Under the pieces are notes generated by a model. It ran no database searches and had not been told where the DNA came from. It saw nothing but the letters and a program-made list of their open reading frames with translations. Shown here one piece after another: positions 1 through 64,000 of a DNA stretch of 64,000 nucleotides (position 1 is the first letter of the stretch; every line of letters starts with the position of its first letter). Source of the DNA: Phytophthora colocasiae (taxonomy: Eukaryota; Oomycota; Peronosporomycetes; Peronosporales; Peronosporaceae); assembly GCA_018806915.1 (NCBI GenBank), contig JAGKQI010000021.1, forward strand, positions 434,001 to 498,000, written 5' to 3'. The position numbers were made by a program, and so were the translations under genes.

Positions 1-110
1 AGTAAAATTGCTGAGACTTAGTGACTCAGAACGTTTGGCGATTTCTCTTCTGACCAAATTGAAATCAACTTCCCAAGGCCCACAACAACTTTAACCACCT
101 ACACACCAAG

Positions 111-698
111 ATGGCAATATTTATATTTGGGCATATCTTAGAGACAAACCGCAAGTTTGGTGAGTTCTGCGGGCGACAAACGACGGTGCGCGAACTCCTA
201 GGCAAAGTGATCAAAAGCGAGAAGTGGGACTGCTCTGTAGACGAGCTCAACCTCTATTTCCCAAGGAGAAACGGCCAGCGACTCAAAAGAAGCGATCCTG
301 AATATTTTGACTTGGAGCAAGGCGAACTATCCGATGGTCTCAGGGAGATCATGAGCGACGCCAACAGGATAGACCCAGACACGCGGATCCAATCGTTTAT
401 CGACAAATGTAGCTCTGATTTTCTGGTGGAGGCCCCTCCTCGTATCCGACGCAAGTACAGACGGAGTGTGGCGGAAATCAGGCGCTATTTTATCGGTGCG
501 AATGTGGTTGTTGCTAAAGTGTGTGTGTGTGTGTGTGTGTGTGGGTACTTGACTATCACTGACATTTTATGTATGCGTGCAGAACGGGGCTACGTAGGTG
601 TGAAGGAACCGGAGAGCTTCGACGAGGTGCGATGGTGGGAAAAACTCCGCTCTTACATTGCGCCCCCGAAAGTAGCTCCAGAGAAGAAAGCGTTATGA
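111..698 (+). CDS. Crinkler-header-like protein, array copy 1 (two exons)
   Basis: Exons 111-495 and 583-698 around an 87-nt GT-AG intron give 166 aa ending in APEKKAL. The donor after codon ATC-G was chosen because the related copy at 22389-22953 has GTACGA at the same place and joins in the same phase. The first 100 residues look like the ubiquitin-like header of oomycete CRN effectors: a beta-rich start (MAIFIFGHI), a helix with ELLGKVIKSEKW, then DELNLYF and an R.NG.RL...D step. The short second exon has a WWEKLRSY block. There is no LFLAK motif, no signal peptide and no CRN C-terminal domain, so this may be a header-only or host-side relative. It is divergent from an m-type gene in the other array copies; the matching upstream part lies outside the window here. 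Gene structure is fairly sure; the CRN link is inference. Confidence 0.6.
   Translation: MAIFIFGHILETNRKFGEFCGRQTTVRELLGKVIKSEKWDCSVDELNLYFPRRNGQRLKRSDPEYFDLEQGELSDGLREIMSDANRIDPDTRIQSFIDKCSSDFLVEAPPRIRRKYRRSVAEIRRYFIGANVVVAKVCVCVCVCGYLTITDILCMRAERGYVGVKEPESFDEVRWWEKLRSYIAPPKVAPEKKAL
519..543. repeat. (GT)n microsatellite inside the intron
   Basis: About twelve GT units lie in the intron of the CRN-header-like gene. The other array copies carry similar tracts of different length near 8545, 10849 and 18845. The tract is absent from the diverged copy at 22389-22953. When unspliced, the repeat reads as alternating Val-Cys. Confidence 0.9.
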
Positions 699-841
699 GA
701 ATTTCTTACATGTTTTATACTTCAAGTATTGAATGACGACATACTTTACCGATATGTGTTGTCCTCCTGGAATTTGACACCTTGAAGCATGACCATGACC
801 CCATCTAGCTCGAAAATTACTTTAACACCTTGGTTCCGAAC

Positions 842-887
842 GTCGTAACTGACGACATATATTTTTATTTATGTCGTCAGTTACGAC
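842..887. repeat. Subterminal 17-nt inverted repeat of piggyBac copy 1
   Basis: 842-858 (GTCGTAACTGACGACAT) and 871-887 are perfect reverse complements separated by 12 AT-rich bases, enough for a stable hairpin. The same structure is at 11168-11213 in copy 2. It lies 16 bp inside the element, where piggyBac elements often keep transposase-binding repeats; the role is inferred. Confidence 0.85.
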
Positions 888-1055
888 ATTGGCCAAAGAA
901 TAATAGCAAATGGCTCAGATTTCATTCTTCAATACTTTAATCAAGTCATTTCACAGCACCTAGTTTGTATAAGCTGCGAGAGGTTTTTTAGAGACATTTC
1001 AAAATCGGGCCAGGGGCAGGGGTTCAATCTGGTCTGGACGCGCAATTTGCTGGTC

Positions 1056-3916
1056 ATGACCACAGCCACTCATTCGACAATTGGCGGGATGGCGCGCATC
1101 CGGAAGACTCGGCGGAAGAAATCTGCCGCCCAAGCTCCCCCTGAACACGACATCGACTTTGGACACTTGTGGCGGCAACTTCGAGCGGCAGGCTGGACGT
1201 CCAAGCGCCCAACTGGACTGCAGACGGGTGGAGCTACGCCAGCCCTGGGCGTAGCAGCGTTTTTGTAGGAGAGAATGCGGTCGTGGACCACGCATTTCAG
1301 TCCGGACTACTCGAAGACTCTCCTGAAGCCTCTGACAACCTTGATGATGAGCCGCTCGAGCGTGACACGGATGAAGACGCTCATGGGCTGCTCGACAGCT
1401 CCCAAGTAGACGTGAGAGCTTCGCAGATCGACACGAGCGTACAGCTCTCTCAACGTACGATCGATCACATGTTTGGCCCACCCAGCGATGAAGACATCGA
1501 ACTCTCGCAGACCGCTGTCACAAGCGCATTTGGCCTCGCTCCTGGTGACCTTCAAGTGGATGATGAGCATCGAAGCGCTGCCGCTGGCTTACATCTTCTT
1601 TCCGAAGCCTCCGGATTAGAGAGCGAAGGTGAAGAAGACCGCGGAGAGCCTGTTGCACCGACTCTGCGGCAACGCAGGCGCGCAGTGTTGCCGGCGCCAT
1701 CCGACGTAAATGTTTTGGTAGATGGAGAAGCCGATAGCGACTACGAAAACTACAGCTCGAGCGACGGCGAAGGAGATGGCGTATTTGATGAAGACAGTGA
1801 GTGTGACGGTGATGAGCTGAACGAAGACAACGACGTGCTGTCCGACAGTGACGCAGTGGAAATGGACGAAGCTTTTCTTGCATCTCTGCAGCTTGGTAGC
1901 GGTGCTCTGGACTCTGCTGCACTATCAGAGCGAGAGAAAACACTACGTGAGATGCGATGGACCGGTACATCGACCGAATACGAGTCTAATGTTACCGCGT
2001 ATCCTGGTTTAGGGGCAGAGGAAGCACGTCCTGTTGCCGAGCTGCTTGACGTCTGGCGCTCTCCTCTTCTGACCGTCTTCTACTTTTTGCCCAAGTCTTT
2101 GTGGGTGCATATCGCTGCTGAAACAAACCGGTACGGACTCCAGCAAGTGGATAAACGCGCAGCAGCAATTCATGCCCGACAGAAGGATGGTCGCCGTGAG
2201 TCTGTCAAGCAAATTGCACGCCGGTTGAAAGCAAAGCAGGCCTACGCAACCCACGAAATCTTGAATGTCGTTGGCCTTCTTGTTGCACGAATGCTCTGTC
2301 CGCAAAAGAGAAAGTTTGCTGCTCATTGGAGTTTGGTAGAATATGGTGCCGTGCCTGCAGGACTGTTCGGAAGATTTATGACTCGTGACAGGTGTCATGA
2401 CATATTGCGGGACCTGCATTTCGTCGATAACACAGTCGATCACGGGCAGGACAAGCTGTGGAAACTTCGACCCGTCGTCGACAAGATCCAGGAGCGATTT
2501 CTGACTGGATGGACACTCCCCGCCATCTTCTCGTTCGACGAGGGTGTGTTGGCGGCGACGTCAAGGAGGAACACAACCCGTATGTTCATGTCCGACAAGC
2601 CTCATCGGTATGGTTCAAAACTATTTATGCTGTGTGACGCCAAGACGTCGTACTGCCACAGGTAATTTTTTGGAAATAATTTGTATGTCGTAACTGGCGG
2701 TGTTGAGTGTGTCTGACAACATCGAATGTCGTAACTGTCTAGATTTGAAGTCTATGTTGGCAAGCGGGCCACTGTCGATGGTGCTGACGCCACAGTGGAT
2801 TATAAGACTGGCGCTGCGGCTGTGTTGCGGAATTTAAAGGTCGTACTCGCTCGTGCTAGGCATGCCTGGCACACTGTCGTAATTGACCGTTACTACTCAT
2901 CGGTGCTTCTGGCTGTGGAGTTGCTTGCTATGAATGTCTACGTTGTCGGTACAATCATGACGAGCCGGCTCGGGTACAACAAGAAGCTCCAGTCTAGAAG
3001 CAAGACACGCCCAGCATCCATTCCCCATGGATCATTCTCCTTTTCGCGATCTATTGCAGTGCCGACTATGATTGCTTACGTCTGGTGGGATCGAAAACCC
3101 GTCTATTACCTATGCACTGGCGCCGTTATGGCAGAGTCATCGATCGAAAGGAAGCTGAAGAAGAGAGGTTCCGTTCGCGTACCATGTCCTTCCGCCGTGA
3201 ACAATTACCAGAACTGGATGAGCGGAGTTGATGTCCATGATCAACTCCGCCTTCAGTCGTATTCGCTGCAGACCTCCACAAGATTTTCTAAGTACTACAA
3301 GGGCCTGTTCTTAGGCTTCCTGGATCTGGTGCTGGTAAATGCGTATCTTACACACAAGGAAGGGGCCAAGATCAAGGGGACAACTGCCATGCGACGCTCC
3401 GAGTGGTTCTTAGTGCTACAAAATCAGCTACTGCAACTCAAGGCTGAGGATTTTGCCGGCGTTGAAGAGACGCCACCTCCGTCTAGTCAGAAGCGTCGGC
3501 GGGCACCCGTGCGGCTCACACATGCACTACAGCAAGCCGAAGACTGGGTCGTCGTTAGCGGTGTTCAAAAGCGCCGCCAAAGATCGTGCAAGGTCTGTGC
3601 CCTCTTGCGCACAGACAAGAAGAAGTCTTTCGCGACAACATACTACTGCGAGCGCTGTTCTATTGACGACGCTAAGTGCTAGTTGTGTAACAAGTTCCGC
3701 CGCCAGTACAAGGGCGTCGCCAAAACCTGTTACGACATCTGGCACGACGATTTCAACGCTGGGCAGGACATTCCAGCACACTTGGGGAAGCGTATCGTGC
3801 TACGACGGCCGGGTCAGGACGCAGGCAAGCGTAAGAAGACACGACGGGAACTACAGCTGTGCCGCGATGAAGGAAGCGATGGTGGCGACGCTGACAAGGA
3901 TAGCGGTAGTGAGTGA
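1056..3916 (+). pseudogene. piggyBac transposase (DDE_Tnp_1_7), copy 1, disrupted
   Basis: Cut-and-paste transposase acting on TTAA ends in the nucleus. Exon 1 (1056-2661) and exon 2 (2743-3916) flank an 81-nt GT-AG intron that joins CHR to FEVYVGK in frame. The N-terminal third is acidic and Ser-rich. The DDE core follows, with candidate catalytic Asp in FSFDEG, VVIDRYYSS and SGVDVHDQ. The C-terminus is a Cys-rich finger (CKVC, YYCERC, LCNKF), the targeting domain of the family. Two breaks show against copy 2: one base missing near 1228 (GACGGGTGG against GACGGAGTGG) shifts the N-terminus, and TAG at 3680-3682 replaces the Trp codon in the finger. The core itself reads through without a break. 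Confidence 0.85.
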
Positions 3917-4259
3917 GCAGCTGCGTTTCATTTGATGAGTGGTGCTTTCGTGGAGTTGAATGCACAATTTGTTGATCAACGTACCTTCTTTCGTGTATTT
4001 TCTGAAATGAGTTGCTGGACAGCGCTCCTCCTTAGCCATATGTTGTCTGCAAGTGGGGTCTGTTACGACATTGAGTGGTGATTGCTTCAGCACAATGCCG
4101 TATTTCTTACGACATTGTTTTGAAAACCTGTTAACAATTAATACACCTAACCCCATGTCTAGCTCTTGTCACTTACAAATATCAAGTGACTTGCTACGTC
4201 TTATCTTACGACATTCTTAACGCGTTTGAGGAGAGTACCGTTCGGTGACAGTGTGTTAA

Positions 4260-4887
4260 TGACTAACGCCGAATAGCGTAAGTCAACAAACTGGCGCACC
4301 TTTTCCCTGGTAATTTCCTGCTTCATGTCTTTCAATTTTAACAACTAGCTCTCCAATGCGAAGCGTTCAAAGATCGACAACAGTACATGGCCGAGCAATG
4401 TTGCAACCACGCGATCAAGGAAGAGTAAAGTGTAGCTACAAGGCGTGGCTTTAACCCCAGCACACAAGAAGATCAACTGCAAACGTCACTGGGCGACAAA
4501 AGATCAAAATGTAGTGTAAAAGACTTTCTTTTGCTGCGATCGGTTTAATAAGAAAAATATGTTTTCATGATTCCTCAGGTAGCCGAAAAAGAAAAGAGAG
4601 TATTAAGCTACATTGTACTCGTACGATATTTACTGCTGAGACCTGCACGTAGCTTAGTTGCCAGTACCAAAGGTGGTCCTACTCAGCCTTTCGGTGTAGG
4701 ATATCGCCTCAGCTTTCGACTCAAAAATGTCGTCGACCACGGCAATCACGACTGTGAGCGTTGCTGAAGCCAAATAAACCAACAACGGGGACCACGTCAA
4801 ACCAGTTGTCATTTCAGACGACAGGTGACCCCATCGGCCAATGCGCCGGGCTCTCCCTATGAGGTCATAGTATCATTTGACGCATAT
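4260..4887. other. Array module s: decayed 3' end and flank of a dehydrogenase gene
   Basis: No intact gene. Bases 4360-4428 translate on the plus strand to a tail starting EAFKDRQQ and ending HAIKEE-stop. The SDR at 24422-25273 ends KAFKQTRKHAIKEE, and the sequence after the stop continues to match the SDR's downstream flank (24200-24421, reversed) as far as GGTGTAGGAT. The module is therefore a duplicated SDR 3' end that has drifted. It recurs at 8850-9476, 14586-15213 and 19143-19768, and its first bases hold the piggyBac target site. Confidence 0.7.
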
Positions 4888-5395
4888 TTAACAGGTGAGG
4901 GATAAGGAAGGTGGCGAAAGATACAAGAAGTTGCGCTTACCAGCGTTGCGGCGTTCCATGGCGTACAGGAACCTGAAGTTGTTGGATGTTCTTTGGGGAA
5001 CGTCGAAGACAAAGTCGATCCGGTTTGGGTCGTACTGCAGAGGCCGTCCAGTGTGGGTCATCTCGTCTTCCCAACTCTTCATTGTCTTCTCCAAGGCAAA
5101 CCCAGGCGTTTTGTCGCTTATAATGCCCTTCTGCATGTCATGGAAGGCCTTATCGCCTATGTACAATGTCTGCACCGGCTTCAAGACGACAATTACTCCC
5201 ACGAGGATGGTATCCGAGGTATTGAGCTTCTGTATGCCACGCTCGATCACGTTCCGCATTGTATCACTTTCCTGGAACTCCAATTCAGCAACATGGTCTT
5301 CACCGAGGACTGCGATCCGAATGAACATCGTAGTGGTTCGCGCATACTTGAGGAATGAGCAGCATCTGAGTGCTGCTCCGTATTCCGGGTCAAGC
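4888..5395 (-). pseudogene. Gene m, 3' part only (array copy 1)
   Basis: Starting at about ELDPEYGAALRCC, the minus strand encodes the last 160 residues of the m protein found whole at 9477-10127, including the MFIRIAVLGEDH core and the DFVFDVPQRTSNN tail. The 5' exon is missing. The sequence runs into the end of the PDZ-DUSP gene instead, at a splice-like AATCA/GTAAGT. A fusion through that donor would change frame and stop, so I read this as a truncated copy joined by recombination. A donor-like GTAAGC after MERRNAG hints at one more exon that I cannot place. Confidence 0.55.
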
Positions 5396-5446
5396 TCACA
5401 ACCACACCAGTGTACAACTGACAAATGCATAAAGACACCTCGGGAC

Positions 5447-7311
5447 TTACTGATTCTTGCTTGGACGAACGAGACACTTGTCACGAAGTTCGTTTGCCAG
5501 CACCGCAGCTTTTGGTCGAGGGATTTTAAGGATTTTGCTCACTTCACCGTCCGTCAACGCTTCAGCGTAAATATCCATTGGATACCGAGCGAGCAAAGGT
5601 GCCTCTCCTAGACCGTGAAGCTCAGCGAACAAACACCAAACTATCGGCACGATCACACGGTAATCTTTCATGAGAACCACCCTTCACGAGCTGTATCTGG
5701 ACGTCCGGGGGCGTCATGAGCGAGCATCTTGCGCCAGTTTTCGTGGAGCAACGTCTCGTTCGAAATGGGACCTGGTTCGGGCCCACCCCGACAAACGAAG
5801 TCCACCCATCGAGCCATCCACTGTGCATCAACACAGAACCAGCAGTCACGACGTGGTAAAACCTCCTTGTCGAAATGTAAAACCAACTCCAGCTCCAGTT
5901 TCCGACGTTTGTCAAAATCCTCTTTGAACGGGGGCAGTGTAGGGGCTCGACGCATGACAATTGGCTGCGAACTGAAATGTTGCTCCCCTTGTTGCGGTCT
6001 GGGTGGCAAGCGGAAAACCAACGTGCGCGGTTGTTGGCTAAGCTCGCTGAGTTTAACCCCAATATCATGAAGCGAGGCGTGGGAAACATCCTCTCCTTCA
6101 ATGCGTACGATCACCGAACCAGGTACGATATCTCCGTTGCGCTCGAGGGCGCCCTTAGATCCATCACGCAACTTGACAAAACCCATCACAACAGCGCGAT
6201 CCAGTACGCCGCCATCCAAATTGAGACCCAGCGGGCCTGGAGGAGCCACTGCAGTCACATATTCAGCGTCATCTTCTTCTATAGAATCGTCACGGTCGAA
6301 TTGATTTGTCTGCACCATAAGAGACGCAGCGATGGTACCGGAAGACACGTTGGACGCCATCGATAGCGGTACAGATGAGGGCTTCTGTGGTGAACGTTCT
6401 TCTGGATGATACGAATAGGAGCTGATTGTCTTTGACGAAGGATCTTTTTGTTGGGAAACTTTCAAGCTGACTCCTCTACTGCTTATTGGGTCGAAATCTC
6501 CTTCACTGTCATCATCCGAGTCGCTTGAATCATCACTATCGAAGTGATGCGTCTCCGCCAGCTTCGCCATGGTACCGAACGACAACTCCTTCGGGATCGA
6601 AGGAGCTGTGTCAATTTCAAGAGAGAGTTGCTTTTTGCTTTTCAGGAGATGGTTGCTGCAATTCCACTGCCACAAAGTCCTGGAAAATGTATGGAGGAGT
6701 GACTGGATAAAACTTATCGGGTAATGCAGAGCTGGCACTACTTGCTTGAGGTGTAATGGATGAATTGTCTAAGTTCGACCCTGTTAGCGGTGGTCCTCTC
6801 CTCGGAGCATACTGTTGACTCAATGGCAAATTACTGTCCTGTGTCTCCATCACGTACTTGTGTGTGGCTTTCTTCACTTGCACTTCATCTTCTGATTCTT
6901 CCTCTGATTCTTCTGATTCCTCTTCTTCTTTTGGCGGTGGACCTCTCCTAGCAACAAACTGCTGACTGAATGGCAATGAATTGTTGCTCTCTTCAGCCAA
7001 CGGAACTAGAAATTTCAGCGTTCGACGCTTAGAACTTGTTTCTCGAAGCACCGCACCCACTTCCTCGAAGCTCAGATCTGATTCCATAAAATCATGATCA
7101 TTAACCCCTACCAAAGACTGCCTTTAACCACCCGTCCACTGAGTTCCACAGCCCCGCGCTGCTGTGGATCACCAGCCCGAAATCTGCGCGAATCCTTCGA
7201 GAACGGGGCGATCCAGGTCGTCGCCGTCTAACCTGATACCAAGAGGACGTGGAGGTACCTCCACCTCTACGATTGAATGGCTACGGCCGCCTAGAATCGA
7301 GCGCTTGCCAT
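5447..7311 (-). pseudogene. PDZ-PDZ-DUSP protein gene, array copy 1, frameshifted
   Basis: Probably a scaffold or ubiquitin-linked protein. In order: ATG at 7311; PDZ1 (VEVEVPP..LGI.LDGDDLDRP, about 7280-7030); an acidic linker with two repeated blocks (SLPFSQQFVARRGPP and NLPLSQQYAPRRGPP); a second Ser/Asp-rich stretch; PDZ2 (VTAVAPPGPLGLNLDGG, about 6260-6010); and a DUSP domain (CWFCVDAQWMARWVDF, PGPISNETLL, DYRVIVPIVW) ending at 5447. DUSP domains are known from ubiquitin-specific proteases, but no protease domain is visible. Against copies 2 and 3 this copy has a stop six codons in (GCTCGATTCTAG), an extra T in a run near 6633, and net +2 bases near 5670-5715. Not translatable as it stands, unless some indels are sequence errors. 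Confidence 0.7.
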
Positions 7312-7351
7312 GACAAGCTAGACTGTTGTCTCTTGACTAACCTGATTCATG

Positions 7352-7795
7352 TCATTGAAGTGCAAAAGGAGTCATTAAAATGAGTTTGAGCCGTTTTGAA
7401 TCTAGCTGCAAAAAAAACGCTTTCTTCTCTGGGGCTACTTGTTTCGGGTAGGAGCGGAGCTTTTCCCACCAGCACACCTCGTCGAAGCTCTCCAGTTCCT
7501 TCACACCTGCTATACCCAATGCTGCACGCACCAATTAAAAGTTAGCGACGGTCAAGTACATTCCAACAGCAACAACCGCATTTTCGTACCAATACAGCGC
7601 CGCCTGGTTGCCGCCACACTCCGTCTGTACTTGCGTCGGATACGAGGTGGAGCCTCCAGCAGAAAATCAGAGCTACATTTGTCGATAAACGATTGGATCC
7701 GCGTGTCTAGATCTATCCTGTTGGCGTCGCTCATGATCTCTCGGATAGTTCGCCTTGCTCCAAGTCAAAATATTCAGAATCGCTTCTTTTGAGTC
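7352..7795 (-). pseudogene. CRN-header-like gene, 5'-truncated inverted copy
   Basis: The minus strand encodes the region from about SDPEYFDLEQG through RIRRKYRRSVAATRRR, an intron with a GTACGA donor, and a second exon with GVKELESFDEVCWWEKL. The first 80 or so codons are missing: homology stops at about 7795, where AGTCGCTAATTTTTACTGG begins. The end is also altered; a run of eight A replaces the usual KKAL stop. It faces the 5' fragment of gene m at 8019, a remnant of the divergent a/m pair. Confidence 0.7.
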
Positions 7796-8018
7796 GCTAA
7801 TTTTTACTGGAGTTCGTACGAGACGAACTCGGATGTTCTTCGAACTGGAACAATGTTACAAGTTCGTACTTGATGGAAGTATGGGAAATTCCCATCAGTC
7901 ATATTCCCATTAGCATTCTACTGTTCATTTCGATGAATTTTACGCCTGCGCGTCCGGAGTCCGTCGCCAAACAATATCAATCCAGCATTCCCGAGATCCT
8001 ACCTGGGTAAGAGCAATA

Positions 8019-8722
8019 ATGGTTGCAGGGAGTGCGAAGAGCATGTTAAAGATTCTCGAAGGCTATCGGGGCTTCTTCGACCCTCTGGAGATGGCAAAAG
8101 ACGACAACCCTTATGAAGAGACTATAGTTACGTCGAATTTTTAGCGACTTGGATGGAGCTTGACCCGGAATACGGAGCAGCGTTTGGTGAGGTTATCGAG
8201 CGACAAACGACGGTGCGCGAACTCCAGAGCAGTCCCATTTCTCGCTTTTGATCACTTTGCCTAGACGAACTCAACCTCTATTTCCCAAGGAAAAACGGCC
8301 AGCGACTCAAAAGAAGCGATCCTGAATATTTTGACTTGGAGCAAGGCGAACTATCCGATGGTCTCAGGGAGATCATGAGCGACGCCAACAGGATAGACCC
8401 AGAGACACGCGGATCCAATCGTTTATCGACAAATGTAGCTCTGATTTTCTGGTGGAGGCCCCTCCTCGTATCCGACGCAAGTACAGACGGAGTGTGGCGG
8501 AAATCAGGCGCTATTTTATCGGTGCGAATGTGGTTGTTGCTAAAGTGTGTGTGTGTGTGTGTGTGTGGGTACTTGACTATCACTGACATTTTATGTATGC
8601 GTGCAGAACGGGGCTACGTAGGTGTGAAGGAACCGGAGAGCTTCGACGAGGTGCGATGGTGGGAAAAACTCCGCTCTTACATTGCGCCCCCGAAAGTAGC
8701 TCCAGAGAAGAAAGCGTTATGA
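8019..8722 (+). pseudogene. Chimera: gene m exon 1 fused to CRN-header-like gene
   Basis: It begins with the gene m start (MVAGSAKSMLKILEGYRGFF) and runs to EFDPEYGA-like sequence near 8190, with TAG at the Phe position of TSNF. There it switches to CRN-header-like sequence (FGEVIERQTTVRELQ), then has an out-of-order stretch and the second half of the CRN-like gene including exon 2 to 8722. An insertion of two bases (CCAGAGACACGC against CCAGACACGC) shifts the second part. The same junction occurs at 18321-19016, so the fusion is older than the last array duplication. Not expected to make a normal protein. Confidence 0.65.
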
Positions 8723-9476
8723 GAATTTCTTACATGTTTTATACTTCAAGTATTGAATGACGACATACTTTACCGATATGTGTTGTCCTCCTGGAATTTG
8801 ACACCTTGAAGCATGACCATGACCCCTTCTAGCTCGAAAATTACTTTAATGACTAACGCCGAATAGCGTAAGTCAACAAACTGGCGCACCTTTTCCCTGG
8901 TAATTTCCTGCTTCATGTCTTTCAATTTTAACAACTAGCTCTCCAATGCGAAGCGTTCAAAGATCGACAACAGTACATGGCCGAGCAATGTTGCAACCAC
9001 GCGATCAAGGAAGAGTAAAGTGTAGCTACAAGGCGTGGCTTTAACCCCAGCACACAAGAAGATCAACTGCAAACGTCACTGGGCGACAAAAGATCAAAAT
9101 GTAGTGTAAAAGACTTTCTTTTGCTGCGATCGGTTTAATAAGAAAAATATGTTTTCATGATTCCTCAGGTAGCCGAAAAGAAAAGAGAGTATTAAGCTAC
9201 ATTGTACTCGTACGATATTTACTGCTGAGACCTGCACGTAGCTTAGTTGCCAGTACCAAAGGTGGTCCTACTCAGCCTTTCGGTGTAGGATATCGCCTCA
9301 GCTTTCGACTCAAAAATGTCGTCGACCACGGCAATCACGACTGTGAGCGTTGCTGAAGCCAAATAAACCAACAACGGGGACCACGCCAAACCAGTTGTCA
9401 TTTCAGACGACAGGTGACCCCATCGGCCAATGCGCCGGGCTCTCCCTATGAGGTCATAGTATCATTTGACGCATAT
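8723..9476. other. Array module s with an empty piggyBac target (TTAA 8846-8849)
   Basis: No intact gene. It is the same 3' flank plus SDR relic as at 699-825 and 4260-4887, but without the 3.4-kb transposon: sequence left of the insertion joins sequence right of it through a single TTAA at 8846-8849. The SDR-like tail is at about 8950-9018. Confidence 0.85.
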
Positions 9477-10127
9477 TTAACAGGTGAGGGATAAGGAAGG
9501 TGGCGAAAGATACAAGAAGTTGCGCTTACCAGCGTTGCGGCGTTCCATGGCGTACAGGAACCTGAAGTTGTTGGATGTTCTTTGGGGAACGTCGAAGACA
9601 AAGTCGATCCGGTTTGGGTCGTACTGCAGAGGCCGTCCAGTGTGGGTCATCTCGTCTTCCCAACTCTTCATTGTCTTCTCCAAGGCAAACCCAGGCGTTT
9701 TGTCGCTTATAATGCCCTTCTGCATGTCATGGAAGGCCTTATCGCCTATGTACAATGTCTGCACCGGCTTCAAGACGACAATTACTCCCACGAGGATGGT
9801 ATCCGAGGTATTGAGCTTCTGTATGCCACGCTCGATCACGTTCCGCATTGTATCACTTTCCTGGAACTCCATTTCAGCAACATGGTCTTCACCGAGGACT
9901 GCGATCCGAATGAACATCGTAGTGGTTCGCGCAAAATTGAGGAATGAGCAGCATCTGAGTGCTGCTCCAGACTCCGGGTCAAACTCCATCCAAGTCGCTA
10001 AAAAATTCGACGTAACTATAGTCTCTTCATAAGGGTTGTCGTCTTTTGCCATCTCCAGAGGGTCGAAGAAGCCCGGTGGTCTTTGATAAACCCCTCTCGA
10101 AACGCTCTTCGCACTCCCTGCAACCAT
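9477..10127 (-). CDS. Gene m, unknown function, the only copy open from start to end
   Basis: Open frame of 216 aa from MVAGSAKS (ATG at 10127). An in-frame ATG twelve bases upstream is possible but not shared by other copies. I do not recognise the family. The middle (FIRIAVLGEDHVAEMEFQES, then TMRNVIERGIQ) has the strand-strand-helix order of a ubiquitin-like fold, similar in kind to the CRN-header neighbour; that is a weak structural guess. The tail DFVFDVPQRTSNNFRFLYA is shared by all copies. There is no signal peptide, membrane segment or Cys cluster. After MERRNAG a GTAAGC donor suggests the true end may be spliced, so the last 15 residues are doubtful. It is divergent from the CRN-like gene at 10441. 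Confidence 0.5.
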   Translation of the reverse strand: MVAGSAKSVSRGVYQRPPGFFDPLEMAKDDNPYEETIVTSNFLATWMEFDPESGAALRCCSFLNFARTTTMFIRIAVLGEDHVAEMEFQESDTMRNVIERGIQKLNTSDTILVGVIVVLKPVQTLYIGDKAFHDMQKGIISDKTPGFALEKTMKSWEDEMTHTGRPLQYDPNRIDFVFDVPQRTSNNFRFLYAMERRNAGKRNFLYLSPPSLSLTC

Positions 10128-10440
10128 TAATGCTCTCACTCATCTAGGTAGCGTTCCCGGGATGCTGGCAGCGCCTCAGGACGTGCAGGCGTAAAATTCA
10201 TCTCCCGACAACGCACAGAAACATGGGAATATAGGGATTTCCAGGTAGTATGTATTCGATCGGAACGAACATTGAGGAATGAACACTGTTCGATCGGATT
10301 TCTACTCTACATCCATCAAGTACTATCTCCAGTAAAATTGCTGAGACTTAGTGACTCAGAACGTTTGGCGATTTCTCTTCTGACCAAATTGAAATCAACT
10401 TCCCAAGGCCCACAACAACTTTAACCACCTACACACCAAG
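10128..10440. promoter_or_regulatory. Spacer of the divergent m/a gene pair
   Basis: A 313-bp region between the start of gene m (-) and the CRN-like gene (+). It holds two copies of TTCGATCGGA (near 10256 and 10303) and CT-rich sequence before each ATG. The equivalent spacer at 22954-23260 is inverted and shares the last 120 bp or so on each side. Regulation of both genes from here is inferred from layout only. Confidence 0.45.
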
Positions 10441-11024
10441 ATGGCAATATTTATATTTGGGCATATCTTAGAGACAAACCGCAAGTTTGGTGAGTTCTGC
10501 GGGCGACAAACGACGGTGCGCGAACTCCTAGGCAAAGTGATCAAAAGCGAGAAGTGGGACTGCTCTGTAGACGAGCTCAACCTCTATTTCCCAAGGAGAA
10601 ACGGTCAGCGACTCAAAAGAAGCGATCCTGAATATTTTGACTTGGAGCAAGGCGAACTATCCGATGGTCTCAGGGAGATCATGAGCGACGCCAACAGGAT
10701 AGACCCAGACACGCGGATCCAATCGTTTATCGACAAATGTAGCTCTGATTTTCTGGTGGAGGCCCCTCCTCGTATCCGACGCAAGTACAGACGGAGTGTG
10801 GCGGAAATCAGGCGCTATTTTATCGGTGCGAATGTGGTTGTTGCTAAAGTGTGTGTGTGTGTGTGTGTGGGTACTTGACTATCACTGACATTTTATGTAT
10901 GCGTGCAGAACGGGGCTACGTAGGTGTGAAGGAACCGGAGAGCTTCGACGAGGTGCGATGGTGGGAAAAACTCCGCTCTTACATTGCGCCCCCGAAAGTA
11001 GCTCCAGAGAAGAAAGCGTTATGA
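10441..11024 (+). CDS. Crinkler-header-like protein, array copy 2 (two exons)
   Basis: Exons 10441-10825 and 10909-11024 with an 83-nt intron encode 166 aa, apparently the same as the copy at 111-698 (one silent-looking change in the exon 1 region). The intron is 4 nt shorter because the GT tract has two fewer units. Without splicing, the frame ends inside the repeat, whereas in copy 1 it stays open, which supports the intron model. The upstream gene m copy and the shared spacer are complete here, so this is the best-preserved a/m pair of the array. Confidence 0.6.
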
Positions 11025-11147
11025 GAATTTCTTACATGTTTTATACTTCAAGTATTGAATGACGACATACTTTACCGATATGTGTTGTCCTCCTGGAATT
11101 TGACACCTTGAAGCATGACCATGACCCCATCTAGCTCGAAAATTACT

Positions 11148-14100
11148 TTAACACCTTGGTTCCGAACGTCGTAACTGACGACATATATTTTTATTTATGT
11201 CGTCAGTTACGACATTGGCCAAAGAATAATAGCAAATGGCTCAGATTTCATTCTTCAATACTTTAATCAAGTCATTTCACAGCACCTAGTTTGTATAAGC
11301 TGCGAGAGGTTTTAGAGACATTTCAAAATCGGGCCAGGGCAGGGGTTCAATCTGGTCTGGACGCGCAATTTGCTGGTCATGACCACAGCCACTCATTCGA
11401 CAATTGGCGGGATGGCGCGCATCCGGAAGACTCGGCGGAAGAAATCTGCCGCCCAAGCTCCCCCTGAACACGACATCGACTTTGGACACTTGTGGCGGCA
11501 ACTTCGAGCGGCAGGCTGGACGTCCAAGCGCCCAACTGGACTGCAGACGGAGTGGAGCTACGCCAGCCCTGGGCGTAGCAGCGTTTTTGTAGGAGAGAAT
11601 GCGGTCGTGGACCACGCATTTCAGTCCGGACTACTCGAAGACTCTCCCGAAGCCTCTGACAACCTTGATGATGAGCCGCTCGAGCGTGACACGGATGAAG
11701 ACGCTCATGGGCTGCTCGACAGCTCCCAAGTAGACGTGAGAGCTTCGCAGATCGACACGAGCGTACAGCTCTCTCAACGTACGATCGATCACATGTTTGG
11801 CCCACCCAGCGATGAAGACATCGAACTCTCGCAGACCGCTGTCACAAGCGCATTTGGCCTCGCTCCTGGTGACCTTCAAGTGGATGATGAGCATCGAAGC
11901 GCTGCCGCTGGCTTACATCTTCTTTCCGAAGCCTCCGGATTAGAGAGCGAAGGTGAAGAAGACCGCGGAGAGCCTGTTGCACCGACTCTGCGGCAACGCA
12001 GGCGCGCAGTGTTGCCGGCGCCATCCGACGTAAATGTTTTGGTAGATGGAGAAGCCGATAGCGACTACGAAAACTACAGCTCGAGCGACGGCGAAGGAGA
12101 TGGCGTATTTGATGAAGACAGTGAGTGTGACGGTGATGAGCTGAACGAAGACAACGACGTGCTGTCCGACAGTGACGCAGTGGAAATGGACGAAGCTTTT
12201 CTTGCATCTCTGCAGCTTGGTAGCGGTGCTCTGGACTCTGCTGCACTATCAGAGCGAGAGAAAACACTACGTGAGATGCGATGGACCGGTACATCGACCG
12301 AATACGAGTCTAATGTTACCGCGTATCCTGGTTTAGGGGCAGAGGAAGCACGTCCTGTTGCCGAGCTGCTTGACGTCTGGCGCTCTCCTCTTCCTGACCG
12401 TCTTCTTCTTTTTGCCCAAGTCTTTGTGGGTGCATATCGCTGCTGAAACAAACCGGTACGGACTCCAGCAAGTGGATAAACGCGCAGCAGCAATTCATGC
12501 CCGACAGAAGGATGGTCGCCGTGAGTCTGTCAAGCAAATTGCACGCCGGTTGAAAGCAAAGCAGGCCTACGCAACCCACGAAATCTTGAATGTCGTTGGC
12601 CTTCTTGTTGCACGAATGCTCTGTCCGCAAAAGAGAAAGTTTGCTGCTCATTGGAGTTTGGTAGAATATGGTGCCGTGCCTGCAGGACTGTTCGGAAGAT
12701 TTATGACTCGTGACAGGTGTCATGACATATTGCGGGACCTGCATTTCGTCGATAACACAGTCGATCACGGGCAGGACAAGCTGTGGAAACTTCGACCCGT
12801 CGTCGACAAGATCCAGGAGCGATTTCTGACTGGATGGACACTCCCCGCCATCTTCTCGTTCGACGAGGGTGTGTTGGCGGCGACGTCAAGGAGGAACACA
12901 ACCCGTATGTTCATGTCCGACAAGCCTCATCGGTATGGTTCAAAACTATTTATGCTGTGTGACGCCAAGACGTCGTACTGCCACAGGTAATTTTTTGGAA
13001 ATAATTTGTATGTCGTAACTGGCGGTGTTGAGTGTGTCTGACAACATCGAATGTCGTAACTGTCTAGATTTGAAGTCTATGTTGGCAAGCGGGCCACTGT
13101 CGATGGTGCTGACGCCACAGTGGATTATAAGACTGGCGCTGCGGCTGTGTTGCGGAATTTAAAGGTCGTACTCGCTCGTGCTAGGCATGCCTGGCACACT
13201 GTCGTAATTGACCGTTACTACTCATCGGTGCTTCTGGCTGTGGAGTTGCTTGCTATGAATGTCTACGTTGTCGGTACAATCATGACGAGCCGGCTCGGGT
13301 ACAACAAGAAGCTCCAGTCTAGAAGCAAGACACGCCCAGCATCCATTCCCCATGGATCATTCTCCTTTTCGCGATCTATTGCAGTGCCGACTATGATTGC
13401 TTACGTCTGGTGGGATCGAAAACCCGTCTATTACCTATGCACTGGCGCCGTTATGGCAGAGTCATCGATCGAAAGGAAGCTGAAGAAGAGAGGTTCCGTT
13501 CGCGTACCATGTCCTTCCGCCGTGAACAATTACCAGAACTGGATGAGCGGAGTTGATGTCCATGATCAACTCCGCCTTCAGTCGTATTCGCTGCAGACCT
13601 CCACAAGATTTTCTAAGTACTACAAGGGCCTGTTCTTAGGCTTCCTGGATCTGGTGCTGGTAAATGCGTATCTTACACACAAGGAAGGGGCCAAGATCAA
13701 GGGGACAACTGCCATGCGACGCTCCGAGTGGTTCTTAGTGCTACAAAAATCAGCTACTGCAACTCAAGGCTGAGGATTTTGCCGGCGTTGAAGAGACGCC
13801 ACCTCCGTCTAGTCAGAAGCGTCGGCGGGCACCCGTGCGGCTCACACATGCACTACAGCAAGCCGAAGACTGGGTCGTCGTTAGCGGTGTTCAAAGCGCC
13901 GCCAAAGATCGTGCAAGGTCTGTGCCCTCTTGCGCACAGACAAGAAGAAGTCTTTCGCGACAACATACTACTGCGAGCGCTGTTCTATTGACGACGCTAA
14001 GTGCTGGTTGTGTAACAAGTTCCGCCGCCAGTACAAGGGCGTCGCCAAAACCTGTTACGACATCTGGCACGACGATTTCAACGCTGGGCAGGACATTCCA

Positions 14101-14585
14101 GCACACTTGGGGAAGCGTATCGTGCTACGACGGCCGGGTCAGGACGCAGGCAAGCGTAAGAAGACACGACAGGAACTACAGCTGTGCCGCGATGAAGGAA
14201 GCGATGGTGGCGACGCTGACAAGGATAGCGGTAGTGAGTGAGCAGCTGCGTTTCATTTGATGAGTGGTGCTTTCGTGGAGTTGAATGCACAATTTGTTGA
14301 TCAACGTACCTTCTTTCGTGTATTTTTCTGAAATGAGTTGCTGGACAGCGCTCCTCCTTAGCCCTATGTTGTCTGCAAGTGGGGTCTGTTACGACATTGA
14401 GTGGTGATTGCTTCAGCACAATGCCGTATTTCTTACGACATTGTTTTGAAAACCTGTTAACAATTAATACACCTAACCCCATGTCTAGCTCTTGTCACTT
14501 ACAAATATCAAGTGACTTGCTACGTCTTATCTTACGACATTCTTAACGCGTTTGAGGAGAGTACCGTTCGGTGACAGTGTGTTAA
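11148..14585 (+). mobile_element. piggyBac-type DNA transposon, copy 2, with TTAA duplications
   Basis: The element (11152-14581) has the same net length, 3430 bp, and the same ends as copy 1, with TTAA at 11148-11151 and 14582-14585. It sits at exactly the same site of the array unit, so it was probably copied with the unit rather than inserted independently. It differs from copy 1 by scattered substitutions and single-base indels. Hairpin arms lie at 11168-11184 and 11197-11213. The segment 14242-14581 has no gene, only subterminal motifs. Confidence 0.92.
11379..14241 (+). pseudogene. piggyBac transposase, copy 2, frameshifted
   Basis: Exon 1 is 11379-12986, intron 12987-13067 (81 nt), exon 2 13068-14241. 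The N-terminus is open here, unlike copy 1: MTTATHST, basic RKTRRKK, then the acidic region. An extra C near 12391 breaks the frame before the LPKSLWVHI block, an extra A near 13746 breaks it after WFLVLQ, and one A fewer near 13895 restores it. The Trp codon missing in copy 1 is intact (KCWLCNKF). The three candidate catalytic Asp are present. The breaks fall at different places from those of copy 1, several in short homopolymers, so either copy could be a miscalled intact gene. Confidence 0.83.
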
Positions 14586-15213
14586 TGACTAACGCCGAAT
14601 AGCGTAAGTCAACAAACTGGCGCACCTTTTTCCTGGTAATTTCCTGCTTCATGTCTTTCAATTTTAACAACTAGCTCTCCAATGCGAAGCGTTCAAAGAT
14701 CGACAACAGTACATGGCCGAGCAATGTTGCAACCACGCGATCAAGGAAGAGTAAAGTGTAGCTACAAGGCGTGGCTTTAACCCCAGCACACAAGAAGATC
14801 AACTGCAAACGTCACTGGGCGACAAAAGATCAAAATGTAGTGTAAAAGACTTTCTTTTGCTGCGATCGGTTTAATAAGAAAAATATGTTTTCATGATTCC
14901 TCAGGTAGCCGAAAAAGAAAAGAGAGTATTAAGCTACATTGTACTCGTACGATATTTACTGCTGAGACCTGCACGTAGCTTAGTTGCCAGTACCAAAGGT
15001 GGTCCTACTCAGCCTTTCGGTGTAGGATATCGCCTCAGCTTTCGACTCAAAAATGTCGTCGACCACGGCAATCACGACTGTGAGCGTTGCTGAAGCCAAA
15101 TAAACCAACAACGGGGACCACGTCAAACCAGTTGTCATTTCAGACGACAGGTGACCCCATCGGCCAATGCGCCGGGCTCTCCCTATGAGGTCATAGTATC
15201 ATTTGACGCATAT
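14586..15213. other. Array module s, copy 3
   Basis: No gene. Same content as 4260-4887, with the SDR-like tail at about 14686-14754. Nearly identical to copy 1. Confidence 0.7.
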
Positions 15214-15722
15214 TTAACAGGTGAGGGATAAGGAAGGTGGCGAAAGATACAAGAAGTTGCGCTTACCAGCGTTGCGGCGTTCCATGGCGTACAGGAACCT
15301 GAAGTTGTTGGATGTTCTTTGGGGAACGTCGAAGACAAAGTCGATCCGGTTTGGGTCGTACTGCAGAGGCCGTCCAGTGTGGGTCATCTCGTCTTCCCAA
15401 CTCTTCATTGTCTTCTCAAGGCAAACCCAGGCGTTTGTCGCTTATAATGCCCTTCTGCATGTCATGGAAGGCCTTATCGCCTATGTACAATGTCTGCACC
15501 GGCTTCAAGACGACAATTACTCCCACGAGGATGGTATCCGAGGTATTGAGCTTCTGTATGCCACGCTCGATCACGTTCCGCATTGTATCACTTTCCTGGA
15601 ACTCCAATTCAGCAACATGGTCTTCACCGAGGACTGCGATCCGAATGAACATCGTAGTGGTTCGCGCATACTTGAGGAATGAGCAGCATCTGAGTGCTGC
15701 TCCGTATTCCGGGTCAAGCTCA
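15214..15722 (-). pseudogene. Gene m, 3' part, array copy with two indels
   Basis: Equivalent to 4888-5395. Two single-base losses close together (CTCAAGG for CTCCAAGG near 15416 and GCGTTTGTC for GCGTTTTGTC near 15433) split the frame into a 130-aa and a 64-aa piece. Both are in homopolymers. Confidence 0.55.
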
Positions 15723-15770
15723 CAACCACACCAGTGTACAACTGACAAATGCATAAAGACACCTCGGGAC

Positions 15771-17623
15771 TTACTGATTCTTGCTTGGACGAACGAGACA
15801 CTTGTCACGAAGTTCGTTTGCCAGCACCGCAGCTTTTGGTCGAGGGATTTTAAGGATTTTGCTCACTTCACCGTCCGTCAACGCTTCAGCGTAAATATCC
15901 ATTGGATACCGAGCGAGCAAAGGTGCCTCTCCTAGACCGTGAAGCTCAGCGAACAAACACCAAACTATCGGCACGATCACACGGTAATCTTTCGCAGAAC
16001 CACCCTTCACGAGCTGTATCTGGACGTCCGGGGCGTCATGAGCGAGCATCTTGCGCCAGTTTTCGTGGAGCAACGTCTCGTTCGAAATGGGACCTGGTTC
16101 GGGCCCACCCCGACAAACGAAGTCCACCCATCGAGCCATCCACTGTGCATCAACACAGAACCAGCAGTCACGACGTGGTAAAACCTCCTTGTCGAAATGT
16201 AAAACCAACTCCAGCTCCAGTTTCCGACGTTTGTCAAAATCCTCTTTGAACGGGGGCAGTGTAGGGGCTCGACGCATGACAATTGGCTGCGAACTGAAAT
16301 GTTGCTCCCCTTGTTGCGGTCTGGGTGGCAAGCGGAAAACCAACGTGCGCGGTTGTTGGCTAAGCTCGCTGAGTTTAACCCCAATATCATGAAGCGAGGC
16401 GTGGGAAACATCCTCTCCTTCAATGCGTACGATCACCGAACCAGGTACGATATCTCCGTTGCGCTCGAGGGCGCCCTTAGATCCATCACGCAACTTGACA
16501 AAACCCATCACAACAGCGCGATCCAGTACGCCGCCATCCAAATTGAGACCCAGCGGGCCTGGAGGAGCCACTGCAGTCACATATTCAGCGTCATCTTCTT
16601 CTATAGAATCGTCACGGTCGAATTGATTTGTCTGCACCATAAGAGACGCAGCGATGGTACCGGAAGACACGTTGGACGCCATCGATAGCGGTACAGATGA
16701 GGGCTTCTGTGGTGAACGTTCTTCTGGATGATACGAATAGGAGCTGATTGTCTTTGACGAAGGATCTTTTTGTTGGGAAACTTTCAAGCTGACTCCTCTA
16801 CTGCTTATTGGGTCGAAATCTCCTTCACTGTCATCATCCGAGTCGCTTGAATCATCACTATCGAAGTGATGCGTCTCCGCCAGCTTCGCCATGGTACCGA
16901 ACGACAACTCCTTCGGGATCGAAGGAGCTGTGTCAATTTCAAGAGAGAGTTGCTTTTTGCTTTTCAGGAGATGGTTGCTGCAATTCCACTGCCACAAAGT
17001 CCTGGAAAATGTATGGAGGAGTGACTGGATAAAACTTATCGGGTAATGCAGAGCTGGCACTACTTGCTTGAGGTGTAATGGATGAATTGTCTAAGTTCGA
17101 CCCTGTTAGCGGTGGTCCTCTCCTCGGAGCATACTGTTGACTCAATGGCAAATTACTGTCCTGTGTCTCCATCACGTACTTGTGTGTGGCTTTCTTCACT
17201 TGCACTTCATCTTCTGATTCTTCCTCTGATTCTTCTGATTCCTCTTCTTCTTTTGGCGGTGGACCTCTCCTAGCAACAAACTGCTGACTGAATGGCAATG
17301 AATTGTTGCTCTCTTCAGCCAACGGAACTAGAAATTTCAGCGTTCGACGCTTAGAACTTGTTTCTCGAAGCACCGCACCCACTTCCTCGAAGCTCAGATC
17401 TGATTCCATAAAATCATGATCATTAACCCCTACCAAAGACTGCCTTTAACCACCCGTCCACTGAGTTCCACAGCCCCGCGCTGCTGTGGATCACCAGCCC
17501 GAAATCTGCGCGAATCCTTCGAGAACAGGGCGATCCAGGTCGTCACCGTCTAACATGATACCAAGAGCACCTGGAGGCACCTCCACCTCTACAATTGAGT
17601 GGCTACGGCCGCCTAGAATCGAG
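15771..17623 (-). pseudogene. PDZ-PDZ-DUSP protein gene, array copy 2
   Basis: The longest continuous stretch is 429 codons (17060-15771). It holds the acidic Ser/Asp linker (residues 65-85), PDZ2 (about 160-245) and a full DUSP domain (about 297-390: CWFCVDAQWMARW, EPGPISNETLL, KDYRVIVPIVWCLFAELHG). Only this copy reads smoothly through the DUSP core (APDVQIQLVKGG), so it probably shows the ancestral frame. The upstream half (17436-16939) has PDZ1 and the repeated RRGPP linker blocks in another frame because of the T run near 16957. The start codon is gone: homology stops at GCCTAGAATCGAG (about 17623), where a deletion joins downstream sequence. Truncated and shifted, hence pseudogene. Confidence 0.7.
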
Positions 17624-17653
17624 ACTGTTGTCTCTTGACTAACCTGATTCATG

Positions 17654-18098
17654 TCATTGAAGTGCAAAAGGAGTCATTAAAATGAGTTTGAGCCGTTTTG
17701 AATCTAGCTGCAAAAAAAACGCTTTCTTCTCTGGGGCTACTTGTTTCGGGTAGGAGCGGAGCTTTTCCCACCAGCACACCTCGTCGAAGCTCTCCAGTTC
17801 CTTCACACCTGCTATACCCAATGCTGCACGCACCAATTAAAAGTTAGCGACGGTCAAGTACATTCCAACAGCAACAACCGCATTTTCGTACCAATACAGC
17901 GCCGCCTGGTTGCCGCCACACTCCGTCTGTACTTGCGTCGGATACGAGGTGGAGCCTCCAGCAGAAAATCAGAGCTACATTTGTCGATAAACGATTGGAT
18001 CCGCGTGTCTAGATCTATCCTGTTGGCGTCGCTCATGATCTCTCGGATAGTTCGCCTTGCTCCAAGTCAAAATATTCAGAATCGCTTCTTTTGAGTCG
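17654..18098 (-). pseudogene. CRN-header-like gene, 5'-truncated inverted copy 2
   Basis: Essentially identical to 7352-7795: same truncation point, same A run replacing the stop, same GTACGA donor. It travels with the array unit. Confidence 0.7.
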
Positions 18099-18320
18099 CT
18101 AATTTTTACTGGAGTTCGTACGAGACGAACTCGGATGTTCTTCGAACTGGAACAATGTTACAAGTTCGTACTTGATGGAAGTATGGGAAATTCCCATCAG
18201 TCATATTCCCATTAGCATTCTACTGTTCATTTCGATGAATTTTACGCCTGCGCGTCCGGAGTCCGTCGCCAAACAATATCAATCCAGCATTCCCGAGATC
18301 CTACCTGGGTAAGAGCAATA

Positions 18321-19016
18321 ATGGTTGCAGGGAGTGCGAAGAGCATGTTAAAGATTCTCGAAGGCTATCAGGGCTTCTTCGACCCTCTGGAGATGGCAAA
18401 GACGACAACCCTTATGAAGAGACTATAGTTACGTCGAATTTTTAGCGACTTGGATGGAGCTTGACCCGGAATACGGAGCAGCGTTTGGTGAGGTTATCGA
18501 GCGACAAACGACGGTGCGCGAACTCCAGAGCAGTCCCATTTCTCGCTTTTGATCACTTTGCCTAGACGAACTCAACCTCTATTTCCCAAGGAAAAACGGC
18601 CAGCGACTCAAAAGAAGCGATCCTGAATATTTTGACTTGGAGCAAGGCGAACTATCCGATGGTCTCAGGGAGATCATGAGCGACGCCAACAGGATAGACC
18701 CAGAGACACGCGGATCCAATCGTTTATCGACAAATGTAGCTCTGATTTTCTGGTGGAGGCCCCTCCTCGTATCCGACGCAAGTACAGACGGAGTGTGGCG
18801 GAAATCAGGCGCTATTTATCGGTGCGAATGTGGTTGTTGCTAAAGTGTGTGTGTGTGTGTGTGTACTTGACTATCACTGACATTTTATGTATGCGTGCAG
18901 AACGGGGCTACGTAGGTGTGAAGGAACCGGAGAGCTTCGACGAGGTGCGATGGTGGGAAAAACTCCGCTCTTACATTGCGCCCCCGAAAGTAGCTCCAGA
19001 GAAGAAAGCGTTATGA
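18321..19016 (+). pseudogene. Chimera of gene m exon 1 and CRN-header-like gene, copy 2
   Basis: Same structure and same fusion junction as 8019-8722. Additional single-base changes: one A fewer in the GCAAAGACGAC run near 18397 and one T fewer in CTATTTATCGG near 18816. The GT tract is shorter and the GGG after it is lost. Confidence 0.62.
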
Positions 19017-19768
19017 GAATTTCTTACATGTTTTATACTTCAAGTATTGAATGACGACATACTTTACCGATATGTGTTGTCCTCCTGGAATTTGACACCT
19101 TGAAGCATGACCATGACCCTTCTAGCTCGAAAATTACTTTAATGACTAACGCCGAATAGCGTAAGTCAACAAACTGGCGCACCTTTTCCTGGTAATTTCC
19201 TGCTTCATGTCTTTCAATTTTAACAACTAGCTCTCCAATGCGAAGCGTTCAAAGATCGACAACAGTACATGGCCGAGCAATGTTGCAACCACGCGATCAA
19301 GGAAGAGTAAAGTGTAGCTACAAGGCGTGGCTTTAACCCCAGCACACAAGAAGATCAACTGCAAACGTCACTGGGCGACAAAAGATCAAAATGTAGTGTA
19401 AAAGACTTTCTTTTGCTGCGATCGGTTTAATAAAGAAAAATATGTTTTCATGATTCCTCAGGTAGCCGAAAAGAAAGAGAGTATTAAGCTACATTGTACT
19501 CGTACGATATTTACTGCTGAGACCTGCACGTAGCTTAGTTGCCAGTACCAAAGGTGGTCCTACTCAGCCTTTCGGTGTAGGATATCGCCTCAGCTTTCGA
19601 CTCAAAAATGTCGTCGACCACGGCAATCACGACTGTGAGCGTTGCTGAAGCCAAATAAACCAACAACGGGGACCACGCCAAACCAGTTGTCATTTCAGAC
19701 GACAGGTGACCCCATCGGCCAATGCGCCGGGCTCTCCCTATGAGGTCATAGTATCATTTGACGCATAT
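19017..19768. other. Array module s with a second empty piggyBac target (TTAA 19139-19142)
   Basis: No gene. Same as 8723-9476, with an uninterrupted TTAA at 19139-19142 and the SDR-like tail near 19242-19310. This second empty site confirms the insertion boundaries. Confidence 0.85.
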
Positions 19769-20275
19769 TTAACAGGTGAGGGATAAGGAAGGTGGCGGAA
19801 GATACAAGTTGCGCTTACCAGCGTTGCGGCGTTCCATGGCGTACAGGAACCTGAAGTTGTTGGATGTTCTTTGGGGAACGTCGAAGACAAAGTCGATCCG
19901 GTTTGGGTCGTACTGCAGAGGCCGTCCAGTGTGGGTCATCTCATCTTCCCAACTCTTCATTGTCTTCTCCAAGGCAAACCCAGGCGTTTTGTCGCTTATA
20001 ATGCCCTTCTGCATGTCATGGAAGGCCTTATCGCCTATGTACAATGTCTGCACCGGCTTCAAGACGACAATTACTCCCACGAGGCTGGTATCCGAGGTAT
20101 TGAGCTTCTGTATGCCACGCTCGATCACGTTCCGCATTGTATCACTTTCCTGGAACTCCAATTCAGCAACATGGTCTTCACCGAGGACTGCGATCCGAAT
20201 GAACATCGTAGTGGTTCGCGCATACTTGAGGAATGAGCAGCATCTGAGTGCTGCTCCGTATTCCGGGTCAAGCTC
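19769..20275 (-). pseudogene. Gene m, 3' part, array copy 3
   Basis: Equivalent to 4888-5395, open through the core; one Ile-to-Ser change (TSLVGVIVV) and a 3-nt loss near the end. It again abuts the DUSP end without the m 5' exon. Confidence 0.55.
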
Positions 20276-20324
20276 ACAACCACACCAGTGTACAACTGAC
20301 AAATGCATAAAGACACCTCGGGAC

Positions 20325-22193
20325 TTACTGATTCTTGCTTGGACGAACGAGACACTTGTCACGAAGTTCGTTTGCCAGCACCGCAGCTTTTGGTCGAGGG
20401 ATTTTAAGGATTTTGCTCACTTCACCGTCCGTCAACGCTTCAGCGTAAATATCCATTGGATACCGAGCGAGCAAAGGTGCCTCTCCTAGACCGTGAAGCT
20501 CAGCGAACAAACACCAAACTATCGGCACGATCACACGGTAATCTTTCATGAGAACCAGCCCTTCACGAGCTGTATCTGGACGTCCGGGGGCGTCATGAGC
20601 GAGCATCTTGCGCCAGTTTTCGTGGAGCAACGTCTCGTTCGAAATGGGACCTGGTTCGGGCCCACCCCGACAAACGAAGTCCACCCATCGAGCCATCCAC
20701 TGTGCATCAACACAGAACCAGCAGTCACGACGTGGTAAAACCTCCTTGTCGAAATGTAAAACCAACTCCAGCTCCAGTTTCCGACGTTTGTCAAAATCCT
20801 CTTTGAACGGGGGCAGTGTAGGGGCTCGACGCATGACAATTGGCTGCGAAGTGAACTGCTGCTCCCCTTGTTGCGGCCTGGGTGGCAAGCGGAAAACCAA
20901 CGTGCGCGGTTGTTGGCTAAGCTCGCTGAGTTTAACCCCAATATCATGAAGCGAGGCGTGGGAAACATCCTCTCCTTCAATGCGTACGATCACCGAACCA
21001 GGTACGATATCTCCGTTGCGCTCGAGGGCGCCCTTAGATCCATCACGCAACTTGACAAAACCCATCACAACAGCGCGATCCAGTACGCCGCCATCCAAAT
21101 TGAGACCCAGCGGGCCTGGAGGAGCCACTGCAGTCACATATTCAGCGTCATCTTCTTCTATAGAATCGTCACGGTCGAATTGATTTGTCTGCACCATAAG
21201 AGACGCAGCGATGGTACCGGAAGACACGTTGGACGCCATCGATAGCGGTACAGATGAGGGCTTCTGTGGTGAACGTTCTTCTGGATGATACGAATAGGAG
21301 CTGATTGTCTTTGACGAAGGATCTTTTGTTGGGAAACTTTCAAGCTGACTCCTCTACTGCTTATTGGGTCGAAAATCTCCTTCACTGTCATCATCCGAGT
21401 CGCTTGAATCATCACTATCGAAGTGATGCGTCTCCGCCAGCTTCGCCATGGTACCGAACGACAACTCCTTCGGGATCAGAAGGAGCTGTGTCAATTTCAA
21501 GAGAGAGTTGCTTTTGCTTTTCAGGAGATGGTTGCTGCAATTCCACTGCCACAAAGTCCTGGAAAATGTATGGAGGAGTGACTGGATAAAACTTATCGGG
21601 TAATGCAGAGCTGGCACTACTCGCTTGAGGTGTAATGGATGAATTGTCTAAGTTCGACCCTGTTAGCGGTGGTCCTCTCCTCGGAGCATACTGTTGACTC
21701 AATGGCAAATTACTGTCCTGTGTCTCCATCACGTACTTGTGTGTGGCTTTCTTCACTTGCACTTCATCTTCTGATTCTTCCTCTGATTCTTCTGATTCCT
21801 CTTCTTCTTTTGGCGGTGGACCTCTCCTAGCAACAAACTGCTGACTGAATGGCAATGAATTGTTGCTCTCTTCAGCCAACGGATCTAGAAATTTCAGCGT
21901 TCGAGGCTTAGAACTCGTTTCACGAACACCGCACCCACTTCCTCGAAACTCAGATCTGATTCCATAAAATCATGGTCATTAACCCCTACCAAAAGACTGC
22001 CTTTAACCACACGTCCACTGAGTTCCACAGCCCCGCGCTGTTGTGGATCATCAGCCGAAATCTGCGCGAATCCTTCGAGAACGGGGCGATCCAGGTCGTC
22101 ACCGTCTAACATGATACCAAGAGCACCTGGAGGCACCTCCACCTCTACAATTGAGTGGCTACGGCCGCCTAGAAGCCATCGAGCGCTTGCCAT
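20325..22193 (-). pseudogene. PDZ-PDZ-DUSP protein gene, array copy 3, with intact start
   Basis: The only copy with an intact N-terminus: ATG at 22193, MASARWLLGGRSHS, then PDZ1 (VEVEVPPGALGIMLDGDD to about GVNDHDFMESDLSFEEVG). One base is missing at the PDZ1 end (GAVFVKRV for GAVLRETS), followed by single-base changes near 21479, 21373 and 21329. From 21239 down, 304 codons are open through PDZ2 and DUSP. The DUSP middle reads APGRPDTAREGLVLMKDYR: three separate +1 changes relative to copy 2 restore the frame but replace about 14 residues. A whole gene would be about 640 aa. All three copies are broken, each in its own way. Confidence 0.7.
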
Positions 22194-22388
22194 GACGAGC
22201 TACAATATAATACTACTACGTAGTATCGGAGACTGTTGTCTCTTCCGCTTTTTGATTCATGTCATTGAAGTGAAAAAAGAGTCATTAAAGTGAATTTGAG
22301 CCGTTTGAATCTAGTTCAACCTAGAAAGGAGTGATGGTCAAACTTCAACGTAATGGTACTAGTATTTTAAAAAACATGCAAGAATTAT

Positions 22389-22953
22389 TCATAACGCTTT
22401 CTTCTCTGGAGCTACTTGTTTCGGGAGTAACAGGTAGGAGCGGAGTTTTTCCCACCAGCACCCCTCGTCGAAGCTCTCCAGTTCCTTCACACCTGCTACA
22501 CCCAATTCTGCACGCACCAATTAAAAGTTAGCGACGGTCAAGTACATTCCAACAGCAACACCACATTTTCGTACCAATACAGCGCCGCCTGGTTTCCGCC
22601 ACACTCCGTCTGTACTTGCGTCGGATACGAGGAGGGGCCTCCACCAGAAAATCAGAGCTACATTTGTCGATAAACGATTGGATCCGCGTGTCTGGGTCTA
22701 TCCTGTTCGCGTCGCTCATGATCTCCCTGAGACCATCGGATAGTTCGCCTTGGTACAAGTCAAAATACTCAGGATCGCTTCCTTTGAGTCGTTGGCCGTT
22801 TTTCCTTGGGAAATAGAGGTTGAACTCGTCTACAGAGCAGTCCCACTTCTCTCTTTTGATCACTTTGCCTAGGAGTTCGCGCACTGTCGTATGTCGCTCG
22901 AAGACCTCACCAAACTTGCAGTCTGTCTCTAAGATGTGTCCAAAGATTTGCAT
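22389..22953 (-). CDS. Crinkler-header-like protein, intact diverged copy (two exons)
   Basis: Exon 1 22575-22953 and exon 2 22389-22507, 67-nt intron with GTACGA donor and GTGCAG acceptor, give 165 aa. It differs from the array copies at many positions (MQIFGHILETDCKFGEVFERH at the start, CIELGVAGVKELES at the splice join) but keeps length, intron place and the final APEKKAL. This is good evidence that the gene was under selection before the array copies arose. The intron lacks the GT tract. It is divergent from the gene m copy at 23261, the mirror image of 10127/10441. Function unknown; CRN-header relationship inferred from the N-terminal 100 residues. Confidence 0.62.
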
Positions 22954-23260
22954 CTTGGTAGGTGGTTAAAGCTGTTGTGAGCCCTGGTGGTCAGAAGAAA
23001 AATCGCCAAAAGTTCTGAGTCAGTACATGTACATTTCTACAAATGTTTACTGGAGGTGGATGTAACCAGGCAAGTTGCCCGGATGTTAAACATTACAAGT
23101 TCGTACTTGATGGAAGTGTGGGAAATTCCCATCAATCATATTCCCATTAGTTGTTCATTCCCAATTTTCCAGCGATGAATTTTACGCCTGCGCGTCCGGA
23201 GTCCGTCGCCAAACAATATCAATCCAGCATTCCCGAGATCCTACCTGGGTAAGAGCAATA
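22954..23260. promoter_or_regulatory. Spacer of the second divergent a/m pair
   Basis: A 307-bp region between divergent starts, related to 10128-10440 in the opposite orientation. It contains AAGTTCGTACTTGATGGAAG and GGGAAATTCCC, also present near 7858-7890 and 18160-18190 between the truncated pairs. The GGGAAATTCCC palindrome is a candidate regulator site. Confidence 0.4.
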
Positions 23261-23886
23261 ATGGTTGCAGGAAGCGCGAAAAGCATGTCAAGCGTGGAAT
23301 GGATTCTCGAAGGCTATCGGGGCTTTTTCGACCCTCTGGAGGTGGCAAAAGACGACAACCCTTATGAAGAGACTATAGTTACGTCGAATTTTTTTGCGAC
23401 TTGGATGGAGTTTGACCCGGAATACGGAGTAGCACTCAGATGCTGCTCATTCCTCAATTTTGCGCGAACCACTAAGATGTTCATTCGGATAGCAGTCCTC
23501 GGTCAAGACCACGTTGCTGAAGTGGAGTTCCAGGAAACAGATACAATGCGGAACGTGATCGAGCGGGGCATACAACAGATCAATGTCTCTGATATCAGCC
23601 TCGTGGGGCTAATTGTCGTCTCGCAGCCGGTGCAAACATTGTACATAGGCGATAAGGCCTTCCAGGACATGCAGAAGGGCATTACAAGCGACGACACGCC
23701 TGGGTTTTCTTTGGACAACACAATGGAGAGTTAGTTGGTCGACCATTATGATCCAGTCCGGACGGCCTCTGCAGAACGACCCAAACCGGATCGATTTTGT
23801 CTTCGATGTTCCCCAGAGAACATCAAACAACTTCAGGTTCCTGTACGCCATGGAACGCCGCAACACTGGTAACGCAACTTCTTGTA
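23261..23886 (+). pseudogene. Gene m, diverged copy with late frameshift
   Basis: ATG at 23261 (MVAGSAKSMSSVEWILEGYRG) and 157 open codons through the core (MFIRIAVLGQDHVAEVEFQE, VQTLYIGDKAFQDMQKG) to a stop at 23734. The conserved GRPLQNDPNRIDFVFDVPQ tail follows in another frame up to about 23870. Without the shift the protein would match the copy at 9477-10127 in length. About 15% of residues differ from the array copies, like its CRN-type neighbour, so this pair looks like the older parental locus. Confidence 0.55.
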
Positions 23887-24421
23887 TCTTTCGCCACCTT
23901 CCTTATCCCTGACCTGTTAAATATGCGTCAAATGATACTATAACTCATAGGGAGAGCCCGGGGCATTGGCCGATGGGGTCACCTGTCGTCTAGAGCGACA
24001 ACTGGTTTGATGTGGTCCTCGTTGTTGGTTTATTTGGCTTCAGCAATGCTCTCCATCGTGGCTGCCGCGGTCAAAGACATTTTTGACGCCACGCTCGATC
24101 ACGTTCCGCATTGTATCCCTTTCCTGGAACTCCATTTCAGCAACGTTGTCTTGACCGAGGACTGCGATTCGAATGAACATCTTAGAGTCGAAAGCTAAGG
24201 GGATCCTACACCGAAAGGCTTAGTAGTCCGACGACTAAGCCACATGCAGATCTCAGCAGCAAATATCGTACGCGAGGAATCATGAAAACATATTTTTCTT
24301 ATTAAACCGATCGCTGCAAAAGAAAGTCTTTTACACTACATTTTGATCTTTTCTCGCCCAGTTACATTTGCAGTTGATCTTCTTGTGTACTGGGTTTAAA
24401 GCCAGACCTTGTAGCTACACT
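23887..24421. other. Scrambled edge of the array
   Basis: No intact gene. 23887-24000 matches, inverted, the sequence upstream of m 3' copies (4800-4890). 24086-24186 is an m-gene fragment in minus orientation (GATCACGTTCCGCATTG). 24187-24421 matches module s inverted and runs straight into the SDR 3' end. The order shows at least two inversion or insertion events at the array border. Confidence 0.6.
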
Positions 24422-25273
24422 TTACTCTTCCTTGATCGCGTGTTTGCGTGTCTGCTTGAATGCTTTCATCGCCTGCGACGTCTTGGTGATGCGGATGAAC
24501 CAGTCCACGAACCACATGGGCATAATAGTAGCCACGAACTCCATAACGCTCAGAATGGACGGCACTAACACACGCCACTGGTTCCTGCGCACAGCTTTGA
24601 CGATCTCATCTGCCACGAACTCGGGGGTGAGCCATCTCGTGAACGGAGGGGGCTTGACCCCTTCGAACATCCCCGTCTTGATGAAGCTCGGACACACAAT
24701 GGTCGTACGCACTCCAAAGAGCCCCATATAGTGCAGTTCTTGTCTGAGACTGAGCATGAGCCCAATTGCAGCAGATTTACTGGCGCCGTAGTCCACCATA
24801 CCAGGAGATCCGAAAATCCCTGCTGCACTAGCCACAGACACGATGTGGCCCTTGTTGCGCTTGCTCATCATCGGCAAGAAGGCTCTGATCGTCCAGAAAT
24901 GAGACGTGACGTTCACAGCCATCGTGCGTTCAATCATGTTGTCCGAGGACTCGAGCAGTGGACGTCCACCGACGATCCCAGCGTTGTTGACTAAGATATC
25001 CACCGCCTCGAACTCCTTGAGCACTTCTTGACCAATGGTATAGACCTTCTCTCTGTCTGTAATATCCACTTGGTAGAACTTTGCCTTCCCCCTTGCAGCT
25101 TCGATTTCCTGCATCAATTCACGTCCTAAATCCGCGTGCAAGTCCCAAATGACGACCACAGCGCCTAAAGCAGCGAATCGAAGCGCTACGAGACGTCCAA
25201 GCCCCATGGCACCACCGGTGATGACGACGACGTCGCCCTTGACGGATTTCTGCGGCCAGATCCAGTTAAACAT
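24422..25273 (-). CDS. Short-chain dehydrogenase/reductase, SDR16C-like
   Basis: A 283-aa NAD(P)-dependent oxidoreductase, probably on retinoid, sterol or other lipid alcohols at the ER. The Rossmann fold is clear: TGGAMGLG at residues 19-26, Asp44 ending strand 2 (favours NAD), VDIT at 69-72, NNAG at 96-99, catalytic Asn121, Ser149, Tyr162 and Lys166 (YGASK). SFIKTGMF near 196 is the family's P-x-x-x-TGMF loop. The C-terminus has a hydrophobic stretch (LSVMEFVATIMPMWFVDWF) consistent with membrane association, as in epidermal retinol dehydrogenases. Start chosen at MFNWIWPQKS; length is normal. The gene looks intact and single-exon. Its 3' end has been copied into the array to the left (module s). 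Confidence 0.88.
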   Translation of the reverse strand: MFNWIWPQKSVKGDVVVITGGAMGLGRLVALRFAALGAVVVIWDLHADLGRELMQEIEAARGKAKFYQVDITDREKVYTIGQEVLKEFEAVDILVNNAGIVGGRPLLESSDNMIERTMAVNVTSHFWTIRAFLPMMSKRNKGHIVSVASAAGIFGSPGMVDYGASKSAAIGLMLSLRQELHYMGLFGVRTTIVCPSFIKTGMFEGVKPPPFTRWLTPEFVADEIVKAVRRNQWRVLVPSILSVMEFVATIMPMWFVDWFIRITKTSQAMKAFKQTRKHAIKEE

Positions 25274-26014
25274 GACGCAGCAGCTTGAAGAATGACAGGG
25301 AATGGCGAGGAGCTCCTTTTCGAGTGGTACAAGTGATTATTAATGCGGATCCTGCCGTAATCAAATGGACACATACTTAGATCAAGATATATGACTGCGA
25401 ATGATTACATCTGGTCGCTTGACAAGAAGAACCTTCAACTTGCAGATCGGTTAATAGAGTTTCTTTCTCCTTGACCACCACCACAGCGTTTGTAGTACAA
25501 ATGTCTTGATGAAGATCTCGTTCACACTGAAATACGCTACACCGTCCTTACAGGTTCCAGAACTCACACAACTTGCTGCCGACACGGAGGCACCACCAAT
25601 TGATGCCGTCTCAATCCGTACGACGTGGATTTGGACATGTAGTTCACCATAAGAACAGTACCATGCCACGCAAGATGCCTATGGTTGTGTCCGGCAGTCT
25701 TGAAGCACGTAAAGTGTTGAATTTTGTCACAGAATAAGGTATTCCTTCGTTGTAGCGCCAAACTACTTCGAGCCCCTACCAGCATTAACTCTCACGCTGT
25801 CCACCGCGTGATCTCCTGCATGACTTTAAGACCGTTGTGCTGGTTTAAAAACTTGATCACTTCAACATAATCAATTTCTACGGGTAATTCTATTTTAACC
25901 AATGAAAACTATATCTTCATGTCATTGGTAGAAATATGTTTTGCTATTATCCGCCCACTCAGTCGCAGACCCGCACTAAGTAACCCCTCGCTAGGCGGTG
26001 CTCTCTCTCTGCCT
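25274..26014. other. Intergenic region between divergent SDR and PHD/CW genes
   Basis: 741 bp without a convincing gene. It should hold the 5' flanks of both neighbours. AT-rich sequence near 25870-25920 (ATTTTAACCAATG) precedes the PHD/CW gene. I saw no repeat or RNA gene. Confidence 0.5.
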
Positions 26015-29000
26015 ATGGACTCGGACGCGAGCTCCGGCTCCAGTAGTAGCTCCAGCTCCGACTCAGTTCTGATCCGCGTGCCGCTGGACCAGAAAAGACG
26101 CAAGAAGCTGCGTGCACAGCTGCAGGAAGATCAGCGAAGGCAACAGGAGCGTCAGGCGTCTTCTGAGGCCTCTCCAAGCCATAAAATGAGCTTTAAAGCC
26201 CTAAAACCTGAACCAGACATGGACCGGAATAAGGTACAGAGCTTCCCCCGCTTCTCCCGGATTTTTAACACTGAAATTAACGTTAAAATCGATTTTTTTT
26301 ATTAGGGAGAACACATTTGCGTCGTCTGCGAGCAAGAAGGAGACGACCTCGTAGTCTGTGCAGGTCCCTGTATCTCTGCCTTTCATGTGAGCTGTTTGCC
26401 AGCCAATAGTGGTGCAGCTGAAGCTCAGAACGAGGTGTGGTTGTGTCCGAGCTGCAAGAGTAAAACTCACGCCTGTTTCCACTGCAAACAACGTGGAATT
26501 GAGGCGTTAAAGGACAACACACCGGCTGTTACGGGCTCAGACCCCAGTCAACGGCTTGTACGCAAGTGTCGAGCTCTTTCCTGTGGCAAATTCTATCACC
26601 AAGACTGCATCAAGCAGTTCCCGTTGGCAAGAATTGCAATTAACACACACTTTATCTGCCCTTTGCACACGTGTGCAGGATGCAACCAGTCAGGAGCTCA
26701 ACAGGAAGCTGTGCGGTGCATGAGGTGTCCAGTGGCGTATCATGCCAAGTGTTTACCGCCCAATTGCGTGAGGCAGATCTCGTCCAAGCTGATTATCTGT
26801 CCAAAACATGGAGGAGGAGGCAAAGAGAAGGCTGAGACGGAGGAGAAAGCGCTTGTCAAGAGTGCGGTGTCTAAACAGTTAAAGGAAGTGCAGGCACAGG
26901 AGGAGAACGATGAAGATGGCATGAGCGAGGCGTCTGCAGTTAGTGCCAGCAGTGCCAGGAGGAAGGAGAAACGTGAGAAAAGGGAAAAGAAGGACAAGAA
27001 GAAGAAGAAAAAGAAGAAAAAGAAAGACAAACACAAGAGGGAAAGTTTGGCTTCTCAAGCTGACGACGAGCAGGAGCATGACGAGAGCAGCAGTAAAAAA
27101 CGGAAGCGGAGCAAGAGAGAATCACTGGATGCAGATGAGAACTCGGGCTCTCAGCGGAGCGAGAAGGGCAGCCCGTCAACGCCTTCTACCCGCCGATTAG
27201 ACGTAGCTGTTCCGTCTGCTGATGTGGGAGCTACTCGTTCGCCAACCTCATCATTGGCGCTGTTTGAAAGCCCAGCGACTGCCACCAAACGAATACAGCA
27301 GCGTTTGGAAGAGGCTTTGGGGAAGAGTGACGATGACGATTCCGACGGATCAACAGGCAGCTCTTCACTGAAGAGGAAACGTTCTAGCAGCCAGATGACC
27401 GACGGTCAGGGACCAAACTCAACGGAACACACTACTGGCTCAAGAACCGGTGTAGCCAAAGAACGCTCCCAATCTCCTATCCCATCTTCTCCAGTACCAG
27501 ATAGCCCATCCGGTGATAAGGACTCAGTAGAAGATCGGTCGTCTGCAGAAGAGGATACGTATACGAAGGTTGAGCGCAAACGAAGTCGTGAGGATGGGAT
27601 TGATCAGCCGAGATCCATTGAAAGCGCGCTGAAACTGGAGATTCCGAAATCTCCTTCCAGTGTTTTAATCCCGGATGGACGCAACGTAGTTCTTAAGCAT
27701 GTCCCTAGCGAGGGTGAAGAGGAATACGACGAAGGTGCATCTGGATCAGTGACACCTGCAGATGCCACACCAAGAACCCCTAGAGGTGGCAGAGGTCCTG
27801 GGAAGAAAAAGAGGAAGAACAAGGCAAAACGAGAGGCACGTGCGCTCAAAAGGGAGACAAGCGAAGAGGAAGATGATGAAGGCAACGAGGCCAAGTGGGT
27901 GCAGTGCGATAGCTGCAAGAAGTGGCGGACGGTACCTAGAGACTTCAATCTGGATGCGATGCCCAAGCACTGGTACTGCAATATGAACACGTGGGACGAA
28001 CGCTTCGCTTCATGTTCCGTCGCTGAGGAAGTGTTGAAGGCGAACCCGTCACCTCTGGCTGAAAAAAGGAGATACAAACTCAAGGCAAAGTCCAAGTCCG
28101 CTTCTAGTACAGGTGACGATGGCTACTCTTCTTCTGGTTCAGTCACGTTGAAAAGGTCAGGAGGGTCTCTAAAAGGATCTGTGACCGATATGGCTTCTTT
28201 AGACGATAAAGGCTCCCGATCGAAGAAGGACAAAGTGTCGAAGAAGAGGAAGATCACCAAGCATCTCAAGGAAAAGTATCGAGAAGTCAAATGGGTGCAA
28301 TGTGAGAGTACGCAGTGCGGTAAGTGGCGTGTTGTACCAGCCTCCATTAACTTTGATCGGCTACCTGCAGTGTGGTACTGCCACCTTAACACGTGGGCTC
28401 CAGATCTAGCCAAATGCAGCGCTCCCAACCCTCCTGAAGTCGATGCGTTCCTGTCAAAGCAAGCCAAGAAGGAAGGCCGCCCTTCCAAGAAAGTTCGGGC
28501 TTCCTCATCTAGTGGGGACGCAGTACCAACAGCTTCGGTGTCAGTTGCCTCAAGCGGGATGACTCCAACGTCTTCAGCCAACGACCTGACTTCTCTTGGG
28601 AAAGCAAATTCAGGGAAACACGGGAAAGGGGCCAAGTCAACTGCTTCTGGGACAGGGAACGGCTCAACTAGCAATGCGGATGGAGCTAACAACAGTTCGA
28701 ACGCGAGCGCTGGTCATTCCGCTAAAGGAAGGGGAGGGCGAGGAAGCGGGAACGCTACTGGCATCAAGAAGACGGTGCTGGAGTGGGCACAGTGCGAGAA
28801 ATGCAACAAGTGGCGAAAGCTACCTCAGCACATTAAATCCTCTACTCTTCCTGATAAATGGTACTGCTCAATGAACCACTGGGATCCGTCTCATGCCAAG
28901 TGCAGTGTTGCTGAGGAAGCAGACCAAGAGCCTCTTCCCTTGCCGCCTCACCCTGGCTCACAGTGGCACAAGGGCGGGCACAAGGGTCAGCGTACAAGAC

Positions 29001-29653
29001 GAGGCAAGCTCAGCTACTCAGAATTGCTGTACGGTAGCACGGGGCAGCTACGGAAGGCATATACCGGCGAGTCTTCTACCTTGTCATTCGACTATGAAGG
29101 CATCACGTACCACCGCGACGACCAGTACAAACACAGCAGCATGTATGTGTCTCCAGCAGCGATGGCAGCTGCAGCTACAATGGCTGGATGGACTGGTAGC
29201 GACCGAGTGGACCGGGAGACGAGCTGTAAAGAAGCAGCAGCAAAGATAGACGCTCTGGGAACTGCAACTCCGGCTCAAGCGAGTGTAGACGAAGTGGCAG
29301 CGCTAGTACTGGAGAAGATGGACGTGCGTCGTCGTCGCAGTATTTCCGAGCTCTTCGATGCCGTCAACATGGTGCGAGGGTCCGAGGCAGCAGCGAATGG
29401 CCTTGCGTCTCTGGCAGTGGTGACTGCCGCTTTGGGACAGCTGGAGCACCGCGGTTTAGTGGAGAAGGTGGCAGAGTTCTCGGAAGGTGAAGATGAACCA
29501 GCTCAAAAGCGAAGGAGAACAGACACGCTCTTTAACGGCGCGTTCTCTATGCCTACGCACTACCGCAAGGTGCCCACAAGACCTCTCAAGGCGTCCAAAT
29601 GCTGGAAGTTTGGGACCAACGTCGTGACTCTCTCACCCGTTCAGGACTCGTAA
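26015..29653 (+). CDS. PHD-finger protein with three CW-type zinc fingers
   Basis: Probable chromatin reader in the nucleus. Exon 1 is 26015-26233 (73 codons from MDSDASSG), intron 26234-26305 (72 nt), exon 2 26306-29653; total 1188 aa. Residues 74-125 form a PHD finger (ICVVCEQEGDDLVVC, CISAFHVSC, LCPSC). A run of further Cys/His fingers follows to about 230 (CHAC-type HCKQRG, CGKFYHQDC, CAGCN, CMRCPVAYHAKC), like the PHD arrays of NSD-type proteins. A long charged, Lys/Ser-rich region follows. CW fingers are at about 603-650 (WVQCDSCKKW), 735-785 (WVQCESTQCGKW) and 900-945 (WAQCEKCNKW), each with the distal WYC. CW domains are known to bind methylated H3K4. The last 120 residues may form a winged helix. 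No SET domain is seen. Confidence 0.85.
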
Positions 29654-29740
29654 AGTTCGCGTGAAGAAGGACTAACTGAAATCGAATGTAAGTGCATTAC
29701 CCCCTCGCTCTGGTCTGATCTCTGTCTCCTATGTGCAATG

Positions 29741-31883
29741 TCACCAAACCCCTCCAGTCGCCATGACCTTGAGAAGTTCTCGACGTTTACGATGCAGTTT
29801 GGCTTCTTTGTCTGCGATTTCCAGGGGGTTGAGGCTTTCGCGGCAGAACCGCTCGAAGAAGGCCGTGCTATCTACAACAAGTGGCTCCAGCTGGACGACG
29901 AGCTCTGTTACTGGATTCTCCTCGTCTCGATCAATTTCTTTGGTCGGAAGGGAGGAAAAAGACACGGAGGCTCGACCAGGAGAGCTGGCGATGGATTTTT
30001 TAGCTTGAGGAGACGGACATTCGCCTGCCAAGCGATAAAATATGGTCTCAAGTTGAGTTCCGGACGGTGAGATGGAAGCAGAAGAACCAGCAGTGTGAAG
30101 GAGCATTTCCTCGGTCAAATCTGGCAGAAAACGCCAATTGTACACGTTGACGAATGGAGTGCAGCTACCAGTAGCCAGAACGTCCTGGTTGCCAGTGATG
30201 CACACACCAGTTGACGTTCTGAGGCTGCCAATCGCTTTTGTGCTTCGGACATCGTGAATCCAGATCATTCCATCCGAACACTGGACCCGCGCAATTAGGA
30301 GAGCTGCTGACGTTATGACGGTAGTTATCGAACTTGGAGACGAAGGAGGAGCTACTGCTCGAGTTAGTACTGGCTGGTTACGTTCCCGTACGTCGAAGAA
30401 GAAGAGCTGCTGCTTGGAGGCTGCTACGACATATCCAGACTGACAAATGACGCTGGTCCATACAGAGCTCATCAAAGGCGAGAGGAAGGCGTAGTCACTG
30501 TCTCGAACCAAATCCCACACGACCAGCGAACCGTCTTGGCAGCCTACGACTAGGAACTGGGTTGTGGGGTCTTGAGCTGAAATTGTGATCGTCGTCAAGT
30601 GTTCCCAGATTTTCACTGGTGTTAGAAGTGCTGGAACTGACGAGCTACTGGTTCGGAGCTTAAACTTCAGCACTTTGAGGCCGTAGCAGACGACAAACGC
30701 GTATGTATGAGGAACGGCTCGTGTGTGAGAGGAAGGCGCCACTAGAAAATGAACTTGTGGTTTGCTCTCGCCTTCTGTGAATGGAGAACGAGTGGGGCTA
30801 AGATCCACTTGAAAAGCTGGAGCCGTCAACGTTCGAGTCTCTTGGTTCTCTTCCCTCTGGATACCAAAGAGCGAAAGACCGGTTGAATCTACACAATTGA
30901 CAGCGAGAATCGTCGAGTCTTGAGATAACTGGATCGAAGAGATGGAGGATTCCGCTGGCATTTGCACCACAGCGACACATTGACAAGAGAACTCACTGGA
31001 ACCCCCAGCATTAATGGCGTAGATGTTCACAGATTCTGACTTGGCTTGTGACTCGACACTTGCACTCTCGAGATGAATAGCCAGAGCGCAAGTACTACCG
31101 GCAATGAGCTGCAGTGGAGTTAGATTCTTAGCCAAAACGTGCAGTTCCGACTCAGCAGGTTGAGTATCAACCGGAAAGGTGATCGGAACGTCTCCAAGTA
31201 CTCGGACGTCATCATTTCCAGCATTTAATACTCTCAAGAACGGGTCTGAATCTTTACCGGTTATCACTGCAACCACAATGGGTAGAAGGCAGTGCGAAGA
31301 CATTGCTGAGACCTCCTGACCGTCATCCAGTGGGATTTGCCACGATGACTCACTCGTGCATGCTTTCGCCACATCATAGTCGCTTCTATCGCCATCAGAA
31401 GAGCTTATGGATCTATCAGTGTTTCGAGAGCTGCTGGTGATGACTTTCCAAGCTCTGTCGATGATAAATTCATCCAAAACCTTGCGGACACGTCGGTAGG
31501 GCTGAGGAAGTTGAGGAAAGAGGGATTCTGGGTCTACGTGGTCTCCAGGAGCACTCAGAGCCACCCACCGCATAAATTTCTTCGTTGGTATCAAACCACT
31601 CGGTTCTTGGAACGCGTTTAACAGCATTCGAGCTTCAGATCGATCGAGATGCACACTGTTGGCACCCAGAACCTCGAAAAAGACATTTGGAGGAATTTTC
31701 CCTCGATTGGAACTCCATTCTCCACGAACTTCCTTCCAGGTTGAATTCCATTGACCTTGATCTTGAACACAAATGGCTCTACAAATGGGTATTAGAAAAC
31801 ATCCTATTGGAGATGAAGAGAATGAATGGAGAACAACTCACCCACCGGATGCGTTCGCGAAGAGACCGAAGCGGATTCTCCAT
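29741..31883 (-). CDS. WD40-like repeat protein, convergent with the PHD/CW gene
   Basis: Exon 1 31846-31883 (MENPLRSLRERI), intron 31779-31845 (67 nt), exon 2 29741-31778; total 691 aa. I extended the start upstream because exon 2 stays open and in frame (QDQGQWNSTWKEVRGEW) and a GT-AG pair joins it to an ATG in phase. The N-terminus has a helical region and LPQPYRRVRKVLDEFI. Later, beta-rich blocks with WD-like ends follow (GCQDGSLVVWDLV, DGMIWIHDVRS, NVYNWRF), so a degenerate propeller is likely. The C-terminus is charged. The layout reminds me of the ciliary protein WDR93, which would fit an organism with flagellated zoospores, but that is memory only. Its stop lies 87 bp from the stop of the PHD/CW gene. 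Confidence 0.7.
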
Positions 31884-31975
31884 GTGAATGAGGAAGATCT
31901 CTCTGGAATAGTGCTAACAGCAGTTATACCTGCCACTTTTAAATAGGGTTTCAGTGTTGTTGACTGCAGTCTGAC
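31884..31975. promoter_or_regulatory. 92-bp bidirectional promoter region
   Basis: Only 92 bp separate the divergent start codons at 31883 (-) and 31976 (+). The spacer has an AT-rich core (CACTTTTAAATAGGG near 31935). The pair must share its promoter; co-expression is inferred. Confidence 0.5.
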
Positions 31976-34900
31976 ATGATTCCTGGAGCAACCAAGTCTT
32001 CGAGTTCAAGACCACACACTTTCGGGCGCTCTTCGAATGTTTGGCAGTATCTGGACCTCGTTCATGATCGTAGTACACCACTTTCAGGTGATCGAGCATT
32101 GTCTGCGTTCTCGGAATCGACGGATAATGACAGTGATGAGGAAGAGGAGGTTCAAACCCACAACCGACGTCAAAATGAACCTCGTCACGTCAGTTTGGAC
32201 TCCCGGAGCAGCTCGAAAGGTCCAGTTGAAAGCACTAAACGCAACAGTCGATCCCACAAAGGTTCGTTATCCGGTATCTCGAGTTTATCCGATCTCCCTC
32301 ACCCGAGACTTCGAGAACCGCAAGGGAGTAGGAGAGCTCTTTTAATCACTGCAGGATTGAGAATGACTGGAGCTTCAACGGTTAATTCGACCGAGATCAT
32401 GCGCAAACTCAACGCTCTAGGGACGTCTGTTTCAGCACCAGTGCTCCCTACTCACGGGATTGAAAACCCAGTCAACCCAGCAGTTCAAACGGCTCAAACG
32501 ACGACTTCAATGGCTCCAGTTGCTGTTGTTCCTGTGTCCGATTCGGAGAAACTTCGCAATGCATTTAACTCTCAAGCCACGCGACTTTCGTACGGCTGCA
32601 GTGTGGCGTTGGAGCTGTTTAACGGCCACTTAGTGATGGTTAGCAGTCCGGACGGTCAAGCTCGTGTCCAGTCGTTGGAGAAGTTGCAGTCGCAGGTCAA
32701 AGGCTATAAAGATCGAGCTTTCTTCACTCTGTTGGACCTGGCAGACGTACGAAGCGCTGGGTCCATTCGGTACGGAGATTCCGTTTGGTTGCAGCTCAGT
32801 GTGGGGCCAGGGGATGTTTCGTGGGAACAAGGTGGAGTTCTTGGAGCGAAAGTCCGGGAAGCTCCACAGTTGAAAGCTCTTGGGCTACTGGATGATGATG
32901 CGATTCGGAATGATGTTCAAGCTCCTTCTATCGTTGGGTATCCAGTGCCAGTGACGGCTTATCTTCCCAAGGTTTGTCAAGTTTTTGCTTTGTTATGAGT
33001 TAATTCTAACGATATCTTTTGTTTCTCTAGAGTCGAGATGATGGAGATATGCAGGTGGATGAGATCCAATCTCGATTACGGAACAAAAGTGCCAAGATGC
33101 TGGGGAAATGGATCATTCGTTCAGCTGTGTGTCAACGTCGGAAAAAAGACGTACGTGCTGTGTGAATTTCTGTGGATTAACCTGCAATTAACTTTTCGTT
33201 CAGAACTTCGTGTATAACAACGATGAAGTTTACCTCGAACAAGACTGGTTTTATCTAGGTGCTGATTCAGACGCAGGTATTGCTGTTTTACGCCAATTAC
33301 CACCTGCAACTACAGGGAAGGATATAACCCCTGGAGAGTACGTGGTGGAGCGTCGTGGAGCTTGGAAATTACGTTTACTGGACTCCAGTAGTGGCAGTGC
33401 AGGGCTTTCACTAGCTCAACAGCAGATGGAACGTCTTCTTCTACGTGCTAAAGTGCAGTTGAAGCAGTCACAACGAATGCGAGCGGGTCAGACCAAGGTT
33501 TACGGTCCGAATTTACGTGGTGGCACAGGGTTTACCGCTCAACTTCGCGCTCAAGTGGCAGCTTCAACACGTCAGACTGAAAGTCGCTATGCTGATCGTC
33601 AGGAGTCGAGGCTGAAACGTATTGACCGTCACTTGGGCGAAAAAGCTCGCAGTATGAAGGTGGCTATTGGGTTTGAAAGTAGAAGTCGTCCTAGTAGTGG
33701 GAATGGAGCGGCAAACCAAGAACGGGAAACTCCACTCTACCGTAGTGTATCGGTTGACGCTATCGGTACGAGAAGTAGTCCATTGAGTGGTTCTACTATG
33801 GAGCCTGGTGATCTCAAACGTGCTATAGTCCAGTCCACTTCAACGTTACCAGCTTCCTCAGGCTCAGTGTCGAGTTGTGCGTTGTGTCATTCTTCGTCCA
33901 TTGGCTACAATCTGTGCTGTCAATTCCGAGATGTTATTGGAATGTTGGAACAAGAGCGAGTTCTTGCGAGAATTGCGGCGGAAGAAGCGAAAGTGGAGAA
34001 GAATTCCTTACTGGCGGTTAAATCTGGAATCAAACGAGCTGGTCGAAGTCGAGCTGGTCGCACTGCAAGAACTGACGGTGGATTAACTACGAGACCAGTT
34101 ACAATGGACCCAGCAAGGGTTTCTGAGAACGATTCACGCCTTACTACACCTCACACCTCCAGTACTACTTATACTACTCCACCAGTAAATGATCGCGTAC
34201 TACAACTCTTTGCGAAGGAAGACGCAGCGATGCTCGGACTCATCAAGTACAAGGAGAAAGAAGCTTATCGCGCTCTGTACGACCAGTCCCAACCTCGTGT
34301 CTCTCTTTCTCCTGCAGCTGCTTATTTCCGAGATCGCTTTAAGCATGTCGGTCTCTTCATGCAGATGCACCGTCAGCAGCAACAAGCTCAGCAACAAGAT
34401 GGTATCAGTGGCCACTTCCAGAAGCTTCATGCGGAATTGTACTCTGCTGGAAGTCGTCGAAGCCCGGAGGAGACTGATTTTGACTCGAATTACGACTCCG
34501 AGGACGACTACGCAGACTCAGAAGTGTCGGAAGAACAAGCTACTCCTGTTCAACTACCTACGAGTCCTCCGTTGGATGATGAAGAGAAGATTGAGCTGGA
34601 TCCTGATAGATTGTTCCCAACAGCTCAAGAACTGGAGCAACTGACACCGATAGATACCAAAGCGGCTTTAGCTCTATACGTTCAGAACCGAACGGCAATG
34701 GCTGAGATGCTGGACGGGTACGCAGAGCTGGTGGATTCACAGATGATTCCGACGCTTAAGAATTCGCTAAGTACGAGGAATCGAGGAGCGTTAGTGGAGA
34801 CGTTGGATTTTGTGGCCAGAGCGTCCGAGTTCGTCTGTGCTCGACGTGTTCAAGTGTTTGTAGCCACGTTGTTGCACGCTGTAGCGGAGAGCGATGTGGG

Positions 34901-35021
34901 TGATTTCACGAGTTTCGAGAACCAGTTCGAGGAATTAATGACGGAAATGCAAGGCGCAGTGAATTTCATCCGCTTCTTCCTGCAGACGAGAGCGTCAAGA
35001 CGCAAAAACAAAAACACGTGA
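31976..35021 (+). CDS. Unrecognised 977-aa protein, three exons
   Basis: Exons 31976-32971, 33031-33150 and 33204-35021, introns 59 and 53 nt, all GT-AG and phase 0. I do not recognise the family. Residues 1-190 are Ser-rich and disordered with a DSDEEEE patch. Residues 200-330 are beta-rich with hydrophobic repeats (YGCSVALELFNGHLVMVSS, AFFTLLDLADV, YGDSVWLQLSVG), resembling MIR or beta-trefoil domains. Exon 2 is basic (KMLGKWIIRSAVCQRRKK). Then WFYLGADSDAGIAVLRQLP, a CALCH...NLCCQ cluster followed by a coiled coil, a Gln-rich stretch (HRQQQQAQQQ), an acidic block and a helical C-terminus. It shares a 92-bp promoter with the WD40-like gene, so a common role, perhaps flagellar, is possible but unproven. 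Confidence 0.7.
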
Positions 35022-35382
35022 CGTTAGTTTTGGATATCATCCAGATTGCGGTGTTCATCGAAGCATCTACATGTAGATGTTCTGCTGGTAAATTCAAATC
35101 TACTTTAAGTAACGTCACATCTTTCGACCAAGAGACCTTCGGTTAAGTAATATGATACGAATGGGGCAAGAACTGGGAGACTGAGTTTTTTTTCGGGGTT
35201 CAATATTCTAGGCTGAAAAAATGAGGTTTACACTAACAAAGAAGGGATACACACAGCCTACCTAATTGTTGAAATTGGTATCGATTTTACTGATTTATGT
35301 CAAGGAAAATACACTGCATTCTACTTGGCGGGGTCTTCCTGTTTTCCCCAAAATACATGTATTTTGCTTTTGCCACTTATGA
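35022..35382. other. Intergenic region
   Basis: 361 bp, AT-rich, between the 3' ends of the 977-aa gene and the ankyrin fragment. No gene or repeat seen. Probably 3' UTRs. Confidence 0.5.
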
Positions 35383-36195
35383 CTAAGCTAGTCGCTGCCT
35401 CTTAGTGGGTAAATCCGGTTCAACCTGAGGTTCCAGCCAGTCAATCACTTGCTGATGATTCCGTTCCTTGGCGATGCTAAGCGCTTCCTGGGCATACTCC
35501 AGGCGTTCTTTGTTGTTATCTATCGAACTTAGTAGCAATTTGATGATAGGAAGATGCCCAAAACCCGTTGCAGCTTTTAATGTTTTGTAAAACATTAGAG
35601 GAAATCTTTCCTTGTATCCATTTGCATGCAACCACTGGATCACTTCAAGGTGGCCACCAGCCGCTGCATATACATTGGCCCTCACCGAGCAGCCTTCGCT
35701 TCGATTCTTGTGCAGCCACTTAATAACTTCCAGGTGTCCAGTGGAGCATGCGAGGTCCATCGCATCTGTAGTGCATCCTTCTGTTCTATTCTCATGAAGC
35801 CACTTTACCACATCTAAATGACCCTTAAACGCCGCCATATCCATTGCGTCAGTCGTGCAGACCTCGGTTCGGTTCTCATGTAACCACTTGACGAATTCTA
35901 AATGACCACTTTTCGCCGCATTATCAATTGTGCACTTCATACAGCCCGCTTTGCAGCCTTCTGTTCTATTATCTCGCAGCCATTTCGCCACTTTGGACTT
36001 ACCCCATCGCATTGCCCACTCAATTGCCTTCATTCTGCACCCCTCGCTTCGGTTGTGATGCAGCCACTTGACCATTTCAAAGTGTCCACGCCGAGCAGCC
36101 GCGTACATGGCTTCTTTGGTGCATCCTTCGCTTCGGTTGGCATGCAACCACTGGACTACCGACAACTGACCATATACCGCTGCCCTATCCATATC
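35383..36195 (-). pseudogene. Ankyrin-repeat protein, C-terminal part cut off by a Copia insertion
   Basis: About 270 codons with at least seven repeats of the oomycete ankyrin type ([23 protein letters not shown]), the final ones degenerate (GYKERFPLMFYKTLKAATG), ending VEPDLPTKRQRLA. It has no start of its own: the frame is open up to 36195, where the LTR of the Copia element begins. The Met at 36192 is internal in the uninterrupted sequence. The N-terminal part lies at 41681-42435 beyond the element, overlapping this one by about 470 bp. These proteins are numerous in oomycetes; function unknown. Confidence 0.8.
35727..36195. repeat. About 470-bp direct duplication flanking the Copia element (second copy 41681-42149)
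   Basis: The sequence from ACTTCCAGGTGTCCAG to CTATCCATATC is present on both sides of the Copia element, same orientation and apparently identical. It is part of the ankyrin gene. A normal Copia insertion duplicates about 5 bp, not 470. Confidence 0.88.
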
Positions 36196-36197
36196 TT

Positions 36198-36512
36198 TGA
36201 GCCGACGGGTTCTGGAGACTTCCCGGAGAAGAACTTTCGCCTGTGTCAGGTTCCGTCACGGTTGAGTGACAGGAAGGCCAGTGACCATCTTGATCGATGG
36301 GTCCAGCCTAAAGGAGGTTTTGTGCCCGAGGCTTTCCTCCTAATAACAATCAATATTACTTTGGAATTTACCTTCTACACAACAAGTCTATTCCTTTCTT
36401 ACCTCTTGCTGGAGAACGAGAACACTCGACGCACCAAGGAGACGCTGGAGTACCTGCACAACAACAAGGATCAGGAAGACAAGACAAAGGACAAGCGTGC
36501 TAAAAGCTGCTA
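36198..36512 (+). repeat. 5' LTR of Copia 1
   Basis: 315 bp, identical in my reading to 41366-41680. The shared sequence may start two bases earlier (TTTGAGCC on both sides). It ends GCTGCTA immediately before the primer site. Confidence 0.92.
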
Positions 36513-36529
36513 GGTTATGAGCCCAAGCT
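36513..36529 (+). promoter_or_regulatory. Primer-binding site of Copia 1, half-tRNA initiator-Met type
   Basis: GGTTATGAGCCCAAGCT directly follows the LTR. Its complement contains GGGCTCATAACC, the anticodon loop of initiator tRNA-Met, not the tRNA 3' end. Copia of Drosophila is known to prime from such a half-tRNA. The same 16 bases occur at 62977 in another element. The ATG in the site opens an 8-codon upstream ORF (36517-36543). Confidence 0.75.
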
Positions 36530-36583
36530 CTACTTGGCTGTGATCGAGTAAACAAGTTACGACTACGACTGCAGCGGGATAAC

Positions 36584-37831
36584 ATGGCTGCTGCTCAACC
36601 AGTGATTCGAGGTAGCTCCAAGGCCCCAAGGTTTGAGGGGACTTTCGAGCTGTACAAGGTGGAACTCCAGTTGTATCTGGAAGAACGTGAAGCGTGGGAT
36701 GTCGTGACCGGAACGGAAACCCGCCACGCCAACGATCAAGACCAACAAGCAATTTTCGACAAAAGAAACCGACTTGCTAAGGCTGCGATCCTGCGAGGAT
36801 TACGCGGGTGTCAAGACGACGAAGTAAACAAGATCTGCTCGATGGATACCGCGAAGGCAATGTGGGATACCATCACGGCTGATAAGACGCAGAGAGACTA
36901 TTCGTACGTGGCGATGCTGCGGGCGCAACTCTACAATACCAAGCACGTGAAAGGCCAGCCGCTGACCGAGTACCTGACGGCAATGAACAGACTTCGGCAG
37001 CAGATTGGCAGCATATGAGCAACTCACGTAGTGGACGAGGAGGAGATGTTGAGAGTATTGCCAATGGGTGTGACGCTGTCGCATCCAGAGCTAATGGAGC
37101 AATTCGACTTGCCGGCAAGGCAGGGAACGCCGCTGACGCTGCAGCAGTTTACGAACGCGTTGAGGTCAAAGGATGAGAGGATTCGAATGGCTGAAGCAAT
37201 GCGCGGTGAAGTTGGTGAGCCACAAGCAGTGATGTGCGCTACGCCTGCTGCTGGAGAGAAAACGAAAAGGAACAAGCGGAGCGGGGGAGCGTGGAAGAAA
37301 CGCAAGTGTTTCCACTGTGGCAAGCCTGGACACTTCAAGCAGCAGTGCTGGCACTATTTGAATCAGTCCAAGAAGGTCGAGAGCGACGAGAAGAAGTCGG
37401 CGACCGACAGGAAGGACAAGAAGAAGAAGAAGTCAAAGAATGAAGACAAACCAGGTGTGAAGAATAATATGCTAATCCTGAACGAGAATGCACCAGAAAT
37501 TATACGACGATATGCAAGTAGCAGCAGCAGCAACGACGATGATGAAGACGACGGAGACTTTCCCATGGTTGGAATGGTGGCGAAGGTCGACGGCGCAGGC
37601 AATCGAAACGCGTGGATGCTGGACTGCGGGAGTTCGACGCATGTATGTGTCGACAAGAACTTGTACTCGAGCGTAAAGAAGTCGAAGGCAACGTTCAAGG
37701 TCTGGACTGGTGAGATCACAAAAGGTGTAATGTGTGGGACGGTGAAGCTGAACCTGCCGGACAAGAACGGCAAGATGGTGGAAGTCGAGTTACAGGATGT
37801 GGAATTTTCGCCTGCGGGAGCGTCAACTTGA
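36584..37831 (+). pseudogene. Copia 1 Gag and protease, with in-frame TGA
   Basis: Gag starts at MAAAQPVIRGSSKAPRFEG, with the UBN2-type helical Gag core (AKAMWDTITADKT, LRAQLYNTKHVKGQPL). A TGA at 37016-37018 interrupts the frame after RQQIGSI; the same frame continues (MLRVLPMGVT). A zinc knuckle CFHCGKPGHFKQQC lies near 37310, then a Lys-rich linker and the protease active site LDCGSSTHVC near 37620. The frame is lost at 37829-37831, just where the integrase frame should be entered (NLISLGKLE is in the next frame). Structural protein plus aspartic protease of the element; not functional as read. Confidence 0.85.
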
Positions 37832-38919
37832 TAAGTTTAGGCAAGCTGGAGAGTGAGGGTTGGACGCCTTCGTTCAGTTCGGCTGAAGTAACGCCTCGCA
37901 AGTGTTGGTTGGATTCTGCTATTGGACGACTAGAGTTCGTGAAGCGTGGCTCTCACTACTGGTTGGAAGCTGGATTGCCGGATGACATGGTAATGACAAC
38001 GTTGAACGCCGATGCCAGTCCGCTGATGCGGTGGCACGAGCGCTTGGGACACTTGAATGTGGCCGCGATTAAGGCTATGGTGGACCAGAAGTTGGTTGAC
38101 GGCATGGATATTCCTGAGGAGTTGTTCAAGAAGCCGTTCCAGTGTTTGACTTGTATGTCAGCGAAGCGACGGCGCATGAGCCACAAGAAGAGCGCAAAGA
38201 ACAAGAGGACGACGGTCAACGACGAACGTCTGATGTCGGATACATGTGACATGGGCAAGTACATACCTGGGTCTGGAGGCATTCGCTACTTTCAGTTGAT
38301 ACATGACGAGGGCTCACGGTATAAGTGGTGCTATCCGATTGTGAATAAGAGCGATGCCAACGCGAACACGATGAAGCTGATGAAGAAGTTGATTGCGCAA
38401 GGTCATCGGATAAAGACTTTCTCAAGCGACGGCGGTGGTGAGTTCGTGAACACGGAGCTCAAGAAGTTTCTGGAGGAGCACGGCATTGATTTTGTGCCAA
38501 CTCACGCGTACACACCCGAGGAGAACGCGCTTGTGGAGAAGCTGAACGGTGTACTGGCCAACAAGACTCGGACAGCTATGCAGGCGGCGAACATGCCGAG
38601 CAAGCTGTGGCCTGAGGTGTTACAGTACATTGTGGATATTGACAACATGAGCATGACCAAGGCACTGAACGGACTGACCCCATCGGAGAAGTTGTACGGC
38701 AAGAAGCCGGACTTGACCAAGGTTCGTGTCTGTGGTGCTATTGGATTTGTGTATGTGCCGAAGCGCAAGGATAAGCTCAGCCCGAAGGCTGACCCGGCGT
38801 TATTGCTGGGATTCGCACACACCTCACCAGGTTATCGACTATTGCATTTGAGGACTGGGAGGATTGTGGAGGCGCGAGATGTGAAATTTCGTGAGGACGT
38901 GACAGTAAGCAGGAAGTAA
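37822..38919 (+). pseudogene. Copia 1 integrase
   Basis: It begins in frame at NLISLGKLE. It has the GAG_pre-integrs block with HERLGHLN...CLTCMSAK (HHCC-like zinc site) and the rve core with candidate catalytic residues in LMSDTCDMG or IHDEGSR, FSSDGGGEFVN and NALVEKLNG. It ends at TAA 38917-38919 after TVSRK, but the same frame continues into the RT part, so a single stop splits pol. Confidence 0.83.
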
Positions 38920-38970
38920 CTGAACGCGCTCCTAGCTGGACAGCACAAGACGTATCAGCACATTCCGTTT

Positions 38971-41133
38971 GTGCCTCTGCCGGTTGAATTTGTGGCAGAA
39001 GAGCATTTGCATGAAGTGAAAATGCGTGCAGTGAAGGAGAGTTTGCCGGACGACGTGAATGAGAAGTCCATGGCAGATGACGACAATTGCAATGTGGAAA
39101 GTTCGTCGAGTGAGTCGGACGGAGATGAACTCGTAGAAGAACCTGTACAAGTTAGACCTGGACGAGCTGCTGGACGAAGAGCGAGACGGCAGCGTGCTGC
39201 GAACCAGCAACAACAACCAGTGAGAAGGTCCAACCGAGTGCGACAACAAAATGTAAGGCTTAGTAACTACCAGTTGCTAATGGGTGCCGAAGTTGAAGAC
39301 CCGGCCAACGTCGAAGAGGCAATGGATTCGCCGCAGAGGAAGGACTGGGAAGATGCGCTCAAGAAGGAGTACGCGTCTTTAATCAAGAACGGAACCTGGA
39401 AGCTGGTGAATCGCCCTAAGGACGACGATGGACGGTGGATCAAGGTCATGACTACCAAGTGGGTCCTGAAGGTGAAACGTGATGAGCAAGGCAGAGTGCA
39501 GCGCTACAAGGCGAGACTGGTCGTACATGGATATGAACAACGATTTGGACATGAATACTGGAAGACATACTCACCTGTAGTACGCTGGATGACAATGTTG
39601 ATTGTGCTTTTGCTGGCTCTGTTGCTTGGGCTGGAGGTCGATCAAGGTGACTTTGAGACGGCATTCCTGAACAGCAACATGGATGGTGCAAAGATTTACG
39701 TGGAGCAGCCTAAGGAGTTCGACGACGGAACTGGCAGGGTGTGTTTCCTGCTTAAGGGTCTGTACGGATTGAAACAAGCTGCTAGACTATGGTATCTGAC
39801 TTTGCACAAGCGCCTAGAGAAGCTTGGCATGAAGCGAAGTGCGTTCGACGTGGGCCTGTACTACAAGTGGATTGACGGACGGCTCTTGATGGTGACCGTG
39901 TATGTGGACGACATGTTAATCATTGGAACTCGCTGTGACATCGACAAGATGAAGAAGGACTTGACGGAAGAGTTTGCGTTGAAAGACATGGGACGAGTGC
40001 ACTACTTACTGGGTATGGAGGTGGATTACGTGCCTGGGAAGAAGCTGTGCATTTCGCAGACGGCATACATTGATAAGATCCTGCAAAAGTTCCAGATGAA
40101 GGATGTGAAGACGGTGAGGTCGCCGCAGCAGCACAACGAGAAAGTCCTGCCGATTGAGCGGGATGAGAGCAAGATCAATGATAAGAACTTGGAGTACCAG
40201 GAGTTGGTTGGTGCGCTGCAGTACCTTGTGACGTGTACCCGCCCGGACATTTCTAATGCGGTGCGGAACCTAAGTCGACATACAGGAAGCTACACAAAGG
40301 AGAACTTTGCGGCTGCCAAAAGGGTGCTGAGGTACCTGAAGGGTACAAGGACGTATGGGCTGGTTTACGTGGTGAATGACTCGGACTTGAACGAGGGTTT
40401 ACAAGTGAGCGCATATTGCGATGCGGACCATGCGAACTGCCCGGATACGTCACGATCGGTTACTGGCTACGTACTTCAGCTGAATGGCCACAGCTTTGGA
40501 TTCAAAAGCAAGATGCAGGCGTCTGTGACGGATGATACCTGCAAGTCAGAGTTGGTGGCTGCAAGTACATGTGTGGAGGACTTACTTTGGGCAAGGAAGC
40601 TGCTCAAGGAGCTGAAGTTCAAGCCAGAGGTTGGAAAGCTGCTGATGGACAATCAAGCGGCTATTAAAGTTTGTTCCGACGCCGGCAATTTTAACGGCGT
40701 GAAGCGCTACGCTAAGAAGAGTCGGAAAATTGCGGAGCTGGTGATGAAGAACAAGGTGGACATCGAATACGTCTCGACGGAGGATAACGTCGCTGACATG
40801 TTCACCAAGGCACTGGGCCCGCAGCGATTCGAAAAGTTGCGAGCGGGACTCGGGGTGAAGGATGTTGATGGCGCCAAGGAGCGTCAGAACACAGAGGAAG
40901 GCGTGGTTGAGCGCCTGCACGATGGTCAAGGCGTGGTAAAGCGTCGAAGCGTGCGTCTGGCCAAGAGTCAGGAGAATAAAGCTGCGGTCAAGCAGTACAT
41001 GGCTAAGAGCCAGGATGTTGACACTGTGGTCAAGCAGTGCATGGTCAAGAGCCAGGATAATAAAACTGCGGTCAAGCAGTACATGGCCAAGGACCAGGAT
41101 GTTGACACTGTGGTTAAGCAGTGCGTGGCCTAG
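38971..41133 (+). pseudogene. Copia 1 reverse transcriptase and RNase H, with repeat tail
   Basis: RT domain (RVT_2) from about 39330 (WEDALKKEY, TTKWVLKVKRDEQG) with the catalytic Asp in QGDFETAFLN and the YVDD box (VTVYVDDMLIIGT) near 39900. RNase H near 40410-40680 has CDADHANCP, KSELVAAST and LMDNQAA. After the RNase H end (NVADMFTKALGP) the frame continues for about 95 codons into a 14-residue tandem repeat (VKQYMAKSQD type). This tail is unusual for Copia. This part of pol is open throughout but lies downstream of three lesions. Confidence 0.87.
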
Positions 41134-41258
41134 AGCCAGGAAGATTGACACTGTGGTTAAGCAGTGCGTGGCCTAGAGCCAGGAAGATTGACACTGTGGT
41201 AAAGCAGTGCGTGGCCATGAGCCAGGGTAATGAAGCTGTGGTTGAGCAGCGCAAAACG
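40963..41258 (+). repeat. 42-bp minisatellite at the 3' end of Copia 1
   Basis: About seven units start near 40963, 41005, 41047, 41089, 41131, 41174 and 41217. The first five spacings are 42 bp, so the reading frame is kept and gives a 14-residue repeat. The units from 41131 have an extra base and carry TAG. It ends 100 bp before the 3' LTR. Confidence 0.85.
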
Positions 41259-41365
41259 TTGGCAGAAGATCGGACGAAAGCCGAAGCCAGCGGAAGTACT
41301 GTCTAATGTGATTCGGCCAACGGCTGATGTTGGCAGTGACACGGAGGCTTAGTTCCGGGGGAGTT

Positions 41366-41680
41366 TGAGCCGACGGGTTCTGGAGACTTCCCGGAGAAGA
41401 ACTTTCGCCTGTGTCAGGTTCCGTCACGGTTGAGTGACAGGAAGGCCAGTGACCATCTTGATCGATGGGTCCAGCCTAAAGGAGGTTTTGTGCCCGAGGC
41501 TTTCCTCCTAATAACAATCAATATTACTTTGGAATTTACCTTCTACACAACAAGTCTATTCCTTTCTTACCTCTTGCTGGAGAACGAGAACACTCGACGC
41601 ACCAAGGAGACGCTGGAGTACCTGCACAACAACAAGGATCAGGAAGACAAGACAAAGGACAAGCGTGCTAAAAGCTGCTA
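41366..41680 (+). repeat. 3' LTR of Copia 1
   Basis: 315 bp, preceded by the purine-rich CCGGGGGAGTT (41356-41365), the likely polypurine tract. It is followed directly by ankyrin gene sequence (ACTTCCAGG). Confidence 0.92.
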
Positions 41681-42435
41681 ACTTCCAGGTGTCCAGTGGA
41701 GCATGCGAGGTCCATCGCATCTGTAGTGCATCCTTCTGTTCTATTCTCATGAAGCCACTTTACCACATCTAAATGACCCTTAAACGCCGCCATATCCATT
41801 GCGTCAGTCGTGCAGACCTCGGTTCGGTTCTCATGTAACCACTTGACGAATTCTAAATGACCACTTTTCGCCGCATTATCAATTGTGCACTTCATACAGC
41901 CCGCTTTGCAGCCTTCTGTTCTATTATCTCGCAGCCATTTCGCCACTTTGGACTTACCCCATCGCATTGCCCACTCAATTGCCTTCATTCTGCACCCCTC
42001 GCTTCGGTTGTGATGCAGCCACTTGACCATTTCAAAGTGTCCACGCCGAGCAGCCGCGTACATGGCTTCTTTGGTGCATCCTTCGCTTCGGTTGGCATGC
42101 AACCACTGGACTACCGACAACTGACCATATACCGCTGCCCTATCCATATCGCTGGCACTCCACTCACATCGGTCGGCGTGGAAATCTAACAACCACTGCA
42201 AAATATGCACGTGACCATCAATGATGGCAGAGGACAGCAACTCGCCCCAATTCACCTCAGTGTTCCTGGCTGCTATATATGACAGTAATCGCACTGAACC
42301 GAGCCTGCAAGCGCCCCATACGGAGCCCACCCCCAGGAACTTGTCGATATGAAGAACAACATTCGGGAGATCACGAAACGACAGACACTCACGGCAAACC
42401 ACGCGGACAGAGGTGAAAACTAGGAAATCGTCCAT
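41681..42435 (-). pseudogene. Ankyrin-repeat protein, N-terminal part
   Basis: ATG at 42435 (MDDFLVFTSVRVVCRECLSF), a short F-box-like or capping region (LPNVVLHIDKFLGVGS), then ankyrin repeats of the WLH.NR.EGC type up to 41681, where the frame runs into the LTR and stops at 41668. The part from DMDRAAVYG onwards (41681-42149) duplicates 35727-36195. The full gene would have encoded roughly 430 residues by overlap of the two parts. Confidence 0.8.
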
Positions 42436-43053
42436 CGATGAAGCTCTTTGTTGATAAATATCGAAGTTCACTTAGTGGTCATGACTTTAGCAGTCGCTTC
42501 TTGTCTAAGATATTTCCTTACTAGTAAATCAATTTATTTCATTCACTCGTGCACTAGTTTTATTAACAAAATATTCTCACTGAATACGTTTACTTCAGAT
42601 ATTATGCAACTAGCATATTTTTGTGTAATTATTTTGACCGAACATAACCTTTCCATCACCATATATCTTTGAGATGGCTACAGCATACGAAATTCAGGAA
42701 CTTAAATTCAAAATCGCACTTTAAAAGCTAAGCAACTTGACGTATTGGGATATCTACCACCGTGACGACAGTTGAGAGTGGGGAAGTAGTAGTAGTGTTT
42801 TGGATGCAAATTGCAAAGTGAGGTTCATTTGAACGTTAAAAGACAAACCCACCGGGTCAGCCTCCCAGGGCTGCCCACCACTAGAAAACTAGCGCCATCA
42901 GAGATATCAGATGCTCTCAGGGATGCTCACCGCTAGAAGTCTAGCGCCATCAGATGTCTGATGCTCCACTAAGGTCGCGGTGGCTTGTGCCACTTGTACC
43001 TACATCGGAAATGCAACTCGCCCCCCACAAGTGGTGCAAGGGTAACTACGGAG
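42436..43053. other. Upstream of the ankyrin gene and probable 3' LTR of Copia 2
   Basis: No gene. Left half AT-rich, the ankyrin gene's 5' flank. Right half follows the stop of the minus-strand RNase H: on the minus strand GTGGGGGGCGAG (43023-43034) is a good polypurine tract, so an LTR should begin near 43022 and run leftwards. That LTR holds two imperfect 40-bp repeats (near 42881 and 42928) built around CTAGCGCCATCAGA. I cannot place its left end. Confidence 0.45.
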
Positions 43054-43583
43054 TCATCCCGTCGTATCAACCAAGCAGCACATGGCTCGCTTGCGACGGA
43101 ACTCCGTTCTTGCCAGGGCCTTAGTGAGTAGATCCGCTGGCATTTCGCCAGTCGGAGTATAGTCCGCTGTCAATTCACCTTTGTGAATCAGGTCCTTAAC
43201 CGCGTGATACTTCACGTCCACAGTCTTTTGAGTCTCGCTGTGCCCACTGCGTTGGAGGCGCTTGATTGCTGGCTGGCTATCCATTATCAGTCTTAGAGGC
43301 AGCTCCTTTTGCAGTACTTCATTCGCAATGGCTTGTACCATCAGCGCGTCTTCAATGCCAATGTCCGCCGCAATATACTCAGCGGCCGTGCTTGATTTTG
43401 CTACGATAGTTTGTTTCTTGCTCGCCCATGCGACCGGGCATCCGAACAAATACACCACTGATCCTAATACGCTTTTTCGGTCTGCTCGATCGTTAGCCCA
43501 GTCAGCGTCCGTGGCCACCACGATATCGTCACTAGTTGGCTGGAACTTCATTTTCAAACCCGTTGTTGCACGAAGGTGCCGGA
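43054..43583 (-). pseudogene. Copia 2 RNase H, separated from its RT by a Gypsy insertion
   Basis: The minus strand encodes the end of a Copia pol: [12 protein letters not shown] (before the first listed Met), [28 protein letters not shown] and [12 protein letters not shown] (RNase H catalytic Asp, Glu, Asp), then [19 protein letters not shown] and DLLTKALAR. The upstream part of the same pol continues at 60446-62607 on the far side of the 16.9-kb Gypsy element. Without the insert and one CGGA copy the two parts meet at KYL / RHLRATTG, with a one-base frame offset. Confidence 0.88.
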
Positions 43584-45186
43584 TGTGACGAGGTGGGTGA
43601 ACACTTTCCGGACTTTCTGAAAGAAAAACCCGGTCGCCCAGAACGTATAGCTGGTGGCCAGTCCGATTCTGGAAGGAAACTTCCAGATGACACTTGAGAA
43701 CTGGGGTCAGTCTCTACCTTCCGGGATCCAAATGGGTATCCGGAAGGCGGAGTTGGCGTGTGACCTTGTGGTTATCCTCCTTGGTGTCGTTTGTCTTCGA
43801 GTATCCGAAGGGTATCACCAGGTGAGTTACTTTCAGGTGTGATCAGATCCAAAGATCCCAAGTACCAAAAGTACTTCCAAATGCAGTTGGTTTTCTGGAA
43901 GGCAAAAGACTATTAGCAGAGTCCTCTTCCAACAGTTAACCAATACAATACAGAGAGTTAATATGCAAAACACGTAGCCGCTCTTATTCTTTGTGGCCCT
44001 TGAGCGGTGGGCACTCCCAATGCCAGTCGACGGGGTCTACTTCCGGAACACTGACTCAGTTCCGGGACCCTAACAAGCGCACCACTTCCGGATAACCACT
44101 TGGTTTCCGGAAGACAATATCCAAGATCAGGATATCCAGATGCCTGTATATCCAAATATCCAAAATCCAAATGCAATCTAGACTAGGAATCCAGATGCAA
44201 ACGTCCAATCACACAGTAGTTAATTCAATACAGTTCCAAGGGGCCAACTACTAACAACCTCCCAAAACGCAGTTATAATATGAAATGTGAATCCGGAATC
44301 CGGATTCCAACTGGAATATGAAATAGGAAGATCCCTTCCGGATGCGCCGCCGGATCACTTACCCAACTTGGTCTCGAACCTTTGGTGGAGAGTCCCGCGG
44401 CGATGTACGCAGTCGACGCGGCCGTACGCTGGCTCAGCTAACTCGAAGCCCTCTGACAAGAGGCTGGTCCGCAGTGCTTTGCAGTGTCTTCCAGGAAAAC
44501 CTTCCAGAAGACCACTTGCGCCCTTGGTGGCAAATTGAACTCTCTGTTATTTATATAAAGTCTTCTGCTAAAGATTCTGCTAACATCTTGTTTTCACTAT
44601 AGGAAGCGCACACTCATCAGGAGGCGCGTGTCTCTGGCGCGGAACCCCGAAGAATTCCGGCTGGTGCCGAACACATCCTGGTCGGTCGTCTTGGTCGGTC
44701 GGTCTTGACTTGGCTTGAGTATACTCCGAACCTCAATGTCCATACTGGGTACAAATCAGGCAGGGTCCGGACGCCTTTGGTCATCTGGATTCCCGATCCT
44801 TGGAATCCAAAAGTCCTCAGTTCAGCACTGGAAGCATGTATCCGGAATACACTTGGTCTGTGTATGGGCGACTGGATTCTTGAGCCCTTAGCCCTGACTG
44901 GAATGGCATCCAGATTCCCGAAATCTGGATCTGGATTCCGGAAGTACGCACCAGGAATTCACTTGGGCACCACATGGTGGACTTGATTCCTGAATAGTGG
45001 ACTCCGATCGTGGTCGGGCATCCGGATTCTGGAAGTCCGGATTCCGGAAGTCCTAAAGCAATAAGGTGAAAATGTGTTCCACAGCTCAGTCCCAGGTACT
45101 CGATGCCTCAGCCAATCACCTCTCGACATATTGGGTGGCTCTGGGAGGCGGTGTCCAGATAGAAAATTTGAATCCACAGCTTCACA
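43584..45186 (-). repeat. 3' LTR of the Gypsy element (left copy)
   Basis: 1603 bp, TGTGACGA at the left edge and CTTCACA at the right, so TGTGAAG...TCGTCACA on the sense strand. It carries 14 TCCGGA hexamers by my count. Short ORFs inside it are present in both LTRs and are not gene-like. Confidence 0.93.
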
Positions 45187-45665
45187 ACCGTCCCTCTCGT
45201 CAGGAGCTGTCATTGAGGAATTTACCTCCGAGCTTGACTGGTCCTTATGAGACGAAGCGTGGGCAAGTCGTCCAGATCACCGGATCACCGCAAACATCCA
45301 GATCACAATCCCGCAATTTACAACGGCACTTGTCGTCGAGTTGCGTTTCCGGATTCCATACATCCAAATGCCCATCACGCAAATGTCGAACGGTCCGGTT
45401 TCAGGCGTCCCACACTGTATCCAGGTTCTACCCACCCGGGTCTCACGTATCCGGGTTCACCCTATCCGGGTTCAGGAAGTCCAAATCACTACACTGGGTC
45501 ACATTCCATCCATCAATTGGCTGACGTGGCTTCTCTTCTGCGTCCGGTCCCAAGCGCCCCGGTCCCAGCGCACGTCCAAACGGCAAGAATCATTCAGTCG
45601 GTCCACACACATTTCGCAATTTCAAGGCTCCAGATCACCCAAGCGATTCCGCACGATCACATCGA
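45187..45665. other. Internal sequence between 3' LTR and antisense ORF
   Basis: 479 bp without a clear gene. On the sense (minus) strand the purine-rich GACGAGAGGGACGGT just before the LTR is the probable polypurine tract. On the plus strand this would be the 5' leader of the antisense ORF. It has short repeated phrases (TATCCGGGTTC, CACCCGGGTCTC). Confidence 0.4.
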
Positions 45666-48488
45666 ATGTCAGCAGACGCTCCTTCGACGTTCACGGCGCC
45701 TCCACCAGGCAACACCTCGGTTGAGGGCGACACTGGTGGCGCTGAGTCGCACCAGGACGACACGGCAGTGACAGGGGGTCCAGATAGCGTTGTTGATGAG
45801 GGGAGACATGGTGCTGAGGGCACGGAGACTTGCCCGCCCGCAGGTGGAGGCGGAGGCGTCCCTGAGGACGATGATGAGCCACTCAATCGAGTCTACCCGA
45901 AGTTCGTCACGCACAAGAGTGCGAAGGAGTTCGGGCTGTCCGAGGGCACCGCGTTCGGAAGTGAATCTTCGCGTCCCATCTACTTTAAGACCCCTCCATC
46001 CCACGAGCGCGACGACAACTTGCAAGTGGTCGGCGTTCCAGCTTCAACAGTGCATCGTGATGGCAACAGTTTTCTTCGGAACGGCTATGGCGGTTTGGAA
46101 GTCCTGATGCATTCTGAGAAGCAGTCCACCAGGGAAATGGCAGTGCTACACGACTTCTGCGCCGGTCATCTGGACCTTCGGGAATTCATCCTGACACCTT
46201 GGCCAGCTTCGCTTCCGGATGACCAGCTTCACGCACTTCTGGATAGCGTCGCCGTCAAGAGGGAGATCGCCAGCCTTGTTTCGGAGTACGACCCTGAGAA
46301 TCTCGCGCAGCGCGTCTTTGGAACCGTCTCTGCTCTTCGGAAAGTCATCCAGAAGTGCGTCCGGACGCAGTCACTGCTCGAAGATCAGGATCCGGATCTC
46401 GTCAATGTCGGCAGGGTTCACGATGAGCTCGCCGAGCTTCGTCGGGACTACCAGTTGGTAACAAGTCATCTGGATCTTCGACACGCGGAAGCTGTTTCTG
46501 AGAAAGAAGAGGCTCTCCAGAACGCCCGTGACGACATCAAGCACCTGATGGAGGAGCATGACCGCGACAAGAGGGGTCTCCGGAAGCAGGTCGAAGATCT
46601 CACGAAGCGTTTGGATGATGCCCGGACGCAGAATCGCATTCTGGAACACCGCATCCAGAAACTGGCCTTTAATGCTGTCGACGTCATGAACTTCCTTGGC
46701 GCCGGCGAAGGACAGTCGACTGTCACTGTGAACTGGCAACGGCTTCTGGAACTCCTGAAGCACTTTCAGAACGGCACAACTGTTCCTTCGGAATGGCGTA
46801 CAGTCATCAGTGTCATCGCCACGGATGACCCAGGACACACTTCGGCCCCTTTCGTCGAACTGCATCCCTCTAACGGAAGTGATGACGGTGATGCCAAGGA
46901 GAGCGATTCGTCGTCGTATCTGGATCTGAGTCGTGGTTCTTCTGGCGCACCTGCATCCGGAAATCCAAGTTCCAAGTCTTCTTCCAAGCGCAAGCGTTCC
47001 AGTTCCGGATTCAAGTCTTCGAAGAAGGTCCCAAGGGCTCCCGACGTGATTCAGGCTCGTCCTTCTGAGTGGATTAAACATTCGGATGACGACTGTCGGA
47101 GTGACAAATATCCTCTAGTCTGGACGGAGAAGCAAGCTCGAGAGTCCTTGACGGACTACCCGGTTGTCTGGAGTGACTTGCGTCTGGATCTTCAGAAACT
47201 CATGATGTCTGGAGTCAAGTATACCGGGGCTCTGGAATGGATTCGTGAAGACCGTGCAGTTCACGTGGCTTTCCAGTTGAAACCTCTCGTGGAGATGCTC
47301 ACTCGGATGATGTTCTGGAACAAGTTGGATGACATTCCGTGGACCAAGTACGTCCCGCGTCGGTACTTCCAGATGGCTGAAGGTGTTCTCGATGGACTTC
47401 AGGATGAAGGTATCGAGCCAGAGTACTGGGGACCTCTTGTGGATGGAGAAGACGACGTCGAAGATCCGGATCCGGAAGCCTTGGTTACGGAAACGGTGGA
47501 TGACAAGACAGTGGATGAAGACTTCATTCCAGATGAGACAGAGGTGGTGCATCCAGATGATGATCAGGGCCACTCAAGTTCTCGCCGTGATCCTGACGTT
47601 CAGTCTCCGAAATCCAAGCGTCGTCGTTCCAACCGCTCTCCCAAGTCAGCATCCAGGGGCTATCGTGCACATGACCGGTCAACCTCCTATCTAGCTGCCA
47701 AAGACTTTGGGAACCTGACAAGACTCGACAAGCAGACCATCGAGAATCCGACCGAGGGAGTGGCATCTTGGCTCCACTACGGAGTTCGTATGAAGAAGGG
47801 AGATCCGACGTCCACAGCGACCACTCAGACTCTCGGGTTTCCGGATTCCGCTCCCAACAGGTTTGATTTCGACCTTCTGAAAGAGCGCTTCGTGATCCGG
47901 GCGTCCGAGCTTCCTCCGCTTCTGGATGAACGTCCTTGGGAACACGCATACAGTTGTCGGCCTCGGGATCTACTCTTCCATAAGCGCAGCGATCTGGATG
48001 CGAACGCCTTAAAGGCTCTTGACACCTGGCTTTCTTTCGTGAGCGGTCATCTCCAGGCCTTCTGGGAAGAAACTCATTGGCTCACGTTCGACACTTCCGA
48101 AGCTGTGCATCCGAAGCTCGTGCGGATCTACTCCGAGCGATCGAAGCGCCACTCGTCCCTTAGGAAGAAGGCGATCCCGTTGCTCCAGAAGATCTCTTCC
48201 AAGCTTCCAAAATCCATCTGGAATGAGACGTGCGTCTGGAAGTACCCTGCGAAACTCTGTCACTGGATCCTGATGGATCCAGAACACTTCAAGCCTGGGA
48301 CTTCGGAACCATACTCGCTCAAGGAACAGCTTGGGATTCTGGATGCCATGGAGCCTGCACGTGTTCAGTGGAGTTTCTCCACTTCGGATCAGGATCGCAT
48401 TGCTTATCTTCCACCGGAAGTCCAAAGCACCCTGATTCCTGCGGATCAGCGCATCCGGATCGATGCCCTTTGGAACTACGGAAACTAG
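45666..48488 (+). CDS. Antisense ORF of the Gypsy element, 940 aa, unknown function
   Basis: An uninterrupted 940-codon frame opposite to gag-pol, between integrase and 3' LTR. It does not overlap any sense gene, so it is not a shadow. I find no known domain. Residues 1-70 are acidic, Gly/Pro-rich; 70-235 look globular (RVYPKFVTHKSAKEFGLS, FCAGHLDLREFILTPWP); 250-338 a strong coiled coil (VHDELAELRRDY to ILEHRIQKLAF); a Ser/Lys region at about 436-456 (SSSKRKRSSSGFKSSKK) and KSKRRRSNRSPKS near 650 are probable nuclear signals. Trp-rich globular segments follow at 470-610 and 700-935. Its intactness beside damaged gag-pol argues for use. Plant Tat-type elements such as Grande carry antisense ORFs at this position; homology is not claimed. 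Confidence 0.75.
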   Translation: MSADAPSTFTAPPPGNTSVEGDTGGAESHQDDTAVTGGPDSVVDEGRHGAEGTETCPPAGGGGGVPEDDDEPLNRVYPKFVTHKSAKEFGLSEGTAFGSESSRPIYFKTPPSHERDDNLQVVGVPASTVHRDGNSFLRNGYGGLEVLMHSEKQSTREMAVLHDFCAGHLDLREFILTPWPASLPDDQLHALLDSVAVKREIASLVSEYDPENLAQRVFGTVSALRKVIQKCVRTQSLLEDQDPDLVNVGRVHDELAELRRDYQLVTSHLDLRHAEAVSEKEEALQNARDDIKHLMEEHDRDKRGLRKQVEDLTKRLDDARTQNRILEHRIQKLAFNAVDVMNFLGAGEGQSTVTVNWQRLLELLKHFQNGTTVPSEWRTVISVIATDDPGHTSAPFVELHPSNGSDDGDAKESDSSSYLDLSRGSSGAPASGNPSSKSSSKRKRSSSGFKSSKKVPRAPDVIQARPSEWIKHSDDDCRSDKYPLVWTEKQARESLTDYPVVWSDLRLDLQKLMMSGVKYTGALEWIREDRAVHVAFQLKPLVEMLTRMMFWNKLDDIPWTKYVPRRYFQMAEGVLDGLQDEGIEPEYWGPLVDGEDDVEDPDPEALVTETVDDKTVDEDFIPDETEVVHPDDDQGHSSSRRDPDVQSPKSKRRRSNRSPKSASRGYRAHDRSTSYLAAKDFGNLTRLDKQTIENPTEGVASWLHYGVRMKKGDPTSTATTQTLGFPDSAPNRFDFDLLKERFVIRASELPPLLDERPWEHAYSCRPRDLLFHKRSDLDANALKALDTWLSFVSGHLQAFWEETHWLTFDTSEAVHPKLVRIYSERSKRHSSLRKKAIPLLQKISSKLPKSIWNETCVWKYPAKLCHWILMDPEHFKPGTSEPYSLKEQLGILDAMEPARVQWSFSTSDQDRIAYLPPEVQSTLIPADQRIRIDALWNYGN

Positions 48489-48752
48489 GAGGTGTAGTTC
48501 AGATCGAGTGAGTCTTCCAATTCTCCATGTTTTCCATACGTAATTCGTCACTAATCACTCGTAATACACCTCACTTCTCCGAAAGTCAGCTTTTGTTCAT
48601 CTCCTTCATATCCATCCTTCTGAAACCCAGGATTCCAAAGTTCCATCATAATCCGAAATCAGTTTCCAATCGTAATCAAATCAAAGTTCAATCGGTAGTC
48701 ACAGTTCAGGAATCCCCTTCTCAAAACTTCCCGGATGATAGCATCCGGAAGT
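48489..48752. other. Spacer between antisense ORF and integrase 3' ends
   Basis: 264 bp, AT-richer than its surroundings, between two convergent stops (48488 and 48753). It probably holds 3' ends of both transcripts. Confidence 0.4.
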
Positions 48753-50483
48753 CTAGACTTGGGGATGGTCGTTCCCGGCTTGCATAGCCTGGAACCTCGC
48801 TCGCGCCCTTGCCCCTTGATTAAATTCGTAAAGAAGGGCACCGCAGCTTAACTGTGACACTGGAAGCCATTCCGGATCCGGATAGCCTTTCCATTTGACC
48901 AGGTATTCCCGATTCCTTTTCGACGTCCGAGTACGTTTGGACCATCGAAGATCCAAAATCTTTTCGACTTCGTACTCGTTCTCTTCGGCATCCGGATTCC
49001 AACTGTCTTCCGGAAGAAGGGCAGCGTCAAAGTCATCGTCCTCGTCCACTTGGATCTCCGTGGTAGGACGTTTCGGGAAGAGTGCTCGGGGTTTCAAGCG
49101 GCTGATATGCACCCAAGGGTTGACACGATATCCCGTGCCCTCGACCTTGAGTTTCACTCGGAAGTCCTGATGCACTTCAGCAATCCGGAATGGTCCATGC
49201 CACATGTGGGCCAGTTTCCTACTTAGCCCAGTCTGGACTTTCGGAATATATAACCACACGGAATCGCCTTCCGAAAATCCGGATTTCAGCCTTTCCGAAA
49301 GCTCTTTCCACTTTTGCGTTTGGATTTCGGAACGGTGACGCTTGGCTTTCTTCTGAAGTCCTTCTGCAAAAGCCACAGCGTAGCTGTAGTCCCTCTGCAT
49401 TTTTCGTCTCCATTCGTACGCTGACCTTTCAGGAATACTATGTGGCTTTGGGCCCAGCATTGCTGAAATTGTACTCTGGGCGCCCCAACCATGAATTAAA
49501 TAGAAGGGGGTTTCCAGGCGCGTTGCATCGAAAGAGGTATTCAGAGCGAACATCAGCCTTTCCACATGGTCATCCCAATCACTTTGATCAGCTTCCATAA
49601 TATACGCCCGGATGCTTCGAACTACCGTCTGAACGGAACGTTCCTGCTGGCCATTTGCCTGCGGACGGTATCCCAATGTTGCTCTTTGGAGACTCCCAAG
49701 TAGATTCCGGAAGCACTCGAAGACGGCACTCATGAATCGGGGATCCTGATCGTGTCGGATCAGGGAACTTGATCCAAACCTCTGGAATACCACTTGTTCA
49801 TACACTTCTGCAACATCTTGGGCAGTCGTCGAAGACATGGGCTTGCACATCACGTATCCGGAAAACATATCCTGAAACAGGAGTAGGAAAGTGTTTCCGC
49901 GTGCGGATTTTGGAAGGTGCGTCACGAAATCCATCGAGACAACTTCGAAAGGACATGATGGCTCGATGTTTCCAGGTGACGGACCTGGATTCGGAGGCCG
50001 TCCCTTTCCGGATGCACAATCCACACACTCCTTCAAATGACGTTCCACATCTGCATACATCCCAGGCCAATAGTATTCTGAAAGCAATTTCTCATGAGTC
50101 CTCCGGATGCCCTGGTGTCCACCTTGGAAATCTTCGTGGGCATAGTGAAGCATATCAGAACGTAAGGATTCCGGAACCACCAATCGAAGTTCTCCCAGAA
50201 AATCTCGAGGTCGCTTCTGGGTGACTGTGGACATCCTGAAGAGAATGTTTCTGGAATCCAAAGTGAACAAATCAGCCACCTTTGCAATCTTCCGGAGACG
50301 TTTATGCGAAAACCTCTGGAAATCCCCTTTCAGGAACGCCTTCAGTTCAGACAGGTATTTGTCGGCATCCTGATGGACCTTGATCCGTCTCCAACGCTCG
50401 GCTTGAAGTTCCAATGGTCCCATCGGAGGGGTATCCGGATCGTTTCCTTCTGGATCCCCAGCTTCCGCAATGACAGCCATCAC
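48753..50483 (-). CDS. Gypsy integrase with C-terminal chromodomain
   Basis: About 576 codons. Zinc site HEDFQGGHQGIRRTHEK...CVDCASGKG near residues 125-170. Catalytic core with Asp in VVSMDFVTHL, Asp in LIRHDQDPRF and Glu in NGQQERSVQT. GPY/F-like block (MWHGPFRIAEVHQDF, VHISRLKP). Chromodomain near residues 500-555 (YEVEKILDLRWSK, EYLVKWKGYPDPEWLP). Chromodomains are known to guide integration to marked chromatin. The frame starts with GTG-ATG overlapping the RT stop by four bases (GTGA), so it is probably expressed by a frameshift from the RT frame. No stop within the domain set. Confidence 0.9.
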   Translation of the reverse strand: MMAVIAEAGDPEGNDPDTPPMGPLELQAERWRRIKVHQDADKYLSELKAFLKGDFQRFSHKRLRKIAKVADLFTLDSRNILFRMSTVTQKRPRDFLGELRLVVPESLRSDMLHYAHEDFQGGHQGIRRTHEKLLSEYYWPGMYADVERHLKECVDCASGKGRPPNPGPSPGNIEPSCPFEVVSMDFVTHLPKSARGNTFLLLFQDMFSGYVMCKPMSSTTAQDVAEVYEQVVFQRFGSSSLIRHDQDPRFMSAVFECFRNLLGSLQRATLGYRPQANGQQERSVQTVVRSIRAYIMEADQSDWDDHVERLMFALNTSFDATRLETPFYLIHGWGAQSTISAMLGPKPHSIPERSAYEWRRKMQRDYSYAVAFAEGLQKKAKRHRSEIQTQKWKELSERLKSGFSEGDSVWLYIPKVQTGLSRKLAHMWHGPFRIAEVHQDFRVKLKVEGTGYRVNPWVHISRLKPRALFPKRPTTEIQVDEDDDFDAALLPEDSWNPDAEENEYEVEKILDLRWSKRTRTSKRNREYLVKWKGYPDPEWLPVSQLSCGALLYEFNQGARARARFQAMQAGNDHPQV

Positions 50484-53400
50484 TCGCGCAGACTCTGGTA
50501 ACGGTTCCGAATCTGGTCCGGGAAGGTCGTTGTCATCCGGGATTCCGGATTCCTGATATCTGAAGGATGGGCCTCCGACAGTTCTGATTTCACCAACTTC
50601 TCTTGGATTTTAGAAACAAGTTCCAAATGCCTTAGGTCACTTTCGTCGGAAACCTCCCAGGATTCTCCTTGAACCAATGTCTTGGTCGTCAGGTAGTCGG
50701 CAGCCTGATTGTACTCTCGTTTGAGATGCACAAATCTGACCTTCTGAAATCTGGATTTCAGAACTTCCGCTTCCGCAAGGTGTTTCTGAAGATGTGGTTG
50801 GTTACAGTTGATCAGTCCTTGTACTTGCTGAATCACAATTCTGGAATCTCCCACAACCACCAAATCCTGAATGCCTCTTCCAGATGCCATATTCATGCCC
50901 TTCAGAAGTCCATGGTACTCAGCGTCATTCACGGTGACGTCATCCAGAATGAAACCTCGGGCTTCCAGAACCTTCCATCCAGGTAGCTTCCAGAGAACAC
51001 ACCCGCAACTTCCTTTCCGGGTGGAAGTCTTGGCAGCACCATCGAAACTCAGGATAACACCTTCGTAGTTCGCTTCCAACATCTCGATGCTCACTACTGG
51101 CGGCTTCCGGATGCGTCCTTTCGAAGGGATCAAAGATTCCGAAATTTTATCCAGATGCTCTCGTGGGGTTATCCCAGCAGCCATTATCGCAGCCAACCCG
51201 TCTTCGTCCCTTTGAACCTTCCGGATATCCAGATTCCAATGTGAAAGTGCAAGTCCCCAAGGAACACACCTACCATCAGCAGACTTCGAGGTGATGACCC
51301 ACTTCAGGACGGAGTATCGGGTGTACACAATCAGTTCGGACTGCTCGATCAGCGTTCGGAAGACCTGAAGTACTCTCAGGATCGCAATGACCTCCTTTTC
51401 CGCAATATGATAACGGATTTCGGAATCATTCAGGACGCGGCCAGTATACCGGACAGGGTGGATCACACCGTCGTATTCCTGACCGAGGACAGCACATGCG
51501 GCCCATGCATTGGCATGCGGAATGATTACGAATGGTCGATTTCTATCAGGATGCCGAAGCAATGGGGTCGAGACGATCTTGTGCTTCAGGATTCCAAATG
51601 CCTCCTTCGCCTGATCCAAATTCCTTCCCGCCCTGATCTGCTCATCCGAAAGTTCATAGAGAACAGCGGCAATAACCGGGAAATCTTCAATGAATTTGTG
51701 ATAGTAGTTCAGGCTTCCGAGGAACGACTGCACCCCTTTCAGGGTTTCCGGAAACGGAAGATCCAAAACACCTTTTGCAATCTTCGGGGTAGCTCGGATT
51801 CCTTCAGCACTGATTTCGTGGGACAGGTACGGGATGGCTAGCTTTCTAAATTCACTCTTCGGGAGGCTCACCGAGATGTTCCAATAACGCAGCCTGAATA
51901 GTAGTGCATCCAGATCTTCACATAACTGATCCCAAGTCGGCGCGCCGTGAGCGATATCGTCGATATACGAACTGCGTCCCAGTACCGGGTTCATCTGTGA
52001 AGGAGCTGGGATATTCCTCTGGAACACGGTCATTATATCTGAGAGAATTGGCACTTGGATTCCTGAAGGGGAACTTCCAGATTCCAAACTTCCGGAATCC
52101 AGATTCTTAGATGGAGTCAACTTCAGAAAATCCAAGACTTCCTGATCCACTTCTGCTTCCTCTTCCGGGGATAGGCGCACAAACCCCCACAAGCAGTTAT
52201 TGATTACTGCCTGATATACCAAAGGGGCGTTCTTCAAACCGAATGGCATCCGGATCCACTGAAAGTGTCCAAAGGGGCACACGAAAGCGGAGATCAGCTT
52301 GGCACGTTCAGACATCCTGATAGCCCAGAATCCACTGGCCATATCCAAACTCATGAACCACATTGCGCTTTCGAAGCCAATCAGGAGATCGTCAATCAGG
52401 GGAAGCGGATAGTTGGATAACACAATAAATCCGTTTACCACTCGATAGTCAATACACATCCGGATGTCAACACCGTTCTTCTTCAGGACAATAACAATCG
52501 GGGATGCCCATGGAGATTCCGAGTGCTCGATCAATCCAGTTTCCAAAAGCTTCTTCAGAAGTTCGTACACTTTGACCGCTAAGTGAGGAGCGATAGAACG
52601 TGGGCGTTGCGCGACAGGTTTAGCCGTTCCAACATCCAGATCGCAAATCACACCTCTGGCGGGGGCTGGAGCTGCATTTCCATCGCCCAGAAAGATACTG
52701 CGATGCCGTTTCAGGATTCCTCGAAGCTTTCGCTCTTCTTCTGGAGTAGTCTTTCCGGGTTCTCCCACATCTGCCTTCTCGATATTACACTTCGGGCTTA
52801 GCTCGTGTACTTCCGGAAGCATGACGAGTTGATCCTTCAAGTGTGACAACATATCACTCCCTTCATGCACATACACAGCTGGTTCCAGGGCAAGCTCTTC
52901 CGCATTCAGATGCAGACACCTGACAAACTTCGTTTCCAGCTTCAGGATGGCCTTCTTCACAACTTCCAGATTAAATTGTCTTCCTGATGGATCCGTTCCA
53001 GAATCCTCTTCTGCGTCAGGCAAACCGTCTGGAATCTCGTCCGTTGGCACACTCTCATCCATGGAGATCGCATCAAACCACTCGTCACCATCGGAATCCA
53101 GAAAACCATCGCCTTCTGGAACCTGTTGTCTTCCTGAAGTCTCATTCGAAATTCCTTCCCGATGTTCATTTACAGTCAATATGCTATCAGGATTCTGGAA
53201 TTCCGAAACGGCGGCATCTGGAAGCGGCCTTTCACGTTTCTGAATATCCTTCGGGGGATCTTGTAGTCGAACCATGCGGACTTCAGAACCACCCCTGGGA
53301 GGTCTCATCAAAAGTTTCTTGGGCCAGGGATATTCCGGCTTCTGGACACTTGGGGGTTGGGAAGCTTGGATCGCCTGAAGGTATCTCCGTTGACGTAATA

Positions 53401-53737
53401 CTTCCTGATGAGAATTGGTGTTCTCGTATATCAGGACTTCCCATTCACGATACCTCCGGAGTCCAGGTCTGACGAACCTTCCAAATGGATAGCATCCGTA
53501 TTCCACAATCTGGGCGACCGGGGTGTTTGTGTCGATCCAAACATCCTTATCCGAAATATTTACCACCTTCACAGCGACCGCCCAGGACTTCGCCCCATAT
53601 ATCAGCTGCGTCACCCAGCGATCACTTCTGCCAGCCCAGACCACTTCACGTTGCGGATTGCTCTGCCCGTAATTAATCCGGACGACAGCTTGTTCACCTG
53701 GTCCAAGTATCAAGGTTTCCGGACTCCGGACTTCCAA
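50480..53737 (-). CDS. Gypsy reverse transcriptase with decayed RNase H plus second intact RNase H
   Basis: 1085 open codons; an upstream protease lies in the same frame across one TAG. RT is at about residues 380-670: KPVAQRPRSIAPHL, SLDMASGFWAIRM, MPFGLKNAP and YIDD (SSYIDDIAHG) near 589. The usual Gypsy RNase H follows but has lost catalytic Asp: HANAWAACAVLGQ where tDAS is expected and YTRYSVLKW where TDH is expected. A second RNase H near 895-1030 has all four acidic residues: LSFDGAAKT, NDAEYHGLL, VVGDSRIVI and NQAADYLTT. The order RT, dead RNase H, live RNase H, integrase matches dual-RNase H elements known from plants (Tat) and oomycetes. An acidic spacer of unusual length separates protease and RT. 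Confidence 0.88.
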   Translation of the reverse strand: MEVRSPETLILGPGEQAVVRINYGQSNPQREVVWAGRSDRWVTQLIYGAKSWAVAVKVVNISDKDVWIDTNTPVAQIVEYGCYPFGRFVRPGLRRYREWEVLIYENTNSHQEVLRQRRYLQAIQASQPPSVQKPEYPWPKKLLMRPPRGGSEVRMVRLQDPPKDIQKRERPLPDAAVSEFQNPDSILTVNEHREGISNETSGRQQVPEGDGFLDSDGDEWFDAISMDESVPTDEIPDGLPDAEEDSGTDPSGRQFNLEVVKKAILKLETKFVRCLHLNAEELALEPAVYVHEGSDMLSHLKDQLVMLPEVHELSPKCNIEKADVGEPGKTTPEEERKLRGILKRHRSIFLGDGNAAPAPARGVICDLDVGTAKPVAQRPRSIAPHLAVKVYELLKKLLETGLIEHSESPWASPIVIVLKKNGVDIRMCIDYRVVNGFIVLSNYPLPLIDDLLIGFESAMWFMSLDMASGFWAIRMSERAKLISAFVCPFGHFQWIRMPFGLKNAPLVYQAVINNCLWGFVRLSPEEEAEVDQEVLDFLKLTPSKNLDSGSLESGSSPSGIQVPILSDIMTVFQRNIPAPSQMNPVLGRSSYIDDIAHGAPTWDQLCEDLDALLFRLRYWNISVSLPKSEFRKLAIPYLSHEISAEGIRATPKIAKGVLDLPFPETLKGVQSFLGSLNYYHKFIEDFPVIAAVLYELSDEQIRAGRNLDQAKEAFGILKHKIVSTPLLRHPDRNRPFVIIPHANAWAACAVLGQEYDGVIHPVRYTGRVLNDSEIRYHIAEKEVIAILRVLQVFRTLIEQSELIVYTRYSVLKWVITSKSADGRCVPWGLALSHWNLDIRKVQRDEDGLAAIMAAGITPREHLDKISESLIPSKGRIRKPPVVSIEMLEANYEGVILSFDGAAKTSTRKGSCGCVLWKLPGWKVLEARGFILDDVTVNDAEYHGLLKGMNMASGRGIQDLVVVGDSRIVIQQVQGLINCNQPHLQKHLAEAEVLKSRFQKVRFVHLKREYNQAADYLTTKTLVQGESWEVSDESDLRHLELVSKIQEKLVKSELSEAHPSDIRNPESRMTTTFPDQIRNRYQSLRE

Positions 53738-53755
53738 ACGTAATCCCTTCTTCTG

Positions 53756-54370
53756 CTAGTCGAAAGTTCTTCCGGAAAGCATTACGTTTTCTTCATCAGG
53801 AAGTTGGACCAGTCCTTCACGAATGCACAACCGCACTCCAGCAGAATACATAAAATCCATTCCAAGCAACACGTCAACACCTTCACCAATATTCGCCACC
53901 CAAAGTTCCAGAATATAAACCACATTCAAACCCAGGGTAAGTTTCACTTCGGTTCGGGCAGTGATGATCGTCGGGACGCCTCCCAATCCGGATACCCGAA
54001 GCTGTTTTCCAAAATCCAGCTTGAGTTTGAGTCTACGCGCAAAATCCAAACTCAGCATGCTCACGGAAGCTCCGGAATCCAGAAGGATGTCTGTCCTGAC
54101 ATTGCTCACTGCACCATGCACCATCGCAACTCTCTTCGACGTCTCCGAACGGTGTTCTTCCCACCATCCGTAACTTTCACCAGGCTTCAATCTGAATTCT
54201 ATTGGAGTGTCATCCCGATTGTCAGGATTCCAATCATCCGACCTTCCGAAATCATTGTCATCCGGAAATTTAGAATCTGGAAGGAGAAAGTCGACATCTT
54301 GAGTCACAGTCATGCATTGATGGTTAGCTTGTCGTTTCAACTCTGGACCAACGTACGCTAAGACACACAA
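53756..54370 (-). CDS. Gypsy aspartic protease
   Basis: 204 codons with the active site DILLDSGASVSMLSLDF and the distal VDVLLGMDFMYSAGV, a retropepsin pair. The frame ends in TAG (53756-53758, context GAC TAG CAG AAG). The same frame continues without further stop to the RT start at 53737, so a protease-RT fusion by readthrough is possible. Confidence 0.83.
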   Translation of the reverse strand: MCVLAYVGPELKRQANHQCMTVTQDVDFLLPDSKFPDDNDFGRSDDWNPDNRDDTPIEFRLKPGESYGWWEEHRSETSKRVAMVHGAVSNVRTDILLDSGASVSMLSLDFARRLKLKLDFGKQLRVSGLGGVPTIITARTEVKLTLGLNVVYILELWVANIGEGVDVLLGMDFMYSAGVRLCIREGLVQLPDEENVMLSGRTFD

Positions 54371-54423
54371 TTCTGGGGGTTTCTTGAGCCCGGCGCGTTC
54401 TGGATCCCCATCCAGCGGGCTTC

Positions 54424-55033
54424 CTAGTTTAACGGTTGTTCCCCAGAATCTGCATCTCCATCCAGAAGTTTCTTCCGGATAGCAGTCGGTATATCCAAAG
54501 CTCCTTGTTGAACGAGACTCTTGAGATCCCGAAGGGCCTCCAGCTCCTCACAATGCCCATCGTGATACTTGTTGCAGAAATCACACTGACGCATCCGACA
54601 GAATCGCACAGGATGGCTCCTTCCGATGACAGCGTTCACACTCGATATCTGCCCAACAATCCTCCTTGACATGTCCGAAATTGCGGCAGTTCTCACAGTA
54701 CCTTGCACTGTAATTCGGATTCCGGAAACCTTGGCGTCTGGAGTCTTGATGCTCCGAAGATTGTTGGTCACCTTGGCGTCCTGAAGGGGATCGGGGCCTC
54801 CAGCCTCCCTCTTGAAGAATCTTGAAGACGGTATCTGAGAGATCATCCATGGTCGGGAATCCGGAATCTGGATCGCCAGACTTCGTAGACGCAGATGCTT
54901 TCGAGGCTTCCAGAGTCATCTTGTCTTCCTCATCCTGAAAACGGACGTGTCGGTCAGGATCTTCAGAGTCAGCGTCACTCTGAGCAGTGTATGCTCTTCC
55001 GGATCCGGGAACGCTTTGGGCGAAACTTATCAC
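54424..55033 (-). pseudogene. Gypsy Gag C-terminal zinc knuckles, in two frames
   Basis: First knuckle YCENCRNFGHVKEDC (about 54690) in the frame 55033-54581, then CERCHR; the second knuckle CDFCNKYHDGHCEE is in another frame (54846-54424). One base near 54625 decides the frame. The first frame overlaps the end of the long Gag frame (54975) by 59 bases, so another shift is needed there. Nucleic-acid-binding part of Gag. Confidence 0.65.
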
Positions 55034-57563
55034 GAGGTACGTTATCCGCCCGGAAATCCCGCTTCGGAGGTGGAGTGTCGTAGTCGTCTTCCAAATTCAG
55101 TTCTTCATGTTGCTTCAGGACGTACTCGACATCTTCCAAACTCCGAAGGCGTTGACCTTGGAGGGTAGTCCGGAGTCTGGAATCCAGAAGCTTCTTGGTG
55201 AAGGCTTTCAGAAGCTGCTCACGGAGCTTGGTCGATCCGTCGATCCGGATACCGGCTCTATCAGCCACCTTGTTCAGGCGGTAATAGAAATCCAAAGGCG
55301 TCTCATGCTTCTTCTGAACCATCGTATAGTACCTTTCCGCATCCGAAGTCCTCGCCTTACAGTAGCTCTCCTTGAAAGCCTTCAGGAATCTTTTCCAGTT
55401 GCGACGGACCTTCGGATCCAGATTCGCTCTCCAGTTCCGGACGGCCGGAGACAACTTGAGCTTCATCTCGTAGATTTTCACGTTATCGGCCCAGCCACCC
55501 TGAACGGACATACTCTGGAAGCGTTCCAGCCAGCGCATCCGAGTGGCAAGCGCCGCCTTATCATCGAAGTCTTCCAAAGTGCTTGCATTCACGAATGGCT
55601 TGAACATGTATGTCATCGTCCCTCCGGACTTGGTCGTCATCACCGCAGGAGTCTTGTCTTCAAACGAACTGCTATCCGAACTTCCGGAATCCGAAGAACT
55701 ACTCGATTCAGAACTTGGATCCGAAGAACTTGGATATCCTGAAGGAGATTTCTTTTTGGAAGTTCCACCCTTCTCACGCTTGGACGTTGAACCCCGCTTC
55801 GACGATCCAGACTCCTTGGACGAACGCTTCTTCGAGCCATCCTCACCTGAACGCTTCCGGATACCCCGGCTCTCGCTTCCAGACGCCTCTCTCCTTCTGG
55901 ATGTCGATTCCTTCTTCACCACGAGCGCCTGGGGTGTCGAGGACTTGGCCACTTGAGCCCTAGGGGTCTTGGATTCACGAGTGACCAGTTGGAGAGCTGC
56001 CTCAAGCTGTGCGGCAAAGGCTTCATCTGGATTCCCAACATCTGTTTTACGAGAACTCAGATGGGATGCACCTCGGGATGCGTTACTGGATACTGGGTAC
56101 AGAGTCGGATGATGGGACGCACCTGATTCCTGAGAATCATGATTACGCCCATCTGTCTCAGCTGCGACAGCGGCCTTGGCAGCCACCGATTTCAGGTCGC
56201 GAACTTGGGTGGCCAAAAACTTCTGGACAGCCCTCGCTGCTTCTCCTTCCTTCTTCCGCGCAGACTCCGAGGCTTCGAGTTCTTGCTGAAGCTCCTTCAC
56301 CTTCGCGTCCTTGGAGGAGCTCGACTTGGCGGCGGAACCTCGAACTGCTTCCGGGTGCCGCTTGTGAGATTGGTGTCCGGATGACCGAACCTCCAGATTC
56401 TTGACTGTCAAGCGTGAATCCTCGTCAGAGACCAGATCTGGGATCGCTTCCTTCTTCTGGAAGAGTCTTTGAAACTTGGAATACAGAAGGCGTTCAAGCT
56501 TCGCATCCAGATCGCCTGACATCCTCTCCAGCGCAGACCCTTGCTGATCTTCCATCCTGGCCATGACCTTCTGAAGTTGGAACATGGTGTTCAGGGCAAC
56601 TTGCGTGGATCCAGAACTGGCGGACTTCGAAGAGCGCTCAGACCTTGCTGAAGTTTCTGGAACTTCACGATCCCAACTCCCAGACCTCTGAATGCCTCGT
56701 GATCGAGATGCTTCTGCAGCCTGGGATTCCTGAAGCATTTCTCGCCTCCTTGAAGATGACTTTGTACGCTTCTTCCTGGGCTTCTCGCGATTCAAGTCTG
56801 ATCCCTGCGGGACGTCTTGATCTTCGCCATCCGGGTTCCTGTGGGAAATCTGGAAAGTGATTCCAGAATCCATCGGCGCATCACTTCTAGATCCCCGTGC
56901 GGTCATCGCCATCGGCCTGAAGGCGGAGAATGGCATATGCGTTCCTGCACTTCTGCTCATCCCGAATCCAGAAGAATCCGAGGTGCTCTCTCTGGAAGTC
57001 CGAGTTCCGGAAGTCGCACTCGCCATTGACTCACTTGATCCTCCGGAAGTCTCGAACATACTGGAGGTACGTGCCGAATTCGTCCTATCAGAAAGACTAT
57101 GGTACGAAGACATGTGACTTCCGGATTCCAGATCCGCTTCCAGATTCCGGACTAGCGAAGATGGCACAGACTGCAGGGATAAGGGCGACGGTGACGGGAT
57201 TGAGGACGGCGGTGGCCGAGGCATCACACGTTGCACTCGCTTCGGCCGGATTTCCTGATAGGTGGGTCCGCGAGGACTCCGAACCTTCCGGAACCCAGAT
57301 GCCTTCAGTTGTCTAGTGAAGTCTCGTCCCAGCAGAGATACCTCGTAATCCGACATGAATACACCTTCACCCCGAAATTGGGCTTCCGGATGTACTTGAC
57401 AAAGTTGTTCCCTTCCAGTTGTCATCAGAATCCGGGGTACTCCTGAGCTCGCGTCACTAGTTGTCTCCATTCGATCATCTCCACGACCAATAGCTGCAAC
57501 ATTTCTCCAACAACTTGCCGAACCAGATCCGGATGCACTTTGAAAACTCGCGTCCGGAACCAT
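54975..57563 (-). CDS. Gypsy Gag, 862 aa with large disordered N-terminal part
   Basis: ATG at 57563 (MVPDASFQSASGSG). The first 640 residues are Ser/Arg-rich with several SR/KR tracts (SSSRRREML, SKRGSTSKREKGGTSKKK), a coiled coil (KVKELQQELEASESARKKEG) and acidic Ser runs. The retrotransposon Gag domain is at about 660-790 (RMRWLERFQSMSVQGGWADN, WRANLDPKVRRNWKRFLKAF, YYTMVQKKHETPLDFYYRLN). It ends before the zinc knuckles, which lie in another frame. Gag of this size is far above the 250-400 residues usual in Gypsy elements. The start overlaps the end of ORF1 by 139 bases in a different frame. Confidence 0.8.
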   Translation of the reverse strand: MVPDASFQSASGSGSASCWRNVAAIGRGDDRMETTSDASSGVPRILMTTGREQLCQVHPEAQFRGEGVFMSDYEVSLLGRDFTRQLKASGFRKVRSPRGPTYQEIRPKRVQRVMPRPPPSSIPSPSPLSLQSVPSSLVRNLEADLESGSHMSSYHSLSDRTNSARTSSMFETSGGSSESMASATSGTRTSRESTSDSSGFGMSRSAGTHMPFSAFRPMAMTARGSRSDAPMDSGITFQISHRNPDGEDQDVPQGSDLNREKPRKKRTKSSSRRREMLQESQAAEASRSRGIQRSGSWDREVPETSARSERSSKSASSGSTQVALNTMFQLQKVMARMEDQQGSALERMSGDLDAKLERLLYSKFQRLFQKKEAIPDLVSDEDSRLTVKNLEVRSSGHQSHKRHPEAVRGSAAKSSSSKDAKVKELQQELEASESARKKEGEAARAVQKFLATQVRDLKSVAAKAAVAAETDGRNHDSQESGASHHPTLYPVSSNASRGASHLSSRKTDVGNPDEAFAAQLEAALQLVTRESKTPRAQVAKSSTPQALVVKKESTSRRREASGSESRGIRKRSGEDGSKKRSSKESGSSKRGSTSKREKGGTSKKKSPSGYPSSSDPSSESSSSSDSGSSDSSSFEDKTPAVMTTKSGGTMTYMFKPFVNASTLEDFDDKAALATRMRWLERFQSMSVQGGWADNVKIYEMKLKLSPAVRNWRANLDPKVRRNWKRFLKAFKESYCKARTSDAERYYTMVQKKHETPLDFYYRLNKVADRAGIRIDGSTKLREQLLKAFTKKLLDSRLRTTLQGQRLRSLEDVEYVLKQHEELNLEDDYDTPPPKRDFRADNVPRDKFRPKRSRIRKSIHCSE

Positions 57564-58726
57564 CCAGGCACCAAATTCACAAATCCAAATCCCGCTTCGA
57601 AAAGCATTGTCTGCAGGACTGCGATGCTTTCACGAGGCGAAAACTCCTTCGGCGGGATCATGGCACCCTGAAGATCTAGTGCCTTTCCAAATGACCGACG
57701 TTGAATCTGGAGTTCTGAAATCCAGGCGTCCGTCTGAGCCGGCATCAACATCCGGCGGTTCAGGTGTTCCGAAGTCATCAAGGCAGCCTAAATGAAACCT
57801 TCAGGATTCAGGTATAGTGGCGGCCAATCATATCCGACATCAGGTGCGAAGCTCCTTTCGGAATTGTCACGTTCCCAACGCCTCACTTGTTCAGCCACAT
57901 ATGCCTTCATCTGGATTCCGCTCATCTGGACTTCCGGCGTCCCCGGTGGTGCTTCCGGAGATTCTTCCATTCTGGAATCCGGAATACCAAACCTGGCAGC
58001 TTCTTGACGAGGCGCTTCTGGGGGCGCCGAGAACGGCGGCTCATCAGGATACAATGTTGACATCCGGATTTCCGGAATCACTGGCGAAGACATGTTGGTA
58101 TCCTCAAGCACAGTTTCTTCCTGAACCGGCGACAACGGGCGAGCTTCCTGCTTGACTCGTGGCGACTCTTCTCGAACATCAGGTTCGGCATCTGGATTCG
58201 CACCTTCCGGAGGAGAGTCCTAAACTCCATCCTCCGTAGGGTCTTCGATCTCGACAGCATCATCTCCCGACGCTTCTCTTCCAGAATCCTCAGCATCACT
58301 TCCGGCGACCTCAGACTCCTCACCAGCCGTGAACTCCTCCAGACCGGACTCGTTCTCGGCTTCCACATCCGGATCACCTTCCGATCCGGACTCTTCTGCA
58401 TCCGGATCCGACATGGATCCAGATTCCACCTGCTCAGGGTCGTCGTCTCCTTCCGAAATCTCTCCCGAATCACTTCCATCCAGACTTGCGTGGTGCGCTT
58501 CCTGAACGGAGGATTCAGATTCTTCTTCCAGATGATCCGACGACTCCTTCGCCTCTTGGGCAGCCTTTCGCTTCGCAGCGTTGGCCTGACGAGCTTTCTT
58601 CATAATAGTATCCAAATCCTCGTGCTCTTCAGGCTGCTGCCCCTTCAACCGACGCGACGATCTGGATGCCATTCCGCTTCCAGAATCCGCGTCTCCCCCT
58701 CTGCGTGCGCTTTCACTTCCAACCAT
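57425..58726 (-). pseudogene. Gypsy ORF1, extra reading frame before Gag, with two in-frame TAG
   Basis: From MVGSESARRGGDADSG (ATG 58726) one frame runs to 57425, interrupted only by TAG at 58220-58222 and TAG at 57788-57790. The first part is acidic and Ser-rich with a helical MKKARQANAAKRKAAQEAK. The second has PRVKQEARPLSPVQEE and VAEQVRRWERD. The third has SIAVLQTMLFEAGFGFVNL. No domain recognised. Plant dual-RNase H elements of the Ogre type also have an ORF before gag. Either readthrough, or early decay. Confidence 0.6.
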
Positions 58727-58822
58727 CACAACTACGATCAGAAAGTTAGTTAGCACTCAGACCCCTGAAACTAATCAAAAAAAATATATAAAAATAACTC
58801 GGTGATATCCTTTCGGTATCAA

Positions 58823-58840
58823 ATCCGGGCACGCGCACCA
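58823..58840 (-). promoter_or_regulatory. Primer-binding site of the Gypsy element
   Basis: On the sense strand TGGTGCGCGTGCCCGGAT starts two bases after the LTR end (TCGTCACA). Its complement reads ATCCGGGCACGCGCACCA, the 3' end of a tRNA: T-stem CCGGG, acceptor strand CACGCGC, A, CCA. It is an ordinary tRNA 3'-end primer, in contrast to the Copia elements. I cannot name the tRNA. Confidence 0.82.
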
Positions 58841-58842
58841 GC

Positions 58843-60445
58843 TGTGACGAGGTGGGTGAACACTTTCCGGACTTTCTGAAAGAAAAACCCGGTCGCCCAG
58901 AACGTATAGCTGGTGGCCAGTCCGATTCTGGAAGGAAACTTCCAGATGACACTTGAGAACTAGGGTCAGTCTTTACCTTCCGGGATCCAAATGGGTATCC
59001 GGAAGGCGGAGTTGGCGTGTGACCTTGTGGTTATCCTCCTTGGTGTCGTTTGTCTTCGAGTATCCGAAGGGTATCACCAGGTGAGTTACTTTCAGGTGTG
59101 ATCAGATCCAAAGATCCCAAGTACCAAAAGTACTTCCAAATGCAGTTGGTTTTCTGGAAGGCAAAAGACTATTAGCAGAGTCCTCTTCCAACAGTTAACC
59201 AATACAATACAGAGAGTTAATTTGCAAAACACGCAGCCGCTCTTATTCTTTGTGGCCCTCGAGCGGTGGGCACTCCCAATGCCAGTCGACGGGGTCTACT
59301 TCCGGAACACTGACTCAGTTCCGGGACCCTAACAAGCGCACCACTTCCGGATAACCACTTGGTTTCCGGAAGACAATATCCAAGATCAGGATATCCAGAT
59401 GCCTGTATATCCAAATATCCAAAATCCAAATGCAATCTAGACTAGGAATCCAGATGCAAACGTCCAATCACACAGTAGTTAATTCAATACAGTTCCAAGG
59501 GGCCAACTACTAACAACCTCCCAAAACGCAGTTATAATATGAAATGTGAATCCGGAATCCGGATTCCAACTGGAATATGAAATAGGAAGATCCCTTCCGG
59601 ATGCGCCGCCGGATCACTTACCCAACTTGGTCTCGAACCTTTGGTGGAGAGTCCCGCGGCGATGTACGCAGTCGACGCGGCCGTACGCTGGCTCAGCTAA
59701 CTCGAAGCCCTCTGACAAGAGGCTGGTCCGCAGTGCTTTGCAGTATCTTCCAGGAAAACCTTCCAGAAGACCACTTGCGCCCTTGGTGGCAAATTGAACT
59801 CTCTGTTATTTATATAAAGTCTTCTGCTAAAGATTCTGCTAACATCTTGTTTTCACTATAGGAAGCGCACACTCATCAGGAGGCGCGTGTCTCTGGCGCG
59901 GAACCCCGAAGAATTCCGGCTGGTGCCGAACACATCCTGGTCGGTCGTCTTGGTCGGTCGGTCTTGACTTGGCTTGAGTATACTCCGAACCTCAATGTCC
60001 ATACTGGGTACAAATCAGGCAGGGTCCGGACGCCTTTGGTCATCTGGATTCCCGATCCTTGGAATCCAAAAGTCCTCAGTTCAGCACTGGAAGCATGTAT
60101 CCGGAATACACTTGGTCTGTGTATGGGCGACTGGATTCTTGAGCCCTTAGCCCTGACTGGAATGGCATCCAGATTCCCGAAATCTGGATCTGGATTCCGG
60201 AAGTACGCACCAGGAATTCACTTGGGCACCACATGGTGGACTTGATTCCTGAATAGTGGACTCCGATCGTGGTCGGGCATCCGGATTCTGGAAGTCCGGA
60301 TTCCGGAAGTCCTAAAGCAATAAGGTGAAAATGTGTTCCACAGCTCAGTCCCAGGTACTCGATGCCTCAGCCAATCACCTCTCGACATATTGGGTGGCTC
60401 TGGGAGGCGGTGTCCAGATAGAAAATTTGAAACCACAGCTTCACA
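58843..60445 (-). repeat. 5' LTR of the Gypsy element (right copy)
   Basis: 1603 bp, nearly identical to 43584-45186. Mismatches include AACTAGGG/AACTGGGG, CTCGAGCGG/TTGAGCGG, TTTGCAAAA/ATATGCAAAA, CAGTATC/CAGTGTC and GAAACCAC/GAATCCAC. Confidence 0.93.
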
Positions 60446-62607
60446 CGGAGGTAGGTACTTGACAGCATCCCATGCCATCTTCCGTGGCGCGGCCGCGTGT
60501 CTTGCGAGTTGGCCTACCGTGAATAGGATATCGGGTCTGGTTACTCTTGCCAAGTATAGTAATGCGCCAACTGCCTGTCGATAAGGCATCCTTCCCATGT
60601 ACTTTTGTTCCTCATCGGTCGGGCCGTCGTCCGTGAAGTCCAAGCGAGTGTTCGCCACCATTGGCAATTGTGTGGGCCGTGTTGCATCCATCGCAAAGCG
60701 GTGCAGGACCTCCTCAATATAACTCCCCTGGCTGAGTAGTACCGTGTCGTCAGCCACGCGGTCAACCTTCATTCCCAGAAACTGGTGTGGCTTACCCAAG
60801 TCCTTCACTTGGTAGCGGCCGGAGAGAGCAGTCATTAGGCGCAGGCATTGGTCCTCATTCTTGTGAGCAACAAGAATGTCGTCGACATACACGCATACGA
60901 ATAGCAGTGAGCCATCCGTGTACGCGAAATAGAGACACTGGTCGCCACGCGTTGGAGTAAGCCCATAGTCAACTAGGAAGTTGTTGATCTCGCGATTCCA
61001 TTGTCGTCCCGCTTGGCGCAAACCGTATAGTGCCTTACGTAGACGCCACACCTTCCCCCTGTCGCTTACTTTCGCATATCCCGGCACTGGCTTCATGTAT
61101 ATTTCTTCGAGAAGGCCCGCTTTAACGTACGCGGCCGGAACGTCACCTTGGCGCACACACAGTTGGAAATACACCACTAGCACGAAGAAAATTCGGACCG
61201 TCACTAGTCCAGCTACGGGTGCGTAAGTTTCGACGAAATGCACGATCCATTGCTGTTTGTCTCCACGCGCGCAAAGCCTCGCCTTAAAACGCTCCACACT
61301 TCCGTCTGTTCCTGTCTTGAGTCGAAATTGAAGAGTGTGATCCAGCACGCGCACACCGTCTGGGGCATCCACCCATTCAAACGTCCCATTCTCGAAAAGT
61401 GACTTCACCTCATCATCGATTGCCTGCTTCCATTGTGCCCATTCAGGCGAGCGCTTGGCTTCGTCAAGATTTAGTGGCTCCTTAATAATTTCGCCCAGCA
61501 CGACAAAAGCTTGAGCCTCTGCAATAGTTTGATGTGCAATCCGTTGTGAGCGTCGAACAGCCGCAAGTTCTGAAGGGAAAGCTCCTTCACGATCATCTTG
61601 AGATTGTGCGGCCTCCTCGCCTTCATCGTCCGAGCTATCTATCATGGGTTCCTCGCTGTTAACGTCGTCATCTTCGACATCTGGGTCGACCTCAAACAGC
61701 ATTCTGTCCACTACAGTGACATCGCGGGAAGCAAATATCGAGCGTTGTGACCCCTTCGCATAGACATAGAATCCCTTGATATCCTCAGCACATCCGATAA
61801 ACGCACCGAGCTGTCCTCGAGTGTTGAGAAAACGCTTTAGCTTGCGGCGTAGCTGATCAGGTACTCGCGCAACGACAGCTTGGCTGAATATGGGCAGTGT
61901 GCTCACGTCTGGACGCCTCCCGAAGATGCGCTCATGTGGGGCATCTTGCTGAGGGATTCTGTTGCGTACGTACGTGGCGTGCTGCAAGGCATATTCCCAG
62001 AGTCGATGTGGCAAACCTGAGTCGACGAGCATGGCCGCCGCCGTTTCTGTCACCGTCCGGATGCTGCGCTCAGCCACGCCATTTTGAAACGACGTGTAAG
62101 GTGTCGTGTGTTGCAGTAGTATTCCTTGGTCATGCGCCAGCTTCCTGAAGTCCTTATTTAGAAACTCTGTACCCCCATCCGTCCGAAGCACCTTGATAGC
62201 CGTTGCGGGTACCTCTGCTTGTCTCTCTATCATGGTGAGGAAACGCTTGGTCATGTTGGTGGCATCATTCTTGTGCTTAAGGGCGTAAGTTTGTACGTAA
62301 TCTCGCCAAACCGCCACCATGAAGTACCTGTTTTCATTGATCGATGCTGCAATCGGGCCTGCAAGGTCAACGTGACATATACCGCCCGCAAACTTGTCTG
62401 GGCTTGATCTCCCTTTCGGCACTGGTTGGCGTGTGGCCTTTGTTAGTGCACACACTGTACACATCTTGGGCTTCGCTCCTGCAGCAATACGAATGCCGTT
62501 TACGGTGCCGCTTTTCGCCATCCTCTGCAAGGTTTCATAATTGACATGGCCGAGTCGTCTGTGTTGAGATTGCACTTCGCCGTCTCCTATACTGGGTCCC
62601 TACCTCG
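60446..62607 (-). pseudogene. Copia 2 integrase and reverse transcriptase
   Basis: The minus strand encodes [16 protein letters not shown] (pre-integrase zinc site with CTVCALTKA), integrase core ([32 protein letters not shown]), a linker with acidic [20 protein letters not shown], and RT ([35 protein letters not shown] near 60880, [14 protein letters not shown]). It reaches [16 protein letters not shown] and KYL at 60446, where the Gypsy LTR interrupts it. The frame is open from about 62607 to the insertion. The remaining 5' part is not visible: a third Copia LTR starts at about 62644. The right end of homology between 62608 and 62643 is uncertain. Confidence 0.88.
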
Positions 62608-62643
62608 AAGCACGCAGCTTTCACGCGCACAACGCGTGCCAAG

Positions 62644-62976
62644 TGAGGACAACAGTGGAAGACGCGTGGATGCTGCAATACGATTGGCGGTCTACCTTGG
62701 ATACACTATTCTGATTGGACGAGAACTTCAATTTGCTGATCTCAAGATGTGCACAAATCGTTCCCGTTACATCAATCGTTCCCGTTACATCAAGCGTTCC
62801 CGTTTCACAAGGCGTTCCCGTTACATCAAGCGTTCCCGTTTCACAAAGGTCTACAAGGGGAGCTCAAGGAGAGCAAGGGTAGATTAGTGAATGCGGGCTA
62901 ACTCAATAAACTTACTTTTGGATTTACTTCCTCCTACTCACTTCACTATCAAGCCTCGTTCGCTATACTCTCAATT
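62644..62976 (+). repeat. 5' LTR of Copia 3
   Basis: Proposed 333-bp LTR from TGAGGACAAC to CTCAATT, judged by similarity in length and first bases to Copia 1 (TGAGCC, 315 bp) and by the primer site that follows. The right-hand LTR is outside the window, so the start is inferred. It holds a five-unit 18-bp tandem repeat. Confidence 0.65.
62759..62848 (+). repeat. Five 18-bp tandem repeats in the Copia 3 LTR
   Basis: Units start at 62759, 62777, 62795, 62813 and 62831. All begin CGTTCCCGTT; the second half alternates between ACATCAA(T/G) (units 1, 2, 4) and TCACAA(G/A)G (units 3, 5). Placement in an LTR suggests an enhancer-like array. Confidence 0.9.
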
Positions 62977-62993
62977 GGTTATGAGCCCAAGCT
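62977..62993 (+). promoter_or_regulatory. Primer-binding site of Copia 3, half-tRNA initiator-Met type
   Basis: GGTTATGAGCCCAAGCT directly after the LTR, the same as at 36513. The ATG inside it (62981) is the Gag start codon. Confidence 0.75.
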
Positions 62994-64000
62994 ACGCCGA
63001 CAACATCGACAAGCTCGTGGAAGACAACTACTTCCACTGGGAGTTCAACATGCGGATGAAGCTCGCTCGGAAGGGACTGCTACCGCAGATCATCAAGCCC
63101 GAGTTCGACCAAGTGAGTGATCGCTCCACGGCGGAATGGAAGACCAACGATCTGAAGGCACTTGGTGTTATCGCTGGAGACGTGAGACTCACGTACCAAG
63201 TCTACGTCCGTGGAGCACTGACTGCCGCTGAGGCGTGGACGATGCTCGAGGAGCACTTCAACAAGAAGACGCTCAAGAACCGGCTTCTCGTCACCAAGAA
63301 GTTGAACAACTTCAAGATGGAGCCCGGGACCAAGTTCGCTTCCCACGTCGATCAGTTCAAGGAGATCGTCCTCCAGATGGAGACGATCGGTGAGACTCTG
63401 GATGAGACTCGCCAGCTCGTGTTGCTCCTTGGCAGTCTGACGGACGAGTACAAGATGATATGTACTGTCCTCGAGAATACGCCAAACATGTCGCTGGCCT
63501 ACGCGATTCAAGCTCTCTCTGGTGTTAAATCCTCGGATGAATCGTCATCGGCTCAAGAGAAGGCTTTCGCTACGAAGAAGAAGGACTTCGGGGGCAAGCG
63601 TCGCTTCAACGACAAGTGCTTCTACTGCAAGAAGCAAGGGCACCGAGAGTTCGAGTGCCGCAAGAAGAAAGCCGACCAAGAACGAGGGCAAGCTGCGCAA
63701 GAGGAAGCGTCCGACGACTTCTCGTTCATGGCTACGAGTGCGATGACCAAGAGTGAATGGCTCGTCGACTCTGGTGCAAGTTCGCACATGACCAGCGTCC
63801 GGGACAAGTTTGTGTCCATGAAGGAGCTGAAGACGCCAGTCCGCATCACGATCGCGGATGGCTCGAAAATCGACGCAGTTGCAAAGGGCACCGTCGGGTT
63901 GAAGCTGATGGACGGGAAGTCTGTCAAGCTGTCGGATGTCCTGTACATCCCAGAAGTTGAAGGAAGCCTCATCTCGGTGTCGAAGCTGGCCGAGAAAGGA
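62981..64000 (+). CDS. Copia 3 Gag and protease, open to the window end
   Basis: From the ATG in the primer site (MSPSYADNIDKLVEDNYFHW) 340 codons are open with no stop up to base 64000, so the gene is partial. Gag core: FHWEFNMRMKLARKGLL, AEAWTMLEEHFNKKTLKNRL, FKEIVLQMETIGE. Zinc knuckle CFYCKKQGHREFEC near 63620. Protease active site WLVDSGASSHMT near 63770, then VLYIPEVEGSLISVSKL leading to integrase. No lesion seen, unlike Copia 1 and 2. No other ATG fits the conserved NIDKLVEDNYFHW start better; the next Met is within the core. Confidence 0.88.
   Translation, partial: MSPSYADNIDKLVEDNYFHWEFNMRMKLARKGLLPQIIKPEFDQVSDRSTAEWKTNDLKALGVIAGDVRLTYQVYVRGALTAAEAWTMLEEHFNKKTLKNRLLVTKKLNNFKMEPGTKFASHVDQFKEIVLQMETIGETLDETRQLVLLLGSLTDEYKMICTVLENTPNMSLAYAIQALSGVKSSDESSSAQEKAFATKKKDFGGKRRFNDKCFYCKKQGHREFECRKKKADQERGQAAQEEASDDFSFMATSAMTKSEWLVDSGASSHMTSVRDKFVSMKELKTPVRITIADGSKIDAVAKGTVGLKLMDGKSVKLSDVLYIPEVEGSLISVSKLAEKG

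Follow-up and report, generated by a model that had tools for sequence, protein, structure and literature searches.

We analyzed a stretch of 64,000 nucleotides of Phytophthora colocasiae contig JAGKQI010000021.1 (the window), which contains a Gypsy LTR retrotransposon of 16.9 kb at positions 43584-60445. Its LTRs are 1,603 bp long, with 7 mismatches between them; the 5' LTR lies at 58843-60445 and the 3' LTR at 43584-45186, both on the minus strand, and the target site duplication CGGA is found at 43580-43583 and again at 60446-60449. A candidate polypurine tract (45188-45198, minus strand) adjoins the 3' LTR and is conserved in element families A, B, C, and E. Two nucleotides from the 5' LTR lies a putative primer binding site that begins with TGG (58814-58840, minus strand). 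The sense genes, also on the minus strand, comprise the main gag frame (54975-57563), which is interrupted relative to siblings; an aspartic protease with the motif LDSGAS (53756-54370); a reverse transcriptase (YIDD) with a Gypsy RNase H and an additional RNase H, RVT_3 (50480-53737); and an integrase (H2C2, rve) with a C-terminal chromodomain (48753-50483). Pfam identified both RNases H above cut-offs (PF17917/PF17919 over positions 708-833 of the pol frame, PF13456 over 898-1018), as well as the chromodomain PF00385 at residues 504-555, after the integrase (35.0 bits against a cut-off of 25.1). Judged by the dual RNase H and the chromodomain, the element fits the Chronos type of oomycete retrotransposon.

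Between the integrase and the 3' LTR, antisense to gag-pol, the window copy carries an ORF of 940 codons on the plus strand (45666-48488, ATG to TAG), with the 3' LTR upstream of it; it is for these 940 codons of the antisense gene that selection is shown. The first-pass annotation had described an uninterrupted ORF here that does not overlap sense coding, and both statements hold: the other five frames over 45666-48488 contain 24, 50, 11, 31, and 28 stops, so no sense gene overlaps the ORF. The integrase frame ends at 48753, approximately 265 bp from the stop of the ORF, and the two are arranged tail to tail. The 7 LTR differences predict approximately 6 substitutions in the ORF after insertion, against a count of 7 private ones; therefore, the openness of this single copy is weak evidence. 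The annotation had also set damaged sense genes against an intact antisense ORF. The sense stops and frame changes are genuine in the window copy, but they provide no argument for selection, because only 3 of 23 family A siblings carry neither a stop nor a frameshift over the 940 codons (the other 20 are damaged), and because the sense frames of family A siblings are longer (pol up to 1,599 codons, gag up to 1,443 codons). The real evidence for an antisense gene is the comparison among copies, not one open copy.

A homologue of the antisense ORF (aORF) is present in the same place at all 30 integrase loci examined, out of 76 integrase matches in the same genome, which contradicts the possibility, raised in the annotation, that other copies lack it. 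For family D, one locus was fetched out of 44 rows, and the homologue is present there. The genome contains 57 matches to the ORF, and when 30 aORF loci were taken with 1.5-kb flanks, an LTR was found in 28 and an integrase in 28. A host gene captured once, also considered in the annotation, is ruled out by these 57 matches and by the place beside the integrase at 30 of 30 loci. Diverged families keep the ORF open at 57% and at 43-48% identity, and in 12 rows, at 43-57% identity, the alignment runs over 800 residues or more without a stop. Relatives of the protein occur in eight named Phytophthora species, and the named relatives found were all Phytophthora; a search of IMG/VR and GTDB contigs confirmed no DNA of relatives. 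One derivative, cut by deletion to only about 330 codons, has multiplied (L042, L043, and L047) next to pol frames of 1,777, 1,957, and 895 codons, so the C-terminal two thirds of the protein are not strictly needed in cis.

We compared shared and private variants among 23 family A sibling copies, which derive from 25 family A loci of 30 returned, with two overlapping pairs merged. Family A fragments without a returned locus were left out, and segmental duplication may account for some of the copies; the merged count replaces a count made before merging (shared 49 N:41 S, private 148 N:63 S). In the antisense ORF, shared variants were mostly synonymous (28 N:38 S; 12/13/41 by codon position), and private variants looked neutral (169 N:66 S; 76/78/81), a difference with p=1.6e-5. 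For the integrase of the same copies, the counts were 9:13 shared versus 46:20 private (p=0.022). The signal was absent from the shifted-frame controls apart from a shadow in one minus frame (31 stops); a shifted plus frame differed as well (p=0.016), but with the direction reversed. Because the shared variants are mostly synonymous and the private ones neutral-looking, we take these counts to show that purifying selection acted on the antisense protein while the lineage transposed. Stops accumulating at neutral rates, which the annotation had named as evidence against the ORF, do characterize the inserted copies, but the shared variants show constraint.

The antisense ORF evolves faster than gag or the integrase (IN). 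From family A to family C, identity is 88-90% for IN, 63% for gag (the L027 and L029 elements), and 43-44% for the aORF; gag identity is 60-68% in most of the diverged rows and 54-68% across all of them. The aORF differs most between families whose LTRs differ too (73-83%). Between families, pS was 0.71-0.76 and pN 0.28-0.40, values near saturation at which dN/dS is indicative only; the L029 integrase values, distorted by a stop or frame change in that copy, were excluded. Distances for the aORF and IN correlate (rho 0.87, 91 pairs, 14 of 30 loci; the other 16 were dropped because they had no C-terminal match over 300 residues), which shows, as judged from pairwise distances, that the antisense gene diverges in step with the integrase. 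Modular swapping of the antisense gene between elements is not favored, given this correlation and the similarly saturated synonymous divergence in the aORF and IN.

The antisense gene has two candidate translation starts, which would give a protein of about 940 or about 1,080 residues. An upstream ORF of 174 codons (45247-45771, plus strand) starts at an ATG ("MRRS") found in copies of families A, B, C, and E. Among the 14 family A copies with the start region fetched, the upstream frame is in register with the main ORF in 9, where it starts at a conserved ATG near the LTR and adds 134 to 139 codons. In the window copy, a short length difference beside the ATG of the 940-codon ORF puts the upstream segment in another frame; the in-frame upstream start is lost in L002, L007, L019, and L026 too, bringing the out-of-frame extensions to 5 of 14. 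Only one of the three undamaged copies, L006, also holds the extension in frame from its ATG. The extension lacks codon bias within family A (shared variants 5/7/5 by codon position), although between families C and E one of its blocks is conserved as protein (0/0/8).

Two candidate oomycete core promoters, Inr/FPR-like with 2 mismatches each to the motif defined in PMC3599244, lie on the plus strand. P1 (45210-45225) is 37 nt before the upstream ATG and has 2 to 3 mismatches in families A, B, C, and E. P2 (45609-45624) is 57 nt before the ATG of the 940-codon ORF; it has 0 mismatches in the family B copy L021 and is absent from L030 at 3 mismatches. Promoter-like motifs begin 33 to 57 nt ahead of the ATGs, and the published range from TSS to ATG is 32 to 144 nt (PMC3599244). 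The conservation of P2 is not necessarily that of a promoter, because the motif overlaps a conserved peptide.

The architecture of the protein is shown less firmly: it comprises a long coiled coil, linkers of low complexity in which two basic clusters recur, and a C-terminal half that is helical and rich in Trp. The predicted long helix or coiled coil covers residues 243-332 (46392-46661, plus strand), with AF2 pLDDT of 68-89 for residues 251-330 and weak coiled-coil matches. The basic clusters, both NLS-like, are KRKRS at residues 441-445 (46986-47000, plus strand), present in 6 of 16 homologues, and KRRRS at residues 651-655 (47616-47630, plus strand), for which 11 of 16 homologues have a KRRR- or KKRRK-like sequence. 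That the protein has no recognized domain, as first annotated, was borne out, with none above cut-off among 11 Pfam matches up to E 10. TRP28 (PF04195) was absent from these single-protein matches and from the matches listed for an 11-member alignment, the best 25 of 40 families. Known domains and PDB sequences yielded only weak matches, to coiled coils and, for a basic stretch, to ribosomal protein uL22. Foldseek found no fold match at E<=0.001 with the second of two AF2 models as query (pLDDT 54, compared with 40 for the first).

We propose that the ORF makes up the coding part of an accessory gene, antisense to gag-pol, of Chronos-type LTR retrotransposons of Phytophthora. Its product would probably be a nuclear coiled-coil regulator, expressed from a promoter of its own. 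The antisense gene itself is well supported, we infer its mechanism, and our confidence in the proposal as a whole is evenly balanced. The gene would be transcribed separately from an oomycete Inr/FPR-type promoter (P1 or P2) proximal to the 3' LTR. Its protein would enter the nucleus and oligomerize, and may act on the element itself, regulating its transcription, its silencing state, or its integration complex. An enzyme would fit the faster-than-gag evolution less well than a factor that tracks targets specific to the element or belonging to host defence.

Ordinary dead sequence, either a chance-open ORF or a recently captured host gene, is very improbable: the stop or frameshift in 20 of 23 copies is what it would predict, but it is contradicted by the shared-variant constraint and the presence of the ORF at 30 of 30 integrase loci, and relatives in eight species also speak against it. 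The findings also suggest that a group of hypothetical proteins recorded for Phytophthora in databases are mobile-element genes rather than host genes. The coiled coil, large size, constraint, and carriage by the element would also suit a particle or packaging component, that is, a second structural protein resembling env or a Gag helper, not a nuclear regulator, and structural proteins such as gag evolve fast too. However, such a component would require a separate antisense mRNA, presumably uncoupling its dose from that of Gag; the protein has basic NLS-like clusters, and no Gag-like or env-like Pfam domain is among the matches listed. We consider a packaging role rather unlikely.

An unlikely alternative to a regulator of the element itself is a counter-defence protein that blocks host silencing, like VANC of the Arabidopsis VANDAL elements. 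The way the aORF outpaces gag and integrase, with its largest differences where LTRs differ too, is consistent with this role, as is the report that LTR elements are major small-RNA sources in P. infestans (PMC3522703), but selection is purifying overall, not positive, and no DNA-binding domain was recognized. Small RNAs also bear on the distinctly unlikely case that the antisense transcript, more than its protein product, is what counts, with convergent transcription of the tail-to-tail antisense gene and gag-pol producing double-stranded RNA that feeds or tunes silencing: in P. infestans, they are described on both strands of Gypsy elements, and at one gene/Copia overlap they coincide with probable convergent transcription (PMC3522703). 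An RNA role alone would not predict codon-position-specific selection in one frame, although both roles could coexist, and a protein-coding antisense gene remains our preferred reading.

Comparable genes are carried by several other mobile elements. VANC proteins are anti-silencing proteins of VANDAL elements, which are DNA transposons; as element-borne accessory proteins they may be a working analogue of the antisense protein, but their carriers are other transposons, and the likeness would be one of role. HBZ of HTLV-1 is a bZIP protein, whereas no bZIP family is among the Pfam matches of the antisense protein. Like the gene described here, HBZ is an antisense gene of a retroelement, and its protein is nuclear (PMC11963269). 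Boty of Botrytis, a fungal element, is by its description a further non-plant LTR element with an antisense aORF behind pol (PMC7264820).

Chronos comprises LTR retrotransposons of oomycetes in the Peronosporales/Pythiales (Ustyantsev 2017, PMC5348765), and our element shares its Gypsy pol, Gypsy RNase H plus additional RNase H, and C-terminal chromodomain. The Chronos description has ORF1 and ORF2, and its main text does not contain the words antisense, opposite, ORF3, or additional ORF (PMC5348765); judged on that main text, the antisense gene appears to add a component to what was described. Among the papers listed by our literature searches, no title or abstract opening describes such a gene.

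In plant Tat/Retand and Grande elements, most copies have an antisense aORF with nuclear features between pol and the 3' LTR, and the Grande ORF is reported to have its own promoter (PMC11963269, PMC7264820). Tat elements have a dual RNase H too, and Chronos seems only distantly related to them (PMC5348765). The oomycete elements share with them the dual RNase H and an antisense ORF behind the pol of a Gypsy element (aORF-3R layout), found at every integrase locus examined; unlike Tat/Retand, they give no TRP28 match and have a chromodomain. The parallel with plant Tat-type antisense ORFs drawn in the annotation stands for layout only, because no similarity to the TRP28 protein was found. It is conceivable, though rather unlikely, that Chronos, independently of Tat and with an unrelated protein, evolved the same full kit: an extra RNase H together with a nuclear antisense gene driven by its own promoter. 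The encoded protein would be a family-specific factor that recognizes DNA or RNA of the element that carries it and overrides silencing by the host. Most of the antisense accessory genes known behind pol belong to plant elements of the Tat lineage, in which what they do is unsolved. The occurrence of an apparently unrelated protein at this position in oomycete elements that also gained a chromodomain and a second RNase H suggests selection for the combination, not an accident of one lineage, and these elements offer a second system for testing the function of antisense accessory genes.

It is close to certain that the antisense ORF at 45666-48488 (+), which encodes 940 residues, is a gene. Its stop codon faces that of integrase across about 265 bp, and each of the five remaining frames contains 11 to 50 stops there. 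The surrounding LTR retrotransposon (43584-60445, 16,862 bp, coding strand minus) has LTRs of 1603 bp each that align without gaps and with 7 mismatches, and a CGGA target duplication is present at both ends. On the element, Pfam identifies a protease, a reverse transcriptase, a Gypsy RNase H, a second RNase H of the RVT_3 type, an integrase, and a C-terminal chromodomain; an acidic segment 5' of the main gag frame (58220-58756, minus strand), with a TAG at its end, has no Pfam match.

We searched the assembly holding the window (92.5 Mb, 105 contigs; window at C11:434001-498000) with the antisense protein and obtained 57 matches, which fall into divergence groups that we call families. Family A, to which the window copy belongs, has about 93-99% identity, besides more decayed fragments; family B has 55-57% (e.g., loci L021 and L025) and the family C types 43-48%. 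In twelve matches with 43-57% identity, the alignment covers 800 residues or more and contains no stop. The flanks of 30 fetched loci contained an LTR in 28 cases and integrase sequence in 28. A search with integrase gave 76 matches, and an antisense match of at least 127 residues adjoined integrase in all 30 loci fetched, several of which are elements already found with the antisense protein. Family D comprises 44 matches at 78-80% integrase identity; in the one locus fetched, the antisense flank has 262 open codons matching the C terminus of the ORF (32-35% identity to families A-C, 37% to a P. sojae protein). Judging from coordinates, a second family D element probably lies on contig C18. 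When the genome was queried with a short N-terminal homologue, 121 matches emerged. Twenty of them have 25-28% identity, and of these, 7 are located within or next to open frames of at least 1,075 codons (one of the 7 matches has two stops).

The protein has been selected while the lineage transposed, and copies decay neutrally once inserted, because variants shared among copies are mostly synonymous and private ones are not. We compared 23 family A copies, derived from 25 loci by merging two overlapping pairs. Shared variants comprised 28 non-synonymous or stop changes and 38 synonymous changes (12/13/41 by codon position), compared to 169 and 66 among private variants (76/78/81; Fisher P = 1.6e-5, or 2.7e-5 when five heavily decayed copies are dropped). 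Shared variants were not depleted of non-synonymous change in two shifted plus frames and two minus frames, and one shifted plus frame had a non-synonymous excess among them (P = 0.016); one minus frame, which has 31 stops, mirrors the wobble pattern of the ORF as a shadow. Integrase behaves likewise (shared 9:13, private 46:20, P = 0.022). Only the copies at L001, L002, and L006 are free of both stops and frameshifts across the 940 codons, while L007 has three one-base losses that sum to one codon and leave the frame open.

Between families, Nei-Gojobori counts for A and B gave pS of 0.71-0.72 and pN of 0.28 in the antisense ORF and 0.66 and 0.053-0.054 in integrase; for A and C, the values were 0.73-0.76 and 0.39-0.40 in the ORF and 0.80-0.81 and 0.062-0.064 in integrase (L027). 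Synonymous sites are close to saturated in the ORF and integrase alike, consistent with a common age, and the antisense protein changes at least five times faster than integrase. Between families A and C, identity is about 88-90% in integrase, 63% in gag (L027 and L029 elements), and 43-44% in the antisense protein. Integrase distances and distances in the C terminus of the antisense protein are correlated (Spearman 0.87 for 14 of 30 loci, 91 non-independent pairs).

In three loci (L042, L043, and L047), only approximately the first 330 codons of the ORF are present, next to pol frames that are 1777, 1957, and 895 codons long, respectively, indicating that this version is a deletion derivative that has multiplied. 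The ORFs of L042 and L043 share one end point; in L047, the copy contains a stop. These derivatives speak against a strict need for the full ORF, and the shortened elements are perhaps helped in trans.

The 940-codon part is the unit on which selection is demonstrated; translation could start there or upstream. The start region is present in 14 family A loci, and in 9 of them (L003, L004, L005, L006, L009, L012, L015, L018, and L023) the frame extends 134-139 codons further, to an ATG that opens the peptide MRRS and lies about 60 bp in from the LTR edge. The same ATG occurs in families B (L021), C (L029 and L030), and E (L042 and L043), and a 15-residue block in which C and E differ at 8 third positions and no others favors translation of the extension. 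Against it are the five family A copies in which this ATG is out of frame (the window copy, whose segment at 45247-45771 is open in a different frame from the ORF, L002, L007, L019, and L026), the lack of codon bias there within family A (shared variants 5/7/5, N:S 12:5), and the weak bias between A and B (65/57/70). In L027 (family C), a stop follows the upstream ATG two codons on. Copies of families A to E have an in-frame Met close to the 940-codon start, and several database models begin around it.

Each start has a candidate promoter ahead of it. The union of the oomycete Inr (YCAYTYY) and FPR (MWTTTNC) motifs is present in 10-15% of P. infestans promoters, with transcription starting 32-144 nt 5' of the ATG (PMC3599244). 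Searching for YCAYTYY-N2-MWTTTNC, we found P1 (45210), starting 33-37 nt ahead of the upstream ATG, with 2 mismatches in families A, C, and E and 3 in B; it was unrecognized in the family D stretch. P2 (45609), starting 34-57 nt ahead of the internal ATG, has 2 mismatches in A and D, 3 in C (L027 and L029) and E, and 1 in L025 of family B; in L021 it is exact (0.016 such sites per kb of strand). It was absent in L030 (family C) at 3 mismatches. Because the background in the window is 0.55 (up to 2 mismatches) to 3.7 (up to 3) per kb of strand, single sites prove little. The core CATTYYNCAWTTT, chosen after seeing the sequence, occurs three times in the window (0.13 expected), and the other two sites lie within repeated blocks at 1-24 kb.

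Those blocks belong to several long-repeat families at 1-24447. There are 2-5 copies per family, placed at intervals of about 4.6, 5.7, 8.0, and 10.3 kb, and inverted copies occur as well; the whole represents a gene or element cluster amplified locally. The element itself is inserted in a Copia pol gene, whose halves (41201-43583 and 60446-62575, minus strand) match consecutive parts of the Copia frame at 38971-41133 (32% each). Nearby are an ankyrin-repeat ORF (41668-42471, minus strand) with a DNA period of mostly 84 bp, a tandem repeat with a 42/43-bp unit (40958-41253) at and past the end of a Copia pol frame, and another with an 18-bp unit and core CGTTCCCGTT (62734-62848).

The antisense protein has nothing above the curated cutoff in Pfam, and in PDB sequence searches it has only weak matches (E ≥ 0.03), namely coiled coils and ribosomal protein uL22. 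An AF2 model from 17 sequences (mean pLDDT 54, pTM 0.31) has a helix at residues 243-332 and helical C-terminal parts with pLDDT up to 84; a Foldseek search with it returned no match at E ≤ 0.001. Basic clusters recur among 16 homologues (KRKRS in 6, KRRR-like in 11), several of those without one being short models, and by the usual rules they are putative nuclear signals. A nuclear regulator is our best guess for the mechanism, with about an even chance of being right.

Relatives occur in P. palmivora, P. ramorum, P. megakarya, P. fragariae, P. rubi, P. oleae, P. cinnamomi, and P. sojae as gene models, which may be spliced around damage. The open-licence literature matches listed include no description of such an antisense gene in oomycetes. 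The element has the layout given for Chronos elements (PMC5348765), and the words antisense, opposite, and ORF3 are absent from the main text of that paper. Antisense ORFs behind pol are a kind described in plants (PMC7264820; PMC11963269), whose TRP28 domain was not found in our protein, and Boty provides a fungal case (PMC7264820).
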